Shown one piece after another: positions 1-64,000 of a stretch of DNA of 64,000 nt (positions are counted from its first letter, which is position 1; each line of letters begins with the position of its first letter). The notes beneath the pieces are model-generated. The model was not told where the DNA came from and ran no database searches. It saw only the letters and a program-made list of their open reading frames with translations. Location of the stretch: NCBI GenBank assembly GCA_004298505.1, contig SCRO01000056.1, positions 1 through 64,000 of the forward strand, given 5' to 3'. The stretch is from Rhodanobacter sp. (lineage in GTDB: Bacteria; Pseudomonadota; Gammaproteobacteria; Xanthomonadales; Rhodanobacteraceae). The position numbers were made by a program, and so were the translations under genes.

Positions 1-506
1 AGTGTGGCAATGCGCATCACCGCGTCCGAGCGCACCCGTGGCGGCAGGTAGCCGATCACCTCGGCGGCCTGGTCCGGCTCCAGGTGCGCCAGCACCAGCG
101 CGATGATCTGCGGGTGCTCCTGGTTGATCATCTCGGCGATGGCACGGCTTTCCATCCACTTCAGCGATTCCAGGCCCTTGCTGCTGCGGCCCAGCAAGAT
201 CCGGTCGATCAAGCCGTCGGCCTTGTTCTCGCCCAGTGCGTTGACCAGGATTTTGCGGATGTAGTCCTCGGTGCCCACGCCCAACGCAGTCTGCCGACCC
301 ACGTCGTCGTTGAGTTTGTCCAGCGCCAGCTCGACGTGCTCGCGGCTCACGCTGGATAGCACGGCCATGGCGGTGCCGATCGTTTGCACGTCACGCGCAC
401 TGAGATGCTTGAGCACTTCGGCCGCCTGCTGCTCCCCCAGGGTGAGCAGCAGGATCGCCGCGCGCTGGGCACCGGTGATCGGCGCACCGTGTGGATTAGT
501 TGCCAT
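1..506 (-). CDS. fliG: Flagellar motor switch protein FliG (3' part cut by window edge)
   Basis: Rotor protein of the flagellar C-ring switch complex; it binds the MS-ring protein FliF through its N-terminus and the stator MotA through its C-terminus. Only about the first 168 residues are here; the rest lies before base 1. The N-terminal domain and the conserved middle-domain stretch EHPQIIALVLAHL are clear. The start ATG overlaps the end of fliF (its ATGGCAACTAA contains the fliF stop), so the two are translationally coupled in a fliE-fliF-fliG operon. Confidence 0.96.
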   Translation of the reverse strand, partial: MATNPHGAPITGAQRAAILLLTLGEQQAAEVLKHLSARDVQTIGTAMAVLSSVSREHVELALDKLNDDVGRQTALGVGTEDYIRKILVNALGENKADGLIDRILLGRSSKGLESLKWMESRAIAEMINQEHPQIIALVLAHLEPDQAAEVIGYLPPRVRSDAVMRIAT

Positions 507-2202
507 CTTCGCCCACCCAGTTCTTCACGACCTGTGCCACCTGTTTGGAGTTTTCGCCCACCAGGCGACGGGCCTGGCCGATGCGTTGCTCGTACGCCAG
601 CGCAGGCGCGGCAGCGGCCAGCCGGGCCGGTTCGTTGGCCTCCGGCGCGTCGTTCACCTGCACCGAAAGCGGCGGCTTGGGCGAGGGCAACGCCCGCGTG
701 GCGGCGGCGCCACGGGTCACGCCCTTGAGCAGCGGGCGCAGCAGGCCGAAGGCCACCAGCAAGGCAATCAGCACGCCGATGCCCTGCTTGATCAGATCCA
801 TCGCGCCGGGCCGTTCCCACAACGGGGTCTCGGGCAGCGCCGCGAGCGCAAGCGGATGACGGAATGGCTGGTTCACCACCGTGACGCTGTCGCCGCGCGC
901 GGCGTCGAAGCCTACCGCGTTCTTGATCAGCTCGGTCAGTCGTTGCAATTCCTGCGCGCTGAACGGCACGCCGTCAGCGCGGGTGGCCGCGCTCGAGCTG
1001 CTGGCTGGAACGGAGTCCTTCGCGGCCAGCTTGTTGTCCAGCACCACCGCCACGGTCAGGCGGGCCAGTCGCCCGGCCGGATCGCTGACATGACTGATGG
1101 TGCGATCCAGCTCGTAGTTGCGGGTGGCACTGCTGGAGGTGTCGCCACCGGCGCTCGCGGTGGCCGCGGTGGTGGCCGCCGGGTTCGCCTTGCCGGCGCC
1201 GGGCTTGGCCGCGGTCGGCTGCGCGACCAGGGTGGGTGGCTGGTTGCTCAAGGCGCCGGGGATGCCGCCCGCCGCGGCGCCGGCACTGCGCCGCTCGCTG
1301 CTGGTCTGCTCGCTGCGCAGTGCCGGATGGTCGTGGCCGAAGGTTTCGCTGGCCTTCTCGGACTTGCTGAAGTCGAGATCCGCATACACCTGCGCGCGTA
1401 CCCGTCCCGGGCCAACCAGCGGGGTCAGCAATTCCTCGATGCGCTGCGCGTAGGTGTTTTCGATACGCGTGGCCATGCGCAGGCGATCGTTACCCACGGC
1501 CGCGGGGCTGTTCGGATCGGTGGTCAGCAACTGGCCTTGCTGATCCACCACGGAAACCTGCCCGGCGTCGAGCCCCGGCACACTGGAGGCCACCAGATGC
1601 ACGATCGCGGCCACCTGGCCGGCGTCCAGTTGGCGCCCCGGGTACAGCGTCACCAGCACCGAGGCGCTGGCTGCATGATTGTCGCGAATGAACGCCGACG
1701 GCTTGGGCAGGGCCAGATGCACGCGCGCCGCGCGCACCGACTGCAGACCGCCGATGGTGGAACTGAGGTCGGACTCCAGCAGTTGCTGGTAGCGCGTGCG
1801 TTCGGCCAGGTCGCTCATACCGAACGGAGAATCGCTCGCCGCCGTCACGCTGCTGGACGCACTACCTTGCGGCAGGCCCTTGGCGGCCAGCTTGAGACGC
1901 AAGGCCGCCAGGTCGGCCGCCGGCGCCATGATCGAAGCACCGTCGCTGCTCAACTGGAACGGTGTGTTGCTTGCCTGCAGCTCCTGCGCCACCGCGGCGG
2001 CGTCCTTCTGGTCCAGCCCCGCGTACAGCAAGCCGTAGTTCGGCCCACGCGACCACAGCACCACCGCCACGCCGAACGCCACGGCGGCGGCAATCGCCAC
2101 CAGCAGCAGGATCTGGCGCGCGGCCGGGCTGCGGGCGAGCTGCTTGAAGGGGTCCGCTCGCATGCCATGGTTGTCGCTGGCCGCGATGGGGTTGTCTGCC
2201 AT
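496..2202 (-). CDS. fliF: Flagellar MS-ring protein FliF
   Basis: Inner-membrane MS-ring protein, base of the flagellar rotor and housing of the export gate; 568 aa, normal for the family. A first transmembrane helix lies near residues 31-52 and a second near residues 465-490 (MDLIKQGIGVLIALLVAFGL). The last residues carry the VVKNWV FliG-binding tail. The ATG at 2202 is preferred over an in-frame TTG at 2229; no strong ribosome site is visible. It lies 47 bp after fliE and overlaps fliG. Confidence 0.97.
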   Translation of the reverse strand: MADNPIAASDNHGMRADPFKQLARSPAARQILLLVAIAAAVAFGVAVVLWSRGPNYGLLYAGLDQKDAAAVAQELQASNTPFQLSSDGASIMAPAADLAALRLKLAAKGLPQGSASSSVTAASDSPFGMSDLAERTRYQQLLESDLSSTIGGLQSVRAARVHLALPKPSAFIRDNHAASASVLVTLYPGRQLDAGQVAAIVHLVASSVPGLDAGQVSVVDQQGQLLTTDPNSPAAVGNDRLRMATRIENTYAQRIEELLTPLVGPGRVRAQVYADLDFSKSEKASETFGHDHPALRSEQTSSERRSAGAAAGGIPGALSNQPPTLVAQPTAAKPGAGKANPAATTAATASAGGDTSSSATRNYELDRTISHVSDPAGRLARLTVAVVLDNKLAAKDSVPASSSSAATRADGVPFSAQELQRLTELIKNAVGFDAARGDSVTVVNQPFRHPLALAALPETPLWERPGAMDLIKQGIGVLIALLVAFGLLRPLLKGVTRGAAATRALPSPKPPLSVQVNDAPEANEPARLAAAAPALAYEQRIGQARRLVGENSKQVAQVVKNWVGEDGN

Positions 2203-2249
2203 GGGGTTGCTCGTTGGGTGAAGACGCAAGGGGCGCTACGCGAGAAGCG

Positions 2250-2591
2250 TCAGACCGGCATGTTCATGATTTCCTTGTACGCATCGACCAGCTTGCTTTG
2301 TACTGCCACCACCGTGCGCAGCGAAAGGTCGGCCTTCTGCACCGCGATCATCGTGCGCCCGAGATTCGCCCCCGGATCACCACGCTCGAAACTGGCGGCC
2401 AGCCGGCCGGCCTCCAACTGGTTGCGCCCCACCGCGGAAATCGACTGCCTGAGCACGGCGGAAAAATCGGCTGGCGCGCCAGCCAGCGGCGCGCCGATCG
2501 GCGCCAGCCCGGAGGTTGCCTCCGGGGCACGTACCTGCGCCGTCATCTGGCGCATCTGGGAAAGCAGGTTATTGACGTCGATGGTGCTCAT
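2250..2591 (-). CDS. fliE: Flagellar hook-basal body protein FliE
   Basis: Small (113 aa) basal-body protein joining the MS ring and export gate to the proximal rod. The C-terminal part (ADLSLRTVVAVQSKLVDAYKEIMNMPV region) is the conserved FliE signature and ends in the usual I-M-N-M-P-V. First gene of fliE-fliF-fliG, with a sigma-54-type promoter about 55 bp upstream at 2647-2661. The Ala/Gly/Pro-rich middle is typical of high-GC relatives. Confidence 0.96.
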   Translation of the reverse strand: MSTIDVNNLLSQMRQMTAQVRAPEATSGLAPIGAPLAGAPADFSAVLRQSISAVGRNQLEAGRLAASFERGDPGANLGRTMIAVQKADLSLRTVVAVQSKLVDAYKEIMNMPV

Positions 2592-2646
2592 GGCGGTGCT
2601 TCCTGGTGACGGATTCCCGACGCGCGACGGGTTTGCATGGATGGAT

Positions 2647-2661
2647 GCACGAGGCGTGCCA
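2647..2661 (-). promoter_or_regulatory. Sigma-54 promoter upstream of fliE
   Basis: Minus strand reads TGGCACG-CCTC-GTGC, matching TGGCACG-N4-TTGC at all but one base, with correct GG/GC spacing. The expected transcription start is near 2635, about 45 bp before the fliE ATG. The adjacent upstream gene encodes FleQ, the sigma-54 activator expected to act here. Confidence 0.75.
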
Positions 2662-2792
2662 TGGCTGGAAGAGTGGGGAATGGGAAACGCATGGTTTGAG
2701 GTGAGTTGGCCTTACTCGCAAGAACAAGCGTCATCGAGAGCGTCCGCACTCAACTCGACCCTCCATGTTCCCCATTCCCCATTCCCCGCTAC

Positions 2793-4217
<1,425 letters not shown>

Positions 4218-4607
4218 CTTGTCCTCCGTACTGCATCTAAGGCCCGGTCCCTGCATCCGGCAAGGCCGCTTTTTTCATCCGTGCCAACGATCCGTCGCTG
4301 GGCTGGTGCCCCACATGCAATAAGAAGGCCAAATCTTGGCACCCTGGTGACGGCAAAATGTCACATGCCAAAAGTTTTACGTCGTGAAAATTCCTCAACA
4401 CGTTCGCGCCGTGATTCGTAAACAGCTGATGCAAAAGACCGCGGAAACTTCATGCGCGCCCATCTGACGGGAATGTGCGCGCGGTTGCGCGAGTGGCAGG
4501 GGTGCGCAAAGTAAGGAAATATCCTGCGTGTCAATCCCCCATTGTGCGAACTGCGTCACACGTACACTTGATCCGCGTCAGACCGGAACGTACCGATGTG
4601 GGCAGAT
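4218..4607. other. Intergenic region between the PilZ-like gene and fleQ
   Basis: About 390 bp without a credible gene. In Xanthomonas I recall an rpoN paralogue and a small regulator between the PilZ gene and fleQ; neither is present. It holds the leader of fleQ and one sigma-54-like site. No repeat family member was recognised. Confidence 0.6.
4317..4331 (-). promoter_or_regulatory. Possible sigma-54 promoter of fleQ
   Basis: Minus strand reads TGGCCT-TCTTA-TTGC, with GG and GC at the required spacing but two changes in the -24 element. It is about 100 bp before the fleQ start. If real it would imply sigma-54-dependent, possibly autoregulated, fleQ transcription; in Pseudomonas fleQ is not sigma-54 driven. 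Confidence 0.4.
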
Positions 4608-5162
4608 TCACCCGGGCAACTGACGCACCCCTGCCACTTTACGTCGGTGATGGCGAAAAACGAGCCGCTCAATTGCGTCACCTTGCGCGTCACTCAGCGT
4701 GCTGAAGGCAACGAATGTACGACCATCGTCCAGTTGACGTTCGCGCTGCGCGGGAAGCTCCAGCGGCAGGCTCCGACAATGATCGAAACGCAGGCTCAGA
4801 AGCATCGTATCGCCAGCAGGCACGAGCTCTGTCGGAATCACCGCGCCGCGCGCGTTGAAGCGCACCGGGCGCTGCCCGGGCAAGGTGTCATTGGGGGTCA
4901 GGAGTCGGTTGACGATATCCACCAGGGCGGTGAGCTTGGCATCCATCCGGCGCATCTCCTGCACCAGCGGATTGTCGTCGTCACTCGCATCCACCCGCCG
5001 CTCTTCCAACGCGGCAATCGCCGCCAGCGTGTCGCTGTTGCGCTCGGCCAGCGACAACGCCCACCCTTCCGGCACCGGCCATACGAGCGGCTCGGCGGCG
5101 ACGTGGAGTAGTTCCTCCACGCTCACGCGCTGCTCGAATTCATGCCACCTGGAGTTATCCAT
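4608..5162 (-). CDS. PilZ-like flagellar regulatory protein with degenerate ligand motif
   Basis: 184 aa. After an N-terminal helical region, predicted helices (about 65-95, ending VDIVNRLL) precede a PilZ-like beta barrel. The second c-di-GMP motif, normally [D/N]xSxxG, appears only as N-A-R-G in VRFNARGAVI and the RxxxR arm is weak, so ligand binding is doubtful. It resembles the tetramer-forming Xanthomonas PilZ protein encoded in the same flagellar position (recalled as XC6012; not checked). Start chosen for GGGAG seven bases before the ATG. It sits between fliT and fleQ, suggesting a flagellar assembly or output role. Confidence 0.7.
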   Translation of the reverse strand: MDNSRWHEFEQRVSVEELLHVAAEPLVWPVPEGWALSLAERNSDTLAAIAALEERRVDASDDDNPLVQEMRRMDAKLTALVDIVNRLLTPNDTLPGQRPVRFNARGAVIPTELVPAGDTMLLSLRFDHCRSLPLELPAQRERQLDDGRTFVAFSTLSDAQGDAIERLVFRHHRRKVAGVRQLPG

Positions 5163-5208
5163 CGCGCAGCTCCCGACGTGTCGGCTGAAATGACCCATCC
5201 CCCTATAG

Positions 5209-5310
5209 GCTGTCTCTTGAACATATTCTGCATTGAGGCAGAAGAGCCGGCGGGCGGTGCCCGCCCTACCGTCGGCGCGCCGTAGGGGGGGCGCTGCCCG
5301 CCGGCTGTTT
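5209..5310. repeat. Dispersed palindromic repeat, copy 1
   Basis: Two 25-bp arms, 5245-5269 and 5282-5306, form an imperfect inverted repeat (22 of 25 pair) beginning AGCCGGCGGGC. The same palindrome, in opposite orientation and with a shared flank containing TGTCTCTTGA and TTCTGCATTGA-like sequence, recurs at 53055-53150. It lies between the fliT-like gene and the PilZ-like gene. It could be a REP-type element or act as an attenuator. Confidence 0.75.
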
Positions 5311-5345
5311 GCCTGGAACGCCGCCACCGCACGGCCTCGGCGTGC

Positions 5346-5648
5346 TCAGCGCTGCGCGTAGGCGGCAATGGCCTGGGAGCGGCTACGCTCATCCTGCCAC
5401 AGCTGGGCGACCGCATCACGGGCGTTGCCCACCAGGGCCTGCAGCTGGCGATCGTACGCCAGAATCTGCTCGATCTGGGCACGGCTGATCAGGTCGGTCG
5501 GATGCTGGCGACGTACCAGTGGCTCGCGCTCCTGCTCCAACTGCAGCAGTTGTGCCCAATCGGCCTGCTTCGCCACCGCCAGCATCGCGCGCGTGATGTC
5601 CAACGCATGCGTCAACGGTGAGGCGGCAGTACCGGTTGATGGCGGCAT
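5346..5648 (-). CDS. fliT: FliT-like flagellar chaperone
   Basis: Small (100 aa), mostly helical protein placed directly after fliS, as FliT is in many bacteria, where it chaperones the cap protein FliD. ATG begins two bases after the fliS stop (TAGACATG). It has the alternating charged/hydrophobic pattern of FliT (LLQLEQEREPLVRR; ILAYDRQLQALVGNARDAV) but low overall conservation, so the assignment rests partly on position. Confidence 0.7.
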   Translation of the reverse strand: MPPSTGTAASPLTHALDITRAMLAVAKQADWAQLLQLEQEREPLVRRQHPTDLISRAQIEQILAYDRQLQALVGNARDAVAQLWQDERSRSQAIAAYAQR

Positions 5649-5650
5649 GT

Positions 5651-6058
5651 CTATGTTCCTACCGCGCGGACCGCCGGTGCCGGGGCGATCTGTACCCAAC
5701 TGTCGCGCACCTGGTGCAGCAGCTTGCTGACCTCGTCGATGATGGTGGTGTCGTCGCGCAGGTTGGCCTGCAGCAGGCGCCGACTCATGTATTCATAGAG
5801 CGAGTCCAGCCGCTCCACCATGGTGGGCTCCACTTTCGGGTCGAGGCTGTCGCGCAGGCCGCCGATAATCTCGATGCAGCGCGAGATGGTTTCACCCTTG
5901 GCCGCCACCTCGCCCCGCAGCATGTGCGCGCGGGCTTTCACCAGACGTTCGAGTGCGCCGTCCATCAGCAGTGTGATCAGACCATGCGGATCAGCCGACT
6001 CGGTTCCGCCGCGCGAACGAACTTGCTGGTAGGCATTTGCGCCGTAGCCGAATCCCAT
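5651..6058 (-). CDS. fliS: Flagellin export chaperone FliS
   Basis: Cytoplasmic chaperone that binds the flagellin C-terminus and prevents premature polymerisation; 135 aa, four-helix family. Conserved features are the N-terminal A-Y-Q-Q-V, the LLMDGALERL helix and the LYEYMSRRLLQANLRDD segment. Lies 11 bp after fliD in a fliD-fliS-fliT unit. Confidence 0.96.
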   Translation of the reverse strand: MGFGYGANAYQQVRSRGGTESADPHGLITLLMDGALERLVKARAHMLRGEVAAKGETISRCIEIIGGLRDSLDPKVEPTMVERLDSLYEYMSRRLLQANLRDDTTIIDEVSKLLHQVRDSWVQIAPAPAVRAVGT

Positions 6059-6069
6059 GACCGTCTCCC

Positions 6070-7467
6070 TTATTTCTTGGCGCTGTTGTTCAACGCATCA
6101 AACTGCTGCTGCAGATAGGTGCTGGTGCTGTTGAGCTTGCTCATCAGCGTATCGAGGGCGCTGAACTGCGCCTGATAGCGCGCAGTAAGGCTATCCATGC
6201 GGCTGTTCAGCGTAGTTTGCTGGTTCGCCAGGTCACTCAGCTGCTGGTTGATGCTGGTGCTGCGTGTAGCCAGGATGCCGCTGGTGCCGCCCCAACTGGC
6301 GAGCGGCGTGTTCAACTGGGCGGCGAATCCATTGGTGCCGCCAAACAGCGCGCCAGCTTGCTTGCCACCATCGCTCAACGCGGTCTGCAGCTTGCTGCTG
6401 TCCACCAGCAAAGTACCGTCCAGCTGCAGAGAAATGCCGATAGTGGACAGCGTAGCGCCGTTGGCGGTGCCACCGACAATCCGTGACAAAGTGCTGTTGA
6501 TGCTGTTGAGGGTGGCGTCGCCAAGCAGTGCGCCAGCGGTGCCGGTGGTGGCGTCGTACTTGCTCAGGTTCTGGTAGATCCCGACAAAACTATTGTAGGT
6601 GCTGACCAGGTTGGTCAGCGCGCTGGTGGCCTTGGTGGTGTCGCTGGACACACTCACTGTGCTGCTGCCGAGCTTGACCAGATTCAGGGTGAGACCGTCA
6701 ATCGCGGTACTGACGGTGTTGCCAGCGTTGCTGCCAGCCAGACCATCAATGCTGTACTGCGCATCCTTGGCCGCGTTGATCACGGTCAGGCCGTTGCCGC
6801 TGGATGCTGCCGGATCGTATTTGAGCGCCGCCAGTTTGCCGTCGCCACCGCTGCTGCTCACCGAGAAACCGTTGGCTGCGCCGGTGCGGGTACCGCTGAG
6901 CACCAAGTGGGCGCCGTCGGTGCCGGTGACGATGGTGGCGGAGACGCCAGGATTGGTGCTGGCATTGTTGATGGCATCGCGAATCGATGCCAGCGAACCG
7001 TTGGTACTGTCGATGGTCAGACTCATCGATTGACTGCCCACCGCGACGGTGAGCGTACCGGTGCCGACCTGTGTGCTGCTGCTGGCAAAAGCGCCGGAGG
7101 AAGCCTTCAACGCGCTCGCCATCTGGGTAACGACAATGTTGTAGCTGCCGTTGACTGCGGTGCCGGTGTTGCTGGCACTGAGCACGGTGCTGTCGCTGCT
7201 GTTCACCTGGCGCGCAGTGAAGGCGCTGCCGTCAGTGAGTGACGCCATCGCCGACTGCAACGCGGAAAGTGCGGCGCTGACTTGTCCCAGCGCGGAAAGC
7301 TGGGTGTTGGCGGTGGTCTGCTGCTTGGTGATCTGGTTTTGCTGCGGTGCCTTCTTGGCGGCTACCAGCTTGCTGACCAGAGTAGCTACGTCCAAACCCG
7401 AACCGACACCCATCGAGGTCAGCAGCCCGGTAGTAGGTGTGCTGGTAGAACCGATGTTGATCGCCAT
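6070..7467 (-). CDS. fliD: Flagellar filament cap protein FliD (HAP2)
   Basis: Secreted cap protein at the filament tip that promotes flagellin insertion; 465 aa. The N-terminus contains the GVGSGLDVATLVSKLV family signature, the middle is low-complexity Ser/Thr/Gly-rich, and the C-terminal coiled coil (QQLSDLANQQTTLNSRMDSL onwards) is typical. Follows fliC by about 60 bp with a stem-loop between them, so part of its transcription may be read-through from fliC; no separate promoter was found. Confidence 0.96.
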   Translation of the reverse strand: MAINIGSTSTPTTGLLTSMGVGSGLDVATLVSKLVAAKKAPQQNQITKQQTTANTQLSALGQVSAALSALQSAMASLTDGSAFTARQVNSSDSTVLSASNTGTAVNGSYNIVVTQMASALKASSGAFASSSTQVGTGTLTVAVGSQSMSLTIDSTNGSLASIRDAINNASTNPGVSATIVTGTDGAHLVLSGTRTGAANGFSVSSSGGDGKLAALKYDPAASSGNGLTVINAAKDAQYSIDGLAGSNAGNTVSTAIDGLTLNLVKLGSSTVSVSSDTTKATSALTNLVSTYNSFVGIYQNLSKYDATTGTAGALLGDATLNSINSTLSRIVGGTANGATLSTIGISLQLDGTLLVDSSKLQTALSDGGKQAGALFGGTNGFAAQLNTPLASWGGTSGILATRSTSINQQLSDLANQQTTLNSRMDSLTARYQAQFSALDTLMSKLNSTSTYLQQQFDALNNSAKK

Positions 7468-7490
7468 GAGCGGGTTTCCTCAAAATGGAT

Positions 7491-7520
7491 GGAGCGGCCG
7501 CGATGTTCCGTGGCCGCTCC
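7491..7520 (-). terminator. Stem-loop in the fliC-fliD gap
   Basis: Perfect 9-bp stem GGAGCGGCC/GGCCGCTCC with a 12-base loop, just after the fliC stop. On the minus strand it is followed by a weak T-rich stretch (ATTTTGAGG). Probably a partial terminator or mRNA-stabilising hairpin that lets flagellin exceed fliD. Confidence 0.6.
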
Positions 7521-7529
7521 GATGACAAG

Positions 7530-8972
7530 TTACTGCAGTAGCTTGAGCACGCTCTGCTTGCTGGCGTTGGCCTGTGCCAGCACCGACACACCAGCCTGTT
7601 GCAAGATGTTCGCACTGGACATGTTCGCCGTTTCGGCCGCGAAGTCGGCATCCTGGATCTGGCTGCGCGACGCGCTGAGATTCTGCGAGATGGTCTGCAG
7701 GTTGGCGATGGTGGAATCGAAACGGTTCTGCACCGCGCCGAGGTCGCTGCGCATGGAGCTGATGGTACCCAAGGCGGCATCGATGCGACTGATGGTATCG
7801 TTCGCGCCGATCACCGTTTTCACGTCGCTGGTGGACAGATTGCCACCGACGGCGATGGCGGTGGCGCCCGAATTGGCAAAAGCCAGATTACCGGCACCGA
7901 CACCAGCCTTGGCGCCATTCACGGTCAACGCGGACTGCGAGTTCAAATGCACTGAATGGCCGGTGCTGTCGTAGTAGGCCGAGACACCAGCGACACCCTT
8001 GGCGTTGATTGCATCGACCAGACTCTGTGCACTCGCGTAAGTACCACTCATGTCGGCGGCAGTACCGCCAGTCGCCGACTGGATCGTCAGGTCGCCGGTG
8101 GCCAGTGTCAGGGTGCCGGAGGAGGCTGGCGTCTGTGCGGCAACGCTCGTGGCGGCAAAATAGGTTGCCCGGGCGGTACCGGCAATCGCCACTGGCGCCG
8201 CAGTGGTATTGGTGATCGTGATCGTGTTGGCGACGCCATCAAAGGCAGCCGTTACACCGGCGCCCCCCGCAGTCTGGATTGCGGCGGCAAACTGGGTACC
8301 GGTATAGGTACCGGCAGCTACGGCGGTACCACCGATCGTCAAGTCGCCTGCAGCCAAGGTGGTTGAAGCGGCAATGGTCAGACTGGTTGTCGTACCTGGC
8401 GTGGCTGCGCTGGCAGTGAACATCGCGCTCAGATCGGCGCTCTGCGTATTGGCCATCTGGCCAACCTGCTTGGCACCGGCCCCCTGGCTCAGGTTCACCG
8501 AAATCGTCTCGCCCACGTTGGCACCGATCTGGAACGCAGCGTTACCGAAGCTGCCATCCAGCACGTGGCGACCGTTGAACGTGGTCTGCTGTGAGATACG
8601 GGTGATCTCGGACAGACGCTGCTGCACTTCGGCATCCAGCGCAGCGCGATCGCTGTCGGAGTTGGTAGCGTTGGCGGACTGCACGGCCAGCGTACGGATA
8701 CGCTGCATGTTGTTGGTCACCTCGTTTAGCGCCGACTCGGTGGTCTGCGCCAGCGAAATGCCATCGTTGGCATTGCTGACTGCCTGATTGAGGCCGTTGA
8801 TCTGGGTGGTAAAGCGGGTGGAAATGGCGAGGCCGGCGGCGTCGTCTTTGGCACTGTTGATACGCAGGCCCGAGGACAGGCGCTCGATCGCAGTGGCAAG
8901 TTTGCTCTGCGTGGCGGCCAGGTTTTTCTGGGCATTCAGTGAGCTGATGTTGGTATTGACGCTCATGACCAT
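7530..8972 (-). CDS. fliC: Flagellin FliC
   Basis: Filament subunit, 480 aa. Conserved D0/D1 N-terminus (NTNISSLNAQKNL, ERLSSGLRINSAKDDAAGLAI) and C-terminus (RSQIQDADFAAETANMS, ILQQAGVSVLAQAN) flank a Thr/Ala/Gly-rich variable domain (about 170-390). The first ATG (8972) is seven bases after GGAG; a second ATG at 8966 would give the more usual MSVNTN start. Transcribed alone from a sigma-28 promoter. No flagellin glycosylation gene is adjacent. Confidence 0.97.
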   Translation of the reverse strand: MVMSVNTNISSLNAQKNLAATQSKLATAIERLSSGLRINSAKDDAAGLAISTRFTTQINGLNQAVSNANDGISLAQTTESALNEVTNNMQRIRTLAVQSANATNSDSDRAALDAEVQQRLSEITRISQQTTFNGRHVLDGSFGNAAFQIGANVGETISVNLSQGAGAKQVGQMANTQSADLSAMFTASAATPGTTTSLTIAASTTLAAGDLTIGGTAVAAGTYTGTQFAAAIQTAGGAGVTAAFDGVANTITITNTTAAPVAIAGTARATYFAATSVAAQTPASSGTLTLATGDLTIQSATGGTAADMSGTYASAQSLVDAINAKGVAGVSAYYDSTGHSVHLNSQSALTVNGAKAGVGAGNLAFANSGATAIAVGGNLSTSDVKTVIGANDTISRIDAALGTISSMRSDLGAVQNRFDSTIANLQTISQNLSASRSQIQDADFAAETANMSSANILQQAGVSVLAQANASKQSVLKLLQ

Positions 8973-9064
8973 GGGAATTCTCCGAATCGAGGTGGTGTGC
9001 CGACAGTGGTCGGCTCAGACAATCCGGCGGGGATTCACCATTGAATGCATCCGCCTTGTGTACC

Positions 9065-9091
9065 GTTTCGACCCGTGACACCAAAACTTGA
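9065..9091 (-). promoter_or_regulatory. Sigma-28 (FliA) promoter of fliC
   Basis: Minus strand reads TCAAGTTT, 11 bases, then GTCGAAAC, close to TAAAGTTT-N11-GCCGATAA. Predicted start near 9058 gives an ~85-base leader before fliC. It lies just inside the gap after the flgL stop. Confidence 0.7.
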
Positions 9092-9097
9092 GCCTTG

Positions 9098-10300
9098 TCA
9101 ACGCAAATAATCGAACAATTTTGAACCCTGGATTTTCGTGAAAGTCTGCTGCGCCGCTTGCAGTGCCGTGGTCTGCGCACCGAGCTGGCTGATTGCGTCG
9201 TAATAGTTCACGTCCTGCACGTTCGACAGTGCCGTCTTGTATTGCAGGGTCAGGTCGTCGTTGAGCCCGCCTTGCTGATCGAGCGCATTCATGCGCGCAC
9301 CCACCTTGCCACGCGTACGGGTGATGGTGTCGATCGCCTGATCGAGATTCGCGAACTGCGTATTGATGTCGTTCTGCATCTGCGCACCACCACCGTTGGG
9401 CGTGCGCAACGTCGTGATGATGTTGTCCAGCGTGGTGAACACGTCCTGCTTGGCCGAAGCGCCGAGCGCAAACGTGTCGCTGGCGTTGGGCGCGCCGTCG
9501 AAGGCGACCTGGGCACCACGGAAGGTGATGCTGCCGCCCTTGCCCGGGTCGTAGCTGCCGCTGTCCAGCACCGCACCGCCGCCATCGCGCACTTGGTACG
9601 CGTCGGCCGCGGTGAACACGATGCTGTAGCTGCCACCGTCCCACGCCGAAGGACTGGCCGAGGGATCGGTCACGCTGCTGGCGCCGGCCACGGCGTTGCC
9701 GGTATTGGTCGCACTCGCGCTTACCGCAAAAGTGCCGTTGCCGGTGGGAATATCCTTGAACACGGCGCTGCCCGGATCACCGGTGGCGACCTGCAGCCCC
9801 GGACCGGCGGCCACCATGCGCTGGCCGTCGTCGCCGAGGTAGCTGACGCTGCCTTGCGATGCAAACGGCTGGGTACCGGTGCGATTGCCGGCAAAAATGT
9901 ATCCGCCCTGGCCATCGGTGCTGTTGGCCTGGCCGAGCAACTGCTGACGCAATTGCGCCATCTCCGCGGCGATGTCACCACGGGTCTGGTCGGTCTGGCT
10001 GCCATTGGCCGCTTGCAGCAGCAGCGTGCGCACACGCCCGAGTACGTTGCTGGTGTTGGACAGGGTCTGGTCTTCCAGACCCAGCCTGGCGTTGGCCGAG
10101 GTGATGTTGCGCTGATATTGCGCGGCGTCGGCAATCAGGTGCGACGTATCCAGCGCGCGCGCCGCGCCGACCGGATCGTCGGAGGGCTGGTTGATCCGCT
10201 TGCCCGTGCTCAACTGCGTGTTGAGGTCGGACAGGTCGCCCTGCCGATTCATCATGTTGCCGATGGATTGCTGCTGCATCCAGCTGGTGGAAACGCGCAT
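9098..10300 (-). CDS. flgL: Hook-filament junction protein FlgL (HAP3)
   Basis: Second junction protein between hook and filament; 400 aa. Flagellin-like N-terminus (MRVSTSWMQQQSIGNMM, TGKRINQPSDDPVGAARAL) and C-terminal helix (YYDAISQLGAQTTALQAAQQ). Starts three bases after the flgK stop, so it shares the flgK transcript. Confidence 0.95.
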   Translation of the reverse strand: MRVSTSWMQQQSIGNMMNRQGDLSDLNTQLSTGKRINQPSDDPVGAARALDTSHLIADAAQYQRNITSANARLGLEDQTLSNTSNVLGRVRTLLLQAANGSQTDQTRGDIAAEMAQLRQQLLGQANSTDGQGGYIFAGNRTGTQPFASQGSVSYLGDDGQRMVAAGPGLQVATGDPGSAVFKDIPTGNGTFAVSASATNTGNAVAGASSVTDPSASPSAWDGGSYSIVFTAADAYQVRDGGGAVLDSGSYDPGKGGSITFRGAQVAFDGAPNASDTFALGASAKQDVFTTLDNIITTLRTPNGGGAQMQNDINTQFANLDQAIDTITRTRGKVGARMNALDQQGGLNDDLTLQYKTALSNVQDVNYYDAISQLGAQTTALQAAQQTFTKIQGSKLFDYLR

Positions 10301-10303
10301 GAT

Positions 10304-12178
10304 TTATCCCCGTACCGCGCCGAGCAGCGCGCTGAATAGGCTGTTGGCCGTGCTGATGACCTGGGCCGAGGCCTGGTAGGCCTGCTGGTAACGCACCAGG
10401 TTGGCCGCCTCCTCGTCCAGGTTCACACCCGAAACGCTTTGCTGCGAACTCATCGCCTGGCTGTACACCGCCGTTTGCGTGGTCAGGTCGTCCTTGGCCA
10501 GCGCGCCGGCGCTGCCGACCTGGCTGACCAATTGGCTGTAGGCGCGGCCGGTGCTGGTGACGCCACCGTCGAGCACGCCGAGGTTGGCGACCTTGCCCAG
10601 CATCAGCGCATTGGAGTTGTCGCCCTGCGCATTGCGGTTGGCCCGCAGGCTGAAACTGTCGCCGGCCTGGGGCGCGCCGCCCAGCTGCATGCTCCAGCCG
10701 TTGTGCACGATCGGCTGGCCGGGCGTGAAGGTCTGCGCTGCGCCGCCGTCGATGCTGTAGCTGCTGGGCGAGCTGAACACGATCGAGCTGGCATTAAGCA
10801 GGTTGGGATCGCTGCCGTCGCTGATGCGGACGCTGGGCGGCGCCGTAGCGGTATTGCCGCTGCCCGCGTTGACCACGAACGCAGCCGCGGCGGCAACCTT
10901 GTCGGGGTCGTCGATGGCGACCGAAAAGCTGTCCGCGGCGGCGCGGCTGGGCTGCACGCGAAAGCTGTCGCCGGCGCTGGCACTGCCGCCGAGCACCAGG
11001 CTCAGCCCGGCCGCCGTGAACGGATCGGCGCTGGTGCCGCTGCCGCCCAGTGCCACGGCGCTGCCGTGGCTGTCGTGCATGCTCCAGTTGCTGCCGTCGT
11101 AGCTCAGCACATAGTCCTTGCCGGTCAGTGTGCCGATGTCGCCGATGCTGGCATCCAGCGTACCGCTGCCGGTGTTGCTGGAAGCGCCCTGTACCACCGG
11201 CCCGGCGACACTGAAGAACGCACCGCCCACCTCGCCGTGCAGGTCCACGCCCTGCGCATGCTGGGCATTGAATGCACTGGCCAGCGCCTGCGCCGAACGA
11301 CCCAGCTGGGTCTGCGCCGGGTCGAGCACGTTGCTGCGAAAGTCCAGCAGCGCGCCCAGCGCACCACCGCCGATGCGCCCACTGATCACGCTGCCGGAGC
11401 CGCCGCCCACCACTTCGACGCGGGTGGCATCGTAGACATTCGCTGCGGTGCCCAGCGGGTGCGACTCGGTGCCGGTGACCAGTGCCTGTCCATTGCCGAC
11501 GAACACACTGATGGTGTGGTCGTTCTGCGGCACCACGCTCACGCCCACCTCGCCAGCCAGCTTTTTGACCAGCGCATCGCGCTGGTCGAGCAGGTCTGCC
11601 GGCGGCGTACCGTCGGTGGCCGAGGATGAACGGATAAGCCCGTTCAACTTGGCAATCGACGCGCTGTCGCTGTTGATCGAACCCACGGTATCGGTGATCT
11701 GCTGCTGCACCTGACCCGACAACTGGCTGAACTGGCCCGACAGCGCATGAAACGTGCTGACCAACCCACCCGCCCGGGCCAGCAACACCTGACGCGAGGC
11801 GGTGTCGGACGGCGCATTGGCCATGTCCTGCACCGCGCCATAGAAACTGTCCAGCGAGGTCTGCAGGTTGGTGCTACCCGACAGCTGGTTGTTGAGCTGT
11901 CCGGTGAGGCTGGCCAGGGTGCTGGCCCGGCCCTGCCCCGAACTGGCCGACCACAGCGAGCTGTTCAGAAACTCGCTGTACGCGCGCTGCACCGCCACCG
12001 TGTCGACCCCGGTGCCGATGTAAAACCCGGCCTGCCCCTCGGGCAGCCGCGCGCCGAACGACACGACCTGGCGGCTGTAGCCGTCCGTATTGACGTTGGC
12101 CACGTTGTGGCTGACCGTACTGAGCCCGATCTGCGCGGCAAGCAGCCCGGACACGCCGGTCGAAAGCATGTCAGCCAT
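10304..12178 (-). CDS. flgK: Hook-filament junction protein FlgK (HAP1)
   Basis: First hook-filament junction protein; 624 aa. N-terminus shows the rod/hook signature (LSTVSHNVANVNTDGYSRQ) and the C-terminus the flagellar basal-body C-terminal domain (GVNLDEEAANLVRYQQAYQA). The long Ser/Gly/Ala-rich centre is the variable domain. It is separated from flgJ by a ~630-bp non-coding segment and has its own sigma-28 promoter. Confidence 0.96.
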   Translation of the reverse strand: MADMLSTGVSGLLAAQIGLSTVSHNVANVNTDGYSRQVVSFGARLPEGQAGFYIGTGVDTVAVQRAYSEFLNSSLWSASSGQGRASTLASLTGQLNNQLSGSTNLQTSLDSFYGAVQDMANAPSDTASRQVLLARAGGLVSTFHALSGQFSQLSGQVQQQITDTVGSINSDSASIAKLNGLIRSSSATDGTPPADLLDQRDALVKKLAGEVGVSVVPQNDHTISVFVGNGQALVTGTESHPLGTAANVYDATRVEVVGGGSGSVISGRIGGGALGALLDFRSNVLDPAQTQLGRSAQALASAFNAQHAQGVDLHGEVGGAFFSVAGPVVQGASSNTGSGTLDASIGDIGTLTGKDYVLSYDGSNWSMHDSHGSAVALGGSGTSADPFTAAGLSLVLGGSASAGDSFRVQPSRAAADSFSVAIDDPDKVAAAAAFVVNAGSGNTATAPPSVRISDGSDPNLLNASSIVFSSPSSYSIDGGAAQTFTPGQPIVHNGWSMQLGGAPQAGDSFSLRANRNAQGDNSNALMLGKVANLGVLDGGVTSTGRAYSQLVSQVGSAGALAKDDLTTQTAVYSQAMSSQQSVSGVNLDEEAANLVRYQQAYQASAQVISTANSLFSALLGAVRG

Positions 12179-12811
12179 GAAACACCCTCAACAACTGGTG
12201 CACCGCCGGGTTGGCGCGGTACGTGGTGACGATATCGGCCGGGTGGGCCTCTCCTTGAATCAGCGCTATGTGAGAAGTGAGTAGAGAGGAGGGAGAGGTG
12301 AGAGCAGAGCCCGATGCCAACGGTCCACTGCTCGTTGCCTTGCGTTCGCGCAGCGAGCGCCAGGAGTGCGGTCCACGATGGCCCGCTGCTCTACCCGGGG
12401 CCCCTGTGCGGCGGTGAGTCGGGGTCGACAGGCCGCGCAGCGGGAGTCGACAGGATGTCGACTCCTTTTCGCCAGCACAGGGATGTGCTGTCGAAAAGCC
12501 CGACCCCGGCTCACGGACTTGCCGGGCATGGCGAGGGCATGGATGCCCGAGTTGAGGCAACGCAGGAGCGGTTGCCCGAAGCCCGGCAAGCGCCAAGCGG
12601 GGTGGCCTTCTCTTTGGGTTACTTTTCTCTTGGCCACGCAAGAGAAAAGTAACTCGTCCGCCACGGGCGGACGAAAGCTTTATGCCGCAACCCTGCACGC
12701 ATAGCGTGGCCAAGAATCTTGATCTGGCGTCCGCCAGAACGACGGACCGCCCCTTGGCAAACGGCAAAGCGCCGATGCCTCGACGATCACCACGCGATAA
12801 AGCCACGCCAC
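12179..12811. other. Non-coding structured insertion between flgJ and flgK
   Basis: About 630 bp without a credible gene, although a spurious minus frame is open across it. It holds several hairpins: GTTACTTTTCTCTT/AAGAGAAAAGTAAC (perfect 14-bp arms, loop 8, about 12617-12652), a CAGCACA/TGTGCTG hairpin near 12475, repeated GTCGAC boxes, and a purine-rich GTGAGAAGTGAG start. Similar intergenic segments are, from memory, common in Xanthomonadales. The sigma-28 promoter of flgK lies at its flgK end. Confidence 0.6.
12232..12258 (-). promoter_or_regulatory. Sigma-28 promoter of flgK-flgL
   Basis: Minus strand reads TCAAGGAG, 11 bases, then GCCGATAT; the -10 matches GCCGATAA at 7 of 8 and the -35 keeps the TCAAG core. 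It is about 50 bases before the flgK ATG, in the position expected for a late flagellar promoter. Confidence 0.7.
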
Positions 12812-13882
12812 TCACTCCGCACCCCCGTCCACATGCAAACCAGCCAACGCCTCGCGCATCTGCGCGCTGTTGGCGATCGCGGTGATCTTGGCCACATAAG
12901 CGGGATCGGTCGCGTAGCCACCATGCACCAGCCCATGCGCGAAGGCGGCGATATTCTCGCCCTGCCCCAGCGCCTGCGCGTAGCGCGGGCTGTCGGCAAT
13001 CAGGCGCGCGTAATCGGCGAACGAAGCGGATGGTGAATCGTAGGCGCGGAACGCATCGCGCTTGCGCACGGCCACGCCGTTTTCATATTCCAGCGTAGGT
13101 ACGCTGACCTTGTCGCCGTGCCAACTGCCGTCGGCCTTGATCCCAAACAGGTTGTTGCTGCTGCTCCCATCGTAGTGGCTGGGCAGATGCTTGCCCCAGC
13201 CGGTTTCAAGCGCGGCCTGCGCCAGCAGCGCACGCACCGACACCCCCAATTCCTTCGCCGCCACCGCCGCGTGGGGCGCCAGCGCGCGCACGAAGCTCAC
13301 CGGATCGCCGCCGGGCAACGCCGTGGCCGCGGTACCCGCCACGTCCATCGCGCCTTCTGCCAAGCGGTCGAGCGTGTGTTGCCATACCGAACCGGCAGCG
13401 GCCGTGGAAGGCATACCCAGGCTGGCGCCCGCGGCGCCGTCACCCGCTGGGCGATCCGACCCTAACTGCAGCAGGGCGCGCACATTGGCGTTCAGCACGC
13501 TGGCGGTGGGCACGGGCAGCTCCCGCCCCGTAGCTGCGGCGGCGGCTTCGGTCGACTCCGTCTTGCCACCCAACTGGCGTACCAACATCTTCGCGATGCC
13601 CAGGCCGTTGTGGCCGTTGGCCAGGCTCAGCGACAACTGCTGATCGAACAGGTCACGATAGGCATTCACCTGCTCACTGCCGGCGATGTCGCTGCCCATG
13701 CTGGCGTTGGCCTCGCGCATCGACTTCAGCATCATCTGGGTAAAGATCGCCTCGAACTGCCTGGCCACCGCCGGCAGCGCACTCTTGCCGCCGTCGCTGC
13801 GCGCCTGCGCGCGCAGTTGTTGAAACCCGGACAGTTCGGTCCAGGTATCCAGCGCGGCTGAGGTGCTGTTGAGAGGCGTCAT
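12812..13882 (-). CDS. flgJ: Peptidoglycan hydrolase and rod-assembly protein FlgJ
   Basis: Bifunctional periplasmic protein, 356 aa. The N-terminal rod-binding domain (ARQFEAIFTQMMLKSMREA) caps the growing rod. The C-terminal glycoside-hydrolase-73 glucosaminidase domain (about 185-330; LLAQAALETGWGKH carries the catalytic Glu, NNLFGIKA follows) opens peptidoglycan. The ATG at 13882 follows AGGAG by eight bases and lies 11 bp after flgI; an open frame continuing upstream antisense-like over flgI is not coding. Confidence 0.95.
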   Translation of the reverse strand: MTPLNSTSAALDTWTELSGFQQLRAQARSDGGKSALPAVARQFEAIFTQMMLKSMREANASMGSDIAGSEQVNAYRDLFDQQLSLSLANGHNGLGIAKMLVRQLGGKTESTEAAAAATGRELPVPTASVLNANVRALLQLGSDRPAGDGAAGASLGMPSTAAAGSVWQHTLDRLAEGAMDVAGTAATALPGGDPVSFVRALAPHAAVAAKELGVSVRALLAQAALETGWGKHLPSHYDGSSSNNLFGIKADGSWHGDKVSVPTLEYENGVAVRKRDAFRAYDSPSASFADYARLIADSPRYAQALGQGENIAAFAHGLVHGGYATDPAYVAKITAIANSAQMREALAGLHVDGGAE

Positions 13883-13893
13883 GAACAGATCTC

Positions 13894-15093
13894 CTAGATC
13901 ACAACCAGGTCTGCATGAAGCGCGCCAGCCTGCTTCAGCGCCTGCAGGATCGAGATCAGGTCGCTCGGGGTCGCGCCCACCTGGTTCACCGCACGCACGA
14001 TGGTGTCCAGGCTCACGCCGGGGCCGAACTTGAACATGTGCGCGCCCTCCTCGCTGACCTGGACGCTGCTGTTGGGCACGATCGCGGTCTGGCCCTGGCT
14101 GAACGGTGCCGGCTGGCTGACCTGCGGCTGCTCGGCGATCGTCACCTGGATCGCGCCATGCGCCACCGCCGCGGCGGTGACCCGGACATCCGAACCAATC
14201 ACGACGGTACCGGTACGTGAATTGACCACGATCCGTGCCGGGGCATCGCCTGGCTGCACGTCGAGATTCTGGATGGCACCCAGCCACGCCACCTTCTGCG
14301 CCGGGTCCTGCGGACCGCGCACAGACACCGTGCCACCGTCCACCGGCTGGGCGGTGCCCGTGCCGTAGGCCTTGTTGATCGCCGCGGCGATGCGCGTGGC
14401 GGTGGTGAAGTCCGCCGTGTTGAGGTTCAGCATCAGGTCGCCACCGGCGGCGAACGACGAGGCCACCACGCGCTCGACCGAAGCGCCATTGGGAATGCGC
14501 CCGCTGGCCGAGATGTTCACCTGCACGCTGGAGCCGCTCTTGCCCTGCGCGCTGATGCCGCCCACCACCACGCTGCCCTGCGCCACCGCATAGACATTGC
14601 CATCGGCACCGCGCAGCGGCGCCATCAGCAGCTGTCCGCCGCGGATGCTTTTGGCATTGCCGATCGAGGCCACCGTGACATCGATGGTCTGGCCGGGCTT
14701 GGCGAACGGCGGGAGATCCGCGGTCACCATGACGGCCGCGGCATTTTTCAGCTGCGGCCGCGCGCTGGCCGGCACGGTGATGCCGAATTGCTGCAGCATG
14801 TTCTCCAGGCTCTGCGTGGTGAACGGCGCTTGCGTGGTCTGGTCACCCGAGCCATCCAGGCCCACCACCAGGCCGTAGCCGATCAGCTGGTTGCTGCGCA
14901 CGCCCTGGACTTGCACCAGGTCGCGAATCTTGTCCGCGTGCGCAGGCGCCACCGCCAACAAAGCCAACCCCACCGCAAGCGCCATTTTGCGTAGGAGCCC
15001 GCTCGCGGGCGATGCTCCTGTTGTGAATGTCCAAGCGAAGAGCATCGCCCGCAAGCGGGCTCCTACGACAGCGGCGTACGCGGGCGTGCTCAT
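13894..15093 (-). CDS. flgI: Flagellar P-ring protein FlgI, signal peptide carries a repeat element
   Basis: Periplasmic P-ring subunit around the rod; mature part ([17 protein letters not shown] through [15 protein letters not shown]) is canonical. Reading from the ATG that overlaps the flgH stop (TGATG), the protein is 399 aa with a very long, 53-residue leader. Residues about 10-35 of it are encoded by a palindromic repeat (14991-15066) that stays in frame. A second Met at residue 37 (14985) could give a short leader but would drop the basic R-K pair, which the repeat edge helps encode. Confidence 0.93.
14991..15066. repeat. REP-like inverted repeat inside the 5' end of flgI
   Basis: Two 26-bp arms (14991-15016 and 15041-15066) that are inverted complements with one mismatch; each arm begins GTAGGAGCCCGC and ends ATGCT on the plus strand. 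Loop of 24 bp. The 76-bp unit is within the reading frame of flgI upstream of its hydrophobic signal core. REP-type elements starting GTAGGAGC are, from memory, common in Pseudomonas and Xanthomonadales genomes. Confidence 0.85.
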
Positions 15094-15773
15094 CAGAACG
15101 GCATCCACTTGGAATTGAAGAAGCGCGACAGCCAGCCGCGCGTGTTCGCGTCAGCCAGGGTGCCGCGACCGGTGTAGCTGATGCGTGCATCGGCCACGCG
15201 GGTTGACGGCACCACGTTATCCTGGCCGATGTCCTGCGGCCGCACGATGCCGGAAATACGCACCAGCTCCTGGCCCTGGTTGATGGTCAGCCATTTTTCG
15301 CCGCGCACCATCAGGTTGCCGTTGCTCAGGCGTTGCGCCACGGTCACCGTGATCTGTCCGGTGAGCTGATTGCTCTGACTGCTGGAACCGGCGCCGTCGA
15401 AACTGCGCTTGCCGTCCAGTCCGAAGGTCGCGCTGCGACCGCCGGCGGTAATCGCCTTGCCCAGCAGGGTCGGCGCGCCGATATCGGCCTGGTCGGTCTT
15501 GCTGGTGCTGGTGGTGGCCTTCTTGCTGGCCTGGGTGCTCTCGACCAGCACCACGGTGAGGATGTCGCCCACGCGATGGGCGCGCGGGTCCGCAAACAGC
15601 TCCATGTTCTGTGCATCATGGTAGATCGAGCCGTCGGCCGCCACGGCGGCCTCTTGCGATGGCGGCAGCGACGCTGCCCACTGGGCATCGTCGCGCACGC
15701 GCGGCATGTCGGCGCAACCGGCCAGCAGGGCCAGTGCGCACGGCAGCCATGAAAAGCGCAAACGATTCTTCAT
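15093..15773 (-). CDS. flgH: Flagellar L-ring lipoprotein FlgH
   Basis: Outer-membrane L-ring lipoprotein, 226 aa. Signal peptide with lipobox LLAGC (Cys near residue 20), then conserved [35 protein letters not shown] and [20 protein letters not shown]. The ATG is used although a GTG directly precedes it. Stop overlaps the presumed flgI start. Confidence 0.96.
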
Positions 15774-15784
15774 CACGGCGTGCC

Positions 15785-16570
15785 TCAGGTCTTGTTGGTG
15801 AGGAACTGCAGCATCGAGTCGGCGGCGGACACGGCCTTGGAGTTCATCTCGTAGGTACGCTGGGTCTCGATCATGTCAACCATCTGCTCGACTACGTTGA
15901 CGTTGGAGCTTTCCAGCGCACCTTGCGCCAGCGTGCCCAGGCCGTTCAGGCCGGGCTGGCCGATCTGCGGCGAGCCGCTGGAGGCGGTCTCCAGGTACAA
16001 GTTGTCGCCGTTGGGCTGCAGCCCGGCGGGGTTGATGAAATCCGCCAGCTGTACGGTGCCGACCTGCTGCGTGGCGGCCTGCCCCGGCAAGCTCACGCTG
16101 ACCGTGCCGTCGCTGCCGATGGTGATGCTCTGCGCATTGGCCGGCACACTCAGCGCCGGGTCCAGCGCGTAGCCGTTGGCGGTGACGATCTGGCCGTTCT
16201 GGTCCATGTGCAAGGAACCGTCGCGGGTATAGGCGATGGTGCCGTCGGGCATAGTCACCTGCAGGAAGCCGCGCCCCTGCACGGCCACGTCCAGCGAGTT
16301 GCCGGTCTGCTCGATATTGCCCTGCGTGAACAACTTTTCGCTGCCCACCACGCGCACGCCGGTGCCCAGCATCAGCCCCGAGGGCGACTGCGTCTGCTCG
16401 GTGGTCTGCCCGCCGGGCTGGCGCAGGTTCTGGTAGACCAGGTCCTGGAACTCGGCGCGCGCGCTCTTGAAACCGGTAGTGTTCGCGTTGGCCAGATTGT
16501 TCGAGATGACGTCCATGCGTGTCTGCTGCGCATCGAGGCCGGTCTTGGCTACCCACAAGGATGAAAACAT
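15785..16570 (-). CDS. flgG: Distal rod protein FlgG
   Basis: Main distal-rod subunit, 261 aa, the standard length. N-terminus has [28 protein letters not shown]-terminus has [19 protein letters not shown] and [16 protein letters not shown]. Lies between flgF and flgH. Confidence 0.97.
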
Positions 16571-16631
16571 GGCGATGGACTCCGTTTGGACGTCTGGTAT
16601 GTCGTTGTGAAGCGCGTGCGAATGCGCTGGA

Positions 16632-17372
16632 TCAGGTCATCTGCAGCAAGCGCGAGGCCGACTGCGCGTTCTCGTCCGCACTGCGGATCGCGCGGATCTG
16701 CAGCTCGTACTGGCGTGACAGCTGGATCATCTGCACCAAGGTCTGCGAGGGATTGACGTTGCTTGACTCCAGCACGCCTGATTTCAGGGAGACCGCCGGA
16801 TCCGCGTCCGCGCTGCCGCCGTCACTGAGATGCATCAGCCCGTCGCTGCCCAGCGAGAGCCGGTCGGCTGGTGGATTCACCAGCTTGATGCGGCCCACCG
16901 CGGCAATGGTTTCCGGCGACTGCCCCATCGGCACCACCGACACCGTGCCATCCGCACCGATATTCAGCTGGCTGCTCTGCGGCACACTGATCGGGCCACC
17001 CTCGCCCAGCACCAGGTTGCCGCGCGCGTCGGTGAGCAGGCCATCCGGAGTCAAGCGCAGCTCGCCGGCACGGGTATAGCCCTCGCGGCCGTCGGCACCC
17101 TGCACCGCGATCCAGCCCGCGCCCTGCACGGCCACATCCAACTGACGGCCGGTTTCGATCTGGCCGCCTTCGCGCATATCCACGCCCAGGCCATGCGCCA
17201 CGCCGTTGATCCGCGTGGGCAGACCTGGCCCCTGCACGGTCAGCGGCTGAAACGCCGACAGCTGCGCCTTGAAGCCGACGGTGTCGGCGTTAGCCAGGTT
17301 GTGCGCCACTTCGGACTGCTCGCGCATCATCTGCGTGGCGCCGGTCATGGCTACATAGAGCGATCTGTCCAT
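16632..17372 (-). CDS. flgF: Proximal rod protein FlgF
   Basis: Rod subunit, 246 aa. N-terminal [16 protein letters not shown] and [14 protein letters not shown]-terminal [20 protein letters not shown]. The ATG at 17372 follows GGAG by seven bases; an upstream in-frame start would translate the purine-rich spacer and is rejected. Confidence 0.95.
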
Positions 17373-17467
17373 GGAGAAGCTCCTCAAGGAGTGAGAAGTG
17401 AGAAGTGAGGAGCGAGAGTCGGCCGGTGAAGCACTTCTCTCACTCCTCATTCCCGATCACTCGCTCC
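17373..17467. repeat. Short purine/pyrimidine mirrored spacer between flgE and flgF
   Basis: 95-bp gap containing GAGTGAGAAGTGAGAAGTGAG followed about 20 bp later by CTTCTCTCACTCCTC and CACTCGCTCCTC, able to pair with the first block. A related GTGAGAAGTGAGTAGAGAGG block sits at 12270-12290, and a CCATTCCCC-type block at 2765-2785. Confidence 0.45.
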
Positions 17468-18691
17468 TCAATTGTGGATATTGATGATGGTCTGGGTCAG
17501 CTGGTTGTCGGTGGAGATCACCTGCGCATTCGCCTGGTAGTTGCGCTGCGCCTTGATCATGTTGACCAGCTGAACGGTGAGATCGGCCGTGTTGGAAGCC
17601 TCCAGCGCACCGGCCTGCACGCTGCCGTAAGTGCCGTTGCCGGCGGCGCCCATGATTGGCGTGCCGGAGTCGTAGGACGCCGCCCAGTTGGTGTTGTCCA
17701 GCTGGCGCAGACCCTGCTCGTTGGCGAAGCGCGCCATCGCCAGCTGACCCAGCGCGCTGCTCTGGCCGTTGGAGTACTTCGCCTGCACCACGCCTTCACG
17801 TGACACGTCGATGCTCGCCAGCACGCCGGTCGGGTAACCGTCCTGGTTGATCGAGCTGGCCGCGTAGGCGTTGCCGAACTGGGTGGCCTTGCTCATGTCC
17901 ACGGTCAGCTGCAGCGGATCGGCACCCGGGCTGACCGAAACGGCGCCAAAGGCCAGCTTGCCGTTTGCCGGTGCCACCAGCGCACCACTGCTGTTGAACG
18001 TGACCGGCTGCGAGGCGCCGGTCGACACGCCATCGACATACAGGTTCGCGTTCCACACGTTGGCCGCCGCATCCTTGACGAAATACACGGTGCCGTTGTG
18101 GGTGGCACCGAGCGAGTCGTAGGCCGTGAACGGCGTGGCCTGGTTGTAGCTGGAGGGGTCGTTGAGCGGGTCGAACGGCGTGGCCGGTGCCAGCGCGTCG
18201 GACGGCAAGTTCAGCGACATCTGCACGCTGGTGGTGGCCCTGGCCGCATTCTGCGAGGTGACCAGTTGCAGGTCGGACAGCGTGCTGTTGTCGAAGCTGC
18301 CGTTGGACAGCGCCGGAAACACTTGCAGGCGCTGGCCTTCGGCGTTGGTGACGAAGCCGTTCTGATCCTTCTGGAAGGCGCCGGCACGGGTGTAGGAATA
18401 GCCCTTGCCGTCGTGCAAGGTGAAGAATCCCTCCCCGCTGATGGCGAAATCCAGGCTGTTGTTGGTCGTTTCCACGCTGCCGGCGGTGAACTGTTGGGCC
18501 ACGTTGGTGAGCCGCACGCCGCTGCCCGTCTGGGTGGCACTGAGGTTGGGACCGGCAGCATTGAACAGCTCGGCAAACTGTGCGCGCGAACCCTTGAAGC
18601 CGGTGGTACCGGTGTTGGCGATGTTGTTGGCGGTGACCTCGAGATCCGAGGAGGCTGCGTTAAGACCGCTCAAGGCAATGTTGAAAGGCAT
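17468..18691 (-). CDS. flgE: Flagellar hook protein FlgE
   Basis: Hook subunit, 407 aa. N-terminal SGLNAASSDLEVTANNIANT and TGFKGSRAQFAELF; C-terminal LEASNTADLTVQLVNMIKAQ and YQANAQVISTDNQLTQT. Follows flgD by 36 bp. Confidence 0.97.
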   Translation of the reverse strand: MPFNIALSGLNAASSDLEVTANNIANTGTTGFKGSRAQFAELFNAAGPNLSATQTGSGVRLTNVAQQFTAGSVETTNNSLDFAISGEGFFTLHDGKGYSYTRAGAFQKDQNGFVTNAEGQRLQVFPALSNGSFDNSTLSDLQLVTSQNAARATTSVQMSLNLPSDALAPATPFDPLNDPSSYNQATPFTAYDSLGATHNGTVYFVKDAAANVWNANLYVDGVSTGASQPVTFNSSGALVAPANGKLAFGAVSVSPGADPLQLTVDMSKATQFGNAYAASSINQDGYPTGVLASIDVSREGVVQAKYSNGQSSALGQLAMARFANEQGLRQLDNTNWAASYDSGTPIMGAAGNGTYGSVQAGALEASNTADLTVQLVNMIKAQRNYQANAQVISTDNQLTQTIINIHN

Positions 18692-18727
18692 ATCGGTAAT
18701 TCCTCTGTATTGAGACCCGAAGGGGGA

Positions 18728-19378
18728 TCAGTTGATCTGTGCGACCTGACTCAGCAGGGCCCCGCCAAAACCATCCACGTCGAGATAGGCGCCATCGCTG
18801 CCGGTCATGCTTACGCCATTGACCCTGCCGCTGACATAGGTCGCCACCGCGGTGTTGCCGGCCTGCGCCTTGAGGCCATAGGTTCCCGCCGGCAGGGCCG
18901 TGCCACCCTCGTCCTTGCCGTCCCAGTGGAACGCCGCCAGGCCTGACGCGGGCTGGCCCAGGTTCAACGTGCGCAACACGTTGCCGCTGGCATCGGTGAC
19001 CTGCACCAGCACGGTGCCGCCGCCAGCGGGCACGTTGACCGCGCCATCCAGGCCACCGGCCTGCAACTGACCGGCTTGCGACGGCACCGTGACGCGGTGT
19101 CCGACCAGGCTGCTCGCCTGCAGCAACTGATTGCCTTGCAGCGACTGGCTGAGACTGTCGAACGAGGTCTGCAGCGCCTGCGTGGCTGACACTTGGCTGA
19201 TCTGCGCCAGCTGGCTGACCATCTGCGAGGAGTCGACCGGCTTGGTCGGGTCCTGGTTGCGCATCTGCTGCACCAGCAAACTGAGGAAATCCGCCTGGTT
19301 CAGCGTCTTCTCCTTGCCCAGGCTGGCGGCCTGGGCGGTACTGGAAGTGGCTGGGCCACCAATGGCCATGCTGCTCAT
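18728..19378 (-). CDS. flgD: Hook-capping scaffold protein FlgD
   Basis: Hook cap needed for hook polymerisation, absent from the finished flagellum; 216 aa. Signature LNQADFLSLLVQQMRNQDP followed by the FLgD Tudor-like and FlgD-Ig parts (FHWDGKDEGGTALPAGTYG). Between flgC and flgE. Confidence 0.96.
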   Translation of the reverse strand: MSSMAIGGPATSSTAQAASLGKEKTLNQADFLSLLVQQMRNQDPTKPVDSSQMVSQLAQISQVSATQALQTSFDSLSQSLQGNQLLQASSLVGHRVTVPSQAGQLQAGGLDGAVNVPAGGGTVLVQVTDASGNVLRTLNLGQPASGLAAFHWDGKDEGGTALPAGTYGLKAQAGNTAVATYVSGRVNGVSMTGSDGAYLDVDGFGGALLSQVAQIN

Positions 19379-19427
19379 GCCACGCTCCTCATCGATGCGT
19401 ATTGCTGGTGGTTCATCGGGATGTGCC

Positions 19428-19847
19428 TCATTTGCCCAAGTCCAGCGTCTTTTGCATCAGCTGGCGCGCCGAGTTCATCACCTCGACGTTGTTCTGGTAC
19501 GAGCGCGAGGCCGAGATCATGTTGACCAGCTCGTCGACCGGATTGACGTTGCTGGTGTAGACGTAGCCGTTGGCATCCGCTAGCGGATTGCCCGGTTCGT
19601 AGCGACGGGGGATGGCGGCCTGGCTCTCGGTGACACCGAGTACCTGCACGCCCTCGCCCACCGCATTGCCGCCACCGTCGAGCCGGTCCTTCACCGCGGC
19701 GAACAGCGGCTCGCGCGAGCGATAGGCCCCTTCGGGCGTGCTCGCCACGCTGTCGGCATTGGCCAGATTGCTGGCGACCGTGTTGAGTCGAAGAGATTGC
19801 GCAGCCATGCCGGAACCGGCCACGTTGAAAATCGAGAAGGCGGACAT
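19428..19847 (-). CDS. flgC: Proximal rod protein FlgC
   Basis: Rod subunit, 139 aa. Contains SLRLNTVASNLANADSV near the N-terminus and the C-terminal SNVNPVDELVNMISASRSYQ and ARQLMQKTLDLGK. Starts five bases after the flgB stop. Confidence 0.96.
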   Translation of the reverse strand: MSAFSIFNVAGSGMAAQSLRLNTVASNLANADSVASTPEGAYRSREPLFAAVKDRLDGGGNAVGEGVQVLGVTESQAAIPRRYEPGNPLADANGYVYTSNVNPVDELVNMISASRSYQNNVEVMNSARQLMQKTLDLGK

Positions 19848-19852
19848 CCGCG

Positions 19853-20248
19853 TCAAGCTCCCGTGATGGCAGTGCGCAGCATGCGGATCTGCGCGGTGAT
19901 GAAGGACAGGGTGGCCTGGTAATGCACGCCGTTGGCGGCAAAGGCGGCCTGCTCGACCTGGCCATCGACAGTATTGCCGTCCATGCTCGGCTGGGTCGGT
20001 ACGCGATAGGCCAGCGTGTCGGCGGCCTGGCTGGCCGTGCTGATCTGGCCGGGGGCATCGGTTTCCAGTTTCAGTCCGTCGGCATGACCGCTGGCCGCGG
20101 CCAGCACCTTGCGAAAGTCGACATCGCGCGCCAGATAGCCGGGGGTATCGACATTGGCCAGGTTGTTGGCCAGCACCTTGGCACGGCGCTGCCACAAGTC
20201 GAGCGCCCGGGTGTGGATGCCAAAGAGATTGGTGGTGCCTGGAATCAT
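19853..20248 (-). CDS. flgB: Proximal rod protein FlgB
   Basis: Rod subunit, 131 aa, first gene of flgBCDEFGHIJ. Contains RAKVLANNLANVDTPGYLARD and the FlgB-type C-terminus. ATG at 20248 gives MIPGTTNLFG; the open frame upstream runs over the promoter and is not coding. Confidence 0.95.
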   Translation of the reverse strand: MIPGTTNLFGIHTRALDLWQRRAKVLANNLANVDTPGYLARDVDFRKVLAAASGHADGLKLETDAPGQISTASQAADTLAYRVPTQPSMDGNTVDGQVEQAAFAANGVHYQATLSFITAQIRMLRTAITGA

Positions 20249-20286
20249 CGGTTCGCTCCGCGTGCTGTGGCTGCACGGAGCGAAAG

Positions 20287-20301
20287 GCAATTTGCATGCC
20301 A
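20287..20301 (-). promoter_or_regulatory. Sigma-54 promoter of the flgB operon
   Basis: Minus strand reads TGGCAT-GCAAA-TTGC, a full -24/-12 element with correct spacing. Predicted start near 20275, about 27 bases before the flgB ATG. Confidence 0.8.
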
Positions 20302-20416
20302 CCGGCTGGAAACCCATGCCATTGTTGGGTTTGCGTGCCGGCACGGTGTCGCCGCCAGCAGCCGATGGACGGCGAAAGACGGTTTGTTGACGCCTCGTCG
20401 GCGATTGGCCCGGGCG

Positions 20417-21367
20417 TCAGCCTGTCGACGCCGCCGGCGCTGCCGGGCCGGCTTCCGGCAACAATTCCAGCACCGTCTGCGCCAGCACGTCCGGCTGGAA
20501 CTTGGCCACGAAGCGATCGGCCTTGACCTCCTTGATCATCGCCTCATTGAACATGCCGCTGAGCGAACTGTGCAGCACCACCTTCAGCCGACGCAGGCTC
20601 GGCGCCTCACGAATGGCGCGGGTCAACGCATAACCGTCCAACCGCGGCATTTCGATATCCGACACCACCAGCTCGATGGCACCGGCCGGATCGCCGTCGG
20701 CCAGTTCAAGCAGCCGATCCAGCGCCTCGCGCCCATCCTTGGCCACCACACAATCGATATCCATCTGCTTGAACAGGTTGACCAGGCGCCGCCGGGCGAT
20801 GCCCGAATCATCCACCACCAGCACCCGCCGCTGCGCCAGCGAGCGGGTGGCAGCCTCGCGCTGCACCTGCGCGGAGAGTTCGGCCGGCGCCGTGTCGATA
20901 CTCGCCAGCACGTGCTCCACGTCGACCACGGCCAACAGCGCGCCATCGACGCGCGTGACCGCATTGACCCGCGAACCATACCCGAGCACGCTGGCCGGCG
21001 CCGCCATGGCCGCGCCTTCACAGTGCACCATCCGCTGCAGGTCGGCGACCAGGAAGCCCTGCACCGAGCGGTTGAACTCGGTCACCATCAAGTGCGCCGA
21101 GGCGACCTCGCGCAGCGGGGCATAACCCAACGCGGCGGCGAGGTCGATCACCGCAATGGTCTGGCCACGATAGTCGCAACTGCCGGCAATCAATTCGTGC
21201 ACGCCCTGCATGCGTTCCATCGGCGGCCGCCGCAGCACTTCGCGCACCTTGAATACATTGATGCCGAACAACTGCTCGTCGCCCAGCCGGAACAGCAACA
21301 TCGCGACCCGGTTGTGTCCGGCCAGTCGGGTCTGTCGCTCCACCTTTTCCAGCAACGTGCCGCCCAT
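20417..21367 (-). CDS. cheV: Chemotaxis coupling protein CheV
   Basis: CheW-receiver fusion linking chemoreceptors to CheA, 316 aa. The CheW-like domain spans about 15-160 ([27 protein letters not shown]); the receiver domain from about 180 has [12 protein letters not shown], the phosphoacceptor [13 protein letters not shown] and the VLHSSLSG Ser/Thr switch. ATG preceded by GAGGAGG four bases away. A sigma-28 promoter lies 46-72 bp upstream. Located next to flgB as in Xanthomonas. Confidence 0.95.
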
Positions 21368-21412
21368 GCGGCCTCCTCGAATGCCTCGTCGCCATCGCGA
21401 CGCCGTGCATGG

Positions 21413-21439
21413 CTATCGACCACCGCGCCGCGCACTTGA
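21413..21439 (-). promoter_or_regulatory. Sigma-28 promoter of cheV
   Basis: Minus strand reads TCAAGTGC, 11 bases, then GTCGATAG: six of eight in each element against TCAAGTTT/GCCGATAA. Predicted start about 40 bases before cheV. Back to back with the divergent sigma-54 promoter at 21450. Confidence 0.6.
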
Positions 21440-21449
21440 GTCCAGCCAC

Positions 21450-21464
21450 TGGCACGTGACTTGC
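21450..21464 (+). promoter_or_regulatory. Sigma-54 promoter of the chemoreceptor-flgA unit
   Basis: Plus strand reads TGGCACG-TGAC-TTGC followed by T and preceded by C, a perfect match to the extended consensus. Predicted start near 21476, 16 bases before the first ATG. A weaker sigma-28-like pair (TCAAGTTT, 11 bases, GACGATGC at 21469-21495) overlaps that ATG. Confidence 0.8.
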
Positions 21465-21491
21465 TTACTCAAGTTTCGAACGTTTTTGACG

Positions 21492-22841
21492 ATGCAGCAA
21501 CCGTACCCACCCTCGACTGAAGATGATGCCCGCCTCATGAGTCTGATCTGGAACCAGCATATCTCTGCACTGGTGGAGGCCGCCGCCCAGGACAATGCTG
21601 CGCAAGTGGCCGTCTTGCGACGCCGGTATCCGCGCGCCGCCCAGGCGCTGGCGCCCTTGCTGGCCCGCGTCGCTCGCCGGCCACCCGCCGCGGTGGCGTT
21701 GCAGACGCTGGAACAGCAAAGCCTGGTGCTCGGCGCGGTGCAGCACCTTGCGCGCGAACAGGTCGCACTGGACCAGGCAGCCACCGACAGCCGTACCAGC
21801 GTCGATCGCTTGACGGATGGCAGCGCCGGGATCTCGACGGCACTGCAGCAGGTCGGCGCCGACCTGGACCAGGCCAGCCAGGCCGGAGCGGCCGGGGCCG
21901 ATGGCGTGCGCGAACTGGATAGCCAGCTGCGACTGCTGCGCACCGCGCTGACCGCCATGAATCGCAACCAGAGCAAGCTGGCCGAACAGGTCGCCCAGAT
22001 CCGCAAGCTGACCGGCACGGTGCAGGAAATTGCCCACCAGACCAACCTGGTGGCCTTGAACGCCGCGATCGAGGCCGCCCGCGCCGGCGATGCCGGACGT
22101 GGCTTTGCGGTGGTGGCCGACGAGGTCAAGCAACTGGCCGAGAAAACCACCCTGACCACCACCGAGATCGAGACGGTCACCGGCTCGATCAGCGACTTCT
22201 CGCTGCAACTGAACGGCGACGTCAGCCACGGCCTGCAACAACTCGAGCGCGCACAGGCCGGCGCAGGCCAATCCGGCAGCCTGCTGGACGAGGGCAGCGC
22301 CACTCTGTGTACCGCCAGCGAGCGGATCCGCAAGCTGCAACAAGGCCACGACACGCAACACGCGCGCGCCACCGCGACGCAGGCGGCGCTCGGTGCGCAG
22401 CAGCGTCGCAGCAGCGAAGCGCGGCGACAATCCGAAGCGCTGCACCGCGCCGCCCTGCTCGCACACCATCTGGGCCTGGACTGGCTGGAAGGCGAAAGCG
22501 GCAATGACCCGGCCAGCCTCAGCCTGACCGTGCGCGAGGCGGCCTTGAACCTGCGCCAGGCGATGGCACTGGCCCTGCTGGAACCGGCCGCGCTGGACGG
22601 GCGCTGGTTCGATACGCGCGCACTCATGCGCAGTATCGAGCGGCTGGCCCTGTTGGGCCGGGAACCGAGCGACACCGCGGCACTCAGCGATGCCGGCGCG
22701 CACTTGAACGAACAGGGCAAGCGGTTCGTTGCATTGCTCAACGAAGGCCAACTGGAGCAGGCCGGCGAGCTCGCACAGAAACTCGAAGCAGGCCGGGACA
22801 CCTTGCTGGCCCAGCTCGGCACGCAGCTGGCCGACGCGTGA
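21492..22841 (+). CDS. Soluble methyl-accepting chemotaxis protein
   Basis: 449 aa, no signal peptide or membrane segment, so a cytoplasmic chemoreceptor. The signalling hairpin is intact ([36 protein letters not shown]). It is flanked by about 170 helical N-terminal residues and a C-terminal helical domain ([20 protein letters not shown] onwards) that I do not recognise and that lacks the CZB zinc motif. Start uncertain: 21492 has a 16-base leader and no clear ribosome site; Met16 at 21537 is the alternative. Its stop overlaps the flgA GTG, so chemoreceptor and P-ring chaperone are co-expressed. Confidence 0.88.
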
Positions 22842-23563
22842 ATCTGCGCCCTTGCATCGCGGCCATCGGCACGGCCTTCATGCTGTGGCTGGGCATGCCT
22901 GCCCCCGCGCAGGCGACGAGCGCCGCCGCTGCTACGCAGTCACTGGCCAGCTTGCGCGCGGCCGCCGAACAGGCGGTGCGCAACCACTACGCGCAGCCGG
23001 GCAGCCGCATCAAAGTGGCCGCCGCGCCGCTGGACCTGCGCTTGCACCTGGCGGCCTGCGGACAGCCACTGCACGCCATCATTTCCAACCAGGCCCCGGT
23101 CAGATCACGCCTGACCGTCCCGGTGCAGTGCCCGCGCGCTGGCGGCTGGACCGTGCGCGTGCCGGTCCGGCTGCAGTTGTTCCGCACCGTACTGGTGACC
23201 AGCCGTGCCCTGCTGCGTGGCGACGGTATCGGTGCCGCGGACGTGCATGCCGAGCAACGCGACGTCACCCGGCTCGGCTATGGCTACATCGAGAATTTCC
23301 AGCAGATCGCAGGCCGCTCGCTGGCACGCGCGGTAGCACGCGGCACGGTACTCAACCCCGGTACGCTGGGCGGGCGACGCATGGTGCGTGCCGGCGACCA
23401 TGTACAGCTGATGGCGCGTCTGGATGGTATCGAGGTCCGCGCCGCAGGCATCGCGCTGGGCAGCGGTGACAACGGTGCACGCCTGCGGGTCCGCAACGCC
23501 AGCTCCGGCCGGGTCGTCGACGCCATGGTCAGCGCACCCGGCGTGGTGGTGGCCCTGCCATGA
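22838..23563 (+). CDS. flgA: Flagellar P-ring assembly chaperone FlgA
   Basis: Periplasmic chaperone for FlgI; 241 aa with signal peptide ([12 protein letters not shown]). Contains the SAF domain ([15 protein letters not shown]) and C-terminal [21 protein letters not shown] and [16 protein letters not shown]. Starts with GTG that overlaps the chemoreceptor stop (GTGA). Confidence 0.94.
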
Positions 23564-23609
23564 CGCAAGCCGCCCCCGGCACCCGCCGCTGGTTTTTTCG
23601 AACTGGCTC

Positions 23610-23636
23610 TAAAGTTTTGGCGAAACCGGCCGATTA
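23610..23636 (+). promoter_or_regulatory. Sigma-28 promoter of flgM-flgN
   Basis: TAAAGTTT, 11 bases, GCCGATTA: the best sigma-28 match in the window (15 of 16). About 37 bases before the flgM ATG, so the anti-sigma factor is made under its own target sigma, as is known for late flagellar genes. Confidence 0.85.
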
Positions 23637-23672
23637 TCCGGCTACAGGGCACACTCCAGCGGGAATGGATCC

Positions 23673-23999
23673 ATGAACACGACAACGATCAACAACCACG
23701 GTTTGCCGAAGCTTCCACAAGCCAACAGCAAGACCGGCGGCAACTCATCCGCGACCACGGCCGCGTCAGCTGACGCCTCGACCGCGGCACCCCGCAACGG
23801 CGATCAACTGAAGTTGACCGATTCGGCGCGGGCACTACAGGAGGTGGCACGCCAGCACGAGGCCGCGCCGATCGACGCCCAGCGCGTGGAGCAGGTGCGT
23901 CGCGCCCTGGCCAATGGCAGCTATAAGATCGATGCCGGCCGGGTCGCCGAGCGCATGCTCGCGCTAGACCAGCAACTCGGCGGCCCGAGCAAGGCATGA
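23673..23999 (+). CDS. flgM: Anti-sigma-28 factor FlgM
   Basis: Holds FliA inactive until exported through the finished hook; 108 aa. Disordered Ser/Thr/Ala-rich N-terminal half and the conserved C-terminus (IDAQRVEQVRRALANGSYKI, AGRVAERMLALDQ). Overlaps flgN by ATGA. Confidence 0.94.
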   Translation: MNTTTINNHGLPKLPQANSKTGGNSSATTAASADASTAAPRNGDQLKLTDSARALQEVARQHEAAPIDAQRVEQVRRALANGSYKIDAGRVAERMLALDQQLGGPSKA

Positions 24000-24442
24000 A
24001 GACTCCGCTGCAACATGAACTGAACGATGCACTCGCGTCCGTGCTGGACGACATGCAGCACAGCGCCAACCAATTGCTCACCGTGCTGGAGGCCGAGCGC
24101 AGCGCACTGGATAGCGTCAGCACCGATGCGCTGGACCAGGCCGGCACCCGCAAGCAGGCGCTCATGCAGCAACTGGAACAGCTCGATGCCGAACGCCAAT
24201 TGCTGTGCCGCGAACAGCCCGCCAGGCAGGCCGCGCTGGAACCCGAATGGGCACGCGTGGTGCAGTTGCTGCGACATTGCCACACGCTCAACCAGCGCAA
24301 CGGCAGTATCGTCAACCAGCGCCTGATCCGGGTACGCCAGGCGCTCGCGATCCTTACCGGACACCCCGGGGAACGCGAACTCTACGACCGCTCCGGCGAA
24401 TTGCATGGCAGCCTGCGTTCGCAGGTACTGGCGGCAGCATGA
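23996..24442 (+). CDS. flgN: FlgK/FlgL export chaperone FlgN
   Basis: Cytoplasmic helical chaperone for the junction proteins FlgK and FlgL; 148 aa. Long heptad-rich helix (NQLLTVLEAERSALDSVSTD) and the FlgN-type NQRNGSIVNQRLIRVRQAL. Follows flgM with a 4-base overlap, last gene of the flagellar block. Confidence 0.92.
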   Translation: MKTPLQHELNDALASVLDDMQHSANQLLTVLEAERSALDSVSTDALDQAGTRKQALMQQLEQLDAERQLLCREQPARQAALEPEWARVVQLLRHCHTLNQRNGSIVNQRLIRVRQALAILTGHPGERELYDRSGELHGSLRSQVLAAA

Positions 24443-24548
24443 CTTCGACATGAAGCATCACGTCCACGCGACCCGTCCCCGCAGGCGACTCCGCCAGCAA
24501 TAGCGAAGTACTCCAGGCTCCCCTACGCACCGACCGCGATGATCCATC

Positions 24549-25850
24549 ATGAGTAACCTGCACGCCTCCGCCACCGCCGCTTCGACCGGTGCCGCCGTCA
24601 CGAAGCCGCCGCAAACCTCGGCCAGCGTGCCAATTTCGACACCGCTGCCGGTACTGCGCACCCCGCTACTCGACCGCGAACGTCAGCTGTTCGCCTATGA
24701 AATCGTGTTCCACCGGGGGGAACCAGGTGACGAGGAGAACCTGCTGCGCAGCGTGCTGTCGACGATCACCGATGGCTCGTTGACCCGACTGGTCCGCGGC
24801 AATCGTGCGTTCCTCAACCTGCCGCCCGAACTACTGCCCGAGGACTGCGATGTGTTGTTGCATCAACCCCGCCTCGGCATGGTGCTGCAACCTTCGGTAG
24901 CCGACGACCAGTCATTGATGAAGCACCTGCAGCAGATCGCCGAGCGCGGTTGCCAGTTGCTGCTTGATGCGGGCGCTATCTATCCGGAAGGGAGCCGCGC
25001 GCTGCAGGCGCTGCTGCAGATGGTGCAACTGGTACGACTGGATGCCAGCCGGCTCAGCCCGGAAATACTGCAAGAGCGCACCGAGTCTCTCCATGCGCGC
25101 GGCGTGAGCGTGATCGCCGGCCAGGTCAACGATCACGCGACCTACGCACGTTGCCTCGAATTACCCGTCCAGGCGATCCAGGGCCGCTACCTGCTGCTGC
25201 CGCAACCGGTCGCCATGCCGGTGCTGACGGGCAACCGCATGAGCATGCTGCGGCTGATGGGAGCGCTGCAGCAGAACAATCCGGGTCCGGTGGAACTGGG
25301 CAACATCATCCGTGACGATGCGGTGCTCAGCTACAAGCTGCTCAGTTGCGTGAACTCCGTCTATTTCGCCCTGCCGCGCCAACTGAAGTCGGTACAGCAG
25401 GCCGCGATCTTTTTCGGCGTGAGGCGCATGCGCAACTGGATCGAAACCATGTCCCTGTGCAGCATGAGTGACCAGCCACCCGAACTCCTGCGTGCCGCGC
25501 TGATTCGCGCCCACATGTGCGAGAAGCTGGCCGCCGGCATGTCCAATGACGCTCCGGAAACGGCATTCACCGTCGGTCTGTTTTCACTACTGGACACCTT
25601 GATGTGCGCACCGATGGACTTCCTGCTGAGCCACCTGCGGCTGGTACCGGAAGTCAGCGATGCCCTGACCGACCGCAGCGGTCCGTACGGGGCGTTGCTC
25701 CAGGAGATCCTGACCTGGGAGGCCGGCGAGATGACCAGTGACCACGCCACACCGAAGCGTATCCGGCACATGGCGACGGTCTACCTGGGGGCGACGCAAT
25801 GGGCCGACCAGGTTTATGCGTCCGCCAACGTGAAACGGGCGGCCGCGTAG
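24549..25850 (+). CDS. EAL-HDOD (YuxH-type) signalling protein, EAL degenerate
   Basis: 433 aa. After a low-complexity N-terminus (1-35) comes a degenerate EAL-like domain (LLDRERQLFAYEIVFH; DEENLLRSVLSTITD) in which E-A-L and the metal-binding residues are not recognisable, so c-di-GMP hydrolysis is unlikely. A HDOD domain follows from about residue 225 (GALQQNNPGPVELGNIIRDD, LSYKLLSCVNSVYF). Such proteins act as signalling adaptors in motility or biofilm control in relatives. Position right after flgN suggests a flagellar link but no shared promoter is seen. Confidence 0.85.
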   Translation: MSNLHASATAASTGAAVTKPPQTSASVPISTPLPVLRTPLLDRERQLFAYEIVFHRGEPGDEENLLRSVLSTITDGSLTRLVRGNRAFLNLPPELLPEDCDVLLHQPRLGMVLQPSVADDQSLMKHLQQIAERGCQLLLDAGAIYPEGSRALQALLQMVQLVRLDASRLSPEILQERTESLHARGVSVIAGQVNDHATYARCLELPVQAIQGRYLLLPQPVAMPVLTGNRMSMLRLMGALQQNNPGPVELGNIIRDDAVLSYKLLSCVNSVYFALPRQLKSVQQAAIFFGVRRMRNWIETMSLCSMSDQPPELLRAALIRAHMCEKLAAGMSNDAPETAFTVGLFSLLDTLMCAPMDFLLSHLRLVPEVSDALTDRSGPYGALLQEILTWEAGEMTSDHATPKRIRHMATVYLGATQWADQVYASANVKRAAA

Positions 25851-25941
25851 CCACGCGGCAAGCCTGCAGGCCCCCGCGAGACGTATACTGGCAGCCTGAA
25901 AATCCGCGCTGACGCAGTCCTGTCCGCCCAGGAACAAAACC

Positions 25942-26220
25942 ATGAGTCGCACCATCCATTGCAGCAAGCTCGACATCGACGCCGAAGGCCTCGACTTCGC
26001 TCCCTGGCCCGGCCCGCTCGGCCAGCGCATCTACGCTGAGATATCCAAACAGGCGTGGCAGCAATGGCTGGCCCACCAGACCACCTTGATCAACGAATAT
26101 CGACTCAACCCGCTCGACCCGAAATCGCGCAAATACCTCGCCGAACAAATGGAGAATTTCCTGTTCGGCGGCGACGTCGCCCAGGCCGCCGGCTTCACTC
26201 CGCCCGCCTCCGAGTCTTGA
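25942..26220 (+). CDS. yggX: Fe(II)-trafficking/oxidative-damage protection protein YggX
   Basis: 92 aa, family length. [10 protein letters not shown] with the conserved Cys7, then [20 protein letters not shown] and [14 protein letters not shown]. Protects iron-sulfur clusters from oxidation. Stands alone upstream of tRNA-Phe. Confidence 0.95.
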
Positions 26221-26301
26221 CGAAAGCCCGCGCATTCGGTCTAATGCGCGGCTCCACGCAACGTTGGCGACACGCACGCTTGTCCGTGGTTACCAGTTTC
26301 C

Positions 26302-26377
26302 GGCCGGGTAGCTCAGTTGGTAGAGCAGGGGACTGAAAATCCCCGTGTCGGCGGTTCGATTCCGTCCCCGGCCACCA
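26302..26377 (+). tRNA. tRNA-Phe (GAA)
   Basis: 76 nt with encoded CCA. Acceptor GGCCGGG/CCCGGCC, D-loop GCTCAGTTGGTAGAGC, anticodon loop CTGAAAA (GAA) on a GGGGA/TCCCC stem, T-loop GGTTCGATTCC. It marks the switch from conserved genes to accessory DNA; no repeated copy of its 3' end was found. Confidence 0.97.
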
Positions 26378-26384
26378 ATATTCC

Positions 26385-26414
26385 AAAAACCAACCCTTAT
26401 CGGTTGGTTTTTTT
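26385..26414 (+). terminator. Terminator after tRNA-Phe
   Basis: AAACCAACC, short loop CTTAT, GGTTGGTTTTTTTT: strong stem and eight T residues beginning a few bases after the tRNA. Confidence 0.9.
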
Positions 26415-26688
26415 TCGCCTATACCCGCCAGTGCTGGCGCGGATTCCGGGCATAGCCTCGCGAGCGCCCCCCCTCCGAACCCCGCATTTCCAACCCCGCC
26501 CACGCCTCTCTGTTCTCCGTTCTATCTAGTGGTCTCGCGAGCGTGCGCGAGGGTATGTCCCGTATTGGCGCGGGTTTGTTTCCATCGGGCTGCCACTTGT
26601 TGCTCAGTCATCACGGGATAGTGCATTTTCGACTCCACGGCAAATCACCATGACAACGCTGTTCGTCGTAGAAGCCAAGCGCGGGCGC
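26415..26688. other. Intergenic region, nothing recognised
   Basis: About 270 bp between the tRNA terminator and the acetyltransferase toxin. GC content falls and rises irregularly, with one CGCGAG...CTCGCG-like dyad; no gene, integrase remnant or tRNA 3' repeat was identified. Confidence 0.5.
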
Positions 26689-27183
26689 TCATGGCTTGCC
26701 GGTATTCAATCTCAGCATCAGCGTCATCGGATGCAACGACGACGACTGAAAACCATAGTGTTCGTAGAAGTCCTTGGCACGGTCGTGAAGCGTATGCACC
26801 AGCAACGCTCGGACACCAGCGTTCTGAGAAACCACCACTGCCCGGTTGACGGCGTCTTGCAGGAGGGATGCGCCAAGCTTGATACCCTGCGCTCGATGAT
26901 CAACCGCCAGCCGAGCCAGCACCATCACCGGAACTGGATCGGGCATGTTCCGACGCACCGAGCTGGTTGCCATCTGGTGTGAGACAGCGCCTGCAGCCAT
27001 GGCGTAGTAGCCGTAAACACGGCTGTGCTGATCCGTCACTACAAACGTGCGGCTGGCACCGCTCATTTGGTTGGTCATTGCGCGGCGCTTGAGCCACGCG
27101 TCGAGAACGGCCTCGCCGCACTCAAATTCATCCAGAAGGTGGGTGGACGCGAGCGGCTGAGGTGCGTTGAATTGCAAGCTCAT
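26689..27183 (-). CDS. GNAT-family toxin of a TacAT/AtaT-type module
   Basis: 164 aa GNAT acetyltransferase. In this toxin family the enzyme acetylates the amino group of charged tRNAs and blocks translation. Seen: DEFECGEAVLDAWLKRRA N-terminal family motif, YYAMAAGAVSH, the acetyl-CoA loop region (LARLAVDHRAQGIKLGASLL) and catalytic-type Tyr in FYEHYGFQ. ATG overlaps the antitoxin stop by four bases. Confidence 0.88.
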   Translation of the reverse strand: MSLQFNAPQPLASTHLLDEFECGEAVLDAWLKRRAMTNQMSGASRTFVVTDQHSRVYGYYAMAAGAVSHQMATSSVRRNMPDPVPVMVLARLAVDHRAQGIKLGASLLQDAVNRAVVVSQNAGVRALLVHTLHDRAKDFYEHYGFQSSSLHPMTLMLRLNTGKP

Positions 27184-27452
27184 GCCTTGACTGTGGTCCA
27201 AGGAGCCGCCACGGCCATGAGGCGCTCAAGCCCCGGATTGTGGCTTGGTGGGGCGTCGAGCATTGCCGTGAATTGCTGGAATTTGTCGGTATTCAGGCTG
27301 AAGAAAACCTGGTCGAGTACTACCGCCTGCGCTTTGTCGCAGGCAGCCTCGAGCATGAAGTCCGAACGGTTCTTGCCCAGCAGAGTTGCAGCGTGATCAA
27401 TCAAGTCTCGCTGCTCGGGCAGTGCCCGTAGGTTAATGGCGGCGTCACGCAT
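27180..27452 (-). CDS. DUF1778 (TacA-type) antitoxin
   Basis: 90 aa ribbon-helix-helix antitoxin: INLRALPEQRDLIDHAATLL and RSDFMLEAACDKAQAVVLDQ are the DUF1778 signature. ATG chosen for the AAGGAG six bases upstream rather than the longer frame. Upstream lies a perfect 14-bp inverted repeat, the likely autoregulatory operator. Translationally coupled to the toxin. Confidence 0.9.
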   Translation of the reverse strand: MRDAAINLRALPEQRDLIDHAATLLGKNRSDFMLEAACDKAQAVVLDQVFFSLNTDKFQQFTAMLDAPPSHNPGLERLMAVAAPWTTVKA

Positions 27453-27476
27453 GGTTTTCTCCTTTAGGCGCATATA

Positions 27477-27515
27477 CAACAGCTACACGCAAAATAGCCG
27501 AGCGTGTAGCTGTTG
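27477..27515. promoter_or_regulatory. Operator palindrome of the TacAT-type module
   Basis: Perfect 14-bp inverted repeat CAACAGCTACACGC (27477-27490) and GCGTGTAGCTGTTG (27502-27515) with an 11-bp spacer, 24 bp upstream of the antitoxin ATG. Expected binding site of the antitoxin's ribbon-helix-helix domain. Confidence 0.75.
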
Positions 27516-27599
27516 TCAATACGCACCGTGCATTGTTCAGCAAGTTGGGTTGTCGGCTGGCTACCAGTCGGCTGCCGGCCACGCATCGCGCGCCAGCCA

Positions 27600-28007
27600 T
27601 CAACGCATCCAGTTCTCGCACTGCAGCCCCGGCACCCGCCGGAACTCGCGCAGGTTGTCTGTGACCAACACCAGGTCGCTCGCAATGGCCTGCGCGGCAA
27701 TCAGCATGTCCATGGGGCCGATTGGTGAGCCCTTGCGCTCCAGGGCGGCGCGAATGCGGCCGTAGACCATGGCGCAGTCGCCAGCGAAGGGTAGCGGCTC
27801 GAGTCCGCGGGCCAGCACTTCCAGGCTGGCAAGCGCTGGCGCGCGGTGTAGCGACGTTTCGGCGCCGTACAGCAGTTCGGCATGCACCAGCGACGACAAA
27901 AACAGCCGCGACGGCGCCAAGGTCACCAGTCGGTTCAACAGGCTGCGCGGCTCACTTTTCAGCGCCGCGATGACCGTGCACGTGCCCAGCAGGTAGGCAT
28001 GCGCCAC
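27600..28007 (-). CDS. vapC: VapC-like PIN-domain toxin with altered active site
   Basis: 135 aa PIN ribonuclease. The usual first catalytic Asp in L-L-D-T-N is replaced: the sequence reads YLLGTCTVIAAL. The other acidic positions are kept (VHAELLYGAE, GPMDMLIAAQ, LVTDNLREF). PIN nucleases need all of them for metal binding, so this toxin may be inactive or act through binding only. Begins with GTG three bases after the antitoxin stop. Confidence 0.85.
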   Translation of the reverse strand: MAHAYLLGTCTVIAALKSEPRSLLNRLVTLAPSRLFLSSLVHAELLYGAETSLHRAPALASLEVLARGLEPLPFAGDCAMVYGRIRAALERKGSPIGPMDMLIAAQAIASDLVLVTDNLREFRRVPGLQCENWMR

Positions 28008-28010
28008 AGC

Positions 28011-28253
28011 TCAGGCGTCCAGCGAGGGAACAGGACGCGCCTCGCCTTGCTCGGGACGCGTAAAGTCCTTAAAGCAGTCGCCAGCGATGGCGCGCGCCCT
28101 TGCAAACAGATCGGCGGCGTTTGCCGGTTTCGGCCGCAGCACCAGCTCGCCACCGCGCTGAAATACTTCGACTTCGTCGCTATCGAACTGGTACCGGACG
28201 GGAATCCGTACCGCCTGTGCCTTGCCTAATTTGAACACCTTCACCGTCTGCAT
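28011..28253 (-). CDS. vapB: VapB-like AbrB-fold antitoxin
   Basis: 80 aa. N-terminal swapped-hairpin DNA-binding domain (VKVFKLGKAQAVRIPVRYQF) and C-terminal toxin-neutralising tail (FARARAIAGDCFKDFTRPEQ). Start at 28253 follows AGGA; Met at 28268 is an alternative. Paired with the VapC-like gene. Confidence 0.88.
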   Translation of the reverse strand: MQTVKVFKLGKAQAVRIPVRYQFDSDEVEVFQRGGELVLRPKPANAADLFARARAIAGDCFKDFTRPEQGEARPVPSLDA

Positions 28254-28286
28254 GGTCCTGTCTTCCATCGTTTCATGGTGTCAAAT

Positions 28287-28306
28287 GATATCCCATTCAG
28301 GATATC
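28287..28306. promoter_or_regulatory. Operator-like palindrome upstream of vapB
   Basis: GATATCC-CATTCA-GGATATC, a perfect 7-bp dyad 34 bp before the vapB ATG. Likely VapB(C) autoregulatory site. Confidence 0.6.
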
Positions 28307-28370
28307 TATATCGTCTCTGGTGGGGCTCGCCAACGTTACCTGCATTGGCATCGGCGAGGACAGGCTCTAC

Positions 28371-28538
28371 CTAGCAGCCTGTCGGACTTTACTCGGTCGG
28401 TCTGCAAATCCATCTGTGCGGTCCATATTTCCGCCGCTTTTTGACCCATAGAACCACTATGGGCCTGCAAAGCGTCGAAAATCTGTCCTCGCACAGCTGA
28501 ATTTTCGCCTCAACCGGCAAAGTCCGACAGGCTCCTAG
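28371..28538. mobile_element. 168-bp MITE, copy 1
   Basis: Bounded by CTAG at both ends, with terminal inverted repeats GCAGCCTGTCGGACTTT and AAAGTCCGACAGGCTC. It can fold on itself (CTGTGCG pairs with CGCACAG; CCATAG/CTATGG hairpin in the centre). It is about 98% identical, in reverse orientation, to 54275-54442 (three differences). CTAG fits the YTAR target of IS5-family elements, so an IS5-type transposase may move it; none is in the window. Confidence 0.9.
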
Positions 28539-28559
28539 CCTTGGTGCTGGAATCCGTAC

Positions 28560-28692
28560 TCGCGCAAAGTGGTCGGCTGGTCGATGCCCGATCGCATGAA
28601 CGCGATGCTGGTGTGCGATGCGTTGCGCATGGCGCTGTTCCGTCGGCACAAGCCACATGGCGTGCTCATCCACACCGACCGCAGCAGCCAGG
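28560..28692 (+). pseudogene. IS3-family transposase remnant
   Basis: A frame beginning at the MITE edge reads [12 protein letters not shown], then [20 protein letters not shown], the core of an IS3-family OrfB integrase (DDE region, H-T-D-R). No start, no end: both flanks are lost and the MITE abuts it on the left. Confidence 0.75.
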
Positions 28693-28943
28693 CGCGAGCG
28701 GATGGACGCCGGGTTGTGTCACTGGCCGGTTCGGCGGCATGAATCATGCTTGGATGACGACCAGGCGCCAGATTGTTGACGTTGCCGCCTGGATGACGTG
28801 GCAAGGATGTGCCGCGTCGCCGCGCGGTTGCAGCCCGACCCTGAATCTGCCCATCGTCGTTGGATCGGCGGGTGGCGCAGCGTTCCGGTTCCCCTCAACC
28901 GTTGTCTTTGCGCCGCCAGCGGGCGGCATCGGTTTCGCCTCTT
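28693..28943. other. Spacer before the ATP-grasp gene, nothing recognised
   Basis: About 250 bp between the transposase remnant and the ATP-grasp gene. Frames are open on both strands but show no family signature; probably further insertion debris plus the promoter of the next operon. Confidence 0.4.
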
Positions 28944-30209
28944 ATGCCCATGCGTGATGACCCCCCTGGCGCGGCCACGGTTGCGCCCGTCCTGTCCGAA
29001 AGCGAGGTACCGCTATCACCCCCTCCATTGCTGGGGCTATCGGCACTATTGCGTGCAGCTTTCCACGAAGAGGATCTGACCGTCTTTGTGCCCGAACTGA
29101 TCAAGCGCGCCGAGTGTGAGCGTGATGCCTACGCGATGCTCGACCTGGCCCTGATCCAGCAGCTGCGTTTCCAGAAGGAAAACGGGCTGGCCGTGCTGGG
29201 CGAAGCGCTGAAACTGCAGCAGCTGTTCCGCATCGCCGGCGCGGATGACGCGGAGGTCCGGCTGCTGGTCTTCAAGACACCCGGCGATCTGATGGCAAAC
29301 ACCCCGATCGAATGCATACTTGATGATGCCGGGTTTGCCCTTGACGTGCTTTATGTGGGGCCAGGCCTGCCGTGGCCACCGCGGTTGCCGCCGCACGACC
29401 TGGTTTTCGTGGCAATCAGTGAGGCCGATGCGCATTGCTCGACGCTGGCCCGGCTGGCCGGCTATCTGGAAGGCTGGCCCCGCCCGGTTCTCAATGCACC
29501 GCAACGCATTCCACGGCTCTCGCGCAGCGAGGCCTTCGAGGTCCTGCGTGGCGTGCCCGGGCTGCGCATGGCCGCCACCCGCCGCATCGAGCGTGCGGCA
29601 CTGCACGCGATAGCCGCTACTACGCGGCCGGATGGCCCACTGCTGCCCGAGATCAGGTTTCCGATCATCCTACGGCCTCTCGGCTCGCATGCCGGGACCG
29701 ACTTGTGCCGGATCGACACGCCCGCCGAGATAGCGCGCTATCTTGAACAAGTCGCCGCGCAGCAGTTCTTCGTCGCCAATTTCATCGACTACGCCTCGGC
29801 CGATGGCCTGTACCGCAAGTATCGGGTGGTGCTGATCGATGGGCACCCCTACGTCTGTCACATGGGGATTTCGCGGCACTGGATGGTGCATTACCCCTAT
29901 GAGGAAATGAAGGCCGATCCGGCCCGACGCGCCGAAGAGGCGCTGCTGATGGAGCACTTCGACGACGATTTCGTGCTCAGGCACGGCGATGCCCTGCACG
30001 CGATGCAGCAGCGATTCGGCCTGGACTACGTCGGCTTCGACTGCGCGGAAACCGCAGCCGGCGAACTGCTTGTTTTCGAAATGGCCAATGCGCTGGTGGT
30101 CCATGCCATGGATGATCCCGCGCTGTATCCCTACAAAGCGGCACAGATGCACAAAGTTTTCAGCGCGTTCCACGCCATGCTGCGTCGTCATACTGAACTC
30201 GACGCCTAA
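28944..30209 (+). CDS. RimK-like ATP-grasp ligase of unknown substrate
   Basis: 421 aa. N-terminal helical part (LLRAAFHEEDLTVF, LRFQKENGLAVLGEALKLQQ), a pre-ATP-grasp region (ILDDAGFALDVLYVG, HDLVFVAISE) and a C-terminal ATP-grasp domain (FPIILRPLGSHAGTDL; FVANFIDYASADGLYRKYRV; DYVGFDCAE; LLVFEMANALV). Such enzymes join a carboxylate to an amine through an acyl phosphate. No ribosome site decides the start (28944 or 28950). It is 22 bp upstream of an aminotransferase gene, so the two probably form one operon; substrate unknown. Confidence 0.8.
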   Translation: MPMRDDPPGAATVAPVLSESEVPLSPPPLLGLSALLRAAFHEEDLTVFVPELIKRAECERDAYAMLDLALIQQLRFQKENGLAVLGEALKLQQLFRIAGADDAEVRLLVFKTPGDLMANTPIECILDDAGFALDVLYVGPGLPWPPRLPPHDLVFVAISEADAHCSTLARLAGYLEGWPRPVLNAPQRIPRLSRSEAFEVLRGVPGLRMAATRRIERAALHAIAATTRPDGPLLPEIRFPIILRPLGSHAGTDLCRIDTPAEIARYLEQVAAQQFFVANFIDYASADGLYRKYRVVLIDGHPYVCHMGISRHWMVHYPYEEMKADPARRAEEALLMEHFDDDFVLRHGDALHAMQQRFGLDYVGFDCAETAAGELLVFEMANALVVHAMDDPALYPYKAAQMHKVFSAFHAMLRRHTELDA

Positions 30210-30231
30210 TCACACGGACCAATCTTCCCTC

Positions 30232-31398
30232 ATGTTGTCAAACCTGCTCAATTTCTCCGGTGGCCCAGGCGCCCTGCCACCCTCGGTGCTGGATCAGACC
30301 CAGCGCGCGATCATCGCTTTGCCGGACACCGGCATTTCCATTCTTGGCATGAGCCATCGTTCGGACTGGTTCCGGCGCTTGCTGCAGGAAGCGCAGGACA
30401 ACATTCGCAGCTTCCTCGACATACCCGAACGTTTTCATATACTGTTTCTGCAGGGTGGCAGCAGCCTGCAGTTCTCGATGATTCCGATGAACTTCGCGGC
30501 CGGCACCAAGGCAGCGGCTGAATTCGTGGCCTCCGGTTACTGGAGCCGCAAGGCGATCCGCGAAGCCGAGGCCGTCGTCCGCTCCCGTATCGTGTGGGAT
30601 GGCGTCGCCGAAGGTTACCGACGTCTGCCGGCCTGGTCGTCGCTGGATCGCTCGGCACAGGCGCCGTTCCTCCACTTCGTCAGCAACGAAACCGTGGAAG
30701 GCCTGCAGTTCCGTGATGTGCCCCGGTCCAACGGGGTGCCGCTGATCGCGGATATGTCCTCAGACTTCCTGTCGCGCCGCTTCGACATCGGCGACTATGC
30801 GATGGTGTATGCCCACGCGCAGAAAAATCTCGGTCCTGCCGGGGTTACCGTGGCGCTGATCGACGACGCGATGCTGTCGCGCATACCGGCCGGACTACCG
30901 CCGATGCTAGACTACCGAACCCATGTCGAACATGGCTCAAACTACAACACGCCACCGGTGTTTTCGATCTACGTGCTCAATCTGGTAAGCCGATGGTTGC
31001 GCGACGAGATTGGTGGCGTAGATGCGATGGAGAAGATCAACCTGAGCAAGGCAGCCATGTTGTACCAGGCGCTGGAACGGCACCCGGAAATGATCGAGAT
31101 TCACGCCGAACCGGCAGCACGTTCGGCGATGAATGTCGCCTTTCGCTTCCGCGACCCGGCACATCACGACATATTCCTGGCCGAGGCCAACGCCGCGGGC
31201 TTTTCCGGCCTGGAGGGTCACCGTTCGATCGGTGGCCTGCGTGCCTCGCTCTACAACGCGGTCAGTGCGCAGGCGGTGCAGCAGCTGGCTGGATTGCTCG
31301 ATGACTTTTGCGCAGCGGCGTGCTTGAAACACGCCGGCAAGGCCCGTAGGTTAGGCATTAAGCCAAAGCGGCCCCAGCAAGAGCCAGCTTCATCGTAG
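30232..31398 (+). CDS. SerC-like class-V aminotransferase
   Basis: 388 aa PLP enzyme related to phosphoserine aminotransferase. LNFSGGPGALPPSVL at the start, HILFLQGGSSLQFSMIPMN, and the PLP-lysine motif AHAQKNLGPAGVTV are typical of SerC; GLEGHRSIGGLRASLYNAV near the end matches too. A housekeeping serC is usually beside serA or pheA; here it follows an ATP-grasp ligase, so a specialised role is likely but a serine biosynthetic function cannot be excluded. Confidence 0.85.
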   Translation: MLSNLLNFSGGPGALPPSVLDQTQRAIIALPDTGISILGMSHRSDWFRRLLQEAQDNIRSFLDIPERFHILFLQGGSSLQFSMIPMNFAAGTKAAAEFVASGYWSRKAIREAEAVVRSRIVWDGVAEGYRRLPAWSSLDRSAQAPFLHFVSNETVEGLQFRDVPRSNGVPLIADMSSDFLSRRFDIGDYAMVYAHAQKNLGPAGVTVALIDDAMLSRIPAGLPPMLDYRTHVEHGSNYNTPPVFSIYVLNLVSRWLRDEIGGVDAMEKINLSKAAMLYQALERHPEMIEIHAEPAARSAMNVAFRFRDPAHHDIFLAEANAAGFSGLEGHRSIGGLRASLYNAVSAQAVQQLAGLLDDFCAAACLKHAGKARRLGIKPKRPQQEPASS

Positions 31399-31401
31399 GG
31401 C

Positions 31402-31436
31402 GCTTTCAGACCGGCCACTGAGACCGGTCTGAAAGC
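31402..31436 (+). terminator. Strong stem-loop after the aminotransferase gene
   Basis: Perfect 13-bp stem GCTTTCAGACCGG/CCGGTCTGAAAGC with a nine-base loop, four bases after the stop. No T-run follows, so it may be a bidirectional stem or mRNA-stabilising hairpin rather than a classical terminator. Confidence 0.65.
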
Positions 31437-31496
31437 ATTCCGAGCAGCCGGTTTACATCGTAACTCTTTGATAAATAAAGATTACTAATTCAAATA

Positions 31497-31948
31497 CTCG
31501 ACCCCGCATCGCTGCTGTCTGAGTTCGCCTCACGCCTTTACGACCCTTCGCTCATCGAGCCCTTCCGGCTGCGTCCAGGGGCATTCACCCGGCAACGCAA
31601 ACTCACCGTGCCGCGCGTGTTCGCGATGATGTTGTCTGGCATGTGTACCTCGGTGCAAGCCGCACTCGACGACCTGCTGGTGCTCGATAGCGGCTTGGTC
31701 GGCCACACCATGGTGTGGCCACACTCGTGCAGGCGCAACACGCCTTCTGCATGCGTGTGGATGCCTGCAGCTGGGCCTGCGTCAAAGCGTTCGGGCGTAG
31801 CGGTGAGGCGCAACGCAGCGTCACCCTGACCGCGCCCACGGTCGCTGATGCGGCTACCTACGAACTGCGCCGCGAACCCACGCCCGTGCGTCTGATTCGT
31901 GATGTGACGCCGAGCGGCGCCTGGTTGTGGAACATCGCCAGCGAGTGA
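31497..31948 (+). pseudogene. IS4-type transposase remnant with frameshift
   Basis: First frame reads ASLLSEFASRLYDPSLIEPF and FTRQRKLTVPRVFAMMLSGM, the N-terminus of an IS4-like transposase. Coding resumes in another frame from about 31717 (LVQAQHAFCMRVDACSW ... SVTLTAPTVADAATYELRRE) and ends at 31948. An internal deletion or frameshift joins the pieces. Confidence 0.65.
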
Positions 31949-31949
31949 T

Positions 31950-32210
31950 TCCCCCACGCCATCCAGATCCTCGACAAGTTCCACGGCAAGGAACATGTGC
32001 ACGAGGTCGCCAACATTGGACCGAACCCGGCGCCAACGCCGCCCTGCGTTGCTGTCGCCTCAGCCGGCGCTACGAGGACTTCTGGGCATGGCGCGCAGCA
32101 CAAGCCCTCCCCAACGCAGCCGCATGACTCCGATTCAACCGCCCTTTATCACTTTTGGGGCGTGCCTCCGTGACAACACGATGCCCCGCAGGCTATTGAC
32201 ATTTACCTGG
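31950..32210 (+). pseudogene. Second transposase fragment (ISL3/ISKra4-like)
   Basis: A short segment reads HAIQILDKFHGKEHVHEVAN, which resembles the catalytic region of ISL3- or ISKra4-type transposases; the remainder is out of frame. Family assignment is tentative. Nothing else is recognised up to the outer-membrane protein gene. Confidence 0.45.
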
Positions 32211-32358
32211 GCTGAATAGTGTACCAGCCGGTATTGAAATCCTTCAGGATGAAACCTATCTAATGCCACGGCGCCACCCGTCTCGGGTAATCGCCGAGGC
32301 CACGGTCCACCTCTCCCCAAGGCCCCGTGGTCGTCCCCAAAAGAAAAAGGAGTACCCC

Positions 32359-32934
32359 ATGAAAACCACAATTCTTGCCGTTGCCCTCGCTACCGCCGGC
32401 GTACTGGCCGCCCCTTCCGTCCTTGCCCAGGATTCCGCGCCTGCCCAGCAGGGCTGGTATGTCGGAGCCAACGCCGGCTATGCCCACGTCAGCAAGGGTG
32501 TGTATGACGGTGGCGATATTGCCGGTGGCGTGAAGGGCGGCTACCGCTTCAGGCTGAACCCGAAGACTTCGCTTGGTGTCGAGGTGGGTTATCAGTATCT
32601 GGGCCAGGTCGACGCCTCTGGCTACAACGGCCGATCCAGCTCCAAGCTGCGTGGCACCACGCTCGGCCTCGATCTGCGCTACAACTTGAACCCGAGCTGG
32701 TACGGCGAAGTGCGTGGTGGTGCCTTCTACGCCCAGGGTCAGGGCTTTACCCGGGGCGCAAGCCCGCAGTTCCGCGATTTCGAAAGCGTCAATTACTACG
32801 TCGGCGCGGGCGTGGGCTACAACATTAACCCGCAGTGGAGCGTGGGCCTCAACTACGACCGCTACCAAGGCAGGGGCGGGGATGTTCATCTGGACACGGA
32901 TGCCTACACGGCCTCGGCGGAATATCGCTTCTGA
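32359..32934 (+). CDS. Small outer-membrane beta-barrel protein
   Basis: 191 aa: signal peptide (MKTTILAVALATAGVLAAPSVLA) cleaved before QDSAP, then about eight alternating amphipathic strands (GWYVGANAGYAHV; IAGGVKGGYRFRL; TSLGVEVGYQYLG; NYYVGAGVGYNIN) and a C-terminal EYRF ending in Phe, the outer-membrane insertion signal. OmpA-like/opacity-type porin fold. Ribosome site AAAAGGAG well placed. It stands alone, with its own terminator. Confidence 0.85.
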   Translation: MKTTILAVALATAGVLAAPSVLAQDSAPAQQGWYVGANAGYAHVSKGVYDGGDIAGGVKGGYRFRLNPKTSLGVEVGYQYLGQVDASGYNGRSSSKLRGTTLGLDLRYNLNPSWYGEVRGGAFYAQGQGFTRGASPQFRDFESVNYYVGAGVGYNINPQWSVGLNYDRYQGRGGDVHLDTDAYTASAEYRF

Positions 32935-32964
32935 ACCCTCCGGTCATTCGGAACATGCTGCGAG

Positions 32965-32990
32965 ACGGGCGCCCATGGCGCCCGTTTCTT
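32965..32990 (+). terminator. Terminator of the beta-barrel gene
   Basis: ACGGGCGCC-CAT-GGCGCCCGT followed by TTCTTT; begins 30 bases after the stop. Confidence 0.8.
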
Positions 32991-33211
32991 TAATGGACAT
33001 TTTACTCCACCGCAATTTTCTTTCTTGCTTTCTTGCGACCGCTTGGCCTACCAGGGTAAAAAGGAATCACGACCACTGGTAACGACGCCTTCTTCAGGGT
33101 GTCATACACATGCTGCCTCCAGAACGGCCAGACGTTGTGGACGCAATTGAAGTTGCAAAAGTTGTCAAACTGCTTTTGACTGAACTTTTTCGTGGTCCGC
33201 GTGCGTGCAGC

Positions 33212-34096
33212 TCAGTGGCGCATGAAACGGTGGCGCGCCACGGACAACATCAGTCGTTGCAGCAGGTTGTTGTTGCCGCCCGGCCGCCACGTGTGTACGA
33301 GCTTGTTGCGATAAGCATCGAAGTGCAGGCCGTGCGGTGCCGCGAGCACCTTGCCCCTGCCAAGCAGGATCTTCAACGCCTGGGTAGCGGCTATCCCGGC
33401 GCATATTTCACACGCCATCGGCGTCGACGGACCCCGGTGGTTGACCAGGTCCACCGCAGACGGCTCGACCAGATAGCCCTGATGCAGTACGGCCGGTGCC
33501 AATCCCACCATGAAGCGCAGCAACTGCTCGTTGGTCGTTTTCCCTTCCAGCCGGAAATACTGTTCGAATGTCATCCGCCCCGGCAGGAACGCCAGCACCG
33601 CGGCACCCATGCCCAACGGCGCTGCGGTAAGCGCCGGAATGCCGCGCTCGGCACACAAGGCGAACAGCTTGGCACGGATATCGAGTACGAAGAAATCCAG
33701 CCCGTCGACATACAGATCCACCCCGGACAGGAACTGCTCCATGTTGTCGACGGTGACACCGTTGGAAAACTTGTTGATGTCCAGATCCGGATTGATATCC
33801 CGCGCCATCCGGGACACGACCTCGACTTTGGGCTGGCCCATCGTCGACTGGAACGCGCCGGCCTGTCGGTTGAGATTTTCCGTGCCGAAACGGTCCAGAT
33901 CCGCCAGGTTGAACGACTCGATACCGAGTCGGGTCAGGGTCAACAGATGGCTACCGCCCACACCGCCTAGTCCGGCAATCGCCACGCGCCTGGAACGAAG
34001 CCGCGCCTGGTCGGCCGCGGTAATCCAGCCGATCGTGCGGCTGAAGGCCGTGGCGTAGTCGAACGGCGCGGTGGTGACCGGTGCATCAGACATCAT
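33212..34096 (-). CDS. ThiF/MoeB/E1-like adenylyltransferase
   Basis: 294 aa. Nucleotide-binding RVAIAGLGGVGGSHLLTL (28-50 region), DLDRFGTENLNRQAG, a conserved Asp in YVDGLDFF, and CEICAG near 220. These enzymes adenylate a C-terminal carboxylate or a small acid. Related domains occur fused to a nitroreductase-like domain in proteins such as mycobacterial Rv1355c (from memory); here a nitroreductase-like gene lies 1.9 kb upstream on the same strand, separated by a PEP-CTERM gene. Ribosome site weak. Confidence 0.88.
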   Translation of the reverse strand: MMSDAPVTTAPFDYATAFSRTIGWITAADQARLRSRRVAIAGLGGVGGSHLLTLTRLGIESFNLADLDRFGTENLNRQAGAFQSTMGQPKVEVVSRMARDINPDLDINKFSNGVTVDNMEQFLSGVDLYVDGLDFFVLDIRAKLFALCAERGIPALTAAPLGMGAAVLAFLPGRMTFEQYFRLEGKTTNEQLLRFMVGLAPAVLHQGYLVEPSAVDLVNHRGPSTPMACEICAGIAATQALKILLGRGKVLAAPHGLHFDAYRNKLVHTWRPGGNNNLLQRLMLSVARHRFMRH

Positions 34097-34541
34097 GCGA
34101 CACCTATCTCGGCATTATTGCGTAAAACCGTAGCCAATCAGGTACGGTAACACCGGCTTGCGGCGGGACACAATCGCGCCATTTAGCCCCAGGGGTCGCG
34201 ATTGATGGGGCATGCACAGCCACAATGGCCCTGCAAATCGTCCATCGACGAGAGACGGATCGCGCAAGATGGTCCGGCATTATTCACGGCACTGGCGCCT
34301 TGGCCCGGCTCGGGCCTCTGCTGCACCGGTACTTTCGCCGTGTCGTCGCCTACTTGTCCCGGACCACGCCTCGCTACAGCACTAGCTCGAGCAGGGGCCG
34401 GATGGAGTCGTGGCGCGTGGCGCGGCCGTGTTGCCGCGACCGTCCAGCAAACCGGTTCAATAAAAGCAGCGCACAGAAAAATGGCGCCGCTTGGGAAAGC
34501 GGCGCCATCAATTGTCAAACAGCATCCACCAGCTGCCTGCC
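34097..34541. other. Intergenic region before the ThiF gene
   Basis: About 445 bp. Contains the terminator of the PEP-CTERM gene near its right end and the ThiF leader on the left. Plus-strand frames are open but have no signature, signal peptide or ribosome site; no gene supported. Confidence 0.5.
34475..34508 (-). terminator. Terminator of PEP-CTERM gene 1
   Basis: ATGGCGCCGCTT/AGCGGCGCCAT stem with a five-base loop, followed on the minus strand by ATTTTTCTG; 34 bases after the stop. Confidence 0.85.
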
Positions 34542-35366
34542 TTATGAGAGCTTCTCAGCCTCTTTGCGGCGCCACCAGGTGAAGAGGCCCAGGAAAGCCA
34601 AGCCAAGGCCCAGCAGACCAGCGGTACCCGGCTCCGGTACTGGCACTGCCGTGGTGCCGGTCAACGAACCGTTACCCTCAATCGGATAATGGCAGAGATT
34701 GGTCGGGTCGGACGATACTGACGTACACGATTTAGCCGGCTTGGTCAGGAACGACGAAACAAGGTTGAAATCCGCCCATCCGCCGATACCGTCGGAAATG
34801 GTGTTGGAGTTGAGCCAGGGCGCCGCATCGCCTCCCATGACATCCACCAACCCGAATCCGCCCGAACCAACCGTGGGGTCGCTGGTGGTGCCATCGATCG
34901 TGGCATAAAGCTGCCCCAACTGACCCGGCTGCGAAAAGCCGGCACCTGGGGCTGTATGGCCGGCCAAGGTGACCCATGGCGTACCGCCGCTGGCCGAGGT
35001 GGGATTGCCAAAGCTGAAGCTTCCAGCAGGGGCAACGTAGAACTCGTAGCTTCCGTTGTTAAACACGACCTGGTTACCGTTGATGTTCGACACCGTGTAC
35101 TGGAACGTGAAGGTGAGATCGCAACTTGCACAAAAACTTTTGTTCCCGTTGATCGAGCCGATCTGACCGTAGCCCATCAGTGTGTTGCCGACGCTCGAAA
35201 CGGACGATTCGCGCAGGTCAATCGACTGAATAGTCAGGTCGAAATCACTACTGCTATTCCACGTGATGCCGTCCACATTGATGGGCGTCGCAAGCGTCGA
35301 TCCACTCCACGCACCCAGCGCCAGCGCGCACGCAAGTGCGGTTCCGATGTATTTCTTCTTCAACAT
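34542..35366 (-). CDS. PEP-CTERM sorting-domain protein 1
   Basis: 274 aa. Signal peptide (MLKKKYIGTALACALALGAW ... STLA), Gly/Ser/Asn-rich beta-structured body, and a C-terminal sorting tail: VPVPEPGTAGLLGLGLAFLG, then WWRRKEAEKLS. PEP-CTERM proteins are cleaved and transferred by an exosortase (XrtA) in bacteria with matching exopolysaccharide clusters. ATG follows GAGGAG. Preceded by a sigma-54 promoter and an upstream dyad shared with the other PEP-CTERM genes. Function of the body unknown. Confidence 0.9.
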   Translation of the reverse strand: MLKKKYIGTALACALALGAWSGSTLATPINVDGITWNSSSDFDLTIQSIDLRESSVSSVGNTLMGYGQIGSINGNKSFCASCDLTFTFQYTVSNINGNQVVFNNGSYEFYVAPAGSFSFGNPTSASGGTPWVTLAGHTAPGAGFSQPGQLGQLYATIDGTTSDPTVGSGGFGLVDVMGGDAAPWLNSNTISDGIGGWADFNLVSSFLTKPAKSCTSVSSDPTNLCHYPIEGNGSLTGTTAVPVPEPGTAGLLGLGLAFLGLFTWWRRKEAEKLS

Positions 35367-35446
35367 GACTTTCTCCTCGACTGAGAACCAATCCAGACAA
35401 CCGTAGCGGTGGCGCCCGATTGACGCTGACCTCAATGTATCCAAAA

Positions 35447-35461
35447 GCAAAGGACGTGCCA
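35447..35461 (-). promoter_or_regulatory. Sigma-54 promoter of PEP-CTERM gene 1
   Basis: Minus strand reads TGGCACG-TCCT-TTGC, perfect -24/-12 element. Predicted start about 70 bases before the ATG; the conserved dyad at 35525 lies 64 bp further upstream. Confidence 0.85.
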
Positions 35462-35524
35462 TGACTGTAAGATATTGTTTTAAATGAAATTGATTATTCG
35501 AGGCTCCCGGCTTCACTCGTTATT

Positions 35525-35541
35525 TGTAAGGTATCCCGACA
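35525..35541 (+). promoter_or_regulatory. PEP-CTERM box 1 (putative PrsR site)
   Basis: TGTAAGGTATCCCGACA. Partial dyad (TGT..GG...CC..ACA) as expected for a Fis-type enhancer-binding protein. Begins 64 bp upstream of the sigma-54 element and reads on the strand opposite to the gene, as in the other two copies attached to PEP-CTERM genes. Confidence 0.75.
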
Positions 35542-35992
35542 TCATGTCGTGGTGGAGTGCCGGTGATCGAATCGAGCACGACGTACCAGGCACGCGAACC
35601 GAGGATGCAACGTATCGTTGTAACATGTTGATTAGTGACCTTTTTCAGTAAAAAGCCGTCGATCGGCCGCCGACAATCGGACCAGTATTCGTTACCTGCG
35701 CCGGCACGCCTCACATCTCTGGTTCGGATGTAACCATTTGTTTTCGTTACAATTTATCCGGCAAAATCGACTTCAAGCCGTATGTGTAAAGTATCCCGAC
35801 ATCGGATGGAAACCACAGGTACTTCACACCGCAGCGCGAACCGCGAGGGCAACCAAAGGAAGGCCGACACGTTTCTGTTTCGGCGTTACGTCGCCGGGCG
35901 CCTACGCCATGCCGCGACTGATGACCGAAGAACCTGTCGCGCCGTGTCTGGAGCGATAGCACTCGAACGAATGTCGCTCACCTGCCCAGCTG
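35542..35992. other. Intergenic region with orphan PEP-CTERM box
   Basis: About 450 bp, AT-richer than its surroundings. Apart from the second dyad at 35785 there is no gene with a signature; small frames on both strands lack ribosome sites. It may be the remains of another PEP-CTERM gene or a composite enhancer. Confidence 0.5.
35785..35801 (+). promoter_or_regulatory. Orphan PEP-CTERM box 2
   Basis: TGTAAAGTATCCCGACA, 16 of 17 identical to box 1 and in the same orientation, but no sigma-54 element at the usual 62-64 bp distance (35707-35723 checked). Could assist the promoter of PEP-CTERM gene 1 from 324 bp away. Confidence 0.6.
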
Positions 35993-37066
35993 TCATGAAG
36001 CGTCGAAACTTGCGAGCGCTCGTCGTCCACTACGATCACGTGGTGCGGAGCGCGCATAGCCAATCCGTAAAAACACCAGCCCGTACCCCGGCGCACACAG
36101 CTGGCCCAGAGCCGCACCCATACGCGAGAGCCACCGTTGAAAGGCCGGCTCGATGGGTACGAACCCCAGGCTGAGTACCCCCGCCGCCGCATACGGCTGG
36201 ACCGACAGCCCGTCCAGCGTGGCCTGAAGCCACACACGCTGCAACGCGCGGCCCCCGGCGAGCACATCGGATCGCGCCGTGGACGGAATGACGAGCAGGC
36301 ACAGGCCGGGCGACAGCCGGATGGGCAGCCAGGCCGAGCGCCAGCCCAGCACCGACGCCGCACCCAGCCGGTTGAACAGGGCCATCAGCGCGGGACGACG
36401 CAGCGCCTGAAAGAACGGGCGCATCGGTGGCTCCACGGCCAGTGTCGCCGGAGCCAGGCCCTCCTCGCAGGCGCCGTGCCAGCCAGTGGCAAAGCGGATG
36501 CTCGAAAACAATTCCGCGTGCAGCGTCGGGCTCCTGAAACGCAGCGTCTCGGCCTGCCGGATGACGCCCAGTGCGGCTTTTCTCTCACGCGCTGTCGGTG
36601 GCCACCAAAGCCGCTGCCCGGGAATCAGCCGGGCCTGGTCATTCAGGCGCGCCTGCGTCTCGGTAGTGATCGGGCCGCGCCAGGGGAAGCGACGATCCGT
36701 GTGACGCTGCTCGATGGCTCCAGCCAGCGGCTCGATGGGGTCGCCCTCGGGATCGCGGCGCCAACGGACGCGGGCGACCCACAGCTCGTCGTCGTGCTGC
36801 GGGAAAGGCTGCAGGTCTGCCGCATAACCCAGCGAGCGGGCGTGGATGAGCATGTTTTCCAGGCACGCGCCGGCGGCCAGGTCGCTGAGCACATAGCGGG
36901 TATCGGATACGCGGCCACTGCGGCCTGCATCGATGTGCAGGTCCAGCGCGTCGCCGCGCCACGCAAACCGCCACGGCTGCGAATTATCCGCCGACGGCGC
37001 GGCGATGCCTGCGCACAGAATGGCTGCTTTCGTCTGTCGATCCACGGTCCGCGCCCGTCCCTGCAT
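35993..37066 (-). CDS. Nitroreductase-like flavoprotein (Rv1355c/Acg-type half)
   Basis: 357 aa. AAILCAGIAAPSADNSQPWR at the N-terminus is the FMN-binding start of nitroreductase-fold proteins of the Acg/SagB type; EQRHTDRRFPW and YAAAGVLSLGFVP are further conserved blocks. ATG at 37066 preferred to a TTG 45 bp upstream. In relatives this fold oxidises peptide-derived rings or is an inactive FMN store. Its neighbours, a ThiF-like enzyme on one side and a FeeM-like acyltransferase on the other, suggest joint action on an acylated amino acid or peptide. Confidence 0.8.
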   Translation of the reverse strand: MQGRARTVDRQTKAAILCAGIAAPSADNSQPWRFAWRGDALDLHIDAGRSGRVSDTRYVLSDLAAGACLENMLIHARSLGYAADLQPFPQHDDELWVARVRWRRDPEGDPIEPLAGAIEQRHTDRRFPWRGPITTETQARLNDQARLIPGQRLWWPPTARERKAALGVIRQAETLRFRSPTLHAELFSSIRFATGWHGACEEGLAPATLAVEPPMRPFFQALRRPALMALFNRLGAASVLGWRSAWLPIRLSPGLCLLVIPSTARSDVLAGGRALQRVWLQATLDGLSVQPYAAAGVLSLGFVPIEPAFQRWLSRMGAALGQLCAPGYGLVFLRIGYARSAPRDRSGRRALASFDAS

Positions 37067-37555
37067 GACAACTGATTCCGGCCGATGACGGTTACCTCGT
37101 GTACCCGGCAATCAGCTGGCCCGCACAGGTACTATACGCGAGGGCAAAGACGTGGCACCGAAATACGCCCCTCCAGGAACTGAAGGTCGGGGCGCCACGC
37201 CTGCTGGTGGAAGCTGCTACCCCTGCTGCCTGCTGCCTGCCATGACCCGAACGCGTGCGGCCCAACGTACCGATATCCGGTTGCCGGCATGCGATGCCTA
37301 TCGGGACAAGATCCGGGCGTTCCTGAACGTTTCCCCAGATAGCGACGCGGTTCACACAATCGCTGCGTCCAAAGTTATACAATCGGGCATGCCCGGGCGG
37401 TTGCGCTGCGTTCCGGGACTCATGGCGATGACGCATCCGTTGCAGCACCGACCAGCCCATTTGGGGCGACGTCGGCAATACGGGGGCCCAGCTCCAGGTG
37501 ATCAGGAGGGCAGCGTTCCGTGAAACAACCTGTCCCCAGATCGGCGTATTGAAGC
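37067..37555. other. Divergent intergenic region, nodulin-free, nothing recognised
   Basis: About 490 bp between the divergently transcribed nitroreductase-like and FeeM-like genes. No PEP-CTERM box, sigma-54 element or repeat was found. Open frames lack ribosome sites and family motifs. Confidence 0.5.
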
Positions 37556-38362
37556 ATGAATCCAATCAGTTCGGTAGAAATGCCTGAGACAGTCGTCGAT
37601 ATCAGGCCGCGTCTCAATCGTTCAGCGGTGCGCGGCAGCGAGCCTTGGTGTTTTTGCGCGACCAGCCTTGAACAGGTGGAATCGGCTTGGCGGTTGGTCT
37701 ATGAGCGCTACTCACACATGGGGTTGATTGACGAAAACCCGTTTGGCATTCATGCGGCTCCCACTTCCGTGGGACAGCATGCCTGCGTGATATGGGGCCC
37801 GGAAGGGCCGGAAGTCGGCTATACGATGACGCTATTTCGCGACAATCCCACGGGGCTCGCGCTGGATAGCGTATATGCACGAGAGCTGGATGAACTGCGA
37901 CAGCAGGGGCGCCGCCTGCTTGAGGTGGGAATGCTGGCGGATCGTCGCCGGAGCGCTGCACGCAGCGTCGGGGCATTGTTCAGCATGATGCGCTGGGCCA
38001 TATACTATGGGTTGCATACTGATTTGACCGATATTGTTATCGGTGTGCATCCGCGGCACGCCCAGTTCTACGTACGTTGTTACGGCTTCGAGCAATTCGC
38101 GCCACCGACAAGCTACCCCTTGGTGCGAAACAATCCGGTGGTGCCCTTGCGCCTGCGCCTGCTCGAGGAACTGGCGAAAGACGAGTTGCCACGAGGGCTC
38201 GTCAATGCGCGCGACAACCCATTACCCGCCCGCAAGTTCTTGCATCGCTTCGCGTTTGAGCCCCAGCAACTGCGCGGCTCCCTGATTGCGGGTTATTTGA
38301 AAGCCTGCCATGGTGTTGACCCGTGCCGGATGGCCGACCCCGGCCTCGCTCGGTCAGCCTAG
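37556..38362 (+). CDS. FeeM-like N-acyltransferase, PEP-CTERM/exosortase-associated type
   Basis: 268 aa GNAT-fold protein. The pattern SAWRLVYERYSHMGLI, then YTMTLFRDNPTGLALDSVYA, ELRQQGRRLLEVGMLADRRR and HPRHAQFYVRCYGFE is that of FeeM-type long-chain N-acyl amino acid synthases and of the acyltransferases found in exosortase gene clusters. They move an acyl chain from acyl carrier protein to an amino acid. The TAG stop is formed by the CTAG at the edge of a MITE, so the C-terminus may be altered from its ancestor. Confidence 0.82.
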   Translation: MNPISSVEMPETVVDIRPRLNRSAVRGSEPWCFCATSLEQVESAWRLVYERYSHMGLIDENPFGIHAAPTSVGQHACVIWGPEGPEVGYTMTLFRDNPTGLALDSVYARELDELRQQGRRLLEVGMLADRRRSAARSVGALFSMMRWAIYYGLHTDLTDIVIGVHPRHAQFYVRCYGFEQFAPPTSYPLVRNNPVVPLRLRLLEELAKDELPRGLVNARDNPLPARKFLHRFAFEPQQLRGSLIAGYLKACHGVDPCRMADPGLARSA

Positions 38363-38515
38363 CAGCCTGTCGGACTTAGACCAGACACGGGCCTCGTACG
38401 TCGATTTTCGGCGACATGAAGGTCCCGAACTCAATTTGAGGCGACCTACGCCGACAGTTTTGATCACTTTTTGATCAAAATTTTGTGATTTTTCGTAAGT
38501 CCGACAGGCTGCTAG
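38359..38515. mobile_element. 157-bp MITE, variant interior
   Basis: CTAG at both ends; terminal inverted repeats AGCAGCCTGTCGGACTTA and TAAGTCCGACAGGCTGCT match those of the 168-bp MITE, but the interior differs and contains a TGATCA-rich stretch. Its left CTAG supplies the stop codon of the acyltransferase gene; its right CTAG is shared with the next element. Confidence 0.85.
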
Positions 38516-38679
38516 GAGCTTGGGCCGTAGAAATTTTTGGGCTGCGATGATGCTCTCATCCATAGGCTGCGCCTCTCGTCGGGCTTGCATAGAATGACTA
38601 TGCGTACCCTCCTCCGATAGACGCACCCTATGGCGATAGCATCATCGCTTCCCAAAGTTTCTACGGCCCAAGCTCCTAA
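38512..38679. mobile_element. 168-bp MITE of a related type
   Basis: Starts with the CTAG shared with the preceding element and ends with CTAA (both fit YTAR). Perfect 20-bp terminal repeats AGGAGCTTGGGCCGTAGAAA. Central palindromic GCATAGAATGACTATGC. Same length as the 28371 and 54275 elements but different termini, so a sister family. Confidence 0.8.
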
Positions 38680-38682
38680 GGT

Positions 38683-38731
38683 CACTCCTGATCCAACAAC
38701 CCCGGCGACGGGAGTTGTCTCTTGGTGCGTC
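38683..38731. repeat. Short copy C of a terminator-containing repeat
   Basis: CTCCTGATCCAACAACCCC, then GGCGACGGGAGTTGT: matches the first ~45 bp of the direct repeat at 42002 with a few changes. Hairpin-forming. The remaining ~350 bp to the next gene contain no recognised gene, only the PEP-CTERM box and promoter. Confidence 0.7.
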
Positions 38732-38937
38732 AGGATCGACGAACGATCGAGCCGTCTCAAGCGCCACAACCACAGCAGCGGCGCCCGGCGGTCCCCGAAG
38801 CGTCGAAATTACTTCCACTTTGGCAGAATGCGCTCCGACGACCCGTTCGGAGCGGGCTGGAACCGCCGGACGCGACCACTGGTAACGGATGTGAGGCGGC
38901 GGCCCCCGTGTGCATCAGGCTTTTGAGGCGCCCGAGT

Positions 38938-38954
38938 AGTCGGGGATCTTTACA
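38938..38954 (-). promoter_or_regulatory. PEP-CTERM box 3 (putative PrsR site)
   Basis: Minus strand reads TGTAAAGATCCCCGACT, 13 of 17 identical to box 2. Ends 64 bp upstream of the sigma-54 element at 39018 and reads opposite to the gene. Confidence 0.7.
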
Positions 38955-39017
38955 TCTTTGGATCTATGCTGGAGCTGCAATAATCTTAACTTGTTGAAAA
39001 ATAAAGCTTTATTTTTA

Positions 39018-39032
39018 TGGCATGGGAATTGC
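39018..39032 (+). promoter_or_regulatory. Sigma-54 promoter of PEP-CTERM gene 2
   Basis: TGGCAT-GGGAA-TTGC followed by T; correct GG/GC spacing. Predicted start near 39044, 34 bases before the ATG. Confidence 0.8.
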
Positions 39033-39077
39033 TCCTCCTTGGGGTACAGGGGCGGCACTCAACTCAGAGGGTATCTC

Positions 39078-39932
39078 ATGAACATGCTGAAGAAACAAAT
39101 CGGTGCCGCGGTGGCACTGGTCGCGGGGATGCTGTTCTGCGGCATCGCCAGCGCCACCACAGCAACAACGGTGTGGGGCAACAGTGCCCTTAGCGGCCTG
39201 TACGAATACGACCTGACAACCGGAAATCTGTTACATAGCTTTGACCCCAGTTCTACCTTCGGCGGGGATTGGAATGGTCGAGGGGTCGTGCAGGTTGGCA
39301 ACACCCTGTACCTGACCCAGGCGAACAGCAACAATGTTTACAAGATGGATGCAACTACCGGCGCCGGCCAAGGAACCGCATTCACAATCGCCGGTACTTC
39401 CGGGCTCTCCGCCATTGCCTATGATGGAACAAATTTCTGGGTTGCGGATTATTCAGGATCGAATCAGTCGTACCTTTATTCGCCGACCGGCACGCTACTC
39501 AAAACGATCTCGCTGACGAATTGCACTGGGCATTGCGATGGCTTCGAGTTTTTCAACGGCAAGCTGATCGAGAATCGTGGTGATACAGTTGCTCCGTATG
39601 ATATCTACGATACGAACGGTAACCTCCTGACGCCCGGTTTCATTACCACGACCACATCCTCGACCGGCATTGCCTTCGATGGGACGGATTTCTGGACGTC
39701 CAACATTTTCGACGGTAGCCTGAGTCAATGGAACGGGACTACCGGCGCCTTTATCGGGAACCTTACTTTGCAGCATCCAACTTCTGGCAGTTTTGTAATC
39801 GAGGACCTTTCCGTCAACTACTCCCAGGTTATCCCCCCGACAGGTGTTCCTGAGCCCTCCGAACTCGGCATGTTCGGCTTGGGTGCACTGCTGATCGGCC
39901 TGTTCGCGGGCCTGCGCCGACGCTTCGACTGA
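39078..39932 (+). CDS. PEP-CTERM sorting-domain protein 2 (beta-propeller-like body)
   Basis: 284 aa. Signal peptide (MNMLKKQIGAAVALVAGMLF ... ASA), a body with repeated blade-like units (LYEYDLTTGNLLHSFD; VYKMDATTGAGQGTAF; YSPTGTLLKTISLT; SQWNGTTGAFIGNL) and the sorting tail VPEPSELGMFGLGALLIGLF ending GLRRRFD. Expected XrtA substrate. Sigma-54 promoter and PEP-CTERM box upstream; terminator after the stop. Confidence 0.9.
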   Translation: MNMLKKQIGAAVALVAGMLFCGIASATTATTVWGNSALSGLYEYDLTTGNLLHSFDPSSTFGGDWNGRGVVQVGNTLYLTQANSNNVYKMDATTGAGQGTAFTIAGTSGLSAIAYDGTNFWVADYSGSNQSYLYSPTGTLLKTISLTNCTGHCDGFEFFNGKLIENRGDTVAPYDIYDTNGNLLTPGFITTTTSSTGIAFDGTDFWTSNIFDGSLSQWNGTTGAFIGNLTLQHPTSGSFVIEDLSVNYSQVIPPTGVPEPSELGMFGLGALLIGLFAGLRRRFD

Positions 39933-39959
39933 AACCCGCAACGCGCAATCGAGCTCGGA

Positions 39960-40202
39960 TTCCAACAACCCCCCAGCGACGGGGGTTGTTTTTGGGGTAC
40001 ACCCGGAATGATGGATGGAAATGTACTTCTGGTCAGTGGCAATCCACTCGGGGCCTGAGATGCGGCCCATTGATTCGGCAACGGTCGCGGCTGGAATCAC
40101 ACACCGAATCCCGGACTTCGACCCGGTCGACGGTGACCCGAACCACGGTGGGGGCACAGAGCTCGAAGTCGCGGAAGTCAGTGTGTCAGCCCGTAACTGC
40201 GA
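39960..40202. repeat. Direct repeat A (~245 bp)
   Basis: From the terminator hairpin through GATGGATGGAAATGTACTTC, CAGTGGCAATCCACTCGG and GTGTGTCAGC. About 80% identical in the same orientation to 42009-42258. Function unknown; the two copies bracket the HicBA-like module. Confidence 0.8.
39964..39993 (+). terminator. Terminator of PEP-CTERM gene 2
   Basis: Perfect 10-bp stem AACAACCCCC/GGGGGTTGTT, seven-base loop, then a T-run. It also forms the beginning of direct repeat A. Confidence 0.85.
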
Positions 40203-40289
40203 TCACCGCGAACTGACCTTGCCCCTGAATGAAGAAATAAAGACCTACAGTTTTTATTCCTTGAGAGGAGAAAACATTCACTCGGTGAG

Positions 40290-40742
40290 CTAGATAATGT
40301 CCGGACCGTGCCATCCTGGTGTTTGCGGCGCGCTATCCTGGTAATAGCGCGCCGTGTCTGCCCATGCTTTCCAACGTTCAATCAAGTCCGGGTCGGCCGT
40401 CTGGCCACTGAGCGGCGCGGGCGTGCCTTGTTCGATATGCGCATGGCCAAGGAACAGGCCTTCGCGCGAATCCACCACGGGCGCCTTCACTGCAGTGATC
40501 TCCTCTGCGCGCAAGGCGGCCAAGCCGATATAGGCCTTTGCCGCGACTTCAACGGCCTTGTCCTTGCAGCCATCGTTGCCCAGATGGCGCTTGCGCATCA
40601 CGCTCACGTCGTCCCGCTCAGCTTGCGGGCGAAACGCAGACGGCTTCAACGGCTTCTTTTTTTCGTCGTAGTGATACGACGTCTTGATAGCCCTGACGAT
40701 GACTTCGCCTGGTGCTATTTCAATCGGCAAATACCCGTCCAA
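40290..40742 (-). CDS. Uncharacterised third gene of the HicBA-like module
   Basis: 150 aa, soluble, no recognised domain. Contains GEVIVRAIKTSYHYDEKKKP and AFRPQAERDDVSVMRKRHLG, and a Trp-rich C-terminus (WKAWADTARYYQD). Begins 14 bp after the HicA-like gene on the same strand, so it is probably co-transcribed. It could be a modulator of the toxin or an independent cargo gene; no function can be assigned. Confidence 0.6.
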   Translation of the reverse strand: MDGYLPIEIAPGEVIVRAIKTSYHYDEKKKPLKPSAFRPQAERDDVSVMRKRHLGNDGCKDKAVEVAAKAYIGLAALRAEEITAVKAPVVDSREGLFLGHAHIEQGTPAPLSGQTADPDLIERWKAWADTARYYQDSAPQTPGWHGPDII

Positions 40743-40756
40743 TGGGCGAGCCTCTT

Positions 40757-41158
40757 TCAGTACAGGGAACGCTGGATGAGCGAACCGAGATTGTCGATGT
40801 CGACAGCATTGCGCAACGGTCCCATATCGGTCGTGCGTTTGCCCGACTTCGTCCTCATCAGAAAGCTGTATATCGCGCGGAAGGCTTGGCGGGTCAGTCC
40901 GGTTCGTGCTTTGGGAACATCCCAGGAGGTTGGCGATTCAAAGTGCGGCGTAGAAATGCCAGCTTGGCTAGCAATGCTCTTAAGCAATTTCCTGGTGTAC
41001 GGGGCGTTGTGCTCATCCAAAGTCACCTTTAGAAGGTGCCCCTCACTCTCTTTAACCCATTGCGTATGGGATGTCGCTTTCTGTGGCCTCTCGGTGAAGC
41101 CCAGGTTTTTCAGAATCCGGACCGCGTCCTTGTGAGTTACCGGGGGTACTCTTCCCAT
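40757..41158 (-). CDS. hicA: HicA-like mRNA interferase with C-terminal extension
   Basis: 133 aa. The first ~68 residues form a HicA dsRBD-like domain: DAVRILKNLGFTERPQK, the catalytic-type His in SHTQWVKESEGHLLKVT, and LLKSIASQAGIS. The last ~65 residues are an extension not seen in typical 60-80 aa HicA toxins. Starts directly at the HicB-like stop (TAGATG). Confidence 0.72.
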   Translation of the reverse strand: MGRVPPVTHKDAVRILKNLGFTERPQKATSHTQWVKESEGHLLKVTLDEHNAPYTRKLLKSIASQAGISTPHFESPTSWDVPKARTGLTRQAFRAIYSFLMRTKSGKRTTDMGPLRNAVDIDNLGSLIQRSLY

Positions 41159-41494
41159 CTAGCAGGGCCGAGAAGCCGGTTGCATAGGAAGGACCTCAGA
41201 AAAGAGGGTCACGGCATCGCGATGAAATTGGATCAGGCTGGACAAGGATGCGTACAGATAGTACTTCGCGCGGATACCTAACGGTGACTTCCGCGCCAGT
41301 AGCTGGCTCCCATAAATCTTATCCTCACCCACTAGTGCGTCGTAAACGTACTCTTGGATTTGTGCGTGGAGCTTGGCCCGCGCTGCTTCGAAGGTTTCCG
41401 CCTGAGCGGCCAATGACAAATCAACACAAACAGTTACCCAGAGATCGCCATCGCGCTCGCCGTAGCAGCGTAAAATCATGTCGCGTGTGCGCAT
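41159..41494 (-). CDS. hicB: HicB-like antitoxin
   Basis: 111 aa. MILRCYGERDGDLWVTVCVDL and TFEAARAKLHAQIQEYV match the HicB fold in which a short beta-alpha domain neutralises HicA. No obvious DNA-binding tail. Start at 41494 follows GGAG by six bases; ATG at 41506 is in frame. Gene order antitoxin then toxin. Confidence 0.7.
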   Translation of the reverse strand: MRTRDMILRCYGERDGDLWVTVCVDLSLAAQAETFEAARAKLHAQIQEYVYDALVGEDKIYGSQLLARKSPLGIRAKYYLYASLSSLIQFHRDAVTLFSEVLPMQPASRPC

Positions 41495-41689
41495 CACCTT
41501 CTCCATCTCACGTCGTGAGCGGTTGCTTCTTTCCTTACCTCGTCGTGGGAGGCTGCTGTGCGAGCCAGCTTGCGACGAGCACCGGTATCAACCGCGTGTG
41601 TAGAACCAAGTCTACCCTAGGCAACCTTGACAAAGACAACTTTTGGGTAAACGAATGCAATCTCAGCGGCAGTGCGACCAAATTCCTCG

Positions 41690-41995
41690 GCAGGCGACGC
41701 GCGTGGGTGTAGTTAGGCTTGAGCCCGTTGGGGTGCCAGACCTTGATCACGGTGGTATCGGACACACCCAGCTTGGCGGCCAATGTTCGCGTGCTCCAAA
41801 TGGGTGGCACATTCGGGCAGCGTCTGGGGTATCGCCTGCACGATCTGGCCGCGTCGATACGCGGCTTGCGTCCGCTGCGCGGCAGATCACTCGAAATTGC
41901 ATCGATGCCGCCCTGCGCAAAGCGTTTGCACCACTCAATGGTCTGATTGCGGCTGATCTCCAGACGTCGCGCGATCCCGTAATTGCCAGCATGCC
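41690..41995 (-). pseudogene. IS630-family transposase remnant
   Basis: One open frame reads NYGIARRLEISRNQTIEWCK and DLPRSGRKPRID (N-terminal HTH), then TRTLAAKLGVSDTTVIKVWH and GLKPN. Between them the frame is scrambled by an insertion and a compensating deletion: an alternate frame restores QIVQAIPQTLPECATH. The catalytic DDE part is missing. No other gene is recognised between here and galE. Confidence 0.75.
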
Positions 41996-42001
41996 AGGAT
42001 T

Positions 42002-42258
42002 ACTCCTGATCCAACAACTCCGGCGACGGGGGTTGTTTTTTGGGTGCGCCCGGAGTGATGGATGGAAATGTACTTCTGATCAGTGGCAATCCACTCGGAG
42101 CTTGGGATGCGTCCCACTGATTCGGTAACGGTCGCGGCGAGAATCACACCGAATCCCGGGCCTCGACCCGGACCACGATGACCCGGACCACGACGGGTCA
42201 TGCCGGGGTCACAGAGCTCGAAGCCGCGGAACCCAGTGTGTCAGCGCGGAAGACCTGC
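42002..42258. repeat. Direct repeat B (~250 bp)
   Basis: Starts ACTCCTGATCCAACAACTCC, hairpin with GGGGGTTGTT and T-run, then the same GATGGATGGAAATGTACTTC and CAGTGGCAATCCACTCGG as repeat A. Ends 37 bp before the galE stop; the hairpin may serve as a terminator. Confidence 0.8.
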
Positions 42259-42294
42259 ACTCACTGCGGACTGGACCAGGGAGTGCTACAAGCA

Positions 42295-43287
42295 TCAAGC
42301 CGGCAGCTTTTTCTCCCACGCGAGCGCTGTGTGTGCGATGAAATCGAGGTCATCGTGCCGGGGTTGCCAACCCAGCGTAGCGCGGATCCTGTCCGACACC
42401 GCAATCAGCGAAGGCGGATCGCCGGCGCGGCGCGGCTCCTCGACGAACGGTACCGGTGCGCCGTGCGCGCGCGCCACCGCAGCCAGTACCTCGCGCACCG
42501 AGTAGCCGTGTCCGTAGCCGCAGTTCAGCGTGGCCGAAGCACCACCCTCGCGCAGATACCGCAACGCATCGAGGTGCGCACGCGCCAGGTCGACGACATG
42601 GATATAGTCGCGTATGCCGGTGCCGTCAGGCGTCGGGTAATCGGTGCCGAAAATCGACAGCCGCGGACGCTTGCCCAGCGCCGCTTCACAGGCGACCTTG
42701 ATCAGCAGCGTGGCGTTTTTCGTGGACTGACCGATGCGGCCTTCGGGGTCACAGCCGGCGACATTGAAGTAACGTAGCACGACATAGCGTGGGCCACCGG
42801 CGGCGGCAAGATCGCGCAGCATCCATTCGCTCATCAGCTTGGAACTGCCATAGGGGTTGATCGGCGCGGTAGGCGTGTCCTCGCCGGCCACGCCACCCGT
42901 GGGAGTCCCGTACACCGCGGCAGTCGAGGAAAAGACGATCCGAGCGACACCGGCATCCCGGCAACAGGCCAGCAGGTTGCGGGTGGCGCAGGTGTTGTTG
43001 CCGTAGTAACGCAGTGGATCGGCCACCGACTCCGGCACGATGGTGCGCGCGGCGAAATGCATCACGGTATCGACGTCATGTTCGCGCAAGACATTCGCAA
43101 CCAGCGCCGGGTCACCCACATTGCCGACGACCAAGGTAGCGCCGCCGACCGCATCACGAAAGCCGGTACTGAGATCGTCCAGCACTACCACGCGCTCGCC
43201 CGCCTCGATCAGCTGCAAGACCACGTGGCTGCCGATGTATCCCGCGCCCCCCGTAACCAGAATGGCGCGTGTTTGTGGTTGATTCAC
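42295..43287 (-). CDS. galE: UDP-glucose 4-epimerase
   Basis: Interconverts UDP-glucose and UDP-galactose for envelope polysaccharide; 330 aa SDR enzyme. NAD motif TGGAGYIGSHV, catalytic SSTAAVYG and YxxxK in NPYGSSK, then LRYFNVAGCDP and GTGIRDYIHVVDLA, all canonical. Transcribed away from wecB; no promoter recognised. Confidence 0.96.
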   Translation of the reverse strand: MNQPQTRAILVTGGAGYIGSHVVLQLIEAGERVVVLDDLSTGFRDAVGGATLVVGNVGDPALVANVLREHDVDTVMHFAARTIVPESVADPLRYYGNNTCATRNLLACCRDAGVARIVFSSTAAVYGTPTGGVAGEDTPTAPINPYGSSKLMSEWMLRDLAAAGGPRYVVLRYFNVAGCDPEGRIGQSTKNATLLIKVACEAALGKRPRLSIFGTDYPTPDGTGIRDYIHVVDLARAHLDALRYLREGGASATLNCGYGHGYSVREVLAAVARAHGAPVPFVEEPRRAGDPPSLIAVSDRIRATLGWQPRHDDLDFIAHTALAWEKKLPA

Positions 43288-43450
43288 TTCCTCTCCTTAG
43301 CTCATCGAGCAGCTTCAAAAGACATCAGGCGACACATGCGGCGCCAATGCCATGGCAACCAAAGACCGCATGTTACCCTGCGAACGGGCCACGCACGCCT
43401 TTGAAGCCCTGCGCAGGCGTGACCTGCTGGTTCCCGTTACCCCTGCATGA

Positions 43451-43759
43451 TCAACGCCACCACCTCACACCGCCACAGCGACCTCGCCGCGTGATGAGAT
43501 GCTTCCCAAGTGGCGTGACTGTGGTGAGCTTTTTGCGCGATGAAGCAGGACGGGCAATGCCTGCCAGATGCCATTCGTGCCCAGCCGTAATGATGGCAAT
43601 GCCCACTTTACGGCTGTGACCGGCCCCCGGTTCGAGCAAAGCTGACGAGGGTACCAGCGACCCGCTGCCGCCCTGCAGTTGCATCAGGCGCACAAAAGCA
43701 ACCCCCGTTGCCGAAGATTGCTTCAGGTGCTGACTCAAGCTACCGCGACGGTCGAACAT
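43451..43759 (-). CDS. Possible small ORF downstream of a variant PEP-CTERM promoter
   Basis: 102 aa, no recognised domain, no signal peptide. ATG has GGAG close upstream and follows a sigma-54-like element by about 30 bases. Its first third covers a GCAAC/GTTGC hairpin resembling the terminator-containing repeats, so it may be the scar of a deleted PEP-CTERM gene rather than a protein gene. Confidence 0.25.
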   Translation of the reverse strand: MFDRRGSLSQHLKQSSATGVAFVRLMQLQGGSGSLVPSSALLEPGAGHSRKVGIAIITAGHEWHLAGIARPASSRKKLTTVTPLGKHLITRRGRCGGVRWWR

Positions 43760-43787
43760 TCACTCCGGCGGTTTCCGGTTTCCGGAC

Positions 43788-43802
43788 GCATATCGGATGC
43801 CA
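43788..43802 (-). promoter_or_regulatory. Sigma-54-like element
   Basis: Minus strand reads TGGCAT-CCGAT-ATGC, one change in -12, the same change as at PEP-CTERM gene 3. It is 53 bp from the dyad at 43855, one helical turn shorter than the other PEP-CTERM promoters. Confidence 0.45.
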
Positions 43803-43854
43803 ACAGCTAATTCATTGTTTTTATTGAAACTCAAAAAGCGTTGCCTATCGAATT

Positions 43855-43871
43855 TGTAAACTTCTTCGACA
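43855..43871 (+). promoter_or_regulatory. Variant PEP-CTERM box 4
   Basis: TGTAAACTTCTTCGACA, 12 of 17 identical to box 2, same orientation relative to the adjacent sigma-54-like element as the others. Confidence 0.45.
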
Positions 43872-44429
43872 CCAGATTTACACCTCACGATCAGGCGAAC
43901 CACTCAACCGAGTATTTTTGCACACGTTTCCCACGCTTTGGGAGTTGAGGCGCTTGAGTTCGCTGAAAAATGCCGCTGCCTTCAAGCAACCATCCCCGCG
44001 TACTGGAATTCCGTGATAGGCGTCACAGAGTGTACCGCTGCGACAGTACACGCAAACCGGCATCGCGCACGTAGTGCTGGTGAATAATGCGGCATTGACT
44101 GACCCGCGAGCTTGCGGATTGCATCCTACGCGCATGGCAGGAGCGGCGGCGTTGGTGTGGTGGCGCACAGACAACCAGCGTCGCTCGAACCGGATCATTG
44201 CGACTATTCCGTTCGACTCGCGCGAAGGTCGCTGACCAGCCCCCGGAGGCCAGACACCCGTACTCACGAATCAACGTCAGTAGGATTGTTCGCGCCTGGC
44301 CAGGGGCGCCCGATTCATGGCCCTTCCCCGCATCCCTCATACTGAGCGTACATCTGGCGGTCGCGGCCCGCGGTCTCCCATGATGCAGCCACCCGCTGAA
44401 GACTCGGCCCCACCAGGCAATGGTTTGAA

Positions 44430-45140
44430 ATGACGATGCTCCGCGTCTGGCATGCACTGACCTACATCGGCGATGGTGCCGTACTGGTGCCGTGCGCGGC
44501 GCTGCTTTTTGCGTGGTTGATCGCGGCCCCGGCCACCCGGCGCAGCGGCTGGTGGTGGCTGGTCGCCATGTTACTGGTGGCCGGCGGCGTGGCGCTGAGC
44601 AAGCTGCTGTACATGGTTTCGGGGTGGCACCCTGCCGGATGGAACTTCACCGGCCTGAGCGGGCATGCGGCGCTGTCGTTTCTGTTCTGGCCCTGCGCCG
44701 GCGCGCTCGTCACCGCTCGCAACCGGACCTGGCTGCGCGTCGCCACGGTCGGTCTGGGCGCGAGTCTTGCGCTCGCCATCTCGGTCTCCAGCTGGGTGTT
44801 GCGCGATCATTCTCTGTCGGAAGTCGTGGTGGGAGCCCTGTGGGGCGCGGCGGTCGCCACGGTTTTTCTGCTACTCGCGTGGCGATCGGTGGCGCAAGCG
44901 CCGTTGGCGCACAAGTGGATGATCGCGAGCATGTTGCTGTTGGTGCTCGTTGCGTTAGGACATGAGTTTCCATCGAAGCGCGTGCTCAGTTGGATCGCAT
45001 CGCGGGTGGGCGGTCACTCTGCCCTCCACACGCGTACGAATCTGCGTCAGCAGGCACAGTTGCCGGAAGAAAAGCCGGACGGTGGGCGCACGGATTCGCC
45101 GCCAGCACGCACGCACACCCCGCTTCACGAGATTCGGTGA
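44430..45140 (+). CDS. PAP2-family membrane phosphatase
   Basis: 236 aa with five or six membrane helices. PAP2 motif 2 as GLSGHAALSFLFWP and motif 3 as RDHSLSEVVVGAL; motif 1 is weak around SKLLYMVSGWHP. Acts on lipid phosphates or undecaprenyl diphosphate at the inner membrane. A long basic, Pro-rich tail (200-236) is unusual. Start 44430 or 44436. Confidence 0.85.
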   Translation: MTMLRVWHALTYIGDGAVLVPCAALLFAWLIAAPATRRSGWWWLVAMLLVAGGVALSKLLYMVSGWHPAGWNFTGLSGHAALSFLFWPCAGALVTARNRTWLRVATVGLGASLALAISVSSWVLRDHSLSEVVVGALWGAAVATVFLLLAWRSVAQAPLAHKWMIASMLLLVLVALGHEFPSKRVLSWIASRVGGHSALHTRTNLRQQAQLPEEKPDGGRTDSPPARTHTPLHEIR

Positions 45141-45364
45141 CTGGCGCGCAGAAGGTGGAGGTGTTTGTTGCTTCTGGAACGTCTGGCCCGTGTTTTGGGG
45201 GGTTGAGAAGCTGATTAGCCTCGAGCCTCAGCTGACATGGCCCTTCTCCCCCGCAAGGGGATGCCGTTGGCGCCCATGATCCGGCAAGACGCCCGCCGAC
45301 ACGCTGGAACACAGGTAGAGTCTTGCTACACTCAACGCACCTATGGAACCGGGGGTGCCCTGTG

Positions 45365-46534
45365 ATGCAGCGACTCAGGATTGATTTGATTGCGGCCGCG
45401 CGGCCGAACTTCATGAAGGTCGCACCGCTGTTTCACGCGTTGCACGCACAACCGTGGTGCCGCGTGCGGCTGGTGCACACCGGCCAGCACTACGACAAGA
45501 ACATGTCGGAGGCTTTTTTCAGCGACCTGGGGTTGCCGGCGCCGGACCTGCATCTGGGCGTGGGCAGCGGCAGCCATGCCGAGCAAACGGCCAACGTGAT
45601 GATGGCCTATGAAGGCGCCTGCCTCGCGGATCGGCCGGACCTGGTCGTGGTGGTCGGCGACGTCAATTCGACGCTTGCCTGCGCGCTGGTCGGCTCGAAG
45701 CTGCGCATTCCGGTGGCTCATCTGGAGGCCGGGTTACGCAGCCGCGACCGCAACATGCCCGAGGAGATCAACCGGCTGGTGACCGATACGCTGGCCGACA
45801 TCCTGTGGACGCCATCACCGGACGCGGACGAGAACCTCGCCGCCGAAGGGGTGACGCCGGACAAGGTCACGCGCGTGGGCAACATCATGATCGATTCCTA
45901 CGAGCTCATGCGCGAGCGCATCGATGCCAGCGGCGAGCGGCGTCGGCTCGGGCTGCAGACGCACGCGTACGCGGTGGTGACCTTGCACCGTCCTTCCAAC
46001 GTGGACGCAGCGACACCGCTCACCTCGCTGGTCAGCCAACTGAAGAGCGTCGCGGCCAGGTTACCGCTGGTGTTTCCCGTGCATCCGCGCACGCGCAAGA
46101 ATCTGCAAGCCTTTGGCCTGTGGAGCGAGCTGACGGAAGCGCCCGGCGTGCATGTCACCGAGCCACTCGGCTACGTGGATTTCATGAACCTGGTCTGTGG
46201 GGCACGCCTGGCCATCACCGATTCGGGCGGCATCCAGGAGGAGACCACGTATCTCGGCATCCCGTGCCTGACCTTGCGCACCACCACCGAACGGCCGATT
46301 ACCATCACCGAAGGCAGCAATCGGCTGGTGAATGCCGCCGAGCTGGTGCCGGCAGTGGAAAAGATTCTCGCGGGTCACTGGCCGCATGGACGCAAGCCTG
46401 AGCTCTGGGACGGCCATACCGCCGCGCGCGTGGCGGCCGACATCCGCCGTCGCCTGCTGGTCGCTTCACCCGGCATCGCCCAAGAGAAGTCTGGTCTCGA
46501 AACCTCCGGCGAGCAGGCGCTGGGAAATGCCTGA
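45365..46534 (+). CDS. wecB: UDP-N-acetylglucosamine 2-epimerase (non-hydrolysing)
   Basis: Makes UDP-ManNAc for polysaccharide synthesis; 389 aa. RPNFMKVAPLFHAL, TGQHYDKNMSEAFF, VVVVGDVNSTLACAL, HLEAGLRSRDRNMPEEINR and TDSGGIQEETTYLG are all family motifs. ATG at 45365 preferred over a TTG 42 bp upstream. First gene of the wecB-prsK-prsR-prsT direction. Confidence 0.96.
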   Translation: MQRLRIDLIAAARPNFMKVAPLFHALHAQPWCRVRLVHTGQHYDKNMSEAFFSDLGLPAPDLHLGVGSGSHAEQTANVMMAYEGACLADRPDLVVVVGDVNSTLACALVGSKLRIPVAHLEAGLRSRDRNMPEEINRLVTDTLADILWTPSPDADENLAAEGVTPDKVTRVGNIMIDSYELMRERIDASGERRRLGLQTHAYAVVTLHRPSNVDAATPLTSLVSQLKSVAARLPLVFPVHPRTRKNLQAFGLWSELTEAPGVHVTEPLGYVDFMNLVCGARLAITDSGGIQEETTYLGIPCLTLRTTTERPITITEGSNRLVNAAELVPAVEKILAGHWPHGRKPELWDGHTAARVAADIRRRLLVASPGIAQEKSGLETSGEQALGNA

Positions 46535-46601
46535 ATTCCGCGGAGCGCGCGTGTCCGGTTGAGCGCACATAACCGGGCCGCGCACGGGGGAACCTCCGAC
46601 T

Positions 46602-48683
46602 ATGCACATCATCGTCATTGCTAGCTATCTGATCGCCGCCGCCGCGTTCCTCGCGGGCACGGCGTTGCTGGCGGTCAGTTGGCGCGGCCAGCGCACCGGC
46701 GCCGTGCTGATGCTGGCCACGGCGACGACGGTCGCATGGGGCGTGTTTCTGGCGTACGCCGAGTGGCAGCGCACACTGGCGGTCAACTGGGTGCTGCTGG
46801 CCGAGGTGCTGCGCTACGCTGCCTGGCTGGTTTTTGTGAGCGCCTTGTTCGGCGCCTTGCCGATAACCGGGCTTCTGCGCGGTTTGCGCATCGTCGCCCA
46901 CGCGCTCTGGATCGTGCTCGCATTTTACTGCCTGTGGCCAGCGACGCATTTGGCGCAAACGATGGCGCTGCCGTTCAGTACCAACGTGCCGCTGGTGGGC
47001 GTGCTGGTGCTGGCCCTCACCGGCGTGGTGCTTCTCGAACAGATCTACCGCAACGTTGAACCGGAGCAGCGTTGGGCGCTCAAATTTCTGGTGATCGCGC
47101 TCGGCGTGATGTTCGCCTACGACATCTTCCTGTATTCGTACGCGGTGCTGTACCGGCAGTTCAACCTGAGCGCGTGGGCCGCGCGCGGCTTCATCGATGC
47201 GTTGCTGGTACCGCTGTTGCTGGTGGCGGCGGCACGCAACCCGGAGTGGTCACTGCGCGTAGGCGTGTCGCGACGCGCGGTGTTCTATTCCACCAGTCTG
47301 ATGGTGGTCGCGTTCTACATCCTTGCCACCGCGATCGGCGGTTATTACGTACGCCTGTACGGCGGCGACTGGGGCCGGGTCGCGGAAATCACGTTCGTCT
47401 GCCTCGCGCTGCTGGGCGCGGTGTTGATCGGGTTCTCCGGCCAGGCACGCTCGCATCTGCGGGTATTCCTGCACAAGAATTTCTTTAGTTTTCGTCACGA
47501 TTACCGCGAGGAATGGCTGCGCCTGACCGCCACCTTGTCCACCGGCGACACCGAGCTGCCGCTGCGCGCGCTGCACGCGATGGCGCAGACCATGGACAGC
47601 CCGGCGGGCGCCTTGTTCATGCGCGGCGATACCGATGATTTCGTGCCGGAGGCGCACTTGAACATGCCGACGCCGGCCGGCCTCAAGCTGGCGGCACGCT
47701 CGCCTGCGTTGGAGTTCATGCGCGAGCGCCGCTGGATTTATGATCTTGGCCAACCGCCGCCGCTGGACGATGAACGGCTACGCGCGCCGGCCGCATTGAC
47801 CGGCCTGCCGCGCGCCTGGCTGGTGGTGCCGCTGGTGCTGGAAGACCGGCTCATCGCGTTCGTGGTGCTGGCGCAGGCGCGCGCGCGCCGCGCGTTCGAC
47901 TGGGAGGATATCGATTTGCTGCGGGCCGCCGGCAGTCAGGTGGCCAGCACCCTGGCGCAGGCGGCCGATGCGCAGCGTCTGGCCGAGGCGCGCCAGTTCG
48001 AGGGCTTCAACCAGCTCACCGCTTTCCTGATGCACGACCTCAAGAATGTCGCGGCCCAGCAGTCGCTACTGCTGCAGAATGCCGAGCGCCACAAGCACAA
48101 TCCGGCGTTTGTCGACGACATGCTCGCGACCGTGGCGAATTCGGTGCAGCGCATCTCGCGGCTGCTCGAACAATTGCGTGGTGACGCGGCGCCCGGCGTG
48201 CGCGGCCGCGTACAGCTCACGGCGGTCATCGACAAGACACTCGGCGAGTGCGGTGCGCAGGCCCCGCGACCGGAGTACCAGCCGGCCGCGGAGGACCTGT
48301 GGGTGCACGCGGACACCGACCGGCTTGCCACGGTGCTGGGCCACGTGATCCACAACGCCCAGGACGCAGCGCAAGCCCACGGCCATGTTACGCTCAGGAT
48401 GATGCGCGCCGGGAGCGACGCCGCGATCGAAATCGAGGACGATGGTGCAGGAATGGACGAGGACTTTATCCGCAACCGGCTGTTCAAGCCGTTTTTCACC
48501 ACCAAGGCAAGCAAGGGTATGGGCATCGGCGCCTACCAGGCGCGTGAGTACGTGCACTCACTGGGTGGGGCGATGAGTGTGTGCAGCACGCCGGGCCAAG
48601 GCAGCGTGTTCACCATCCGGTTGCCGCTGGCCGAGCCTGCCGGGGATGCAACGGCAGACAGCAAACTGAGGGCTGCATCATGA
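46602..48683 (+). CDS. prsK: XrtA/PEP-CTERM system histidine kinase PrsK
   Basis: 693 aa. Eight or so membrane helices in the first ~300 residues, a GAF-like sensor (about 310-460), then a kinase core: H-box FLMHDLKNVAAQQSLLLQNA, N-box HVIHNAQDAAQ, G-boxes EIEDDGAGMDEDF and KGMGIGAYQAREYVHSLGG. The H-D-L-K-N-V box and architecture are those of PrsK, the kinase paired with PrsR. Overlaps prsR by ATGA. Confidence 0.93.
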   Translation: MHIIVIASYLIAAAAFLAGTALLAVSWRGQRTGAVLMLATATTVAWGVFLAYAEWQRTLAVNWVLLAEVLRYAAWLVFVSALFGALPITGLLRGLRIVAHALWIVLAFYCLWPATHLAQTMALPFSTNVPLVGVLVLALTGVVLLEQIYRNVEPEQRWALKFLVIALGVMFAYDIFLYSYAVLYRQFNLSAWAARGFIDALLVPLLLVAAARNPEWSLRVGVSRRAVFYSTSLMVVAFYILATAIGGYYVRLYGGDWGRVAEITFVCLALLGAVLIGFSGQARSHLRVFLHKNFFSFRHDYREEWLRLTATLSTGDTELPLRALHAMAQTMDSPAGALFMRGDTDDFVPEAHLNMPTPAGLKLAARSPALEFMRERRWIYDLGQPPPLDDERLRAPAALTGLPRAWLVVPLVLEDRLIAFVVLAQARARRAFDWEDIDLLRAAGSQVASTLAQAADAQRLAEARQFEGFNQLTAFLMHDLKNVAAQQSLLLQNAERHKHNPAFVDDMLATVANSVQRISRLLEQLRGDAAPGVRGRVQLTAVIDKTLGECGAQAPRPEYQPAAEDLWVHADTDRLATVLGHVIHNAQDAAQAHGHVTLRMMRAGSDAAIEIEDDGAGMDEDFIRNRLFKPFFTTKASKGMGIGAYQAREYVHSLGGAMSVCSTPGQGSVFTIRLPLAEPAGDATADSKLRAAS

Positions 48684-50044
48684 GTGAACCACGGCGCCGC
48701 CTTTTGATCGTCGAGGACGATGTCGGCTTGCAGCGCCAACTGCGCTGGAGCTTCGAGGATTACGCCGTGGCCATGGCCGGCGATCGGCCGACGGCACTCG
48801 ACCTGCTGCGCAGCCACGAGCCCGCCGTGGTGCTGCAGGATCTCGGCCTGCCGCCGGATGCGGCGGGCACCACCGAGGGCTTCGCCACCATCACCGATAC
48901 CCTGCAGCAGGCGCCCAACACCAAGATTATCGTGGTCACCGGCAACGGCGACCGCGACAACGCGGTCAAGTCGATCGGCTGCGGCGCCTACGATTTCTGC
49001 TCCAAGCCGCTGGATCTCGATGTCCTGCGCCTGATCGTGGAGCGCGCCTTCCGGGTTCACGAACTCGAAGCGGAAAACCACAAGCTCAAGAGCCAGTCGG
49101 TGGCGACGCTCGAAGGCATCATCGGCAGCAGTGAGGTCATGCGCGACGCCTGCCGGCTGGTGGAAAAGGTCAGCCCTTCGAACGCCACCGTCTTGCTGCT
49201 CGGCGAGACCGGCACCGGCAAGGAGCTGTTCGCGCGCGCGGTGCACCGCCTGAGCACGCGGCGCGACGGTCCGTTCGTGGCGATCAACTGCGCGGCCATT
49301 CCCGAACCCCTGCTCGAAGCGGAGTTGTTTGGCTACGAAAAAGGGGCCTACACGGGTGCCCACAAGCAAACCAAGGGCAAGATCGAACTGGCCACTGGCG
49401 GCAGCCTGCTGCTTGACGAGATCGGCGACATGCCGCTTGCGCTGCAGGCCAAGCTGCTGCGTTTCTTTCAGGAACGCGTGGTCGAGCGCATCGGCGGGCG
49501 CGAGCTGATCCCGGTGGATGTGCGCGTCATCTGCGCCACCCATCAGGACCTGCAGGCGATGATCCGTGCCGGGCGTTTCCGCGAGGATCTGTTCTACCGC
49601 GTCAGCGAAGTGAGCATCCTGTTGCCGCCACTGCGCGACCGGATCGGCGATGCGGTGCTGCTCGCACGGTATTTTCTCGAGCAGGCCGCCAGTCGTCACG
49701 GACGCAAGATCCACGGCTTCACCGTCAAGGCACTCAAGGCGATCGAGGCGTACCCTTGGCACGGCAACGTGCGCGAGCTGGAGAACGCGGTCAATAGCGC
49801 GGTCATCATGGCCGATCGCAAGCAGATCGGGGTCGAGGAGTTGCACCTTGGTGCGATCAGCGGCGGCGATGCCCTGGATCTGCACGCAGTGCGGGCCGCG
49901 GCGGAAAAGCGGGCTATCGAGAGGGCGATGAGCCAGGCTGGCAGCAATCTCACGCGGGTAGCGGGCTTGCTCGGTATCAGTCGGCCGACACTCTACGATC
50001 TTTTGGACAAGTATGGTTTGAAGAAGACTGCCGACGCCGACTGA
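48680..50044 (+). CDS. prsR: PEP-CTERM-box response regulator PrsR (sigma-54 activator)
   Basis: 454 aa. Receiver domain (LLIVEDDVGLQRQLRW; VVLQDLGLPPDAAG with the phosphoacceptor Asp; KPLDLDVLR), AAA+ domain with GETGTGKE and an aromatic variant of the sigma-54 loop, [27 protein letters not shown], and a C-terminal Fis HTH (GSNLTRVAGLLGISRPTLYD). Known to switch on PEP-CTERM genes with sigma-54 in floc-forming bacteria. The conserved boxes in this window are its likely targets. Confidence 0.94.
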   Translation: MSEPRRRLLIVEDDVGLQRQLRWSFEDYAVAMAGDRPTALDLLRSHEPAVVLQDLGLPPDAAGTTEGFATITDTLQQAPNTKIIVVTGNGDRDNAVKSIGCGAYDFCSKPLDLDVLRLIVERAFRVHELEAENHKLKSQSVATLEGIIGSSEVMRDACRLVEKVSPSNATVLLLGETGTGKELFARAVHRLSTRRDGPFVAINCAAIPEPLLEAELFGYEKGAYTGAHKQTKGKIELATGGSLLLDEIGDMPLALQAKLLRFFQERVVERIGGRELIPVDVRVICATHQDLQAMIRAGRFREDLFYRVSEVSILLPPLRDRIGDAVLLARYFLEQAASRHGRKIHGFTVKALKAIEAYPWHGNVRELENAVNSAVIMADRKQIGVEELHLGAISGGDALDLHAVRAAAEKRAIERAMSQAGSNLTRVAGLLGISRPTLYDLLDKYGLKKTADAD

Positions 50045-50084
50045 CTCCGCGCACGGCGCGGGAGCGAACCCAAGGGGTAATGAC

Positions 50085-52922
50085 ATGCGCTTGACCAAGC
50101 TGAACACTGGAGCCATCCGTCACTTTTGGGTGCTGCTTTGCGCCATCTTGCTGCTGAGCGCCTGCGGCCTGGCGAAAGGCAAGGGCGACCTGGATGCCGG
50201 CGCCAAATACCAGGCCAGCGGCCAGTATCGCGCCGCCTACATCGAGGCCAAGAAGGTCCTGCAACGCGACAGCAAGAACGGCAACGCCTGGCTGCTGCTC
50301 GGGCGGGCCTCGCTGATGCTCGGAGACCCGAAAGACGCACTGAACAGCCTGCAAAAAGCCCAGGCAAACGGCGTACCGGAAGCGCGCTGGGCAGTACCGA
50401 TGGGGCGCACGCTACTGCTGACACGGCAATACGACACGCTGCTCAAGACCGTGACTTCCGAGCAGTCTCTCGAACCCCAGGTCAAAGCGCGCGTGCAAGC
50501 CCTGCGGGGCGACGCCTATCGCGAACTCAGGCAATTTGACCAGGCACAACAATCGTACAAGGCCGCACTGGCGCTGGACTCCAGGAGTCCGCACGCACTG
50601 GTGGGGCTCGCCAGGCTAGCGGTTATCGCCAAGGATCCGGTTTCGGCCGGCAAGTACTTGCAACAAGCACTGGCCGCCGCGCCGGAAAACCCCCAGGCGT
50701 GGATTGCCAAGGGCGACCTGGCGTTCAACAGCCATGATTTTTCCGGCGCCGAATCAGCTTACCAGAAGGTGCTGGACTTCAAGCACCCCGACTGGGTGCC
50801 GCAGGAGCATTTCTACGCGCTGACCCGGCTGGCCAGCGCGCAGCTGCAACAGAACCAGTCCGACAAGGCCCTGGCCAGCATCCAGACGCTGGAGAAAATG
50901 TCGCCGCAGCAGCCCTACCCCCACTATCTGCACGCCGTGCTGCTGTACAAGCAGGGGCATTTCGACGACGCGACTGCCCAGCTCCAGCAGGTGCTCAAGG
51001 CGTCGCCCAACAATCCGCAGGCGCAGATGCTCTTGGGCGCGGTCAACTACGCGCAGGGCAACTACGGCCAGGCGGAAATGTACCTCAGCAACGTCATGGG
51101 TACGGACCCGAATGTCGAGGCGCGCAAGTTGCTAGCGCTGACGTTCTACCGCGAAGGACGCTCGCGCCAGGCGCTGGACATGCTGCGTCCAGCCGTGCCG
51201 GGCACGCCGTCCGATACCGAGCTGTTGGCACAGATGCAGCGAGCCGCGGCCGAGGGCAGCGGTACGCCGGGGGCGGTAGCTTCCGCAGCGAGTGCCGGCA
51301 AAGCACGGCCGGGGGCTCCCGCAACCGGCAAAGGCAATCCAGCCGACGCCCAGTTCGCGCCGGCGGCCAAGGCCCTCGTCAGCGGGAATACTGCCGAAGC
51401 CATTCGCCTGCTGCAGGCGATTCCCGCGGGCGATGCGGCCACTGAGGCGCGACGTGCGCCCTTGCTGGCGATGGCCTATGTCCGTGGGAAACGCCCGGAC
51501 GAAGCGGTAAAGATAGCAGCCGAGTACGCCAGAAAAAATCCGCAAAACAGCGCCGCGCATTTGCTGTATGGAACCACGCTGGTCGCCGCCGGCAAGCGCG
51601 CCGAAGCACGCGCGCAGTATTCCGAGGCGTACAAGCTGGATCCGAAGAATATCGGGGCGCTGCTGAGCCTCGGCAGCCTGGACTCGCTTGAGGACCACTA
51701 CAGGAACGCTGCCGGCCGCTATGCAACGGTATTGAAACAGGAGCCGCAAAACGCCGTGGCCATGACCGCGCTCGGTCGGCTCGCCATGCTGCAAAACGAC
51801 AAGGCGCAAGCCGTCAAATGGCTCAAGCAGGCCATCAGCGCGGCGCCGAAATCTGCCCCTGCGTATGTCGGACTGGTGTTGCTGTACAGCGAAAGCGGTC
51901 AATTCGAGGAAGCCGCGAACACCGCCAGGCAGTTTGCCGAGGCCGCCCCCAACAATCCGGCGGCACTCAACGCCTTGGGTGCGGCGGACCTCAACGCCGG
52001 CCATCACCACGAAGCATTGAAACCGCTGCAGCAAGCGGTGAAGCTCGCGCCGCAGGTAGCCCTGTTTCGCACCAATCTGGCGCGTGCGCAGATCCTCAAC
52101 AAGGACACCAAGGCCGCCGAAGACAATCTCGACCAGGTGATCAAGGCAGATCCGGCTCAACTGACCGCCGTGACGTTGCGGGCATTCATGAAGTTGCAGA
52201 ACCACGATCTGCCCGGCGCGATTTCCCTGGCACAAACACTGCAAAAGCAGCCGATGACCAAGGCGGCTGGCTTCAGCCTGGAAGGCGATCTGTACATGAC
52301 GAACAAATCCTGGGGCAAGGCCGCCCAGGCCTACCAGCAAGCATTGAAGATCAACAGCGTGCGGCCGCTGGTGGTCAAGAGCTTCATGGCGCTGAGCGAG
52401 AGCGGCGCCAAGCAACCAGACGGCGTCCTGCGCGACTGGCTGGCCAAGCACCCCGACGATGCGTCCACGCGCCTGCTGCTGGCCCAGTACTACACGGAGC
52501 ACGTGCAAAATGCATCCGCTGCCACGCAGTACGAACAGGTGTTGAAGGCTTTTCCATCCAACGTTGGCGCGCTCAACAACCTCGCCTGGATTTACGCCGA
52601 ACAGCACAATCCCAAGGCATTGTCGCTCGCCCAGCGCGCCCACAAACTGGCGCCTGATTCGCCCGGCGTAGCCGACACCTATGCCTGGGCACTGATCGCC
52701 GACAACCAGCCCAAGACCGCATTGTCCATCCTACTGAAGGCGGCCAAGGCGGCGCCGAAAATGCCGACCATCCAATACCACCTGGCCGTGGCGCAGGCGC
52801 GCACCGGCGACAAGGCCGGCGCTCGAACCACGCTCGAGGCGCTACAAAAATCAGGCGTCGACTTCAAGGACAAGCAAGCGGCGGAAAAGCTGGGCCAGGA
52901 GTTGGGCGGGGCCGGAAAATAA
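50085..52922 (+). CDS. prsT: XrtA/PEP-CTERM system TPR-repeat lipoprotein PrsT
   Basis: 945 aa. Lipoprotein signal (LLCAILLLSACG, Cys near 26) followed by about 20 TPR units across the whole length (e.g. GQYRAAYIEAKKVLQRDSKN, GHHHEALKPLQQAVKLAPQ, NVGALNNLAWIYAEQHN). Family found only in genomes with the EPS/exosortase system, presumed periplasmic scaffold for polysaccharide export. A low-complexity Ala/Gly/Pro insert lies at about 390-425. 40 bp after prsR. Confidence 0.92.
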   Translation: MRLTKLNTGAIRHFWVLLCAILLLSACGLAKGKGDLDAGAKYQASGQYRAAYIEAKKVLQRDSKNGNAWLLLGRASLMLGDPKDALNSLQKAQANGVPEARWAVPMGRTLLLTRQYDTLLKTVTSEQSLEPQVKARVQALRGDAYRELRQFDQAQQSYKAALALDSRSPHALVGLARLAVIAKDPVSAGKYLQQALAAAPENPQAWIAKGDLAFNSHDFSGAESAYQKVLDFKHPDWVPQEHFYALTRLASAQLQQNQSDKALASIQTLEKMSPQQPYPHYLHAVLLYKQGHFDDATAQLQQVLKASPNNPQAQMLLGAVNYAQGNYGQAEMYLSNVMGTDPNVEARKLLALTFYREGRSRQALDMLRPAVPGTPSDTELLAQMQRAAAEGSGTPGAVASAASAGKARPGAPATGKGNPADAQFAPAAKALVSGNTAEAIRLLQAIPAGDAATEARRAPLLAMAYVRGKRPDEAVKIAAEYARKNPQNSAAHLLYGTTLVAAGKRAEARAQYSEAYKLDPKNIGALLSLGSLDSLEDHYRNAAGRYATVLKQEPQNAVAMTALGRLAMLQNDKAQAVKWLKQAISAAPKSAPAYVGLVLLYSESGQFEEAANTARQFAEAAPNNPAALNALGAADLNAGHHHEALKPLQQAVKLAPQVALFRTNLARAQILNKDTKAAEDNLDQVIKADPAQLTAVTLRAFMKLQNHDLPGAISLAQTLQKQPMTKAAGFSLEGDLYMTNKSWGKAAQAYQQALKINSVRPLVVKSFMALSESGAKQPDGVLRDWLAKHPDDASTRLLLAQYYTEHVQNASAATQYEQVLKAFPSNVGALNNLAWIYAEQHNPKALSLAQRAHKLAPDSPGVADTYAWALIADNQPKTALSILLKAAKAAPKMPTIQYHLAVAQARTGDKAGARTTLEALQKSGVDFKDKQAAEKLGQELGGAGK

Positions 52923-53054
52923 ACTCCTTGCACATGGCACTTGCTTGAGCACCGTCATCCTCGCCCAAGCGGGGATCCAGCGTCTCGCAGCCCATACCGG
53001 TCATGGTCCGCTGCCACGGTTCGTAACTCTTGGCAAAGAAAGACCTGATTGGCG

Positions 53055-53150
53055 TCAACAGCCGGCGGGCAGTGCCCGCCCTACAGCTCAACAATCGTAG
53101 GGCGGGCACCGCCCGCCGGCTTCTGCATCAATGCAAGATGAGATCAAGAG
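53055..53150. repeat. Dispersed palindromic repeat, copy 2
   Basis: Arms 53060-53084 and 53097-53121, 24 of 25 pairing, beginning AGCCGGCGGGC; flank ATCAATGCAAGATG and ATCAAGAGACAG match the inverted flank of copy 1 at 5209. Lies between prsT and the small membrane protein gene, tail to tail, where it could also terminate transcription. Confidence 0.75.
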
Positions 53151-53256
53151 ACAGTGCGGGTGAGAGGGGTTGCTGAGAGGGTTCGGGCAGAACGTACGGC
53201 TGCAGCATTCACGGTTGCAACTCCGCGCTTCGCGCCTACCCACATCCGGCGCCTTG

Positions 53257-53460
53257 TTACCAATTACCGCAATAAAACCCCAGCAAAATCAGCCCGACCC
53301 CGATGACCCAGCCGATCGACATCGCAACCGCAAGCCGGCCAATCCTGACGCTTTTCAATCGCCACACCAGATCAGACAGCAGGCACCACAGGCCGGTGAA
53401 TACGACAAGCGCAAAGATGCCCCACCCGATATGACCGGATATCCAGAAGAAATCGTTCAT
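53257..53460 (-). CDS. Small two-helix membrane protein downstream of the decarboxylase-like gene
   Basis: 67 aa with two membrane helices (IGWGIFALVVFTGLWCLLSD; LAVAMSIGWVIGVGLILLGF) joined by a basic loop. ATG overlaps the preceding stop (ATGA), so translation is coupled. A frame-shifted second copy lies at 57338-57505, which supports it as a true gene. Function unknown. Confidence 0.7.
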   Translation of the reverse strand: MNDFFWISGHIGWGIFALVVFTGLWCLLSDLVWRLKSVRIGRLAVAMSIGWVIGVGLILLGFYCGNW

Positions 53461-54146
53461 GAGACAACCAAGCCCTCCGCAACAGCTGTTTGCCCCGCCC
53501 AGACGCGGCCGCCCGTGCGCACCAACAGCTTGGCGCTGGCAGGCAGCTCCAGCACCACCGTGCTACCCAGCAATATCCTGCCGATCCTCTGGCCCCGCTT
53601 GATCTCCTCGCCCTCGGCTACCCATGTCTCGATGCGCCGCGCCGCGAGGCTGGTAATCAGGCGCACTGCGACTTGTTCACCGTCACTCGCAATCACGACG
53701 CGTTTTTGCACCGGGCAGGATTTCTCGCGCAGAAAGGAAAATTCGCGTCCCTCACCGTCCATGAAGTCATCACCATGCGATTCCACGCGAAGTACCCTCC
53801 CGGCGACCGGGCTGCGCTGCACATGCATGTCCCAGAAACTGAGCGCGATCACCAGGTAGCGCACCTCTCCGCGCACGTCTGCACTGGTCACCAACCCATC
53901 CGCGGGCGCCAGCATGCTGGTGCCCGGCGGTGCTACACGCTCCGGGTCATTGTAAAAATGGCGCAGAAACGCACGCTGGAATTCTCCCCGCTGCAGCCAC
54001 GCGCGAATCTGCATTTCCGGCCAGCGCTTGCGCGGCGCAAGCCAGCGCCGTATCAGCGGCGAAGGATACGGAAAGTAAAGCGCCCACAACACGATAGCCG
54101 CAGCCAGCAGACACAAGATCACGATTTGCAGAACAAGTACCGTCAT
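53457..54146 (-). CDS. Phosphatidylserine decarboxylase-like proenzyme
   Basis: 229 aa. One N-terminal membrane helix (LQIVILCLLAAAIVLWALYF), then APADGLVTSADV, SFWDMHVQRSPVAGRV and the self-cleavage site ILLGSTVVLELP whose Ser becomes the pyruvoyl group. Archaetidylserine-decarboxylase-type short relatives occur in exosortase gene clusters. Start at 54146; longer frame upstream is interrupted by the MITE edge. Polar-lipid or cell-envelope role likely. Confidence 0.88.
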   Translation of the reverse strand: MTVLVLQIVILCLLAAAIVLWALYFPYPSPLIRRWLAPRKRWPEMQIRAWLQRGEFQRAFLRHFYNDPERVAPPGTSMLAPADGLVTSADVRGEVRYLVIALSFWDMHVQRSPVAGRVLRVESHGDDFMDGEGREFSFLREKSCPVQKRVVIASDGEQVAVRLITSLAARRIETWVAEGEEIKRGQRIGRILLGSTVVLELPASAKLLVRTGGRVWAGQTAVAEGLVVS

Positions 54147-54274
54147 GTCACTTTGAATCCCAATGAGTGTCGGTTCTTTATCGTACGAGCACAGCCTGCG
54201 CGCGAACCCTGCGACGCCGATGTCTGCGACCACCCGCAGCACGGGCTCCAGGCCGTTCGGCAATTCAGGCCGCA

Positions 54275-54442
54275 CTAGGAGCCTGTCGGACTTTGCCGGT
54301 TGAGGCGAAAATTCAGCTGTGCGAGGACAGATTTTCGACGATTTGCAGACCCATAGTGGTTCTATGGGTCAAAAAGCGGCGGAAATATGGACCGCACAGA
54401 TGGATTTGCAGACCGACCGAGTAAAGTCCGACAGGCTCCTAG
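54275..54442. mobile_element. 168-bp MITE, copy 2
   Basis: CTAG at both ends, TIRs GAGCCTGTCGGACTTT / AAAGTCCGACAGGCTC. About 98% identical (three differences) to the element at 28371-28538 in reverse orientation. It separates the decarboxylase-like gene from a broken paralogue of the large gene at 54921. Confidence 0.9.
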
Positions 54443-54539
54443 GGTATACGGCGGCGAAGTCGAAAGGTATCTCCATCAAACTGGCTCGACTCTCCAGCCC
54501 CTCAAAACCTCAGCCCTCCATGGCGGTTCCCCGCGTAAG

Positions 54540-54745
54540 CTTGCCAATTGCTTGCAACAAACTACAACGCCAAGGTGGCGTTCAACATCAGTGGCGCGAA
54601 CTACACGGCAGCTGCCCGCACGCTGTTGCAGGCAGCCAACAACACGAATGCGTGCAAGCCGTGGGGTAGCCAATGCAACCGGTGGCTTTCCGGCCCCGTG
54701 GCCAGCGAGTGGCTCACCAATGGCCCGGTCACGGCTGCGGGTTGT
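54540..54745 (+). pseudogene. Fragment of a paralogue of the large exported protein
   Basis: About 68 codons align to residues ~137-207 of the 54921 gene: YNAKVAFNISGANYTAAART against YDAKVSFDVDGKTYRADARA, then ACKPWGSQCNRWLSG and ASEWLTNGPVTAA against ACKPWDRQCSRWLSG and ASEWVVNGLVTAA. No start, and the frame diverges after VTAA. Evidence of a tandem duplicate decayed to one piece. Confidence 0.85.
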
Positions 54746-54920
54746 GAAGAAGCTGAAAAGCTGTAAGAGTGTCCGCCAGGATTCGGTGCGCACGCGAACT
54801 GGACGAGGCGGCCACAAGCCGCTTGCCATTGATGACGCGCGGCAATAGCCGAGATGGCGTGACCCGTCACTCTGCCTCGGTAGTACCGGATTAATTCACC
54901 AGATTTGAGAGCGCGATAGC

Positions 54921-57164
54921 ATGAGTACGGTAGCTGGAAAGCTGGTATTTATTTGCGTGGGCTGCATATGGCTGCTCGGTGCGCCGCGTACGCATGCCAC
55001 GGCGGTGGTGACGGACGCGGTGGTGACGGACCAGGTGATCAGCCAGACCGCACAAACGCAGAACAACGTAGCGGTCACCTTCGGCCAGGTATTCAAGCGT
55101 GGCGACGTGCCGCGCGGTGCGACCCTAGCCGCCACTTTCCATGGCCAGCCGGTAACCCTGCAAGTGGATGCCAAGGCCACGCACCCGGACGGAAGTTTGC
55201 GGCACGCAGTGCTGACGGTGATGCTTCCATCGCTGCCAGGCAAAGCAACGCTGCCTTTGGTGCTTTCCACGCAACTTCCCGCGCAGCCAGCACGAACAGC
55301 GACTGTGCAGGCTGGTTCGGCCAGCCTGGCGCAATTGCTTGCAACGAGTTACGACGCCAAAGTGTCGTTCGACGTCGACGGCAAGACCTACCGAGCGGAT
55401 GCTCGTGCGCTGCTGCAGGCGGCAAGCACGGCACATGCCTGCAAGCCGTGGGACCGCCAATGCAGCAGGTGGCTCTCGGGGTCGTTGGCCAGCGAGTGGG
55501 TAGTAAACGGTCTCGTGACCGCAGCGGACGGAACGCCCAATCCGAACCTGCGGATCTACTTCGCAGTACGTGTCTACACCGGCGTCAGACCGGGAACGGT
55601 GGGGGATGTTCGCACGGACATCATGGTCGAAAACACGTCGGCCTTCGCGCCGCAAGCGCAGCCGCAATATACCGCGACCCTGACGTCGGGTAGCGCAAAC
55701 TACACCAGCCCGGCGCTCACACAGTATGCGTACACGCGCTGGCACAAGCTGTTATGGTGGAACAACGTCCAGCCGCAGGTCTACCTGCGACAGAACACGC
55801 AATACATCCAGGCCAGCAAGGCGGTCTCGCGTTACATGGCATTGATCCCCGACGAAAAGTTTCTCGCCGTGCTGCGTCAGTCTTGCGCACCCCTGGATCA
55901 TTGTGACCAGACGAAAAAGATGGGCAACACGGGCGCGCAAGCCGCCATTGGCCCACTGCCGCGTTGGGCCAGCGTTTACATCCTCGACCCCGATGTGCGT
56001 GCTTACCGGTGGATGCTCGCCAACACCGATGCTCTCGGTGCCTACAGCATCCATTACCGGGATCAGCAGACGGGATGGCCGGTCAGCCTCGAAAAACATC
56101 CAAACGTGACGATCGTCAACTGGGTGGGGGCGACCCAGGCGGCCCGACAACATGGCGCGAAGAGCGCTCGCTACAAGGCGGACTTGTTGTCGGGCTGCAC
56201 GAACAATGCAGTGGTCTTGCATTGCACAAAGAAATGGTACGGCACAGGTAACCCATATACGTGGGACAACGCGCACCAGCCCTCAGAATCATATGTGCCC
56301 TACATGGTAACTGGCGATTATTATTATATGTCGGAACTCGCTTTTGGCGCCTCGCACAACAATCTCTGGTCAAATGAAACTTACCGAGACTTTTCCCATG
56401 GTCTGATTGATCGCTCGCACACGCAAGTACGAGGCAAGGCTTGGGTGCTGCGAGAAATGGCCGATGCGGCATTTCTGCTTCCCGACGATTACCCACTAAA
56501 GAACGAATTCAACACTCAGGTCGAAAACGCACTCAAGGACTGGAATGCCCGATACACCAACAACCCCAAAGCCAACGCACTTGGCATCATGGACGACGGC
56601 ACGATTTACAGCCTGAGCGGAGGTCAGCGCAATGGCATGGCTCCTTGGCAGCACAACTTCCTTACCTGGTCGGCAGGCCATGCTGCCGAGCTGGGCTTCA
56701 CTGGCGCAGCAGAGTTTCGCAACTGGTTGGCAAAGTTCGAGATTGGCTTGATGACCGACTCGCTGAATAATCCGGCCGAAGGTTATTGCTGGCTGCAAGC
56801 TTCGGCATACAGCATCCGCGTCAAAGATGCATCAGGGCATTGGTTGCCCACGTACAGCGCCGTTTATGCCGCCACTTTTCCGAGGCTCACTGGCCTCGCG
56901 TGCAACTCCCCAGCCATGCTCGCGGCAGTTGGAAGGTTGAGCAAGAAGCCGCGGCGAGCAGGCGAGATGTCCGGGTACCCGCATTCACCGACAGGCTTCA
57001 CGGCCAATTTCCAGATCGGCGTAGCGGCTGCAGCCGACAGTAGCTTGCCGAAGGCGAAAGCGGCTTGGGACATCTTCCAGTCACGTAGCGTAAAACCAGC
57101 CACGCGGCACGGTTACAACAATTATCCAAACTTCGCGATCCTGCCGCGTTCTGCGCAACCCTGA
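54921..57164 (+). CDS. Large exported protein, possible polysaccharide-active enzyme
   Basis: 747 aa with a signal peptide (MSTVAGKLVFICVGCIWLLG ... THA). N-terminal beta domain (NNVAVTFGQVFKRGDVPRGA; VDAKATHPDGSLRHAVLTVM) resembles the RIFT barrel of YetA/PcRGLX-type lyases. The C-terminal half (VPYMVTGDYYYMSELAFGAS; GKAWVLREMADAAFLLPDDY; WQHNFLTWSAGHAAELGF) suggests an alpha/alpha-toroid. Four or more Cys suggest disulfides. Inside the exopolysaccharide locus it may trim or modify the polymer; catalytic residues not identified. Confidence 0.6.
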   Translation: MSTVAGKLVFICVGCIWLLGAPRTHATAVVTDAVVTDQVISQTAQTQNNVAVTFGQVFKRGDVPRGATLAATFHGQPVTLQVDAKATHPDGSLRHAVLTVMLPSLPGKATLPLVLSTQLPAQPARTATVQAGSASLAQLLATSYDAKVSFDVDGKTYRADARALLQAASTAHACKPWDRQCSRWLSGSLASEWVVNGLVTAADGTPNPNLRIYFAVRVYTGVRPGTVGDVRTDIMVENTSAFAPQAQPQYTATLTSGSANYTSPALTQYAYTRWHKLLWWNNVQPQVYLRQNTQYIQASKAVSRYMALIPDEKFLAVLRQSCAPLDHCDQTKKMGNTGAQAAIGPLPRWASVYILDPDVRAYRWMLANTDALGAYSIHYRDQQTGWPVSLEKHPNVTIVNWVGATQAARQHGAKSARYKADLLSGCTNNAVVLHCTKKWYGTGNPYTWDNAHQPSESYVPYMVTGDYYYMSELAFGASHNNLWSNETYRDFSHGLIDRSHTQVRGKAWVLREMADAAFLLPDDYPLKNEFNTQVENALKDWNARYTNNPKANALGIMDDGTIYSLSGGQRNGMAPWQHNFLTWSAGHAAELGFTGAAEFRNWLAKFEIGLMTDSLNNPAEGYCWLQASAYSIRVKDASGHWLPTYSAVYAATFPRLTGLACNSPAMLAAVGRLSKKPRRAGEMSGYPHSPTGFTANFQIGVAAAADSSLPKAKAAWDIFQSRSVKPATRHGYNNYPNFAILPRSAQP

Positions 57165-57719
57165 CCCATCTGTCTTTACTGCACAGTGTTTCTGCTTTTG
57201 ATCGCCCCATAGAGAGTTGCCATTGATGCCATGCCTGCCACTCTCCGCTTGACCCAGCGTAAGATCGGCTTCGATCGTCTTATCAGGATTTCAACGACGG
57301 CAATGCAGCGGATCTGCATTCGGGCAGCGTCATCAATTGTCGAAATAAAACGCTAACAGAATCAAACCGGCCCCGATGATCCAGCCGACAACCATTGCAC
57401 CCGCAAACTGCTTGATCCCGACGCGCATCAAGCGCCACACCAGATCAGCCAGCAGCCACCACCACCCGGTCAAACATTAAAAGCGCGACAATGCCCCACC
57501 CCAGACAGCAAATCAATGGCTTACGCGATTAGCTGCGGAGCTTGCGAGCCCAGTCCACAGCGACTGGATCAGCTCGGTGTGCCGGAATGAGACGCGGAAA
57601 CACCTCAGACTCTGGCCGTTGTGCTTTCGAAAAAAAAGCACCGCTGTACCGACGGTACAGTGATGTAGATTCAGGACGACATGGCCGCAGTTGATCTTGC
57701 CACGGCGCTGCGCAGCTCT
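57165..57719. other. Intergenic region with decayed small-gene copy
   Basis: About 555 bp. Apart from the pseudogene at 57338-57505 nothing was recognised; a GTACCGACGGTAC palindrome lies near 57645. Confidence 0.55.
57338..57505 (-). pseudogene. Frame-shifted copy of the 67-aa membrane protein gene
   Basis: Minus strand reads GWGIVALL in one frame and LLADLVWRLMRVG, VVGWIIGAGLILLAFYFDN in another, aligning with GWGIFALV ... LLSDLVWRLKSVR ... GWVIGVGLILLGFYCGNW. With the 54540 fragment it shows that a block containing both genes was duplicated and then decayed on opposite sides. Confidence 0.85.
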
Positions 57720-58520
57720 TTAGTTCGCGCTAGAAGAAATTCGCGGCCGGCGGCGTGCGACAAGGCCCAGGCCCAGCAAGCCCAAGCCAAAACCGAGCAA
57801 CAAGATCGACGAGGAGGGTGCCGGCACTGAGACCAATTGGGCTGAGGTGGCGTTGAAGTTGTCAAACGCCAAGCCAATTCCCGAGCTCTTAGTGCCAATA
57901 AACTTGAATTCGATTCTGTCGAATCCAATGGCAGAGCCCAAGCTAAAGGTCCAGGGCAGAGCGTTCAATGAGCCCAGACCGCTGCTATCACCCACCGGAC
58001 TCGTGTCCATACCGACCAGATTCGTGCCGTTAAACGCAAGCACTTGCCACTGCTCCGTCGCGTTCTTGCCGATGCCATCGATATCCCAAATTTGGCCGGA
58101 TGCGCCGGTGACGAGGTTGTCATAAAGGATCTTCGTGAAGATGCCATTACCAAACTGACCGTTGGGCCCCCGATTAGCGAGCTGGCCGCTGGTACGCAGG
58201 AACCAATTGCCAAGTCCCGGTGTGCCGGAGGGTAAACTTGAGCTTTGAGTATCGCCGGGCTGGCCTTGGCCGGTGGAAAAGCCTTGGGGATTTCTGTCGG
58301 CTGCGCCGGTGTGCTCCAGATAGGCGCCCGCAAACGTGACGCCGCCAACACTCTGATACTGGGTGGTGACTTGATCGTTGTCGTTGAGTCCATACGCCGA
58401 GTTTGCGTTCTCGAAGTTGATCAGCGTCGCCGACGCCTGCGCCGACACGAACAGCGCTGCGACGCCCGCAAGCGCCAGTAGACATTTTGTCACGGGTACT
58501 TTGTATGGTGAGCATCTCAT
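57720..58520 (-). CDS. PEP-CTERM-like protein 3 (VPAPSS variant)
   Basis: 266 aa. Signal peptide (KCLLALAGVAALFVSAQASA), a beta-rich body with ATLINFENANSAYGL and NLVGMDTSPVGD, and the tail VPAPSSSILLLGFGLGLLGL with LVARRRPRISSSAN. The Glu of the PEP motif is Ala, a variant seen in some exosortase substrates. Ribosome site GAGG eight bases before ATG. Carries the same promoter and box as the other two. Confidence 0.85.
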   Translation of the reverse strand: MRCSPYKVPVTKCLLALAGVAALFVSAQASATLINFENANSAYGLNDNDQVTTQYQSVGGVTFAGAYLEHTGAADRNPQGFSTGQGQPGDTQSSSLPSGTPGLGNWFLRTSGQLANRGPNGQFGNGIFTKILYDNLVTGASGQIWDIDGIGKNATEQWQVLAFNGTNLVGMDTSPVGDSSGLGSLNALPWTFSLGSAIGFDRIEFKFIGTKSSGIGLAFDNFNATSAQLVSVPAPSSSILLLGFGLGLLGLGLVARRRPRISSSAN

Positions 58521-58565
58521 CGCTTCGTCCTCAGAAACTGATTTCGTGATTCCGCAATTAATCAA

Positions 58566-58580
58566 GCATATTCCACGCCA
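58566..58580 (-). promoter_or_regulatory. Sigma-54-like promoter of PEP-CTERM gene 3
   Basis: Minus strand reads TGGCGT-GGAAT-ATGC; GG/GC spacing correct, two bases off consensus. Predicted start about 33 bases before the ATG; the box is 62 bp upstream. Confidence 0.65.
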
Positions 58581-58641
58581 AATAATAAATAGTGCAACAT
58601 CAACCATTTGTATTGTTCGAGATCGAAATCATCGCTCGTTT

Positions 58642-58658
58642 TGTAAAGTATTCCGACG
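58642..58658 (+). promoter_or_regulatory. PEP-CTERM box 5 (putative PrsR site)
   Basis: TGTAAAGTATTCCGACG, 15 of 17 identical to box 2, oriented opposite to the gene and 62 bp from its sigma-54 element. Confidence 0.75.
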
Positions 58659-58713
58659 GCTTGGGCAGGAACCTACAAAACCAACGATGCAACTGCTCAA
58701 CATCGCAGCGGCA

Positions 58714-59655
58714 TCACCCCAGGTGGCGCACCTTCTGGAAGACGCGCGCTATTGCGCGGTTTGCCCGCCACTCGAGGCTGCTCAGAAGTTCGCGCCGCTT
58801 GAGGCTCCTTGGTTTGCGCGTACGCGCTGCAAACTTGGTTACTGCGGCGTAGCCGAATTCGCGCATCAAGTCGCCTGCGAGGTATTCGATACTTTGCAAA
58901 TTCCGTGCCGACAAGTCATCGACCCACGAGTCGACTGCCCCCTTTCTGTAAAAACCGGGCGGGTCGGAATCGACGACCCCACGGGACTCAAGGTCTTCAC
59001 TTTTGTTGCGCAAGCGGTCGATCGCGCAGTTCGCCTGTGCCTGCTGGCAGAAATTACGGTTCGCTTCGAGATCCATCCACTTGAATAAATGCTGCAGAAC
59101 CTGCCAACCCTCCGACTCCAGCAGGTCCTCATATTTCACGGTGACCACATGTTCGGTCTGGGCGGCGATTCCGCGACCGGCCGACACATCGCGAAGCCAG
59201 GTGCGCGCATTCTCGACCGGGTCCCTGGACGCCCACGCGTGTCCCCACGAGCGCCCAGCGGCACTGAGGGAAGCTACTGTCGCGCGCGGATCCCTCACAA
59301 GGTGAATGAAACGCGCATCGGGAAACAGTTTGAGTATGAGGGCGACGTGACGCACATGCGCGGGTGTCTTCTCCAGCACGAGCTTACTGCCAGGACTGGA
59401 GCTCGCGATTTTCTTCATAACCGCGCGCGCAAAATTCGCGCACAGGTCATTGAATTCTTCTTCTGTGAGGGCAGCTTGCAGGCCGATACCGCGCGTTGAG
59501 TCCCGATCCCTGTCCCACGCCGCCTGTAAACCGGCGAGATAGCCGTTGAACAGATGCGTTTCCTGGGCCGTGGCAACCGCCGGGTGTTGCGCCAGCAGCA
59601 TTTGAAGCCAGGTCGTACCGCTGCGAGGGCAACCCACGACGAAAAGAAACTTCAT
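58714..59655 (-). CDS. PAPS-dependent sulfotransferase
   Basis: 313 aa. 5'-PSB loop CPRSGTTWLQMLLAQHP at the N-terminus and 3'-PB region FIHLVRDPRATVASL, plus KYEDLLESEGW. Transfers sulfate from PAPS, here presumably to a polysaccharide or lipid. Its ATG overlaps the stop of the upstream glycosyltransferase (ATGA), so both act together. Confidence 0.92.
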   Translation of the reverse strand: MKFLFVVGCPRSGTTWLQMLLAQHPAVATAQETHLFNGYLAGLQAAWDRDRDSTRGIGLQAALTEEEFNDLCANFARAVMKKIASSSPGSKLVLEKTPAHVRHVALILKLFPDARFIHLVRDPRATVASLSAAGRSWGHAWASRDPVENARTWLRDVSAGRGIAAQTEHVVTVKYEDLLESEGWQVLQHLFKWMDLEANRNFCQQAQANCAIDRLRNKSEDLESRGVVDSDPPGFYRKGAVDSWVDDLSARNLQSIEYLAGDLMREFGYAAVTKFAARTRKPRSLKRRELLSSLEWRANRAIARVFQKVRHLG

Positions 59656-60608
59656 TGTCTCTTCCTCATTGCGCTCTGCTCGCGAGCTTCGCGAATCCGC
59701 CCGAGGTTGGTCCAGACATCCAGCTGCTTGTCGAAAATTTCAGCCGCGTCGAGACTCGTAAATGACCACACGGCACGAGGGAGATCTCTCGTGATGAGGG
59801 ATCGCCAGAGCCAGGGCGGCGCACCGAACACTTTCTGGCCAGCGTCCTGCCCAACCTCCAGCAACCTGGTGCGATAAAGCGTGCGGCCGTGATCAAAGTG
59901 ATGGCGGCGCCAATATCGCTTTGTTTTCCGCGCGGGCGAAAAGTAATGATATTGAACGAGGCTTGGATGGTACGCAACCCGTTTACCGGCCGCGTGCAGA
60001 CGTGCCTGCAGCTCAAATTCCTCTCCGGCCAACAACGTCCCGCTTTTTCGACCGAGGCTCACGTCGAATTTACCAATATCGATCAACTCCCGGCGCACAT
60101 ACGACATATTCCCGCCCAGCAGCTTCTCGTCGGCCGGACCTAGAATTTTTACGTTCTCACCATAGTCACACTGACCTATCCTTTGCAGGAACGGTGACAG
60201 CCACCGAGGTAACTCACCTATGTTGTAGTAAAGAATCCGCCCTCCCACGCAGACCGCGCCAGTCGATCGGAACGCGGGCACCAGACACGAAAGATAGTCC
60301 TCATCAAGGAGTTGGTCGTCATCCATGAACGCGATGTAAGTGCCGGTGGACTCATCCGCACCGCGGTTGCGCGCGTACGACAAGCCCTGGTTCGATTCCA
60401 GCACGTAGCGAAGCGCAAACGGAAACCCGTCAGACTGGACCTTCGCAACTGTTCCTGGAGTGTCGTCCGTACTGTTGTTGTCGACGACGATGACTTCCAC
60501 GGCACCTCCGTCCTCGATCCGCGATGCCGCGACGCTTTGGAGCGCATCCGCCAGCAGCGCCGCGCGGTTGTAAGTCGTGATCACGACAGATATCGATACC
60601 CGTTGCAT
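59652..60608 (-). CDS. Family-2 glycosyltransferase
   Basis: About 318 aa GT-A enzyme. VSISVVITTYNRAALLADAL, VIVVDNNSTDDTPGT, metal-binding IAFMDDDQLLD, GGRILYYNIGE and GEEFELQARLHAAG. Met at 60608 follows AGGAG; Met at 60632 and 60677 are alternatives. Paired with the sulfotransferase; probably adds a sugar later sulfated. Confidence 0.92.
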   Translation of the reverse strand: MQRVSISVVITTYNRAALLADALQSVAASRIEDGGAVEVIVVDNNSTDDTPGTVAKVQSDGFPFALRYVLESNQGLSYARNRGADESTGTYIAFMDDDQLLDEDYLSCLVPAFRSTGAVCVGGRILYYNIGELPRWLSPFLQRIGQCDYGENVKILGPADEKLLGGNMSYVRRELIDIGKFDVSLGRKSGTLLAGEEFELQARLHAAGKRVAYHPSLVQYHYFSPARKTKRYWRRHHFDHGRTLYRTRLLEVGQDAGQKVFGAPPWLWRSLITRDLPRAVWSFTSLDAAEIFDKQLDVWTNLGRIREAREQSAMRKRQ

Positions 60609-60746
60609 CCTGCCCTGCTCCTGATTCGACATTTCCTGACTGACCCCAGGTTCGCTGGCGACTGCGTCGGCCGCCATCGTTGTGAGATGCTGGTCTACCA
60701 ACGTAATCTCGTTGCCTACGAGTTTAGCTCCCCAGGATCAAAACTG

Positions 60747-61955
60747 ATGAACCCGACATCGCCCCTGCCCACCGTTACCGCTCTGATGGCGACTTTCAAC
60801 CGCGCGCATTTGATCAGGGAATCCATCGAGAGCCTGCTAGGCCAGACGCGTCCCCCGGACGAATTGATCATAGTCAACGACGGGTCAACCGACAACACTG
60901 CGGATGTCGTGCGAAGCTACGGGTCGCGGGTCAGGTACATTGAACAAGTGAACGGCGGCAAGGCCGCCGCCCTGAATCGGGTGCTGCCACAGGTCGAATC
61001 GACCTACATCTGGATATTCGACGACGATGACGTCGCGCTGCCGGATGCGCTTGAGACACACCTGAAGTTTCTGTCGGAACACCCGCGGTGTGATTTCACC
61101 TTCAGTACCAACTATGTGTTCTCGGGTGATTTTTCCGAGGACGCACTGAAACGGGGCAAGCTGAAGACCTTTCCCGCGGATAGCGACCAGCGCTATCTCC
61201 TTTGGATCATAGAGTCGCAGTTTCTTCCCACACTGATGCAAGGCATGCTGGTTCCAACCGACTGCTACCGCGCCGTCGGGGCTTTCGACGAATCATTGCT
61301 TCGCGGTCAGGATTGCGACATGGTACTGAGGATTGCGCGACGCTTTCGTGCGGGACTCGTGGATCAGCCTACCTTCGCCGAACGCGTGCACGACGGCGTG
61401 AGAGGACCCGCGTCTGAACGCCACGCGGAAAAGGACCGCTACCGTGTATGGCGCCGATACAAACGCGAGATATTCGGGAAGCTGCGCTCGTCGCTGTTGC
61501 TCTGGGAGTACCTTCCGAAAAGCGCCACATCAACAGCGGGGATTCGTCCATTGAGTGCCATCGAAACGCGAGACGCGCTTTTGCAGCGCGGGTTGGTGAT
61601 GTCAGTTCATGGTCTTTTCCCGGAGATGCTCGATGATCTCGCCGCGTATGTCGGCCAGCTCGATTCAAGCTCGTCGGAATCAACAAACAAAGAGCGGCAG
61701 AGGATTTCAACCATGACCTGCGTGCGCGACCCGGACACGATGCCGTCGGCCGGATTTTACCGCCGCCTGGGTGGCCTTTGCCGAGGGCGGCCAGAACTGT
61801 TCAAAGCAACGCTCCGAGGGCTATACTGGAGTGTCACGCGTGAAGTTCGGCGGCGCCGCGTCGTGCCGGTGACGCAACTACTAGGCTTCGCCGCGATCCT
61901 TGGAGCCGCATATCTTGTGCCCAAGGCGGAACGGAGGCGTGGTCGTGGGGCCTAA
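60747..61955 (+). CDS. Family-2 glycosyltransferase, tandem copy 1
   Basis: 402 aa. VTALMATFNRAHLIRESIES, ELIIVNDGSTDNTADVV, NGGKAAALNRVLPQVE, metal site IWIFDDDDVALPDAL, and LRGQDCDMVLRIARRF. C-terminal hydrophobic stretch (LLGFAAILGAAYLVP) suggests membrane association. Diverges from the sulfotransferase-glycosyltransferase pair. Very similar in plan to the next gene. Confidence 0.92.
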   Translation: MNPTSPLPTVTALMATFNRAHLIRESIESLLGQTRPPDELIIVNDGSTDNTADVVRSYGSRVRYIEQVNGGKAAALNRVLPQVESTYIWIFDDDDVALPDALETHLKFLSEHPRCDFTFSTNYVFSGDFSEDALKRGKLKTFPADSDQRYLLWIIESQFLPTLMQGMLVPTDCYRAVGAFDESLLRGQDCDMVLRIARRFRAGLVDQPTFAERVHDGVRGPASERHAEKDRYRVWRRYKREIFGKLRSSLLLWEYLPKSATSTAGIRPLSAIETRDALLQRGLVMSVHGLFPEMLDDLAAYVGQLDSSSSESTNKERQRISTMTCVRDPDTMPSAGFYRRLGGLCRGRPELFKATLRGLYWSVTREVRRRRVVPVTQLLGFAAILGAAYLVPKAERRRGRGA

Positions 61956-63135
61956 TGACATCACGGTTTCGGTGATCGTACCGACCTACAATCGCAGCGA
62001 ATATCTGGCGATGGCGATCGACAGTCTGCTCGCGCAGCAGCGCCCACCTGAAGAGATCATCGTGGCAGACGACCACTCCACTGATCAAACCGGACAGATT
62101 CTGGCCCAGTACGGAGATCGTATCCGCGTGCTCAGGAGCGAAAAAAACGAAGGCAAGCCGGCCGCGCTCAATCGGGTGATTCCGCTGGCGCGTGGTTCAC
62201 ACATCTGGATATTCGATGACGACGATGTCGCGTTGCCGAACGCCTTGCAAGTGCATACGGATTTTCTACGTTCGCACCCGGACATCGATTTTACCTACAG
62301 CGACAAGTTTATTTACCAAGGCGATGGGGACATCTGGGAGCGCAAGGCGTGGCATGTCGATCACCTGCCGGTCTTCCCGCCGGAGGAGTTCCTTATCCGT
62401 ACCATGGAGAGCATGCATACCTTGATGCAGGGCATGTTGATCCCGGCACGCTGCTACCTTGCGGTTGGGCCCTTCGACGCGGCTATCCAGCGTTGCGAAG
62501 ATCACGACATGTTGCTGCGTCTGGGCGCCCAATTTCGCGCAGGCAATGTGGGGCGGCCAACCTTTGTCTACCGTGACCATGATGGCGCACGCGGCTCCGT
62601 CTCCGACCGTCACGCCGGTAAGCAGAGATTTGCTGTTCTATTCCGCTACCGACAGGAGATCTTCCGGCGAGTCTGGGCTGAGTACCCATTGCGCTGCTAC
62701 CTGCCTGGCTATCGACATTCGGAAGAGCCTGCCGGCGCGCTGCTGGCCCGAGCGCTGCTGCAGCGCAGTAGCATCATGTTCCGGCAGGGGCTAGCCGATG
62801 AGGGTTTCGCTGATCTGCAGCAGGCCATACAACATCTGCCGGAGCCGGCACCGGAGGAAAGCTGGCTGCCCCTGCTTCTGTCCCGATCGATCGATCTGGA
62901 CTCGTGGGAGCTGCATGATCGTTGGCGGCTGTTGCAGTATTTCAATCGAGCCCTACAAGGCCGTCGTGTCCGCCGGCTTTCGCGTTACGTTGCGCGGGGA
63001 CTCTACTGGAGCTTCAGTCGCGCGGTAAGAAAAAGAGAGTGGGCTCAGGCACTGTGGTCGTTGCAGATGCTGGCCGCCTATGGCCTCTTGCTTGGCAGCC
63101 GCATTTTGCCGCGATTCGATCATTCACCCACCTGA
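61945..63135 (+). CDS. Family-2 glycosyltransferase, tandem copy 2
   Basis: 396 aa. VSVIVPTYNRSEYLAMAIDS, EIIVADDHSTDQTGQIL, NEGKPAALNRVIPLARG, IWIFDDDDVALPNAL, and LMQGMLIPARCYLAVGPFDA match the preceding protein block by block, so the two are tandem paralogues. GTG start preceded by GGAGG; overlaps the previous gene by 11 bases. Confidence 0.9.
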   Translation: MGPNDITVSVIVPTYNRSEYLAMAIDSLLAQQRPPEEIIVADDHSTDQTGQILAQYGDRIRVLRSEKNEGKPAALNRVIPLARGSHIWIFDDDDVALPNALQVHTDFLRSHPDIDFTYSDKFIYQGDGDIWERKAWHVDHLPVFPPEEFLIRTMESMHTLMQGMLIPARCYLAVGPFDAAIQRCEDHDMLLRLGAQFRAGNVGRPTFVYRDHDGARGSVSDRHAGKQRFAVLFRYRQEIFRRVWAEYPLRCYLPGYRHSEEPAGALLARALLQRSSIMFRQGLADEGFADLQQAIQHLPEPAPEESWLPLLLSRSIDLDSWELHDRWRLLQYFNRALQGRRVRRLSRYVARGLYWSFSRAVRKREWAQALWSLQMLAAYGLLLGSRILPRFDHSPT

Positions 63136-63201
63136 GAGACAAAGCCCGTTTCCCGCAGAACGTCTGCCTCCGCACGGCGTTGGGTTTCGACCGCTGGGCC
63201 G

Positions 63202-64000
63202 CTACCGTCGTCGGGTCGGGATCAACAATTTTCTGGAGAACAGCAAGTACTTGAACGTGAAAGGTGGACGCATGCTTCGCAGGTGGTAGTGCCAGGCTTT
63301 GCGGCATCCTCCTCGACGCCAGTATCTGGAAGCCAGGGTATGCAGGACATTCCTGTACTTGCGCTCCATGATCGCCAGTGTTTCGTTGTCTACACGAGGG
63401 TCGGCTTTCATGGTGTCCAACAGGTCCAACGCAGCCTCTTCGTATTCAAAGCTCTTTGACGCCGATTTTTGAGTGTTGTAGTACGTGACCGTTGCCACAT
63501 CCAGAAAGCTGATGCGTTTACCCTCAACGGCCAGCAGGAACGCGATATAGGTCCATTCGTGATAATCGCGTTTGACGTCGAGAAATTGAGTGGAAATCGA
63601 CTCGGTCCTGAAGATGCTTGCGCCTGGGCACAACCAGGATTCTTCGAGCAGACTGCGCAACGGATGAACCCCATGCGCCGCGAGGTTCAGATACATGGGG
63701 CGCAATTGGGCATTCGATGAAAAGTATCCGTTGGTGATGAGCACGTCCCAGTCGGGATTGTCCGCAAGGTGGCGCGCGAGCCGTTGCAATCCGTGTTCCA
63801 CCAATTCGTCATCATCGTCGAGGAACATAAAATGAGGCGCCGCCACCAGGGTTCGACCGACCGCAAGCGCGTGCCCAGCCGAAGCTTCTCGCTCGTAATG
63901 GAACAGTACGCCCGATCGCTGCCGCAATGCTTCGACCAGTGGCGGGTGGAAGCGTTCGCCGTTGACGACGACGATGGGCCGTGCGGCCAGCCAGGATTGG
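63202..64000 (-). CDS. Family-2 glycosyltransferase (5' part beyond window)
   Basis: C-terminal ~265 residues of a GT-A enzyme. ASAGHALAVGRTLVAAPHFM, metal site FLDDDDELVEHGLQRL, WLCPGASIFRTESI and HEWTYIAFLLAVEGKRISFL. Faces the preceding gene; the N-terminus lies past base 64000. Confidence 0.88.
   Translation of the reverse strand, partial: QSWLAARPIVVVNGERFHPPLVEALRQRSGVLFHYEREASAGHALAVGRTLVAAPHFMFLDDDDELVEHGLQRLARHLADNPDWDVLITNGYFSSNAQLRPMYLNLAAHGVHPLRSLLEESWLCPGASIFRTESISTQFLDVKRDYHEWTYIAFLLAVEGKRISFLDVATVTYYNTQKSASKSFEYEEAALDLLDTMKADPRVDNETLAIMERKYRNVLHTLASRYWRRGGCRKAWHYHLRSMRPPFTFKYLLFSRKLLIPTRRR

Follow-up and report, generated by a model that had tools for sequence, protein, structure and literature searches.

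The locus described here raises the question whether five enzyme genes crowded together beside PEP-CTERM genes serve one biosynthetic pathway. The window, i.e., the whole stretch of DNA analysed, comprises 64,000 nucleotides of Rhodanobacter sp. (assembly GCA_004298505.1, contig SCRO01000056.1, positions 1 to 64,000, forward strand). An earlier note had proposed that the five enzymes act together in an undescribed pathway that could lead to a lipidated amino acid or small peptide linked to the envelope. All five genes were found where the note had placed them, open, free of internal stops and inside 9.5 kb. Judged by sequence, the five enzymes look like two units rather than one pathway. A FeeM-like acyltransferase, a nitroreductase-like protein (NR) and a ThiF-like protein were judged to form a trio, and an ATP-grasp-like ligase and a second phosphoserine transaminase (SerC2) a separate neighbouring unit. 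A PEP-CTERM gene, termed PEP1 and previously taken for a mere neighbour, belongs to the set of the trio as its fourth member; the four genes are called the quartet below.

The FeeM-like N-acyl amino acid synthase (37556..38362, plus strand) matched PF21926 with an E-value of 6e-37 (127 bits, cut-off 27) and the FeeM crystal structure 2g0b with 3e-8, indicating the FeeM/autoinducer-synthase fold of the pathway's N-acyl amino acid synthases. It was the only match over the cut-off of the FeeM-family profile in the genome and is 79-81% identical in 4/4 Rhodanobacteraceae quartets. The exosortase-associated acyltransferase model TIGR03694 gave 0 matches in the window's genome, where the synthase is of the FeeM type; at other loci TIGR03694-like genes stand in its place. 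The NR-like protein (35993..37111, minus strand; its earliest possible start codon is TTG at 37111, although translation may begin further inside) matched PF00881 with 31.9 bits (cut-off 23.5). It scored best with NF005901, the Rv1355c family (E 9e-43), and matched NF047509 as well, both below the model cut-offs. Its match to the Acg structure 2ymv (E 4e-7) is consistent with a single-chain, Acg-like flavin oxidase of the nitroreductase superfamily, and P39, S40, D42, N43, Q45, R136 and R140 were invariant in 6 sequences. The ThiF/E1-like adenylyltransferase (33212..34096, minus strand), a predicted oxazolone cyclase, matched PF00899 (E 2e-40) and NF006077 (427.8 bits, cut-off 266). Residues G42, G44, G45, V46, G47, D68, N74, N76, R77, Q78, K90, D131 and D134 were invariant in 15 sequences. 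We take the GxGGVGG motif, R77, K90 and D131/D134 to be nucleotide-site residues, as in a ThiF-like ATP-dependent cyclase with an intact nucleotide site. Each trio protein aligns with its own section of NF011425, the model of one known fusion protein (profile positions 37-206, 313-589 and 610-796), the FeeM-like protein with the N-terminal one. Their genes lie within 5.2 kb, in keeping with the adjacency or fusion found in the acyl-oxazolone pathway. Compared with relatives, dN/dS was 0.09-0.43 for the FeeM, NR-like, PEP1, ThiF, ATP-grasp and SerC2 genes and 0.12-0.43 for the four quartet genes, with 0.23-0.28 for NR and 0.12-0.18 for ThiF.

By sequence, the trio has its counterparts in the published enzymes of acyl-oxazolone and N-acyl dehydrotyrosine synthesis (OxzAB, TyzABC, TrzAS, stieleriacines), namely an acyltransferase, an ATP-dependent cyclase and a flavin oxidase. 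Homologues in the same arrangement have been reported to make tyrazolones (PMC10404671) and tryptazolones (PMC12856293) and have been linked to dehydrotyrosines (PMC12479983). The pathway chemistry is already known, published from 2021 (via citations) to 2025, and the word "undescribed" in the earlier note has to be given up. The note was right to name Rv1355c as a ThiF-nitroreductase fusion: it is TrzS, a ThiF-oxidase fusion making acyl-tryptazolones, for which residues Asp217, Arg540 and Gln651 were named (PMC12856293). We infer all chemistry of the trio from such homologues. The FeeM-like synthase would N-acylate an amino acid, most likely tyrosine or phenylalanine, with a fatty acyl group. 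The ThiF-like enzyme would then activate the carboxyl group with ATP, leading to closure on the amide and an oxazolone, and the NR-like flavin oxidase would introduce the 2,3 double bond. Hydrolysis of the oxazolone would yield an N-acyl dehydro-amino acid. A lipidated amino acid as product is retained for the trio by analogy with the published enzymes, but participation of the ATP-grasp/SerC2 pair is not supported.

The order of the quartet, with PEP1 between NR and ThiF, was kept in 4/4 Rhodanobacteraceae relatives compared. For the proposed check for unrelated neighbours this conservation speaks for the quartet, while the ATP-grasp/SerC2 pair occurred in three relatives flanked by other genes. 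In named genomes (best 80 of 575 loci), an NR gene or domain was found within 6 kb of ThiF at 68/80 loci and NR and/or an acyltransferase at 77/80; a custom sequence pattern detected a PEP-CTERM-like ORF at 54/80. In a second, separate genome set NR was not found within 6 kb of ThiF at 9/15 loci. The quartet is not one operon here, because the FeeM gene lies on the strand opposite to NR, PEP1 and ThiF, and ThiF starts 0.45 kb past PEP1 behind a terminator-like hairpin, a type of structure no commoner than in shuffles.

PEP1 (34542..35366, minus strand) lies in an ORF extending to 35516, with ATG at 35366 as the likely start. It combines a signal peptide (by reading only), a CxxC motif and a VPEP sorting signal, and matched the PEP-CTERM models PF07589 (27 bits, cut-off 20.7) and TIGR02595 (21.1 bits, cut-off 16). 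C79 and C82 were invariant in 8 sequences and not kept in the locus L026. A profile built from Rhodanobacter copies without the sorting signal found 7 non-seed matches among 7131 ORFs of ThiF-centred loci, 7/7 of them within 1.9 kb of ThiF. A search of 60 genomes gave 4 non-self PEP1-type proteins, 3 of which adjoin ThiF; the fourth shares its contig with a ThiF remnant of 39 residues. Synonymous divergence of PEP1 was 0.65-0.84 versus 0.33-0.69 for the three enzyme genes in the same relatives. Upstream of PEP1, on the minus strand, a sigma-54 type -24/-12 site with 0 mismatches (TGGCACGTCCTTTGCT, 35446..35461) stands in the identical place in 5/5 Rhodanobacteraceae quartets, the window counted. 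Two 17-bp boxes, also on the minus strand, are candidate PrsR sites, a proximal one at 35525..35541 (TGTCGGGATACCTTACA) and a distal one at 35785..35801 (TGTCGGGATACTTTACA). With a pattern derived from these two sites of the window itself, the proximal box was found at a constant 63-base distance from the sigma-54 site in 5/5 quartets, and a second box in the 4 relatives as well, each with at most 2 mismatches. PEP1 is probably expressed under the control of PrsK-PrsR and sigma-54 and would then be sorted by XrtA.

A resident XrtA/PEP-CTERM system is present on the same contig, with all four models over cut-off: PrsK, PrsR and PrsT at 46602..52922 on the plus strand (TIGR02916, TIGR02915, TIGR02917) and XrtA beyond the window at 78530-79309 (TIGR03109, 287 bits). 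The PEP-CTERM model gave five matches in the genome, one being PEP1 and one lying 1.5 kb past the FeeM gene; at the same threshold, matches were also obtained in 7/14 control genomes, over cut-off in 2. Among 398 genomes from across the phylum, an exosortase was found in 14/16 with ThiF versus 58/382 without (Fisher p 1.2e-9), where 9 of the 16 come from one family and are not independent. Since 5 of the 14 fall below the XrtA cut-off, counting over-cut-off matches only gave 9/16 versus 26/382 (p 8e-7). Named genomes with ThiF had an exosortase in 47/50; none was found in 2/16 and 3/50 of the two groups. The ATP-grasp gene showed no such association, with an exosortase in 4/29 and ThiF in 1/29 of its genomes, and the co-occurrence suggested by the earlier note is borne out for ThiF and fails for ATP-grasp. 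From gene identity, conserved order, signature residues, purifying selection, promoter-like elements and exosortase co-occurrence we conclude that the window probably carries a split version of the acyl-oxazolone/N-acyl dehydro-amino-acid pathway, linked with the exosortase A system of the same contig; this estimate excludes any contact between lipid and PEP1. That PEP1 is the surface partner of the lipid, through binding, display or attachment, has about even odds.

The ATP-grasp-like ligase with its TPR-like N-terminus (28944-30209) and SerC2 (30232-31398) form a two-gene unit at 28944..31398 on the plus strand. SerC2 matched the phosphoserine transaminase equivalog model NF009112 (578.9 bits, cut-off 563) and is 40% identical to another SerC copy on contig C84. 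The ligase appears the weakest of the five enzyme assignments: the protein itself had no Pfam family match, and the profile of its family gave only weak matches to structures of carbamoyl-phosphate synthase (E 0.001), RimK-type proteins (0.005) and D-Ala-D-Ala ligase (0.02), ranking behind the TPR-like matches of the N-terminus. If all five enzymes formed one pathway, ATP-grasp and SerC2 would provide an additional amino acid or attach it to the lipid. Besides the close spacing, this is favoured by an ATP-grasp orthologue in 3/4 other ThiF-positive Rhodanobacteraceae (65-71% identity), by the window's genome being the only one among 151 of the order with ThiF and the only one with an ATP-grasp above 32% identity, and by the relative G542, which has ATP-grasp, ThiF and XrtA on one contig, albeit with ATP-grasp about 66 kb from ThiF if the numberings run the same way. 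We nevertheless consider it very unlikely. R. thiooxydans LCS2 has the quartet and lacks ATP-grasp; the pair was seen in 2/14 other loci examined, a PLP decarboxylase-family gene adjoining ATP-grasp in 8/14; and in every one of the three relatives that carry it, the pair has diverged from the window at synonymous sites about 2-4 times as far as the trio genes. MITE-like palindromes at 28371-28538 and 38358-38516, the former with a 98% copy at 54275-54443, confirm the MITEs noted before. They separate the units, a tRNA-Phe lies at 26302 and the quartet is inverted relative to R. thiooxydans LCS2, as might be expected if decaying genes had simply piled up by chance in a MITE-rich stretch beside a tRNA. 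The conserved order, the absence of stops and the selection on the four genes already contradict that explanation, which we hold to be extremely improbable.

E1-like and nitroreductase-like proteins modify peptides in azole-forming clusters of the YcaO type, and PEP1, which travels with the ThiF/NR pair, might be the substrate of such a modification. This is hardly probable: an acyltransferase lies within 6 kb of ThiF at 61/80 named loci (best 80 of 575) and is part of NF011425, suggesting that the substrate is an N-acyl amino acid; PEP1 carries a signal peptide whereas none is apparent by eye on the trio enzymes; and N-acyl amino acids are the reported substrates of the characterised homologues (PMC10404671, PMC12856293). 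A serious possibility, somewhat short of even chances, is that the same chemistry yields a free secreted signal or surfactant, with PEP1 and the exosortase as co-regulated or co-inherited biofilm genes lacking a physical tie to the lipid. Stieleriacines have been described from culture supernatants and affect biofilms (PMC7293339), and sigma-54-like sites were found at PEP1 and a second PEP-CTERM gene only, the enzyme genes having none. Other kinds of PEP-CTERM genes are common too, 35/85 lying within 1.9 kb of ThiF, but the 7/7 of the PEP1 type (Fisher p 0.003) reveal one subfamily recurring beside ThiF in distant genomes, and PEP1, the fastest-evolving quartet protein, has yet kept its position in the set. 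The most far-reaching version of the exosortase tie, a long shot, makes the acyl-oxazolone an activated lipid that is passed to PEP1 or joined to an exosortase substrate as a missing PEP-CTERM anchor. Such a transfer is conceivable because the oxazolone is an acyl donor, its ring being opened by acid hydrolysis, methanol or ethanol (PMC12856293). If true, it would account for the persistent association of N-acyl amino acid synthases, ThiF cyclases and one PEP-CTERM subfamily. On the other side, 58/72 exosortase genomes lack this ThiF, and a phosphatidylserine-decarboxylase-like gene in the resident exosortase cluster could make another amine lipid anchor.

A split pathway tied to the exosortase, as preferred here, can be compared with several systems described earlier. 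TyzA-TyzB-TyzC of Mycobacterium tuberculosis (C12:0-tyrazolone) is likewise encoded by three separate genes, for an acyltransferase of FeeM-like fold, a ThiF-like cyclase and a nitroreductase-superfamily flavin oxidase, with the acyltransferase gene on the opposite strand; the main text of that paper, as far as accessible, does not mention exosortase or PEP-CTERM (PMC10404671). TrzA-TrzS (Rv1356c-Rv1355c) and OxzA-OxzB of Pseudoalteromonas rubra are reported to have the three activities predicted for the trio, with ThiF and oxidase fused there and separate in the window. The clusters for kyonggic acid, thalassotalic acid and stieleriacine contain NasY, ThiF and nitroreductase genes of the same kinds, and in Massilia, Thalassotalea and Stieleria such genes are described side by side and linked to 2,3-dehydrotyrosine (PMC12479983). 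The same source reports the puzzle of a ThiF gene present although no oxazolone was observed; our reading suggests that the dehydrotyrosines which were isolated could have arisen from oxazolones by hydrolysis. PepA of Aquincola tertiaricarbonis is an RpoN-dependent PEP-CTERM gene whose sigma-54 promoter, comparable to the predicted site of PEP1, is reported to have a TGGCAC -24 element and a predicted upstream enhancer (PMC9850573); PEP1 reached only 37 bits with its model NF033554 (cut-off 80). N-acyl amino acid synthases were linked to PEP-CTERM/exosortase by Craig, Cherry and Brady in 2011 (via PMC7293339), with synthase genes located next to exosortase genes. In the literature searched, as far as accessible, neither an explanation for this proximity nor a recurring PEP-CTERM partner of the pathway was found. 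In S. maiorica, the PEP-CTERM gene Mal15_37300 lies, by locus number, between ThiF (37260) and nitroreductase (37310) (PMC7293339). With the present data the exosortase link also takes in the pathway's cyclase and oxidase, together with one recurring PEP-CTERM protein that has a sigma-54 site, and this offers a concrete candidate protein-lipid pair, PEP1 and the predicted lipid of the trio, in a soil bacterium.

The window lies on contig C120 (241 kb) of a Rhodanobacter-like genome, and the five enzyme genes that the earlier note had read as a possible pathway were all found intact at their places. Family-model searches assigned the FeeM-like protein (37556-38362, forward strand) to PF21926, the nitroreductase-like protein (35993-37111, reverse strand) to PF00881 and the ThiF-like protein (33212-34096, reverse strand) to PF00899. 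In a profile search these three matched three successive parts of one fusion model, NF011425 (989 positions). As parts of a single fusion model they provide direct evidence that the three proteins, here called the trio, act together. ThiF-nitroreductase fusions were frequent among the relatives fetched. A long ThiF ORF was found in 27/80 named loci (the best 80 of 575 ThiF relatives); one of these, L119, had no oxidase match, hence 26/80 were counted as fusions. In an alignment, the nucleotide loop was common to 15 ThiF sequences, as were the Arg, Lys and Asp residues expected for adenylation from ThiF/MoeB. PSxDNxQ and two arginines were common to six aligned nitroreductase-like sequences. 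The dN/dS values versus relatives were 0.18-0.32 for FeeM, 0.23-0.28 for the nitroreductase-like gene and 0.12-0.18 for ThiF.

The nitroreductase and ThiF genes flank the PEP-CTERM gene PEP1 (34542-35366, reverse strand). In all four other Rhodanobacteraceae fetched with this ThiF the genes kept this arrangement, with FeeM, on the opposite strand, followed by the nitroreductase gene, PEP1 and ThiF; the set is here called the quartet. Protein identities between the window and these relatives were 79-81% for FeeM, 79-83% for the nitroreductase-like protein, 54-72% for PEP1 and 87-89% for ThiF, and the dN/dS of PEP1 was 0.25-0.43. In R. thiooxydans LCS2 the quartet is inverted in orientation compared to the window; it is bordered on one side by the tRNA-Phe region and on the other by wecB, a gene at the edge of the exosortase cluster. 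The idea that ThiF is unique within the order (1/151 genomes in the first draw) was discarded; given the four further Rhodanobacteraceae among the named genomes, the trait is patchy.

Using cutoffs of E <= 1e-40 for ThiF and E <= 1e-15 with the exosortase A (XrtA) model, 398 genomes of the phylum were analyzed as one draw, with counts matched by genome handles. ThiF was found in 16, exosortase in 72 and both in 14 genomes, while 58 had exosortase without ThiF (Fisher p 1.2e-9); the ThiF-positive genomes G493 and G262 had no exosortase match at E <= 1e-15. Counting only matches over the XrtA cut-off, exosortase was present in 9/16 ThiF-positive versus 26/382 ThiF-negative genomes (p 8e-7). Nine of the 16 came from one family; counted by family, 6/8 ThiF-positive families had exosortase. 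In the 14 double-positive genomes ThiF and exosortase were at most 50 kb apart on one contig in 10 cases, on different contigs in 3 and far apart in 1. Among 50 ThiF-positive genomes examined from the 80 named ones, 47 had exosortase, 41 over the XrtA cut-off. An association with exosortase was observed for ThiF (14/16), but not for the ATP-grasp family, which occurred in 29/398 genomes, 4 with exosortase and 1 with ThiF.

The only PEP1 profile used combined the window's copy with four others from Rhodanobacter, all with the sorting signal removed, and was run on 7131 ORFs from 95 ThiF-centred loci, the four seeds among them. All seven non-seed proteins matched lie at most 1.9 kb from ThiF, compared to 35/85 other PEP-CTERM-like ORFs in the same loci (Fisher p 0.003), a comparison of PEP-CTERM families among themselves, as every locus is centred on ThiF. 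One of the seven, in L026, was not flagged by the PEP-CTERM sequence pattern. An earlier iterated profile (60 matches in 51 loci) was discarded, since ordinary PEP-CTERM proteins had been drawn in; L128 matched it strongly and gave no match with the rebuilt profile. A single-sequence search of 60 whole genomes (all 16 ThiF-positive and 44 of the 58 exosortase-positive, ThiF-negative ones) yielded at least four non-self matches, the counts being lower bounds because a G518 copy shown by tblastn was missed. Three were found beside ThiF (G169, G491, G536). The fourth, in G481, is on a 6.2-kb contig (L157) with a 39-residue ThiF remnant, which suggests that the cyclase was lost from this cluster. 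By reading, L157 also has an FAD-linked oxidase-like ORF.

Upstream of PEP1 are a sigma-54 site with no mismatch and a pair of 17-bp boxes, candidate sites of PrsR, which is encoded within the window together with PrsK and PrsT. Three copies of the box are present in the window when up to two mismatches are allowed; as the pattern was derived from the window's own two sites, a chance estimate is not independent, and the relatives serve as the independent test. In 5/5 Rhodanobacteraceae quartets, 63 bases separate the proximal box and the sigma-54 site. Of the seven distant PEP1 loci, four (L026, L030, L033, L112) had box and site before PEP1, mismatches allowed, with a spacing of 63-74 bases in all of these except L026; in L027, L094 and L129 the two were not both found. 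The sigma-54 pattern with one mismatch gave 9 matches in the window versus 3.7 expected. Sigma-54 control of the whole set was rejected: sites were found before PEP1 and a second PEP-CTERM gene only, and the pattern search found none for the trio's enzyme genes. RpoN control of a PEP-CTERM gene has been published (PMC9850573). The second PEP-CTERM gene (38958-39932, likely start 39079, forward strand) follows FeeM by 0.7 kb and has a sigma-54-like site at 39018-39033; no 17-bp box was found before it, and its sole match in the four relatives was C-terminal, in LCS2. A direct repeat (39961-40215 and 42010-42273) of about 265 bases is 82% identical. The third box (58642-58658, 2 mismatches) precedes another PEP-CTERM-like gene (57720-58607, reverse strand), whose product has a PAPSSS-type C-terminus, was not matched by the PEP-CTERM model and is perhaps a variant exosortase substrate.

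A single pathway of five enzymes would include the ATP-grasp-like ligase (28944-30209, forward strand) and SerC2 (30232-31398, forward strand), a second phosphoserine transaminase (NF009112). The best argument for such a link is the ATP-grasp orthologue in 3/4 Rhodanobacteraceae with the quartet, there paired with SerC2 among other neighbours; this co-presence may reflect shared descent, and in R. thiooxydans LCS2, which has the quartet, no ATP-grasp match was found. Synonymous divergence from the window for the three enzyme genes, PEP1 and the pair was 0.33-0.35, 0.74 and 0.83-0.89 to G542, 0.53-0.69, 0.82 and 1.33-1.46 to G541, and 0.35-0.42, 0.65 and 1.09-1.31 to G539. From these sequences the trio unit and the ATP-grasp/SerC2 unit seem to have different histories. 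Within 14 ATP-grasp loci fetched from 28 relatives, a SerC relative adjoins in 2; in 8, a PLP decarboxylase cluster protein is at most two genes away, and for two of these eight this was checked against family models. With co-occurrence, neighbourhood and divergence depth all against it, the five-enzyme pathway was rejected; what stands of the earlier proposal is the trio. The ATP-grasp-like protein itself matches no Pfam family, and its relatives resemble an ATP-grasp ligase preceded by a TPR-like N-terminus; dN/dS was 0.18-0.24 for ATP-grasp and 0.09-0.10 for SerC2. In L058, L062, L064, L066 and L067 the family stands beside a diaminobutyrate-decarboxylase-like PLP enzyme and a 438-549-residue protein, two scanned copies of which had no Pfam or NCBIfam match; the three possibly form a small pathway of their own. 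No publication on ATP-grasp together with a phosphoserine aminotransferase was found in the literature searched.

For the trio, homologues suggest N-acylation of an amino acid, ATP-driven cyclisation and oxygen-dependent desaturation as successive steps, and gene linkage suggests that PEP1 would be the exosortase-sorted surface partner of the resulting lipid. An amine lipid for exosortase substrates, which would compete with the oxazolone as a candidate anchor, could be made by the phosphatidylserine-decarboxylase-like gene product (53457-54275, reverse strand). The gene lies inside the XrtA cluster, and its product has a below-cut-off match to NF038088, the archaeal protein-sorting anchor model. 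In the literature searched, no publication was found on exosortase with a lipid anchor.

MITE-like palindromes were found at 28371-28538, 38358-38516 and 54275-54443. The first two have the common end CTAGCAGCCTGTCGGACTT, the first and third are 98% identical, and two of the three Rhodanobacteraceae loci that have the ATP-grasp/SerC2 pair, L172 and L174, carry a relative of the first just upstream of it. Adjoining tRNA-Phe (26302-26377) are a GNAT-like gene with a small partner (26689-27479, reverse strand) and a VapC-type gene (27600-28007, reverse strand). By reading, the former pair looks like a toxin-antitoxin module; it had no NCBIfam match, and the VapC-type protein matched NF047863 under the cut-off.

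The chemistry of a trio-type gene set is already known from published activities (PMC10404671, PMC12856293, PMC12479983), and the window, by analogy, carries a likely member of this acyl-oxazolone-type pathway. In mycobacteria N-acyl-Tyr, -Phe or -Trp is the product of the acyltransferase; this N-acyl amino acid is converted to an oxazolone ring by the ThiF protein with ATP, and the flavin oxidase, using oxygen, introduces a double bond (PMC10404671, PMC12856293). Rv1355c, named in the earlier note as a ThiF-nitroreductase fusion, is indeed TrzS of this pathway (PMC12856293). In their main texts, the three publications on the pathway refer to neither exosortase nor PEP-CTERM. The whole link of exosortase/PEP-CTERM with N-acyl amino acid synthase, ThiF, nitroreductase and oxazolone was not found in the literature searched and may exist in print. 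The stieleriacine cluster, described in a paper that cites a 2011 report on synthases, contains a PEP-CTERM gene (PMC7293339), and in this it resembles the window.
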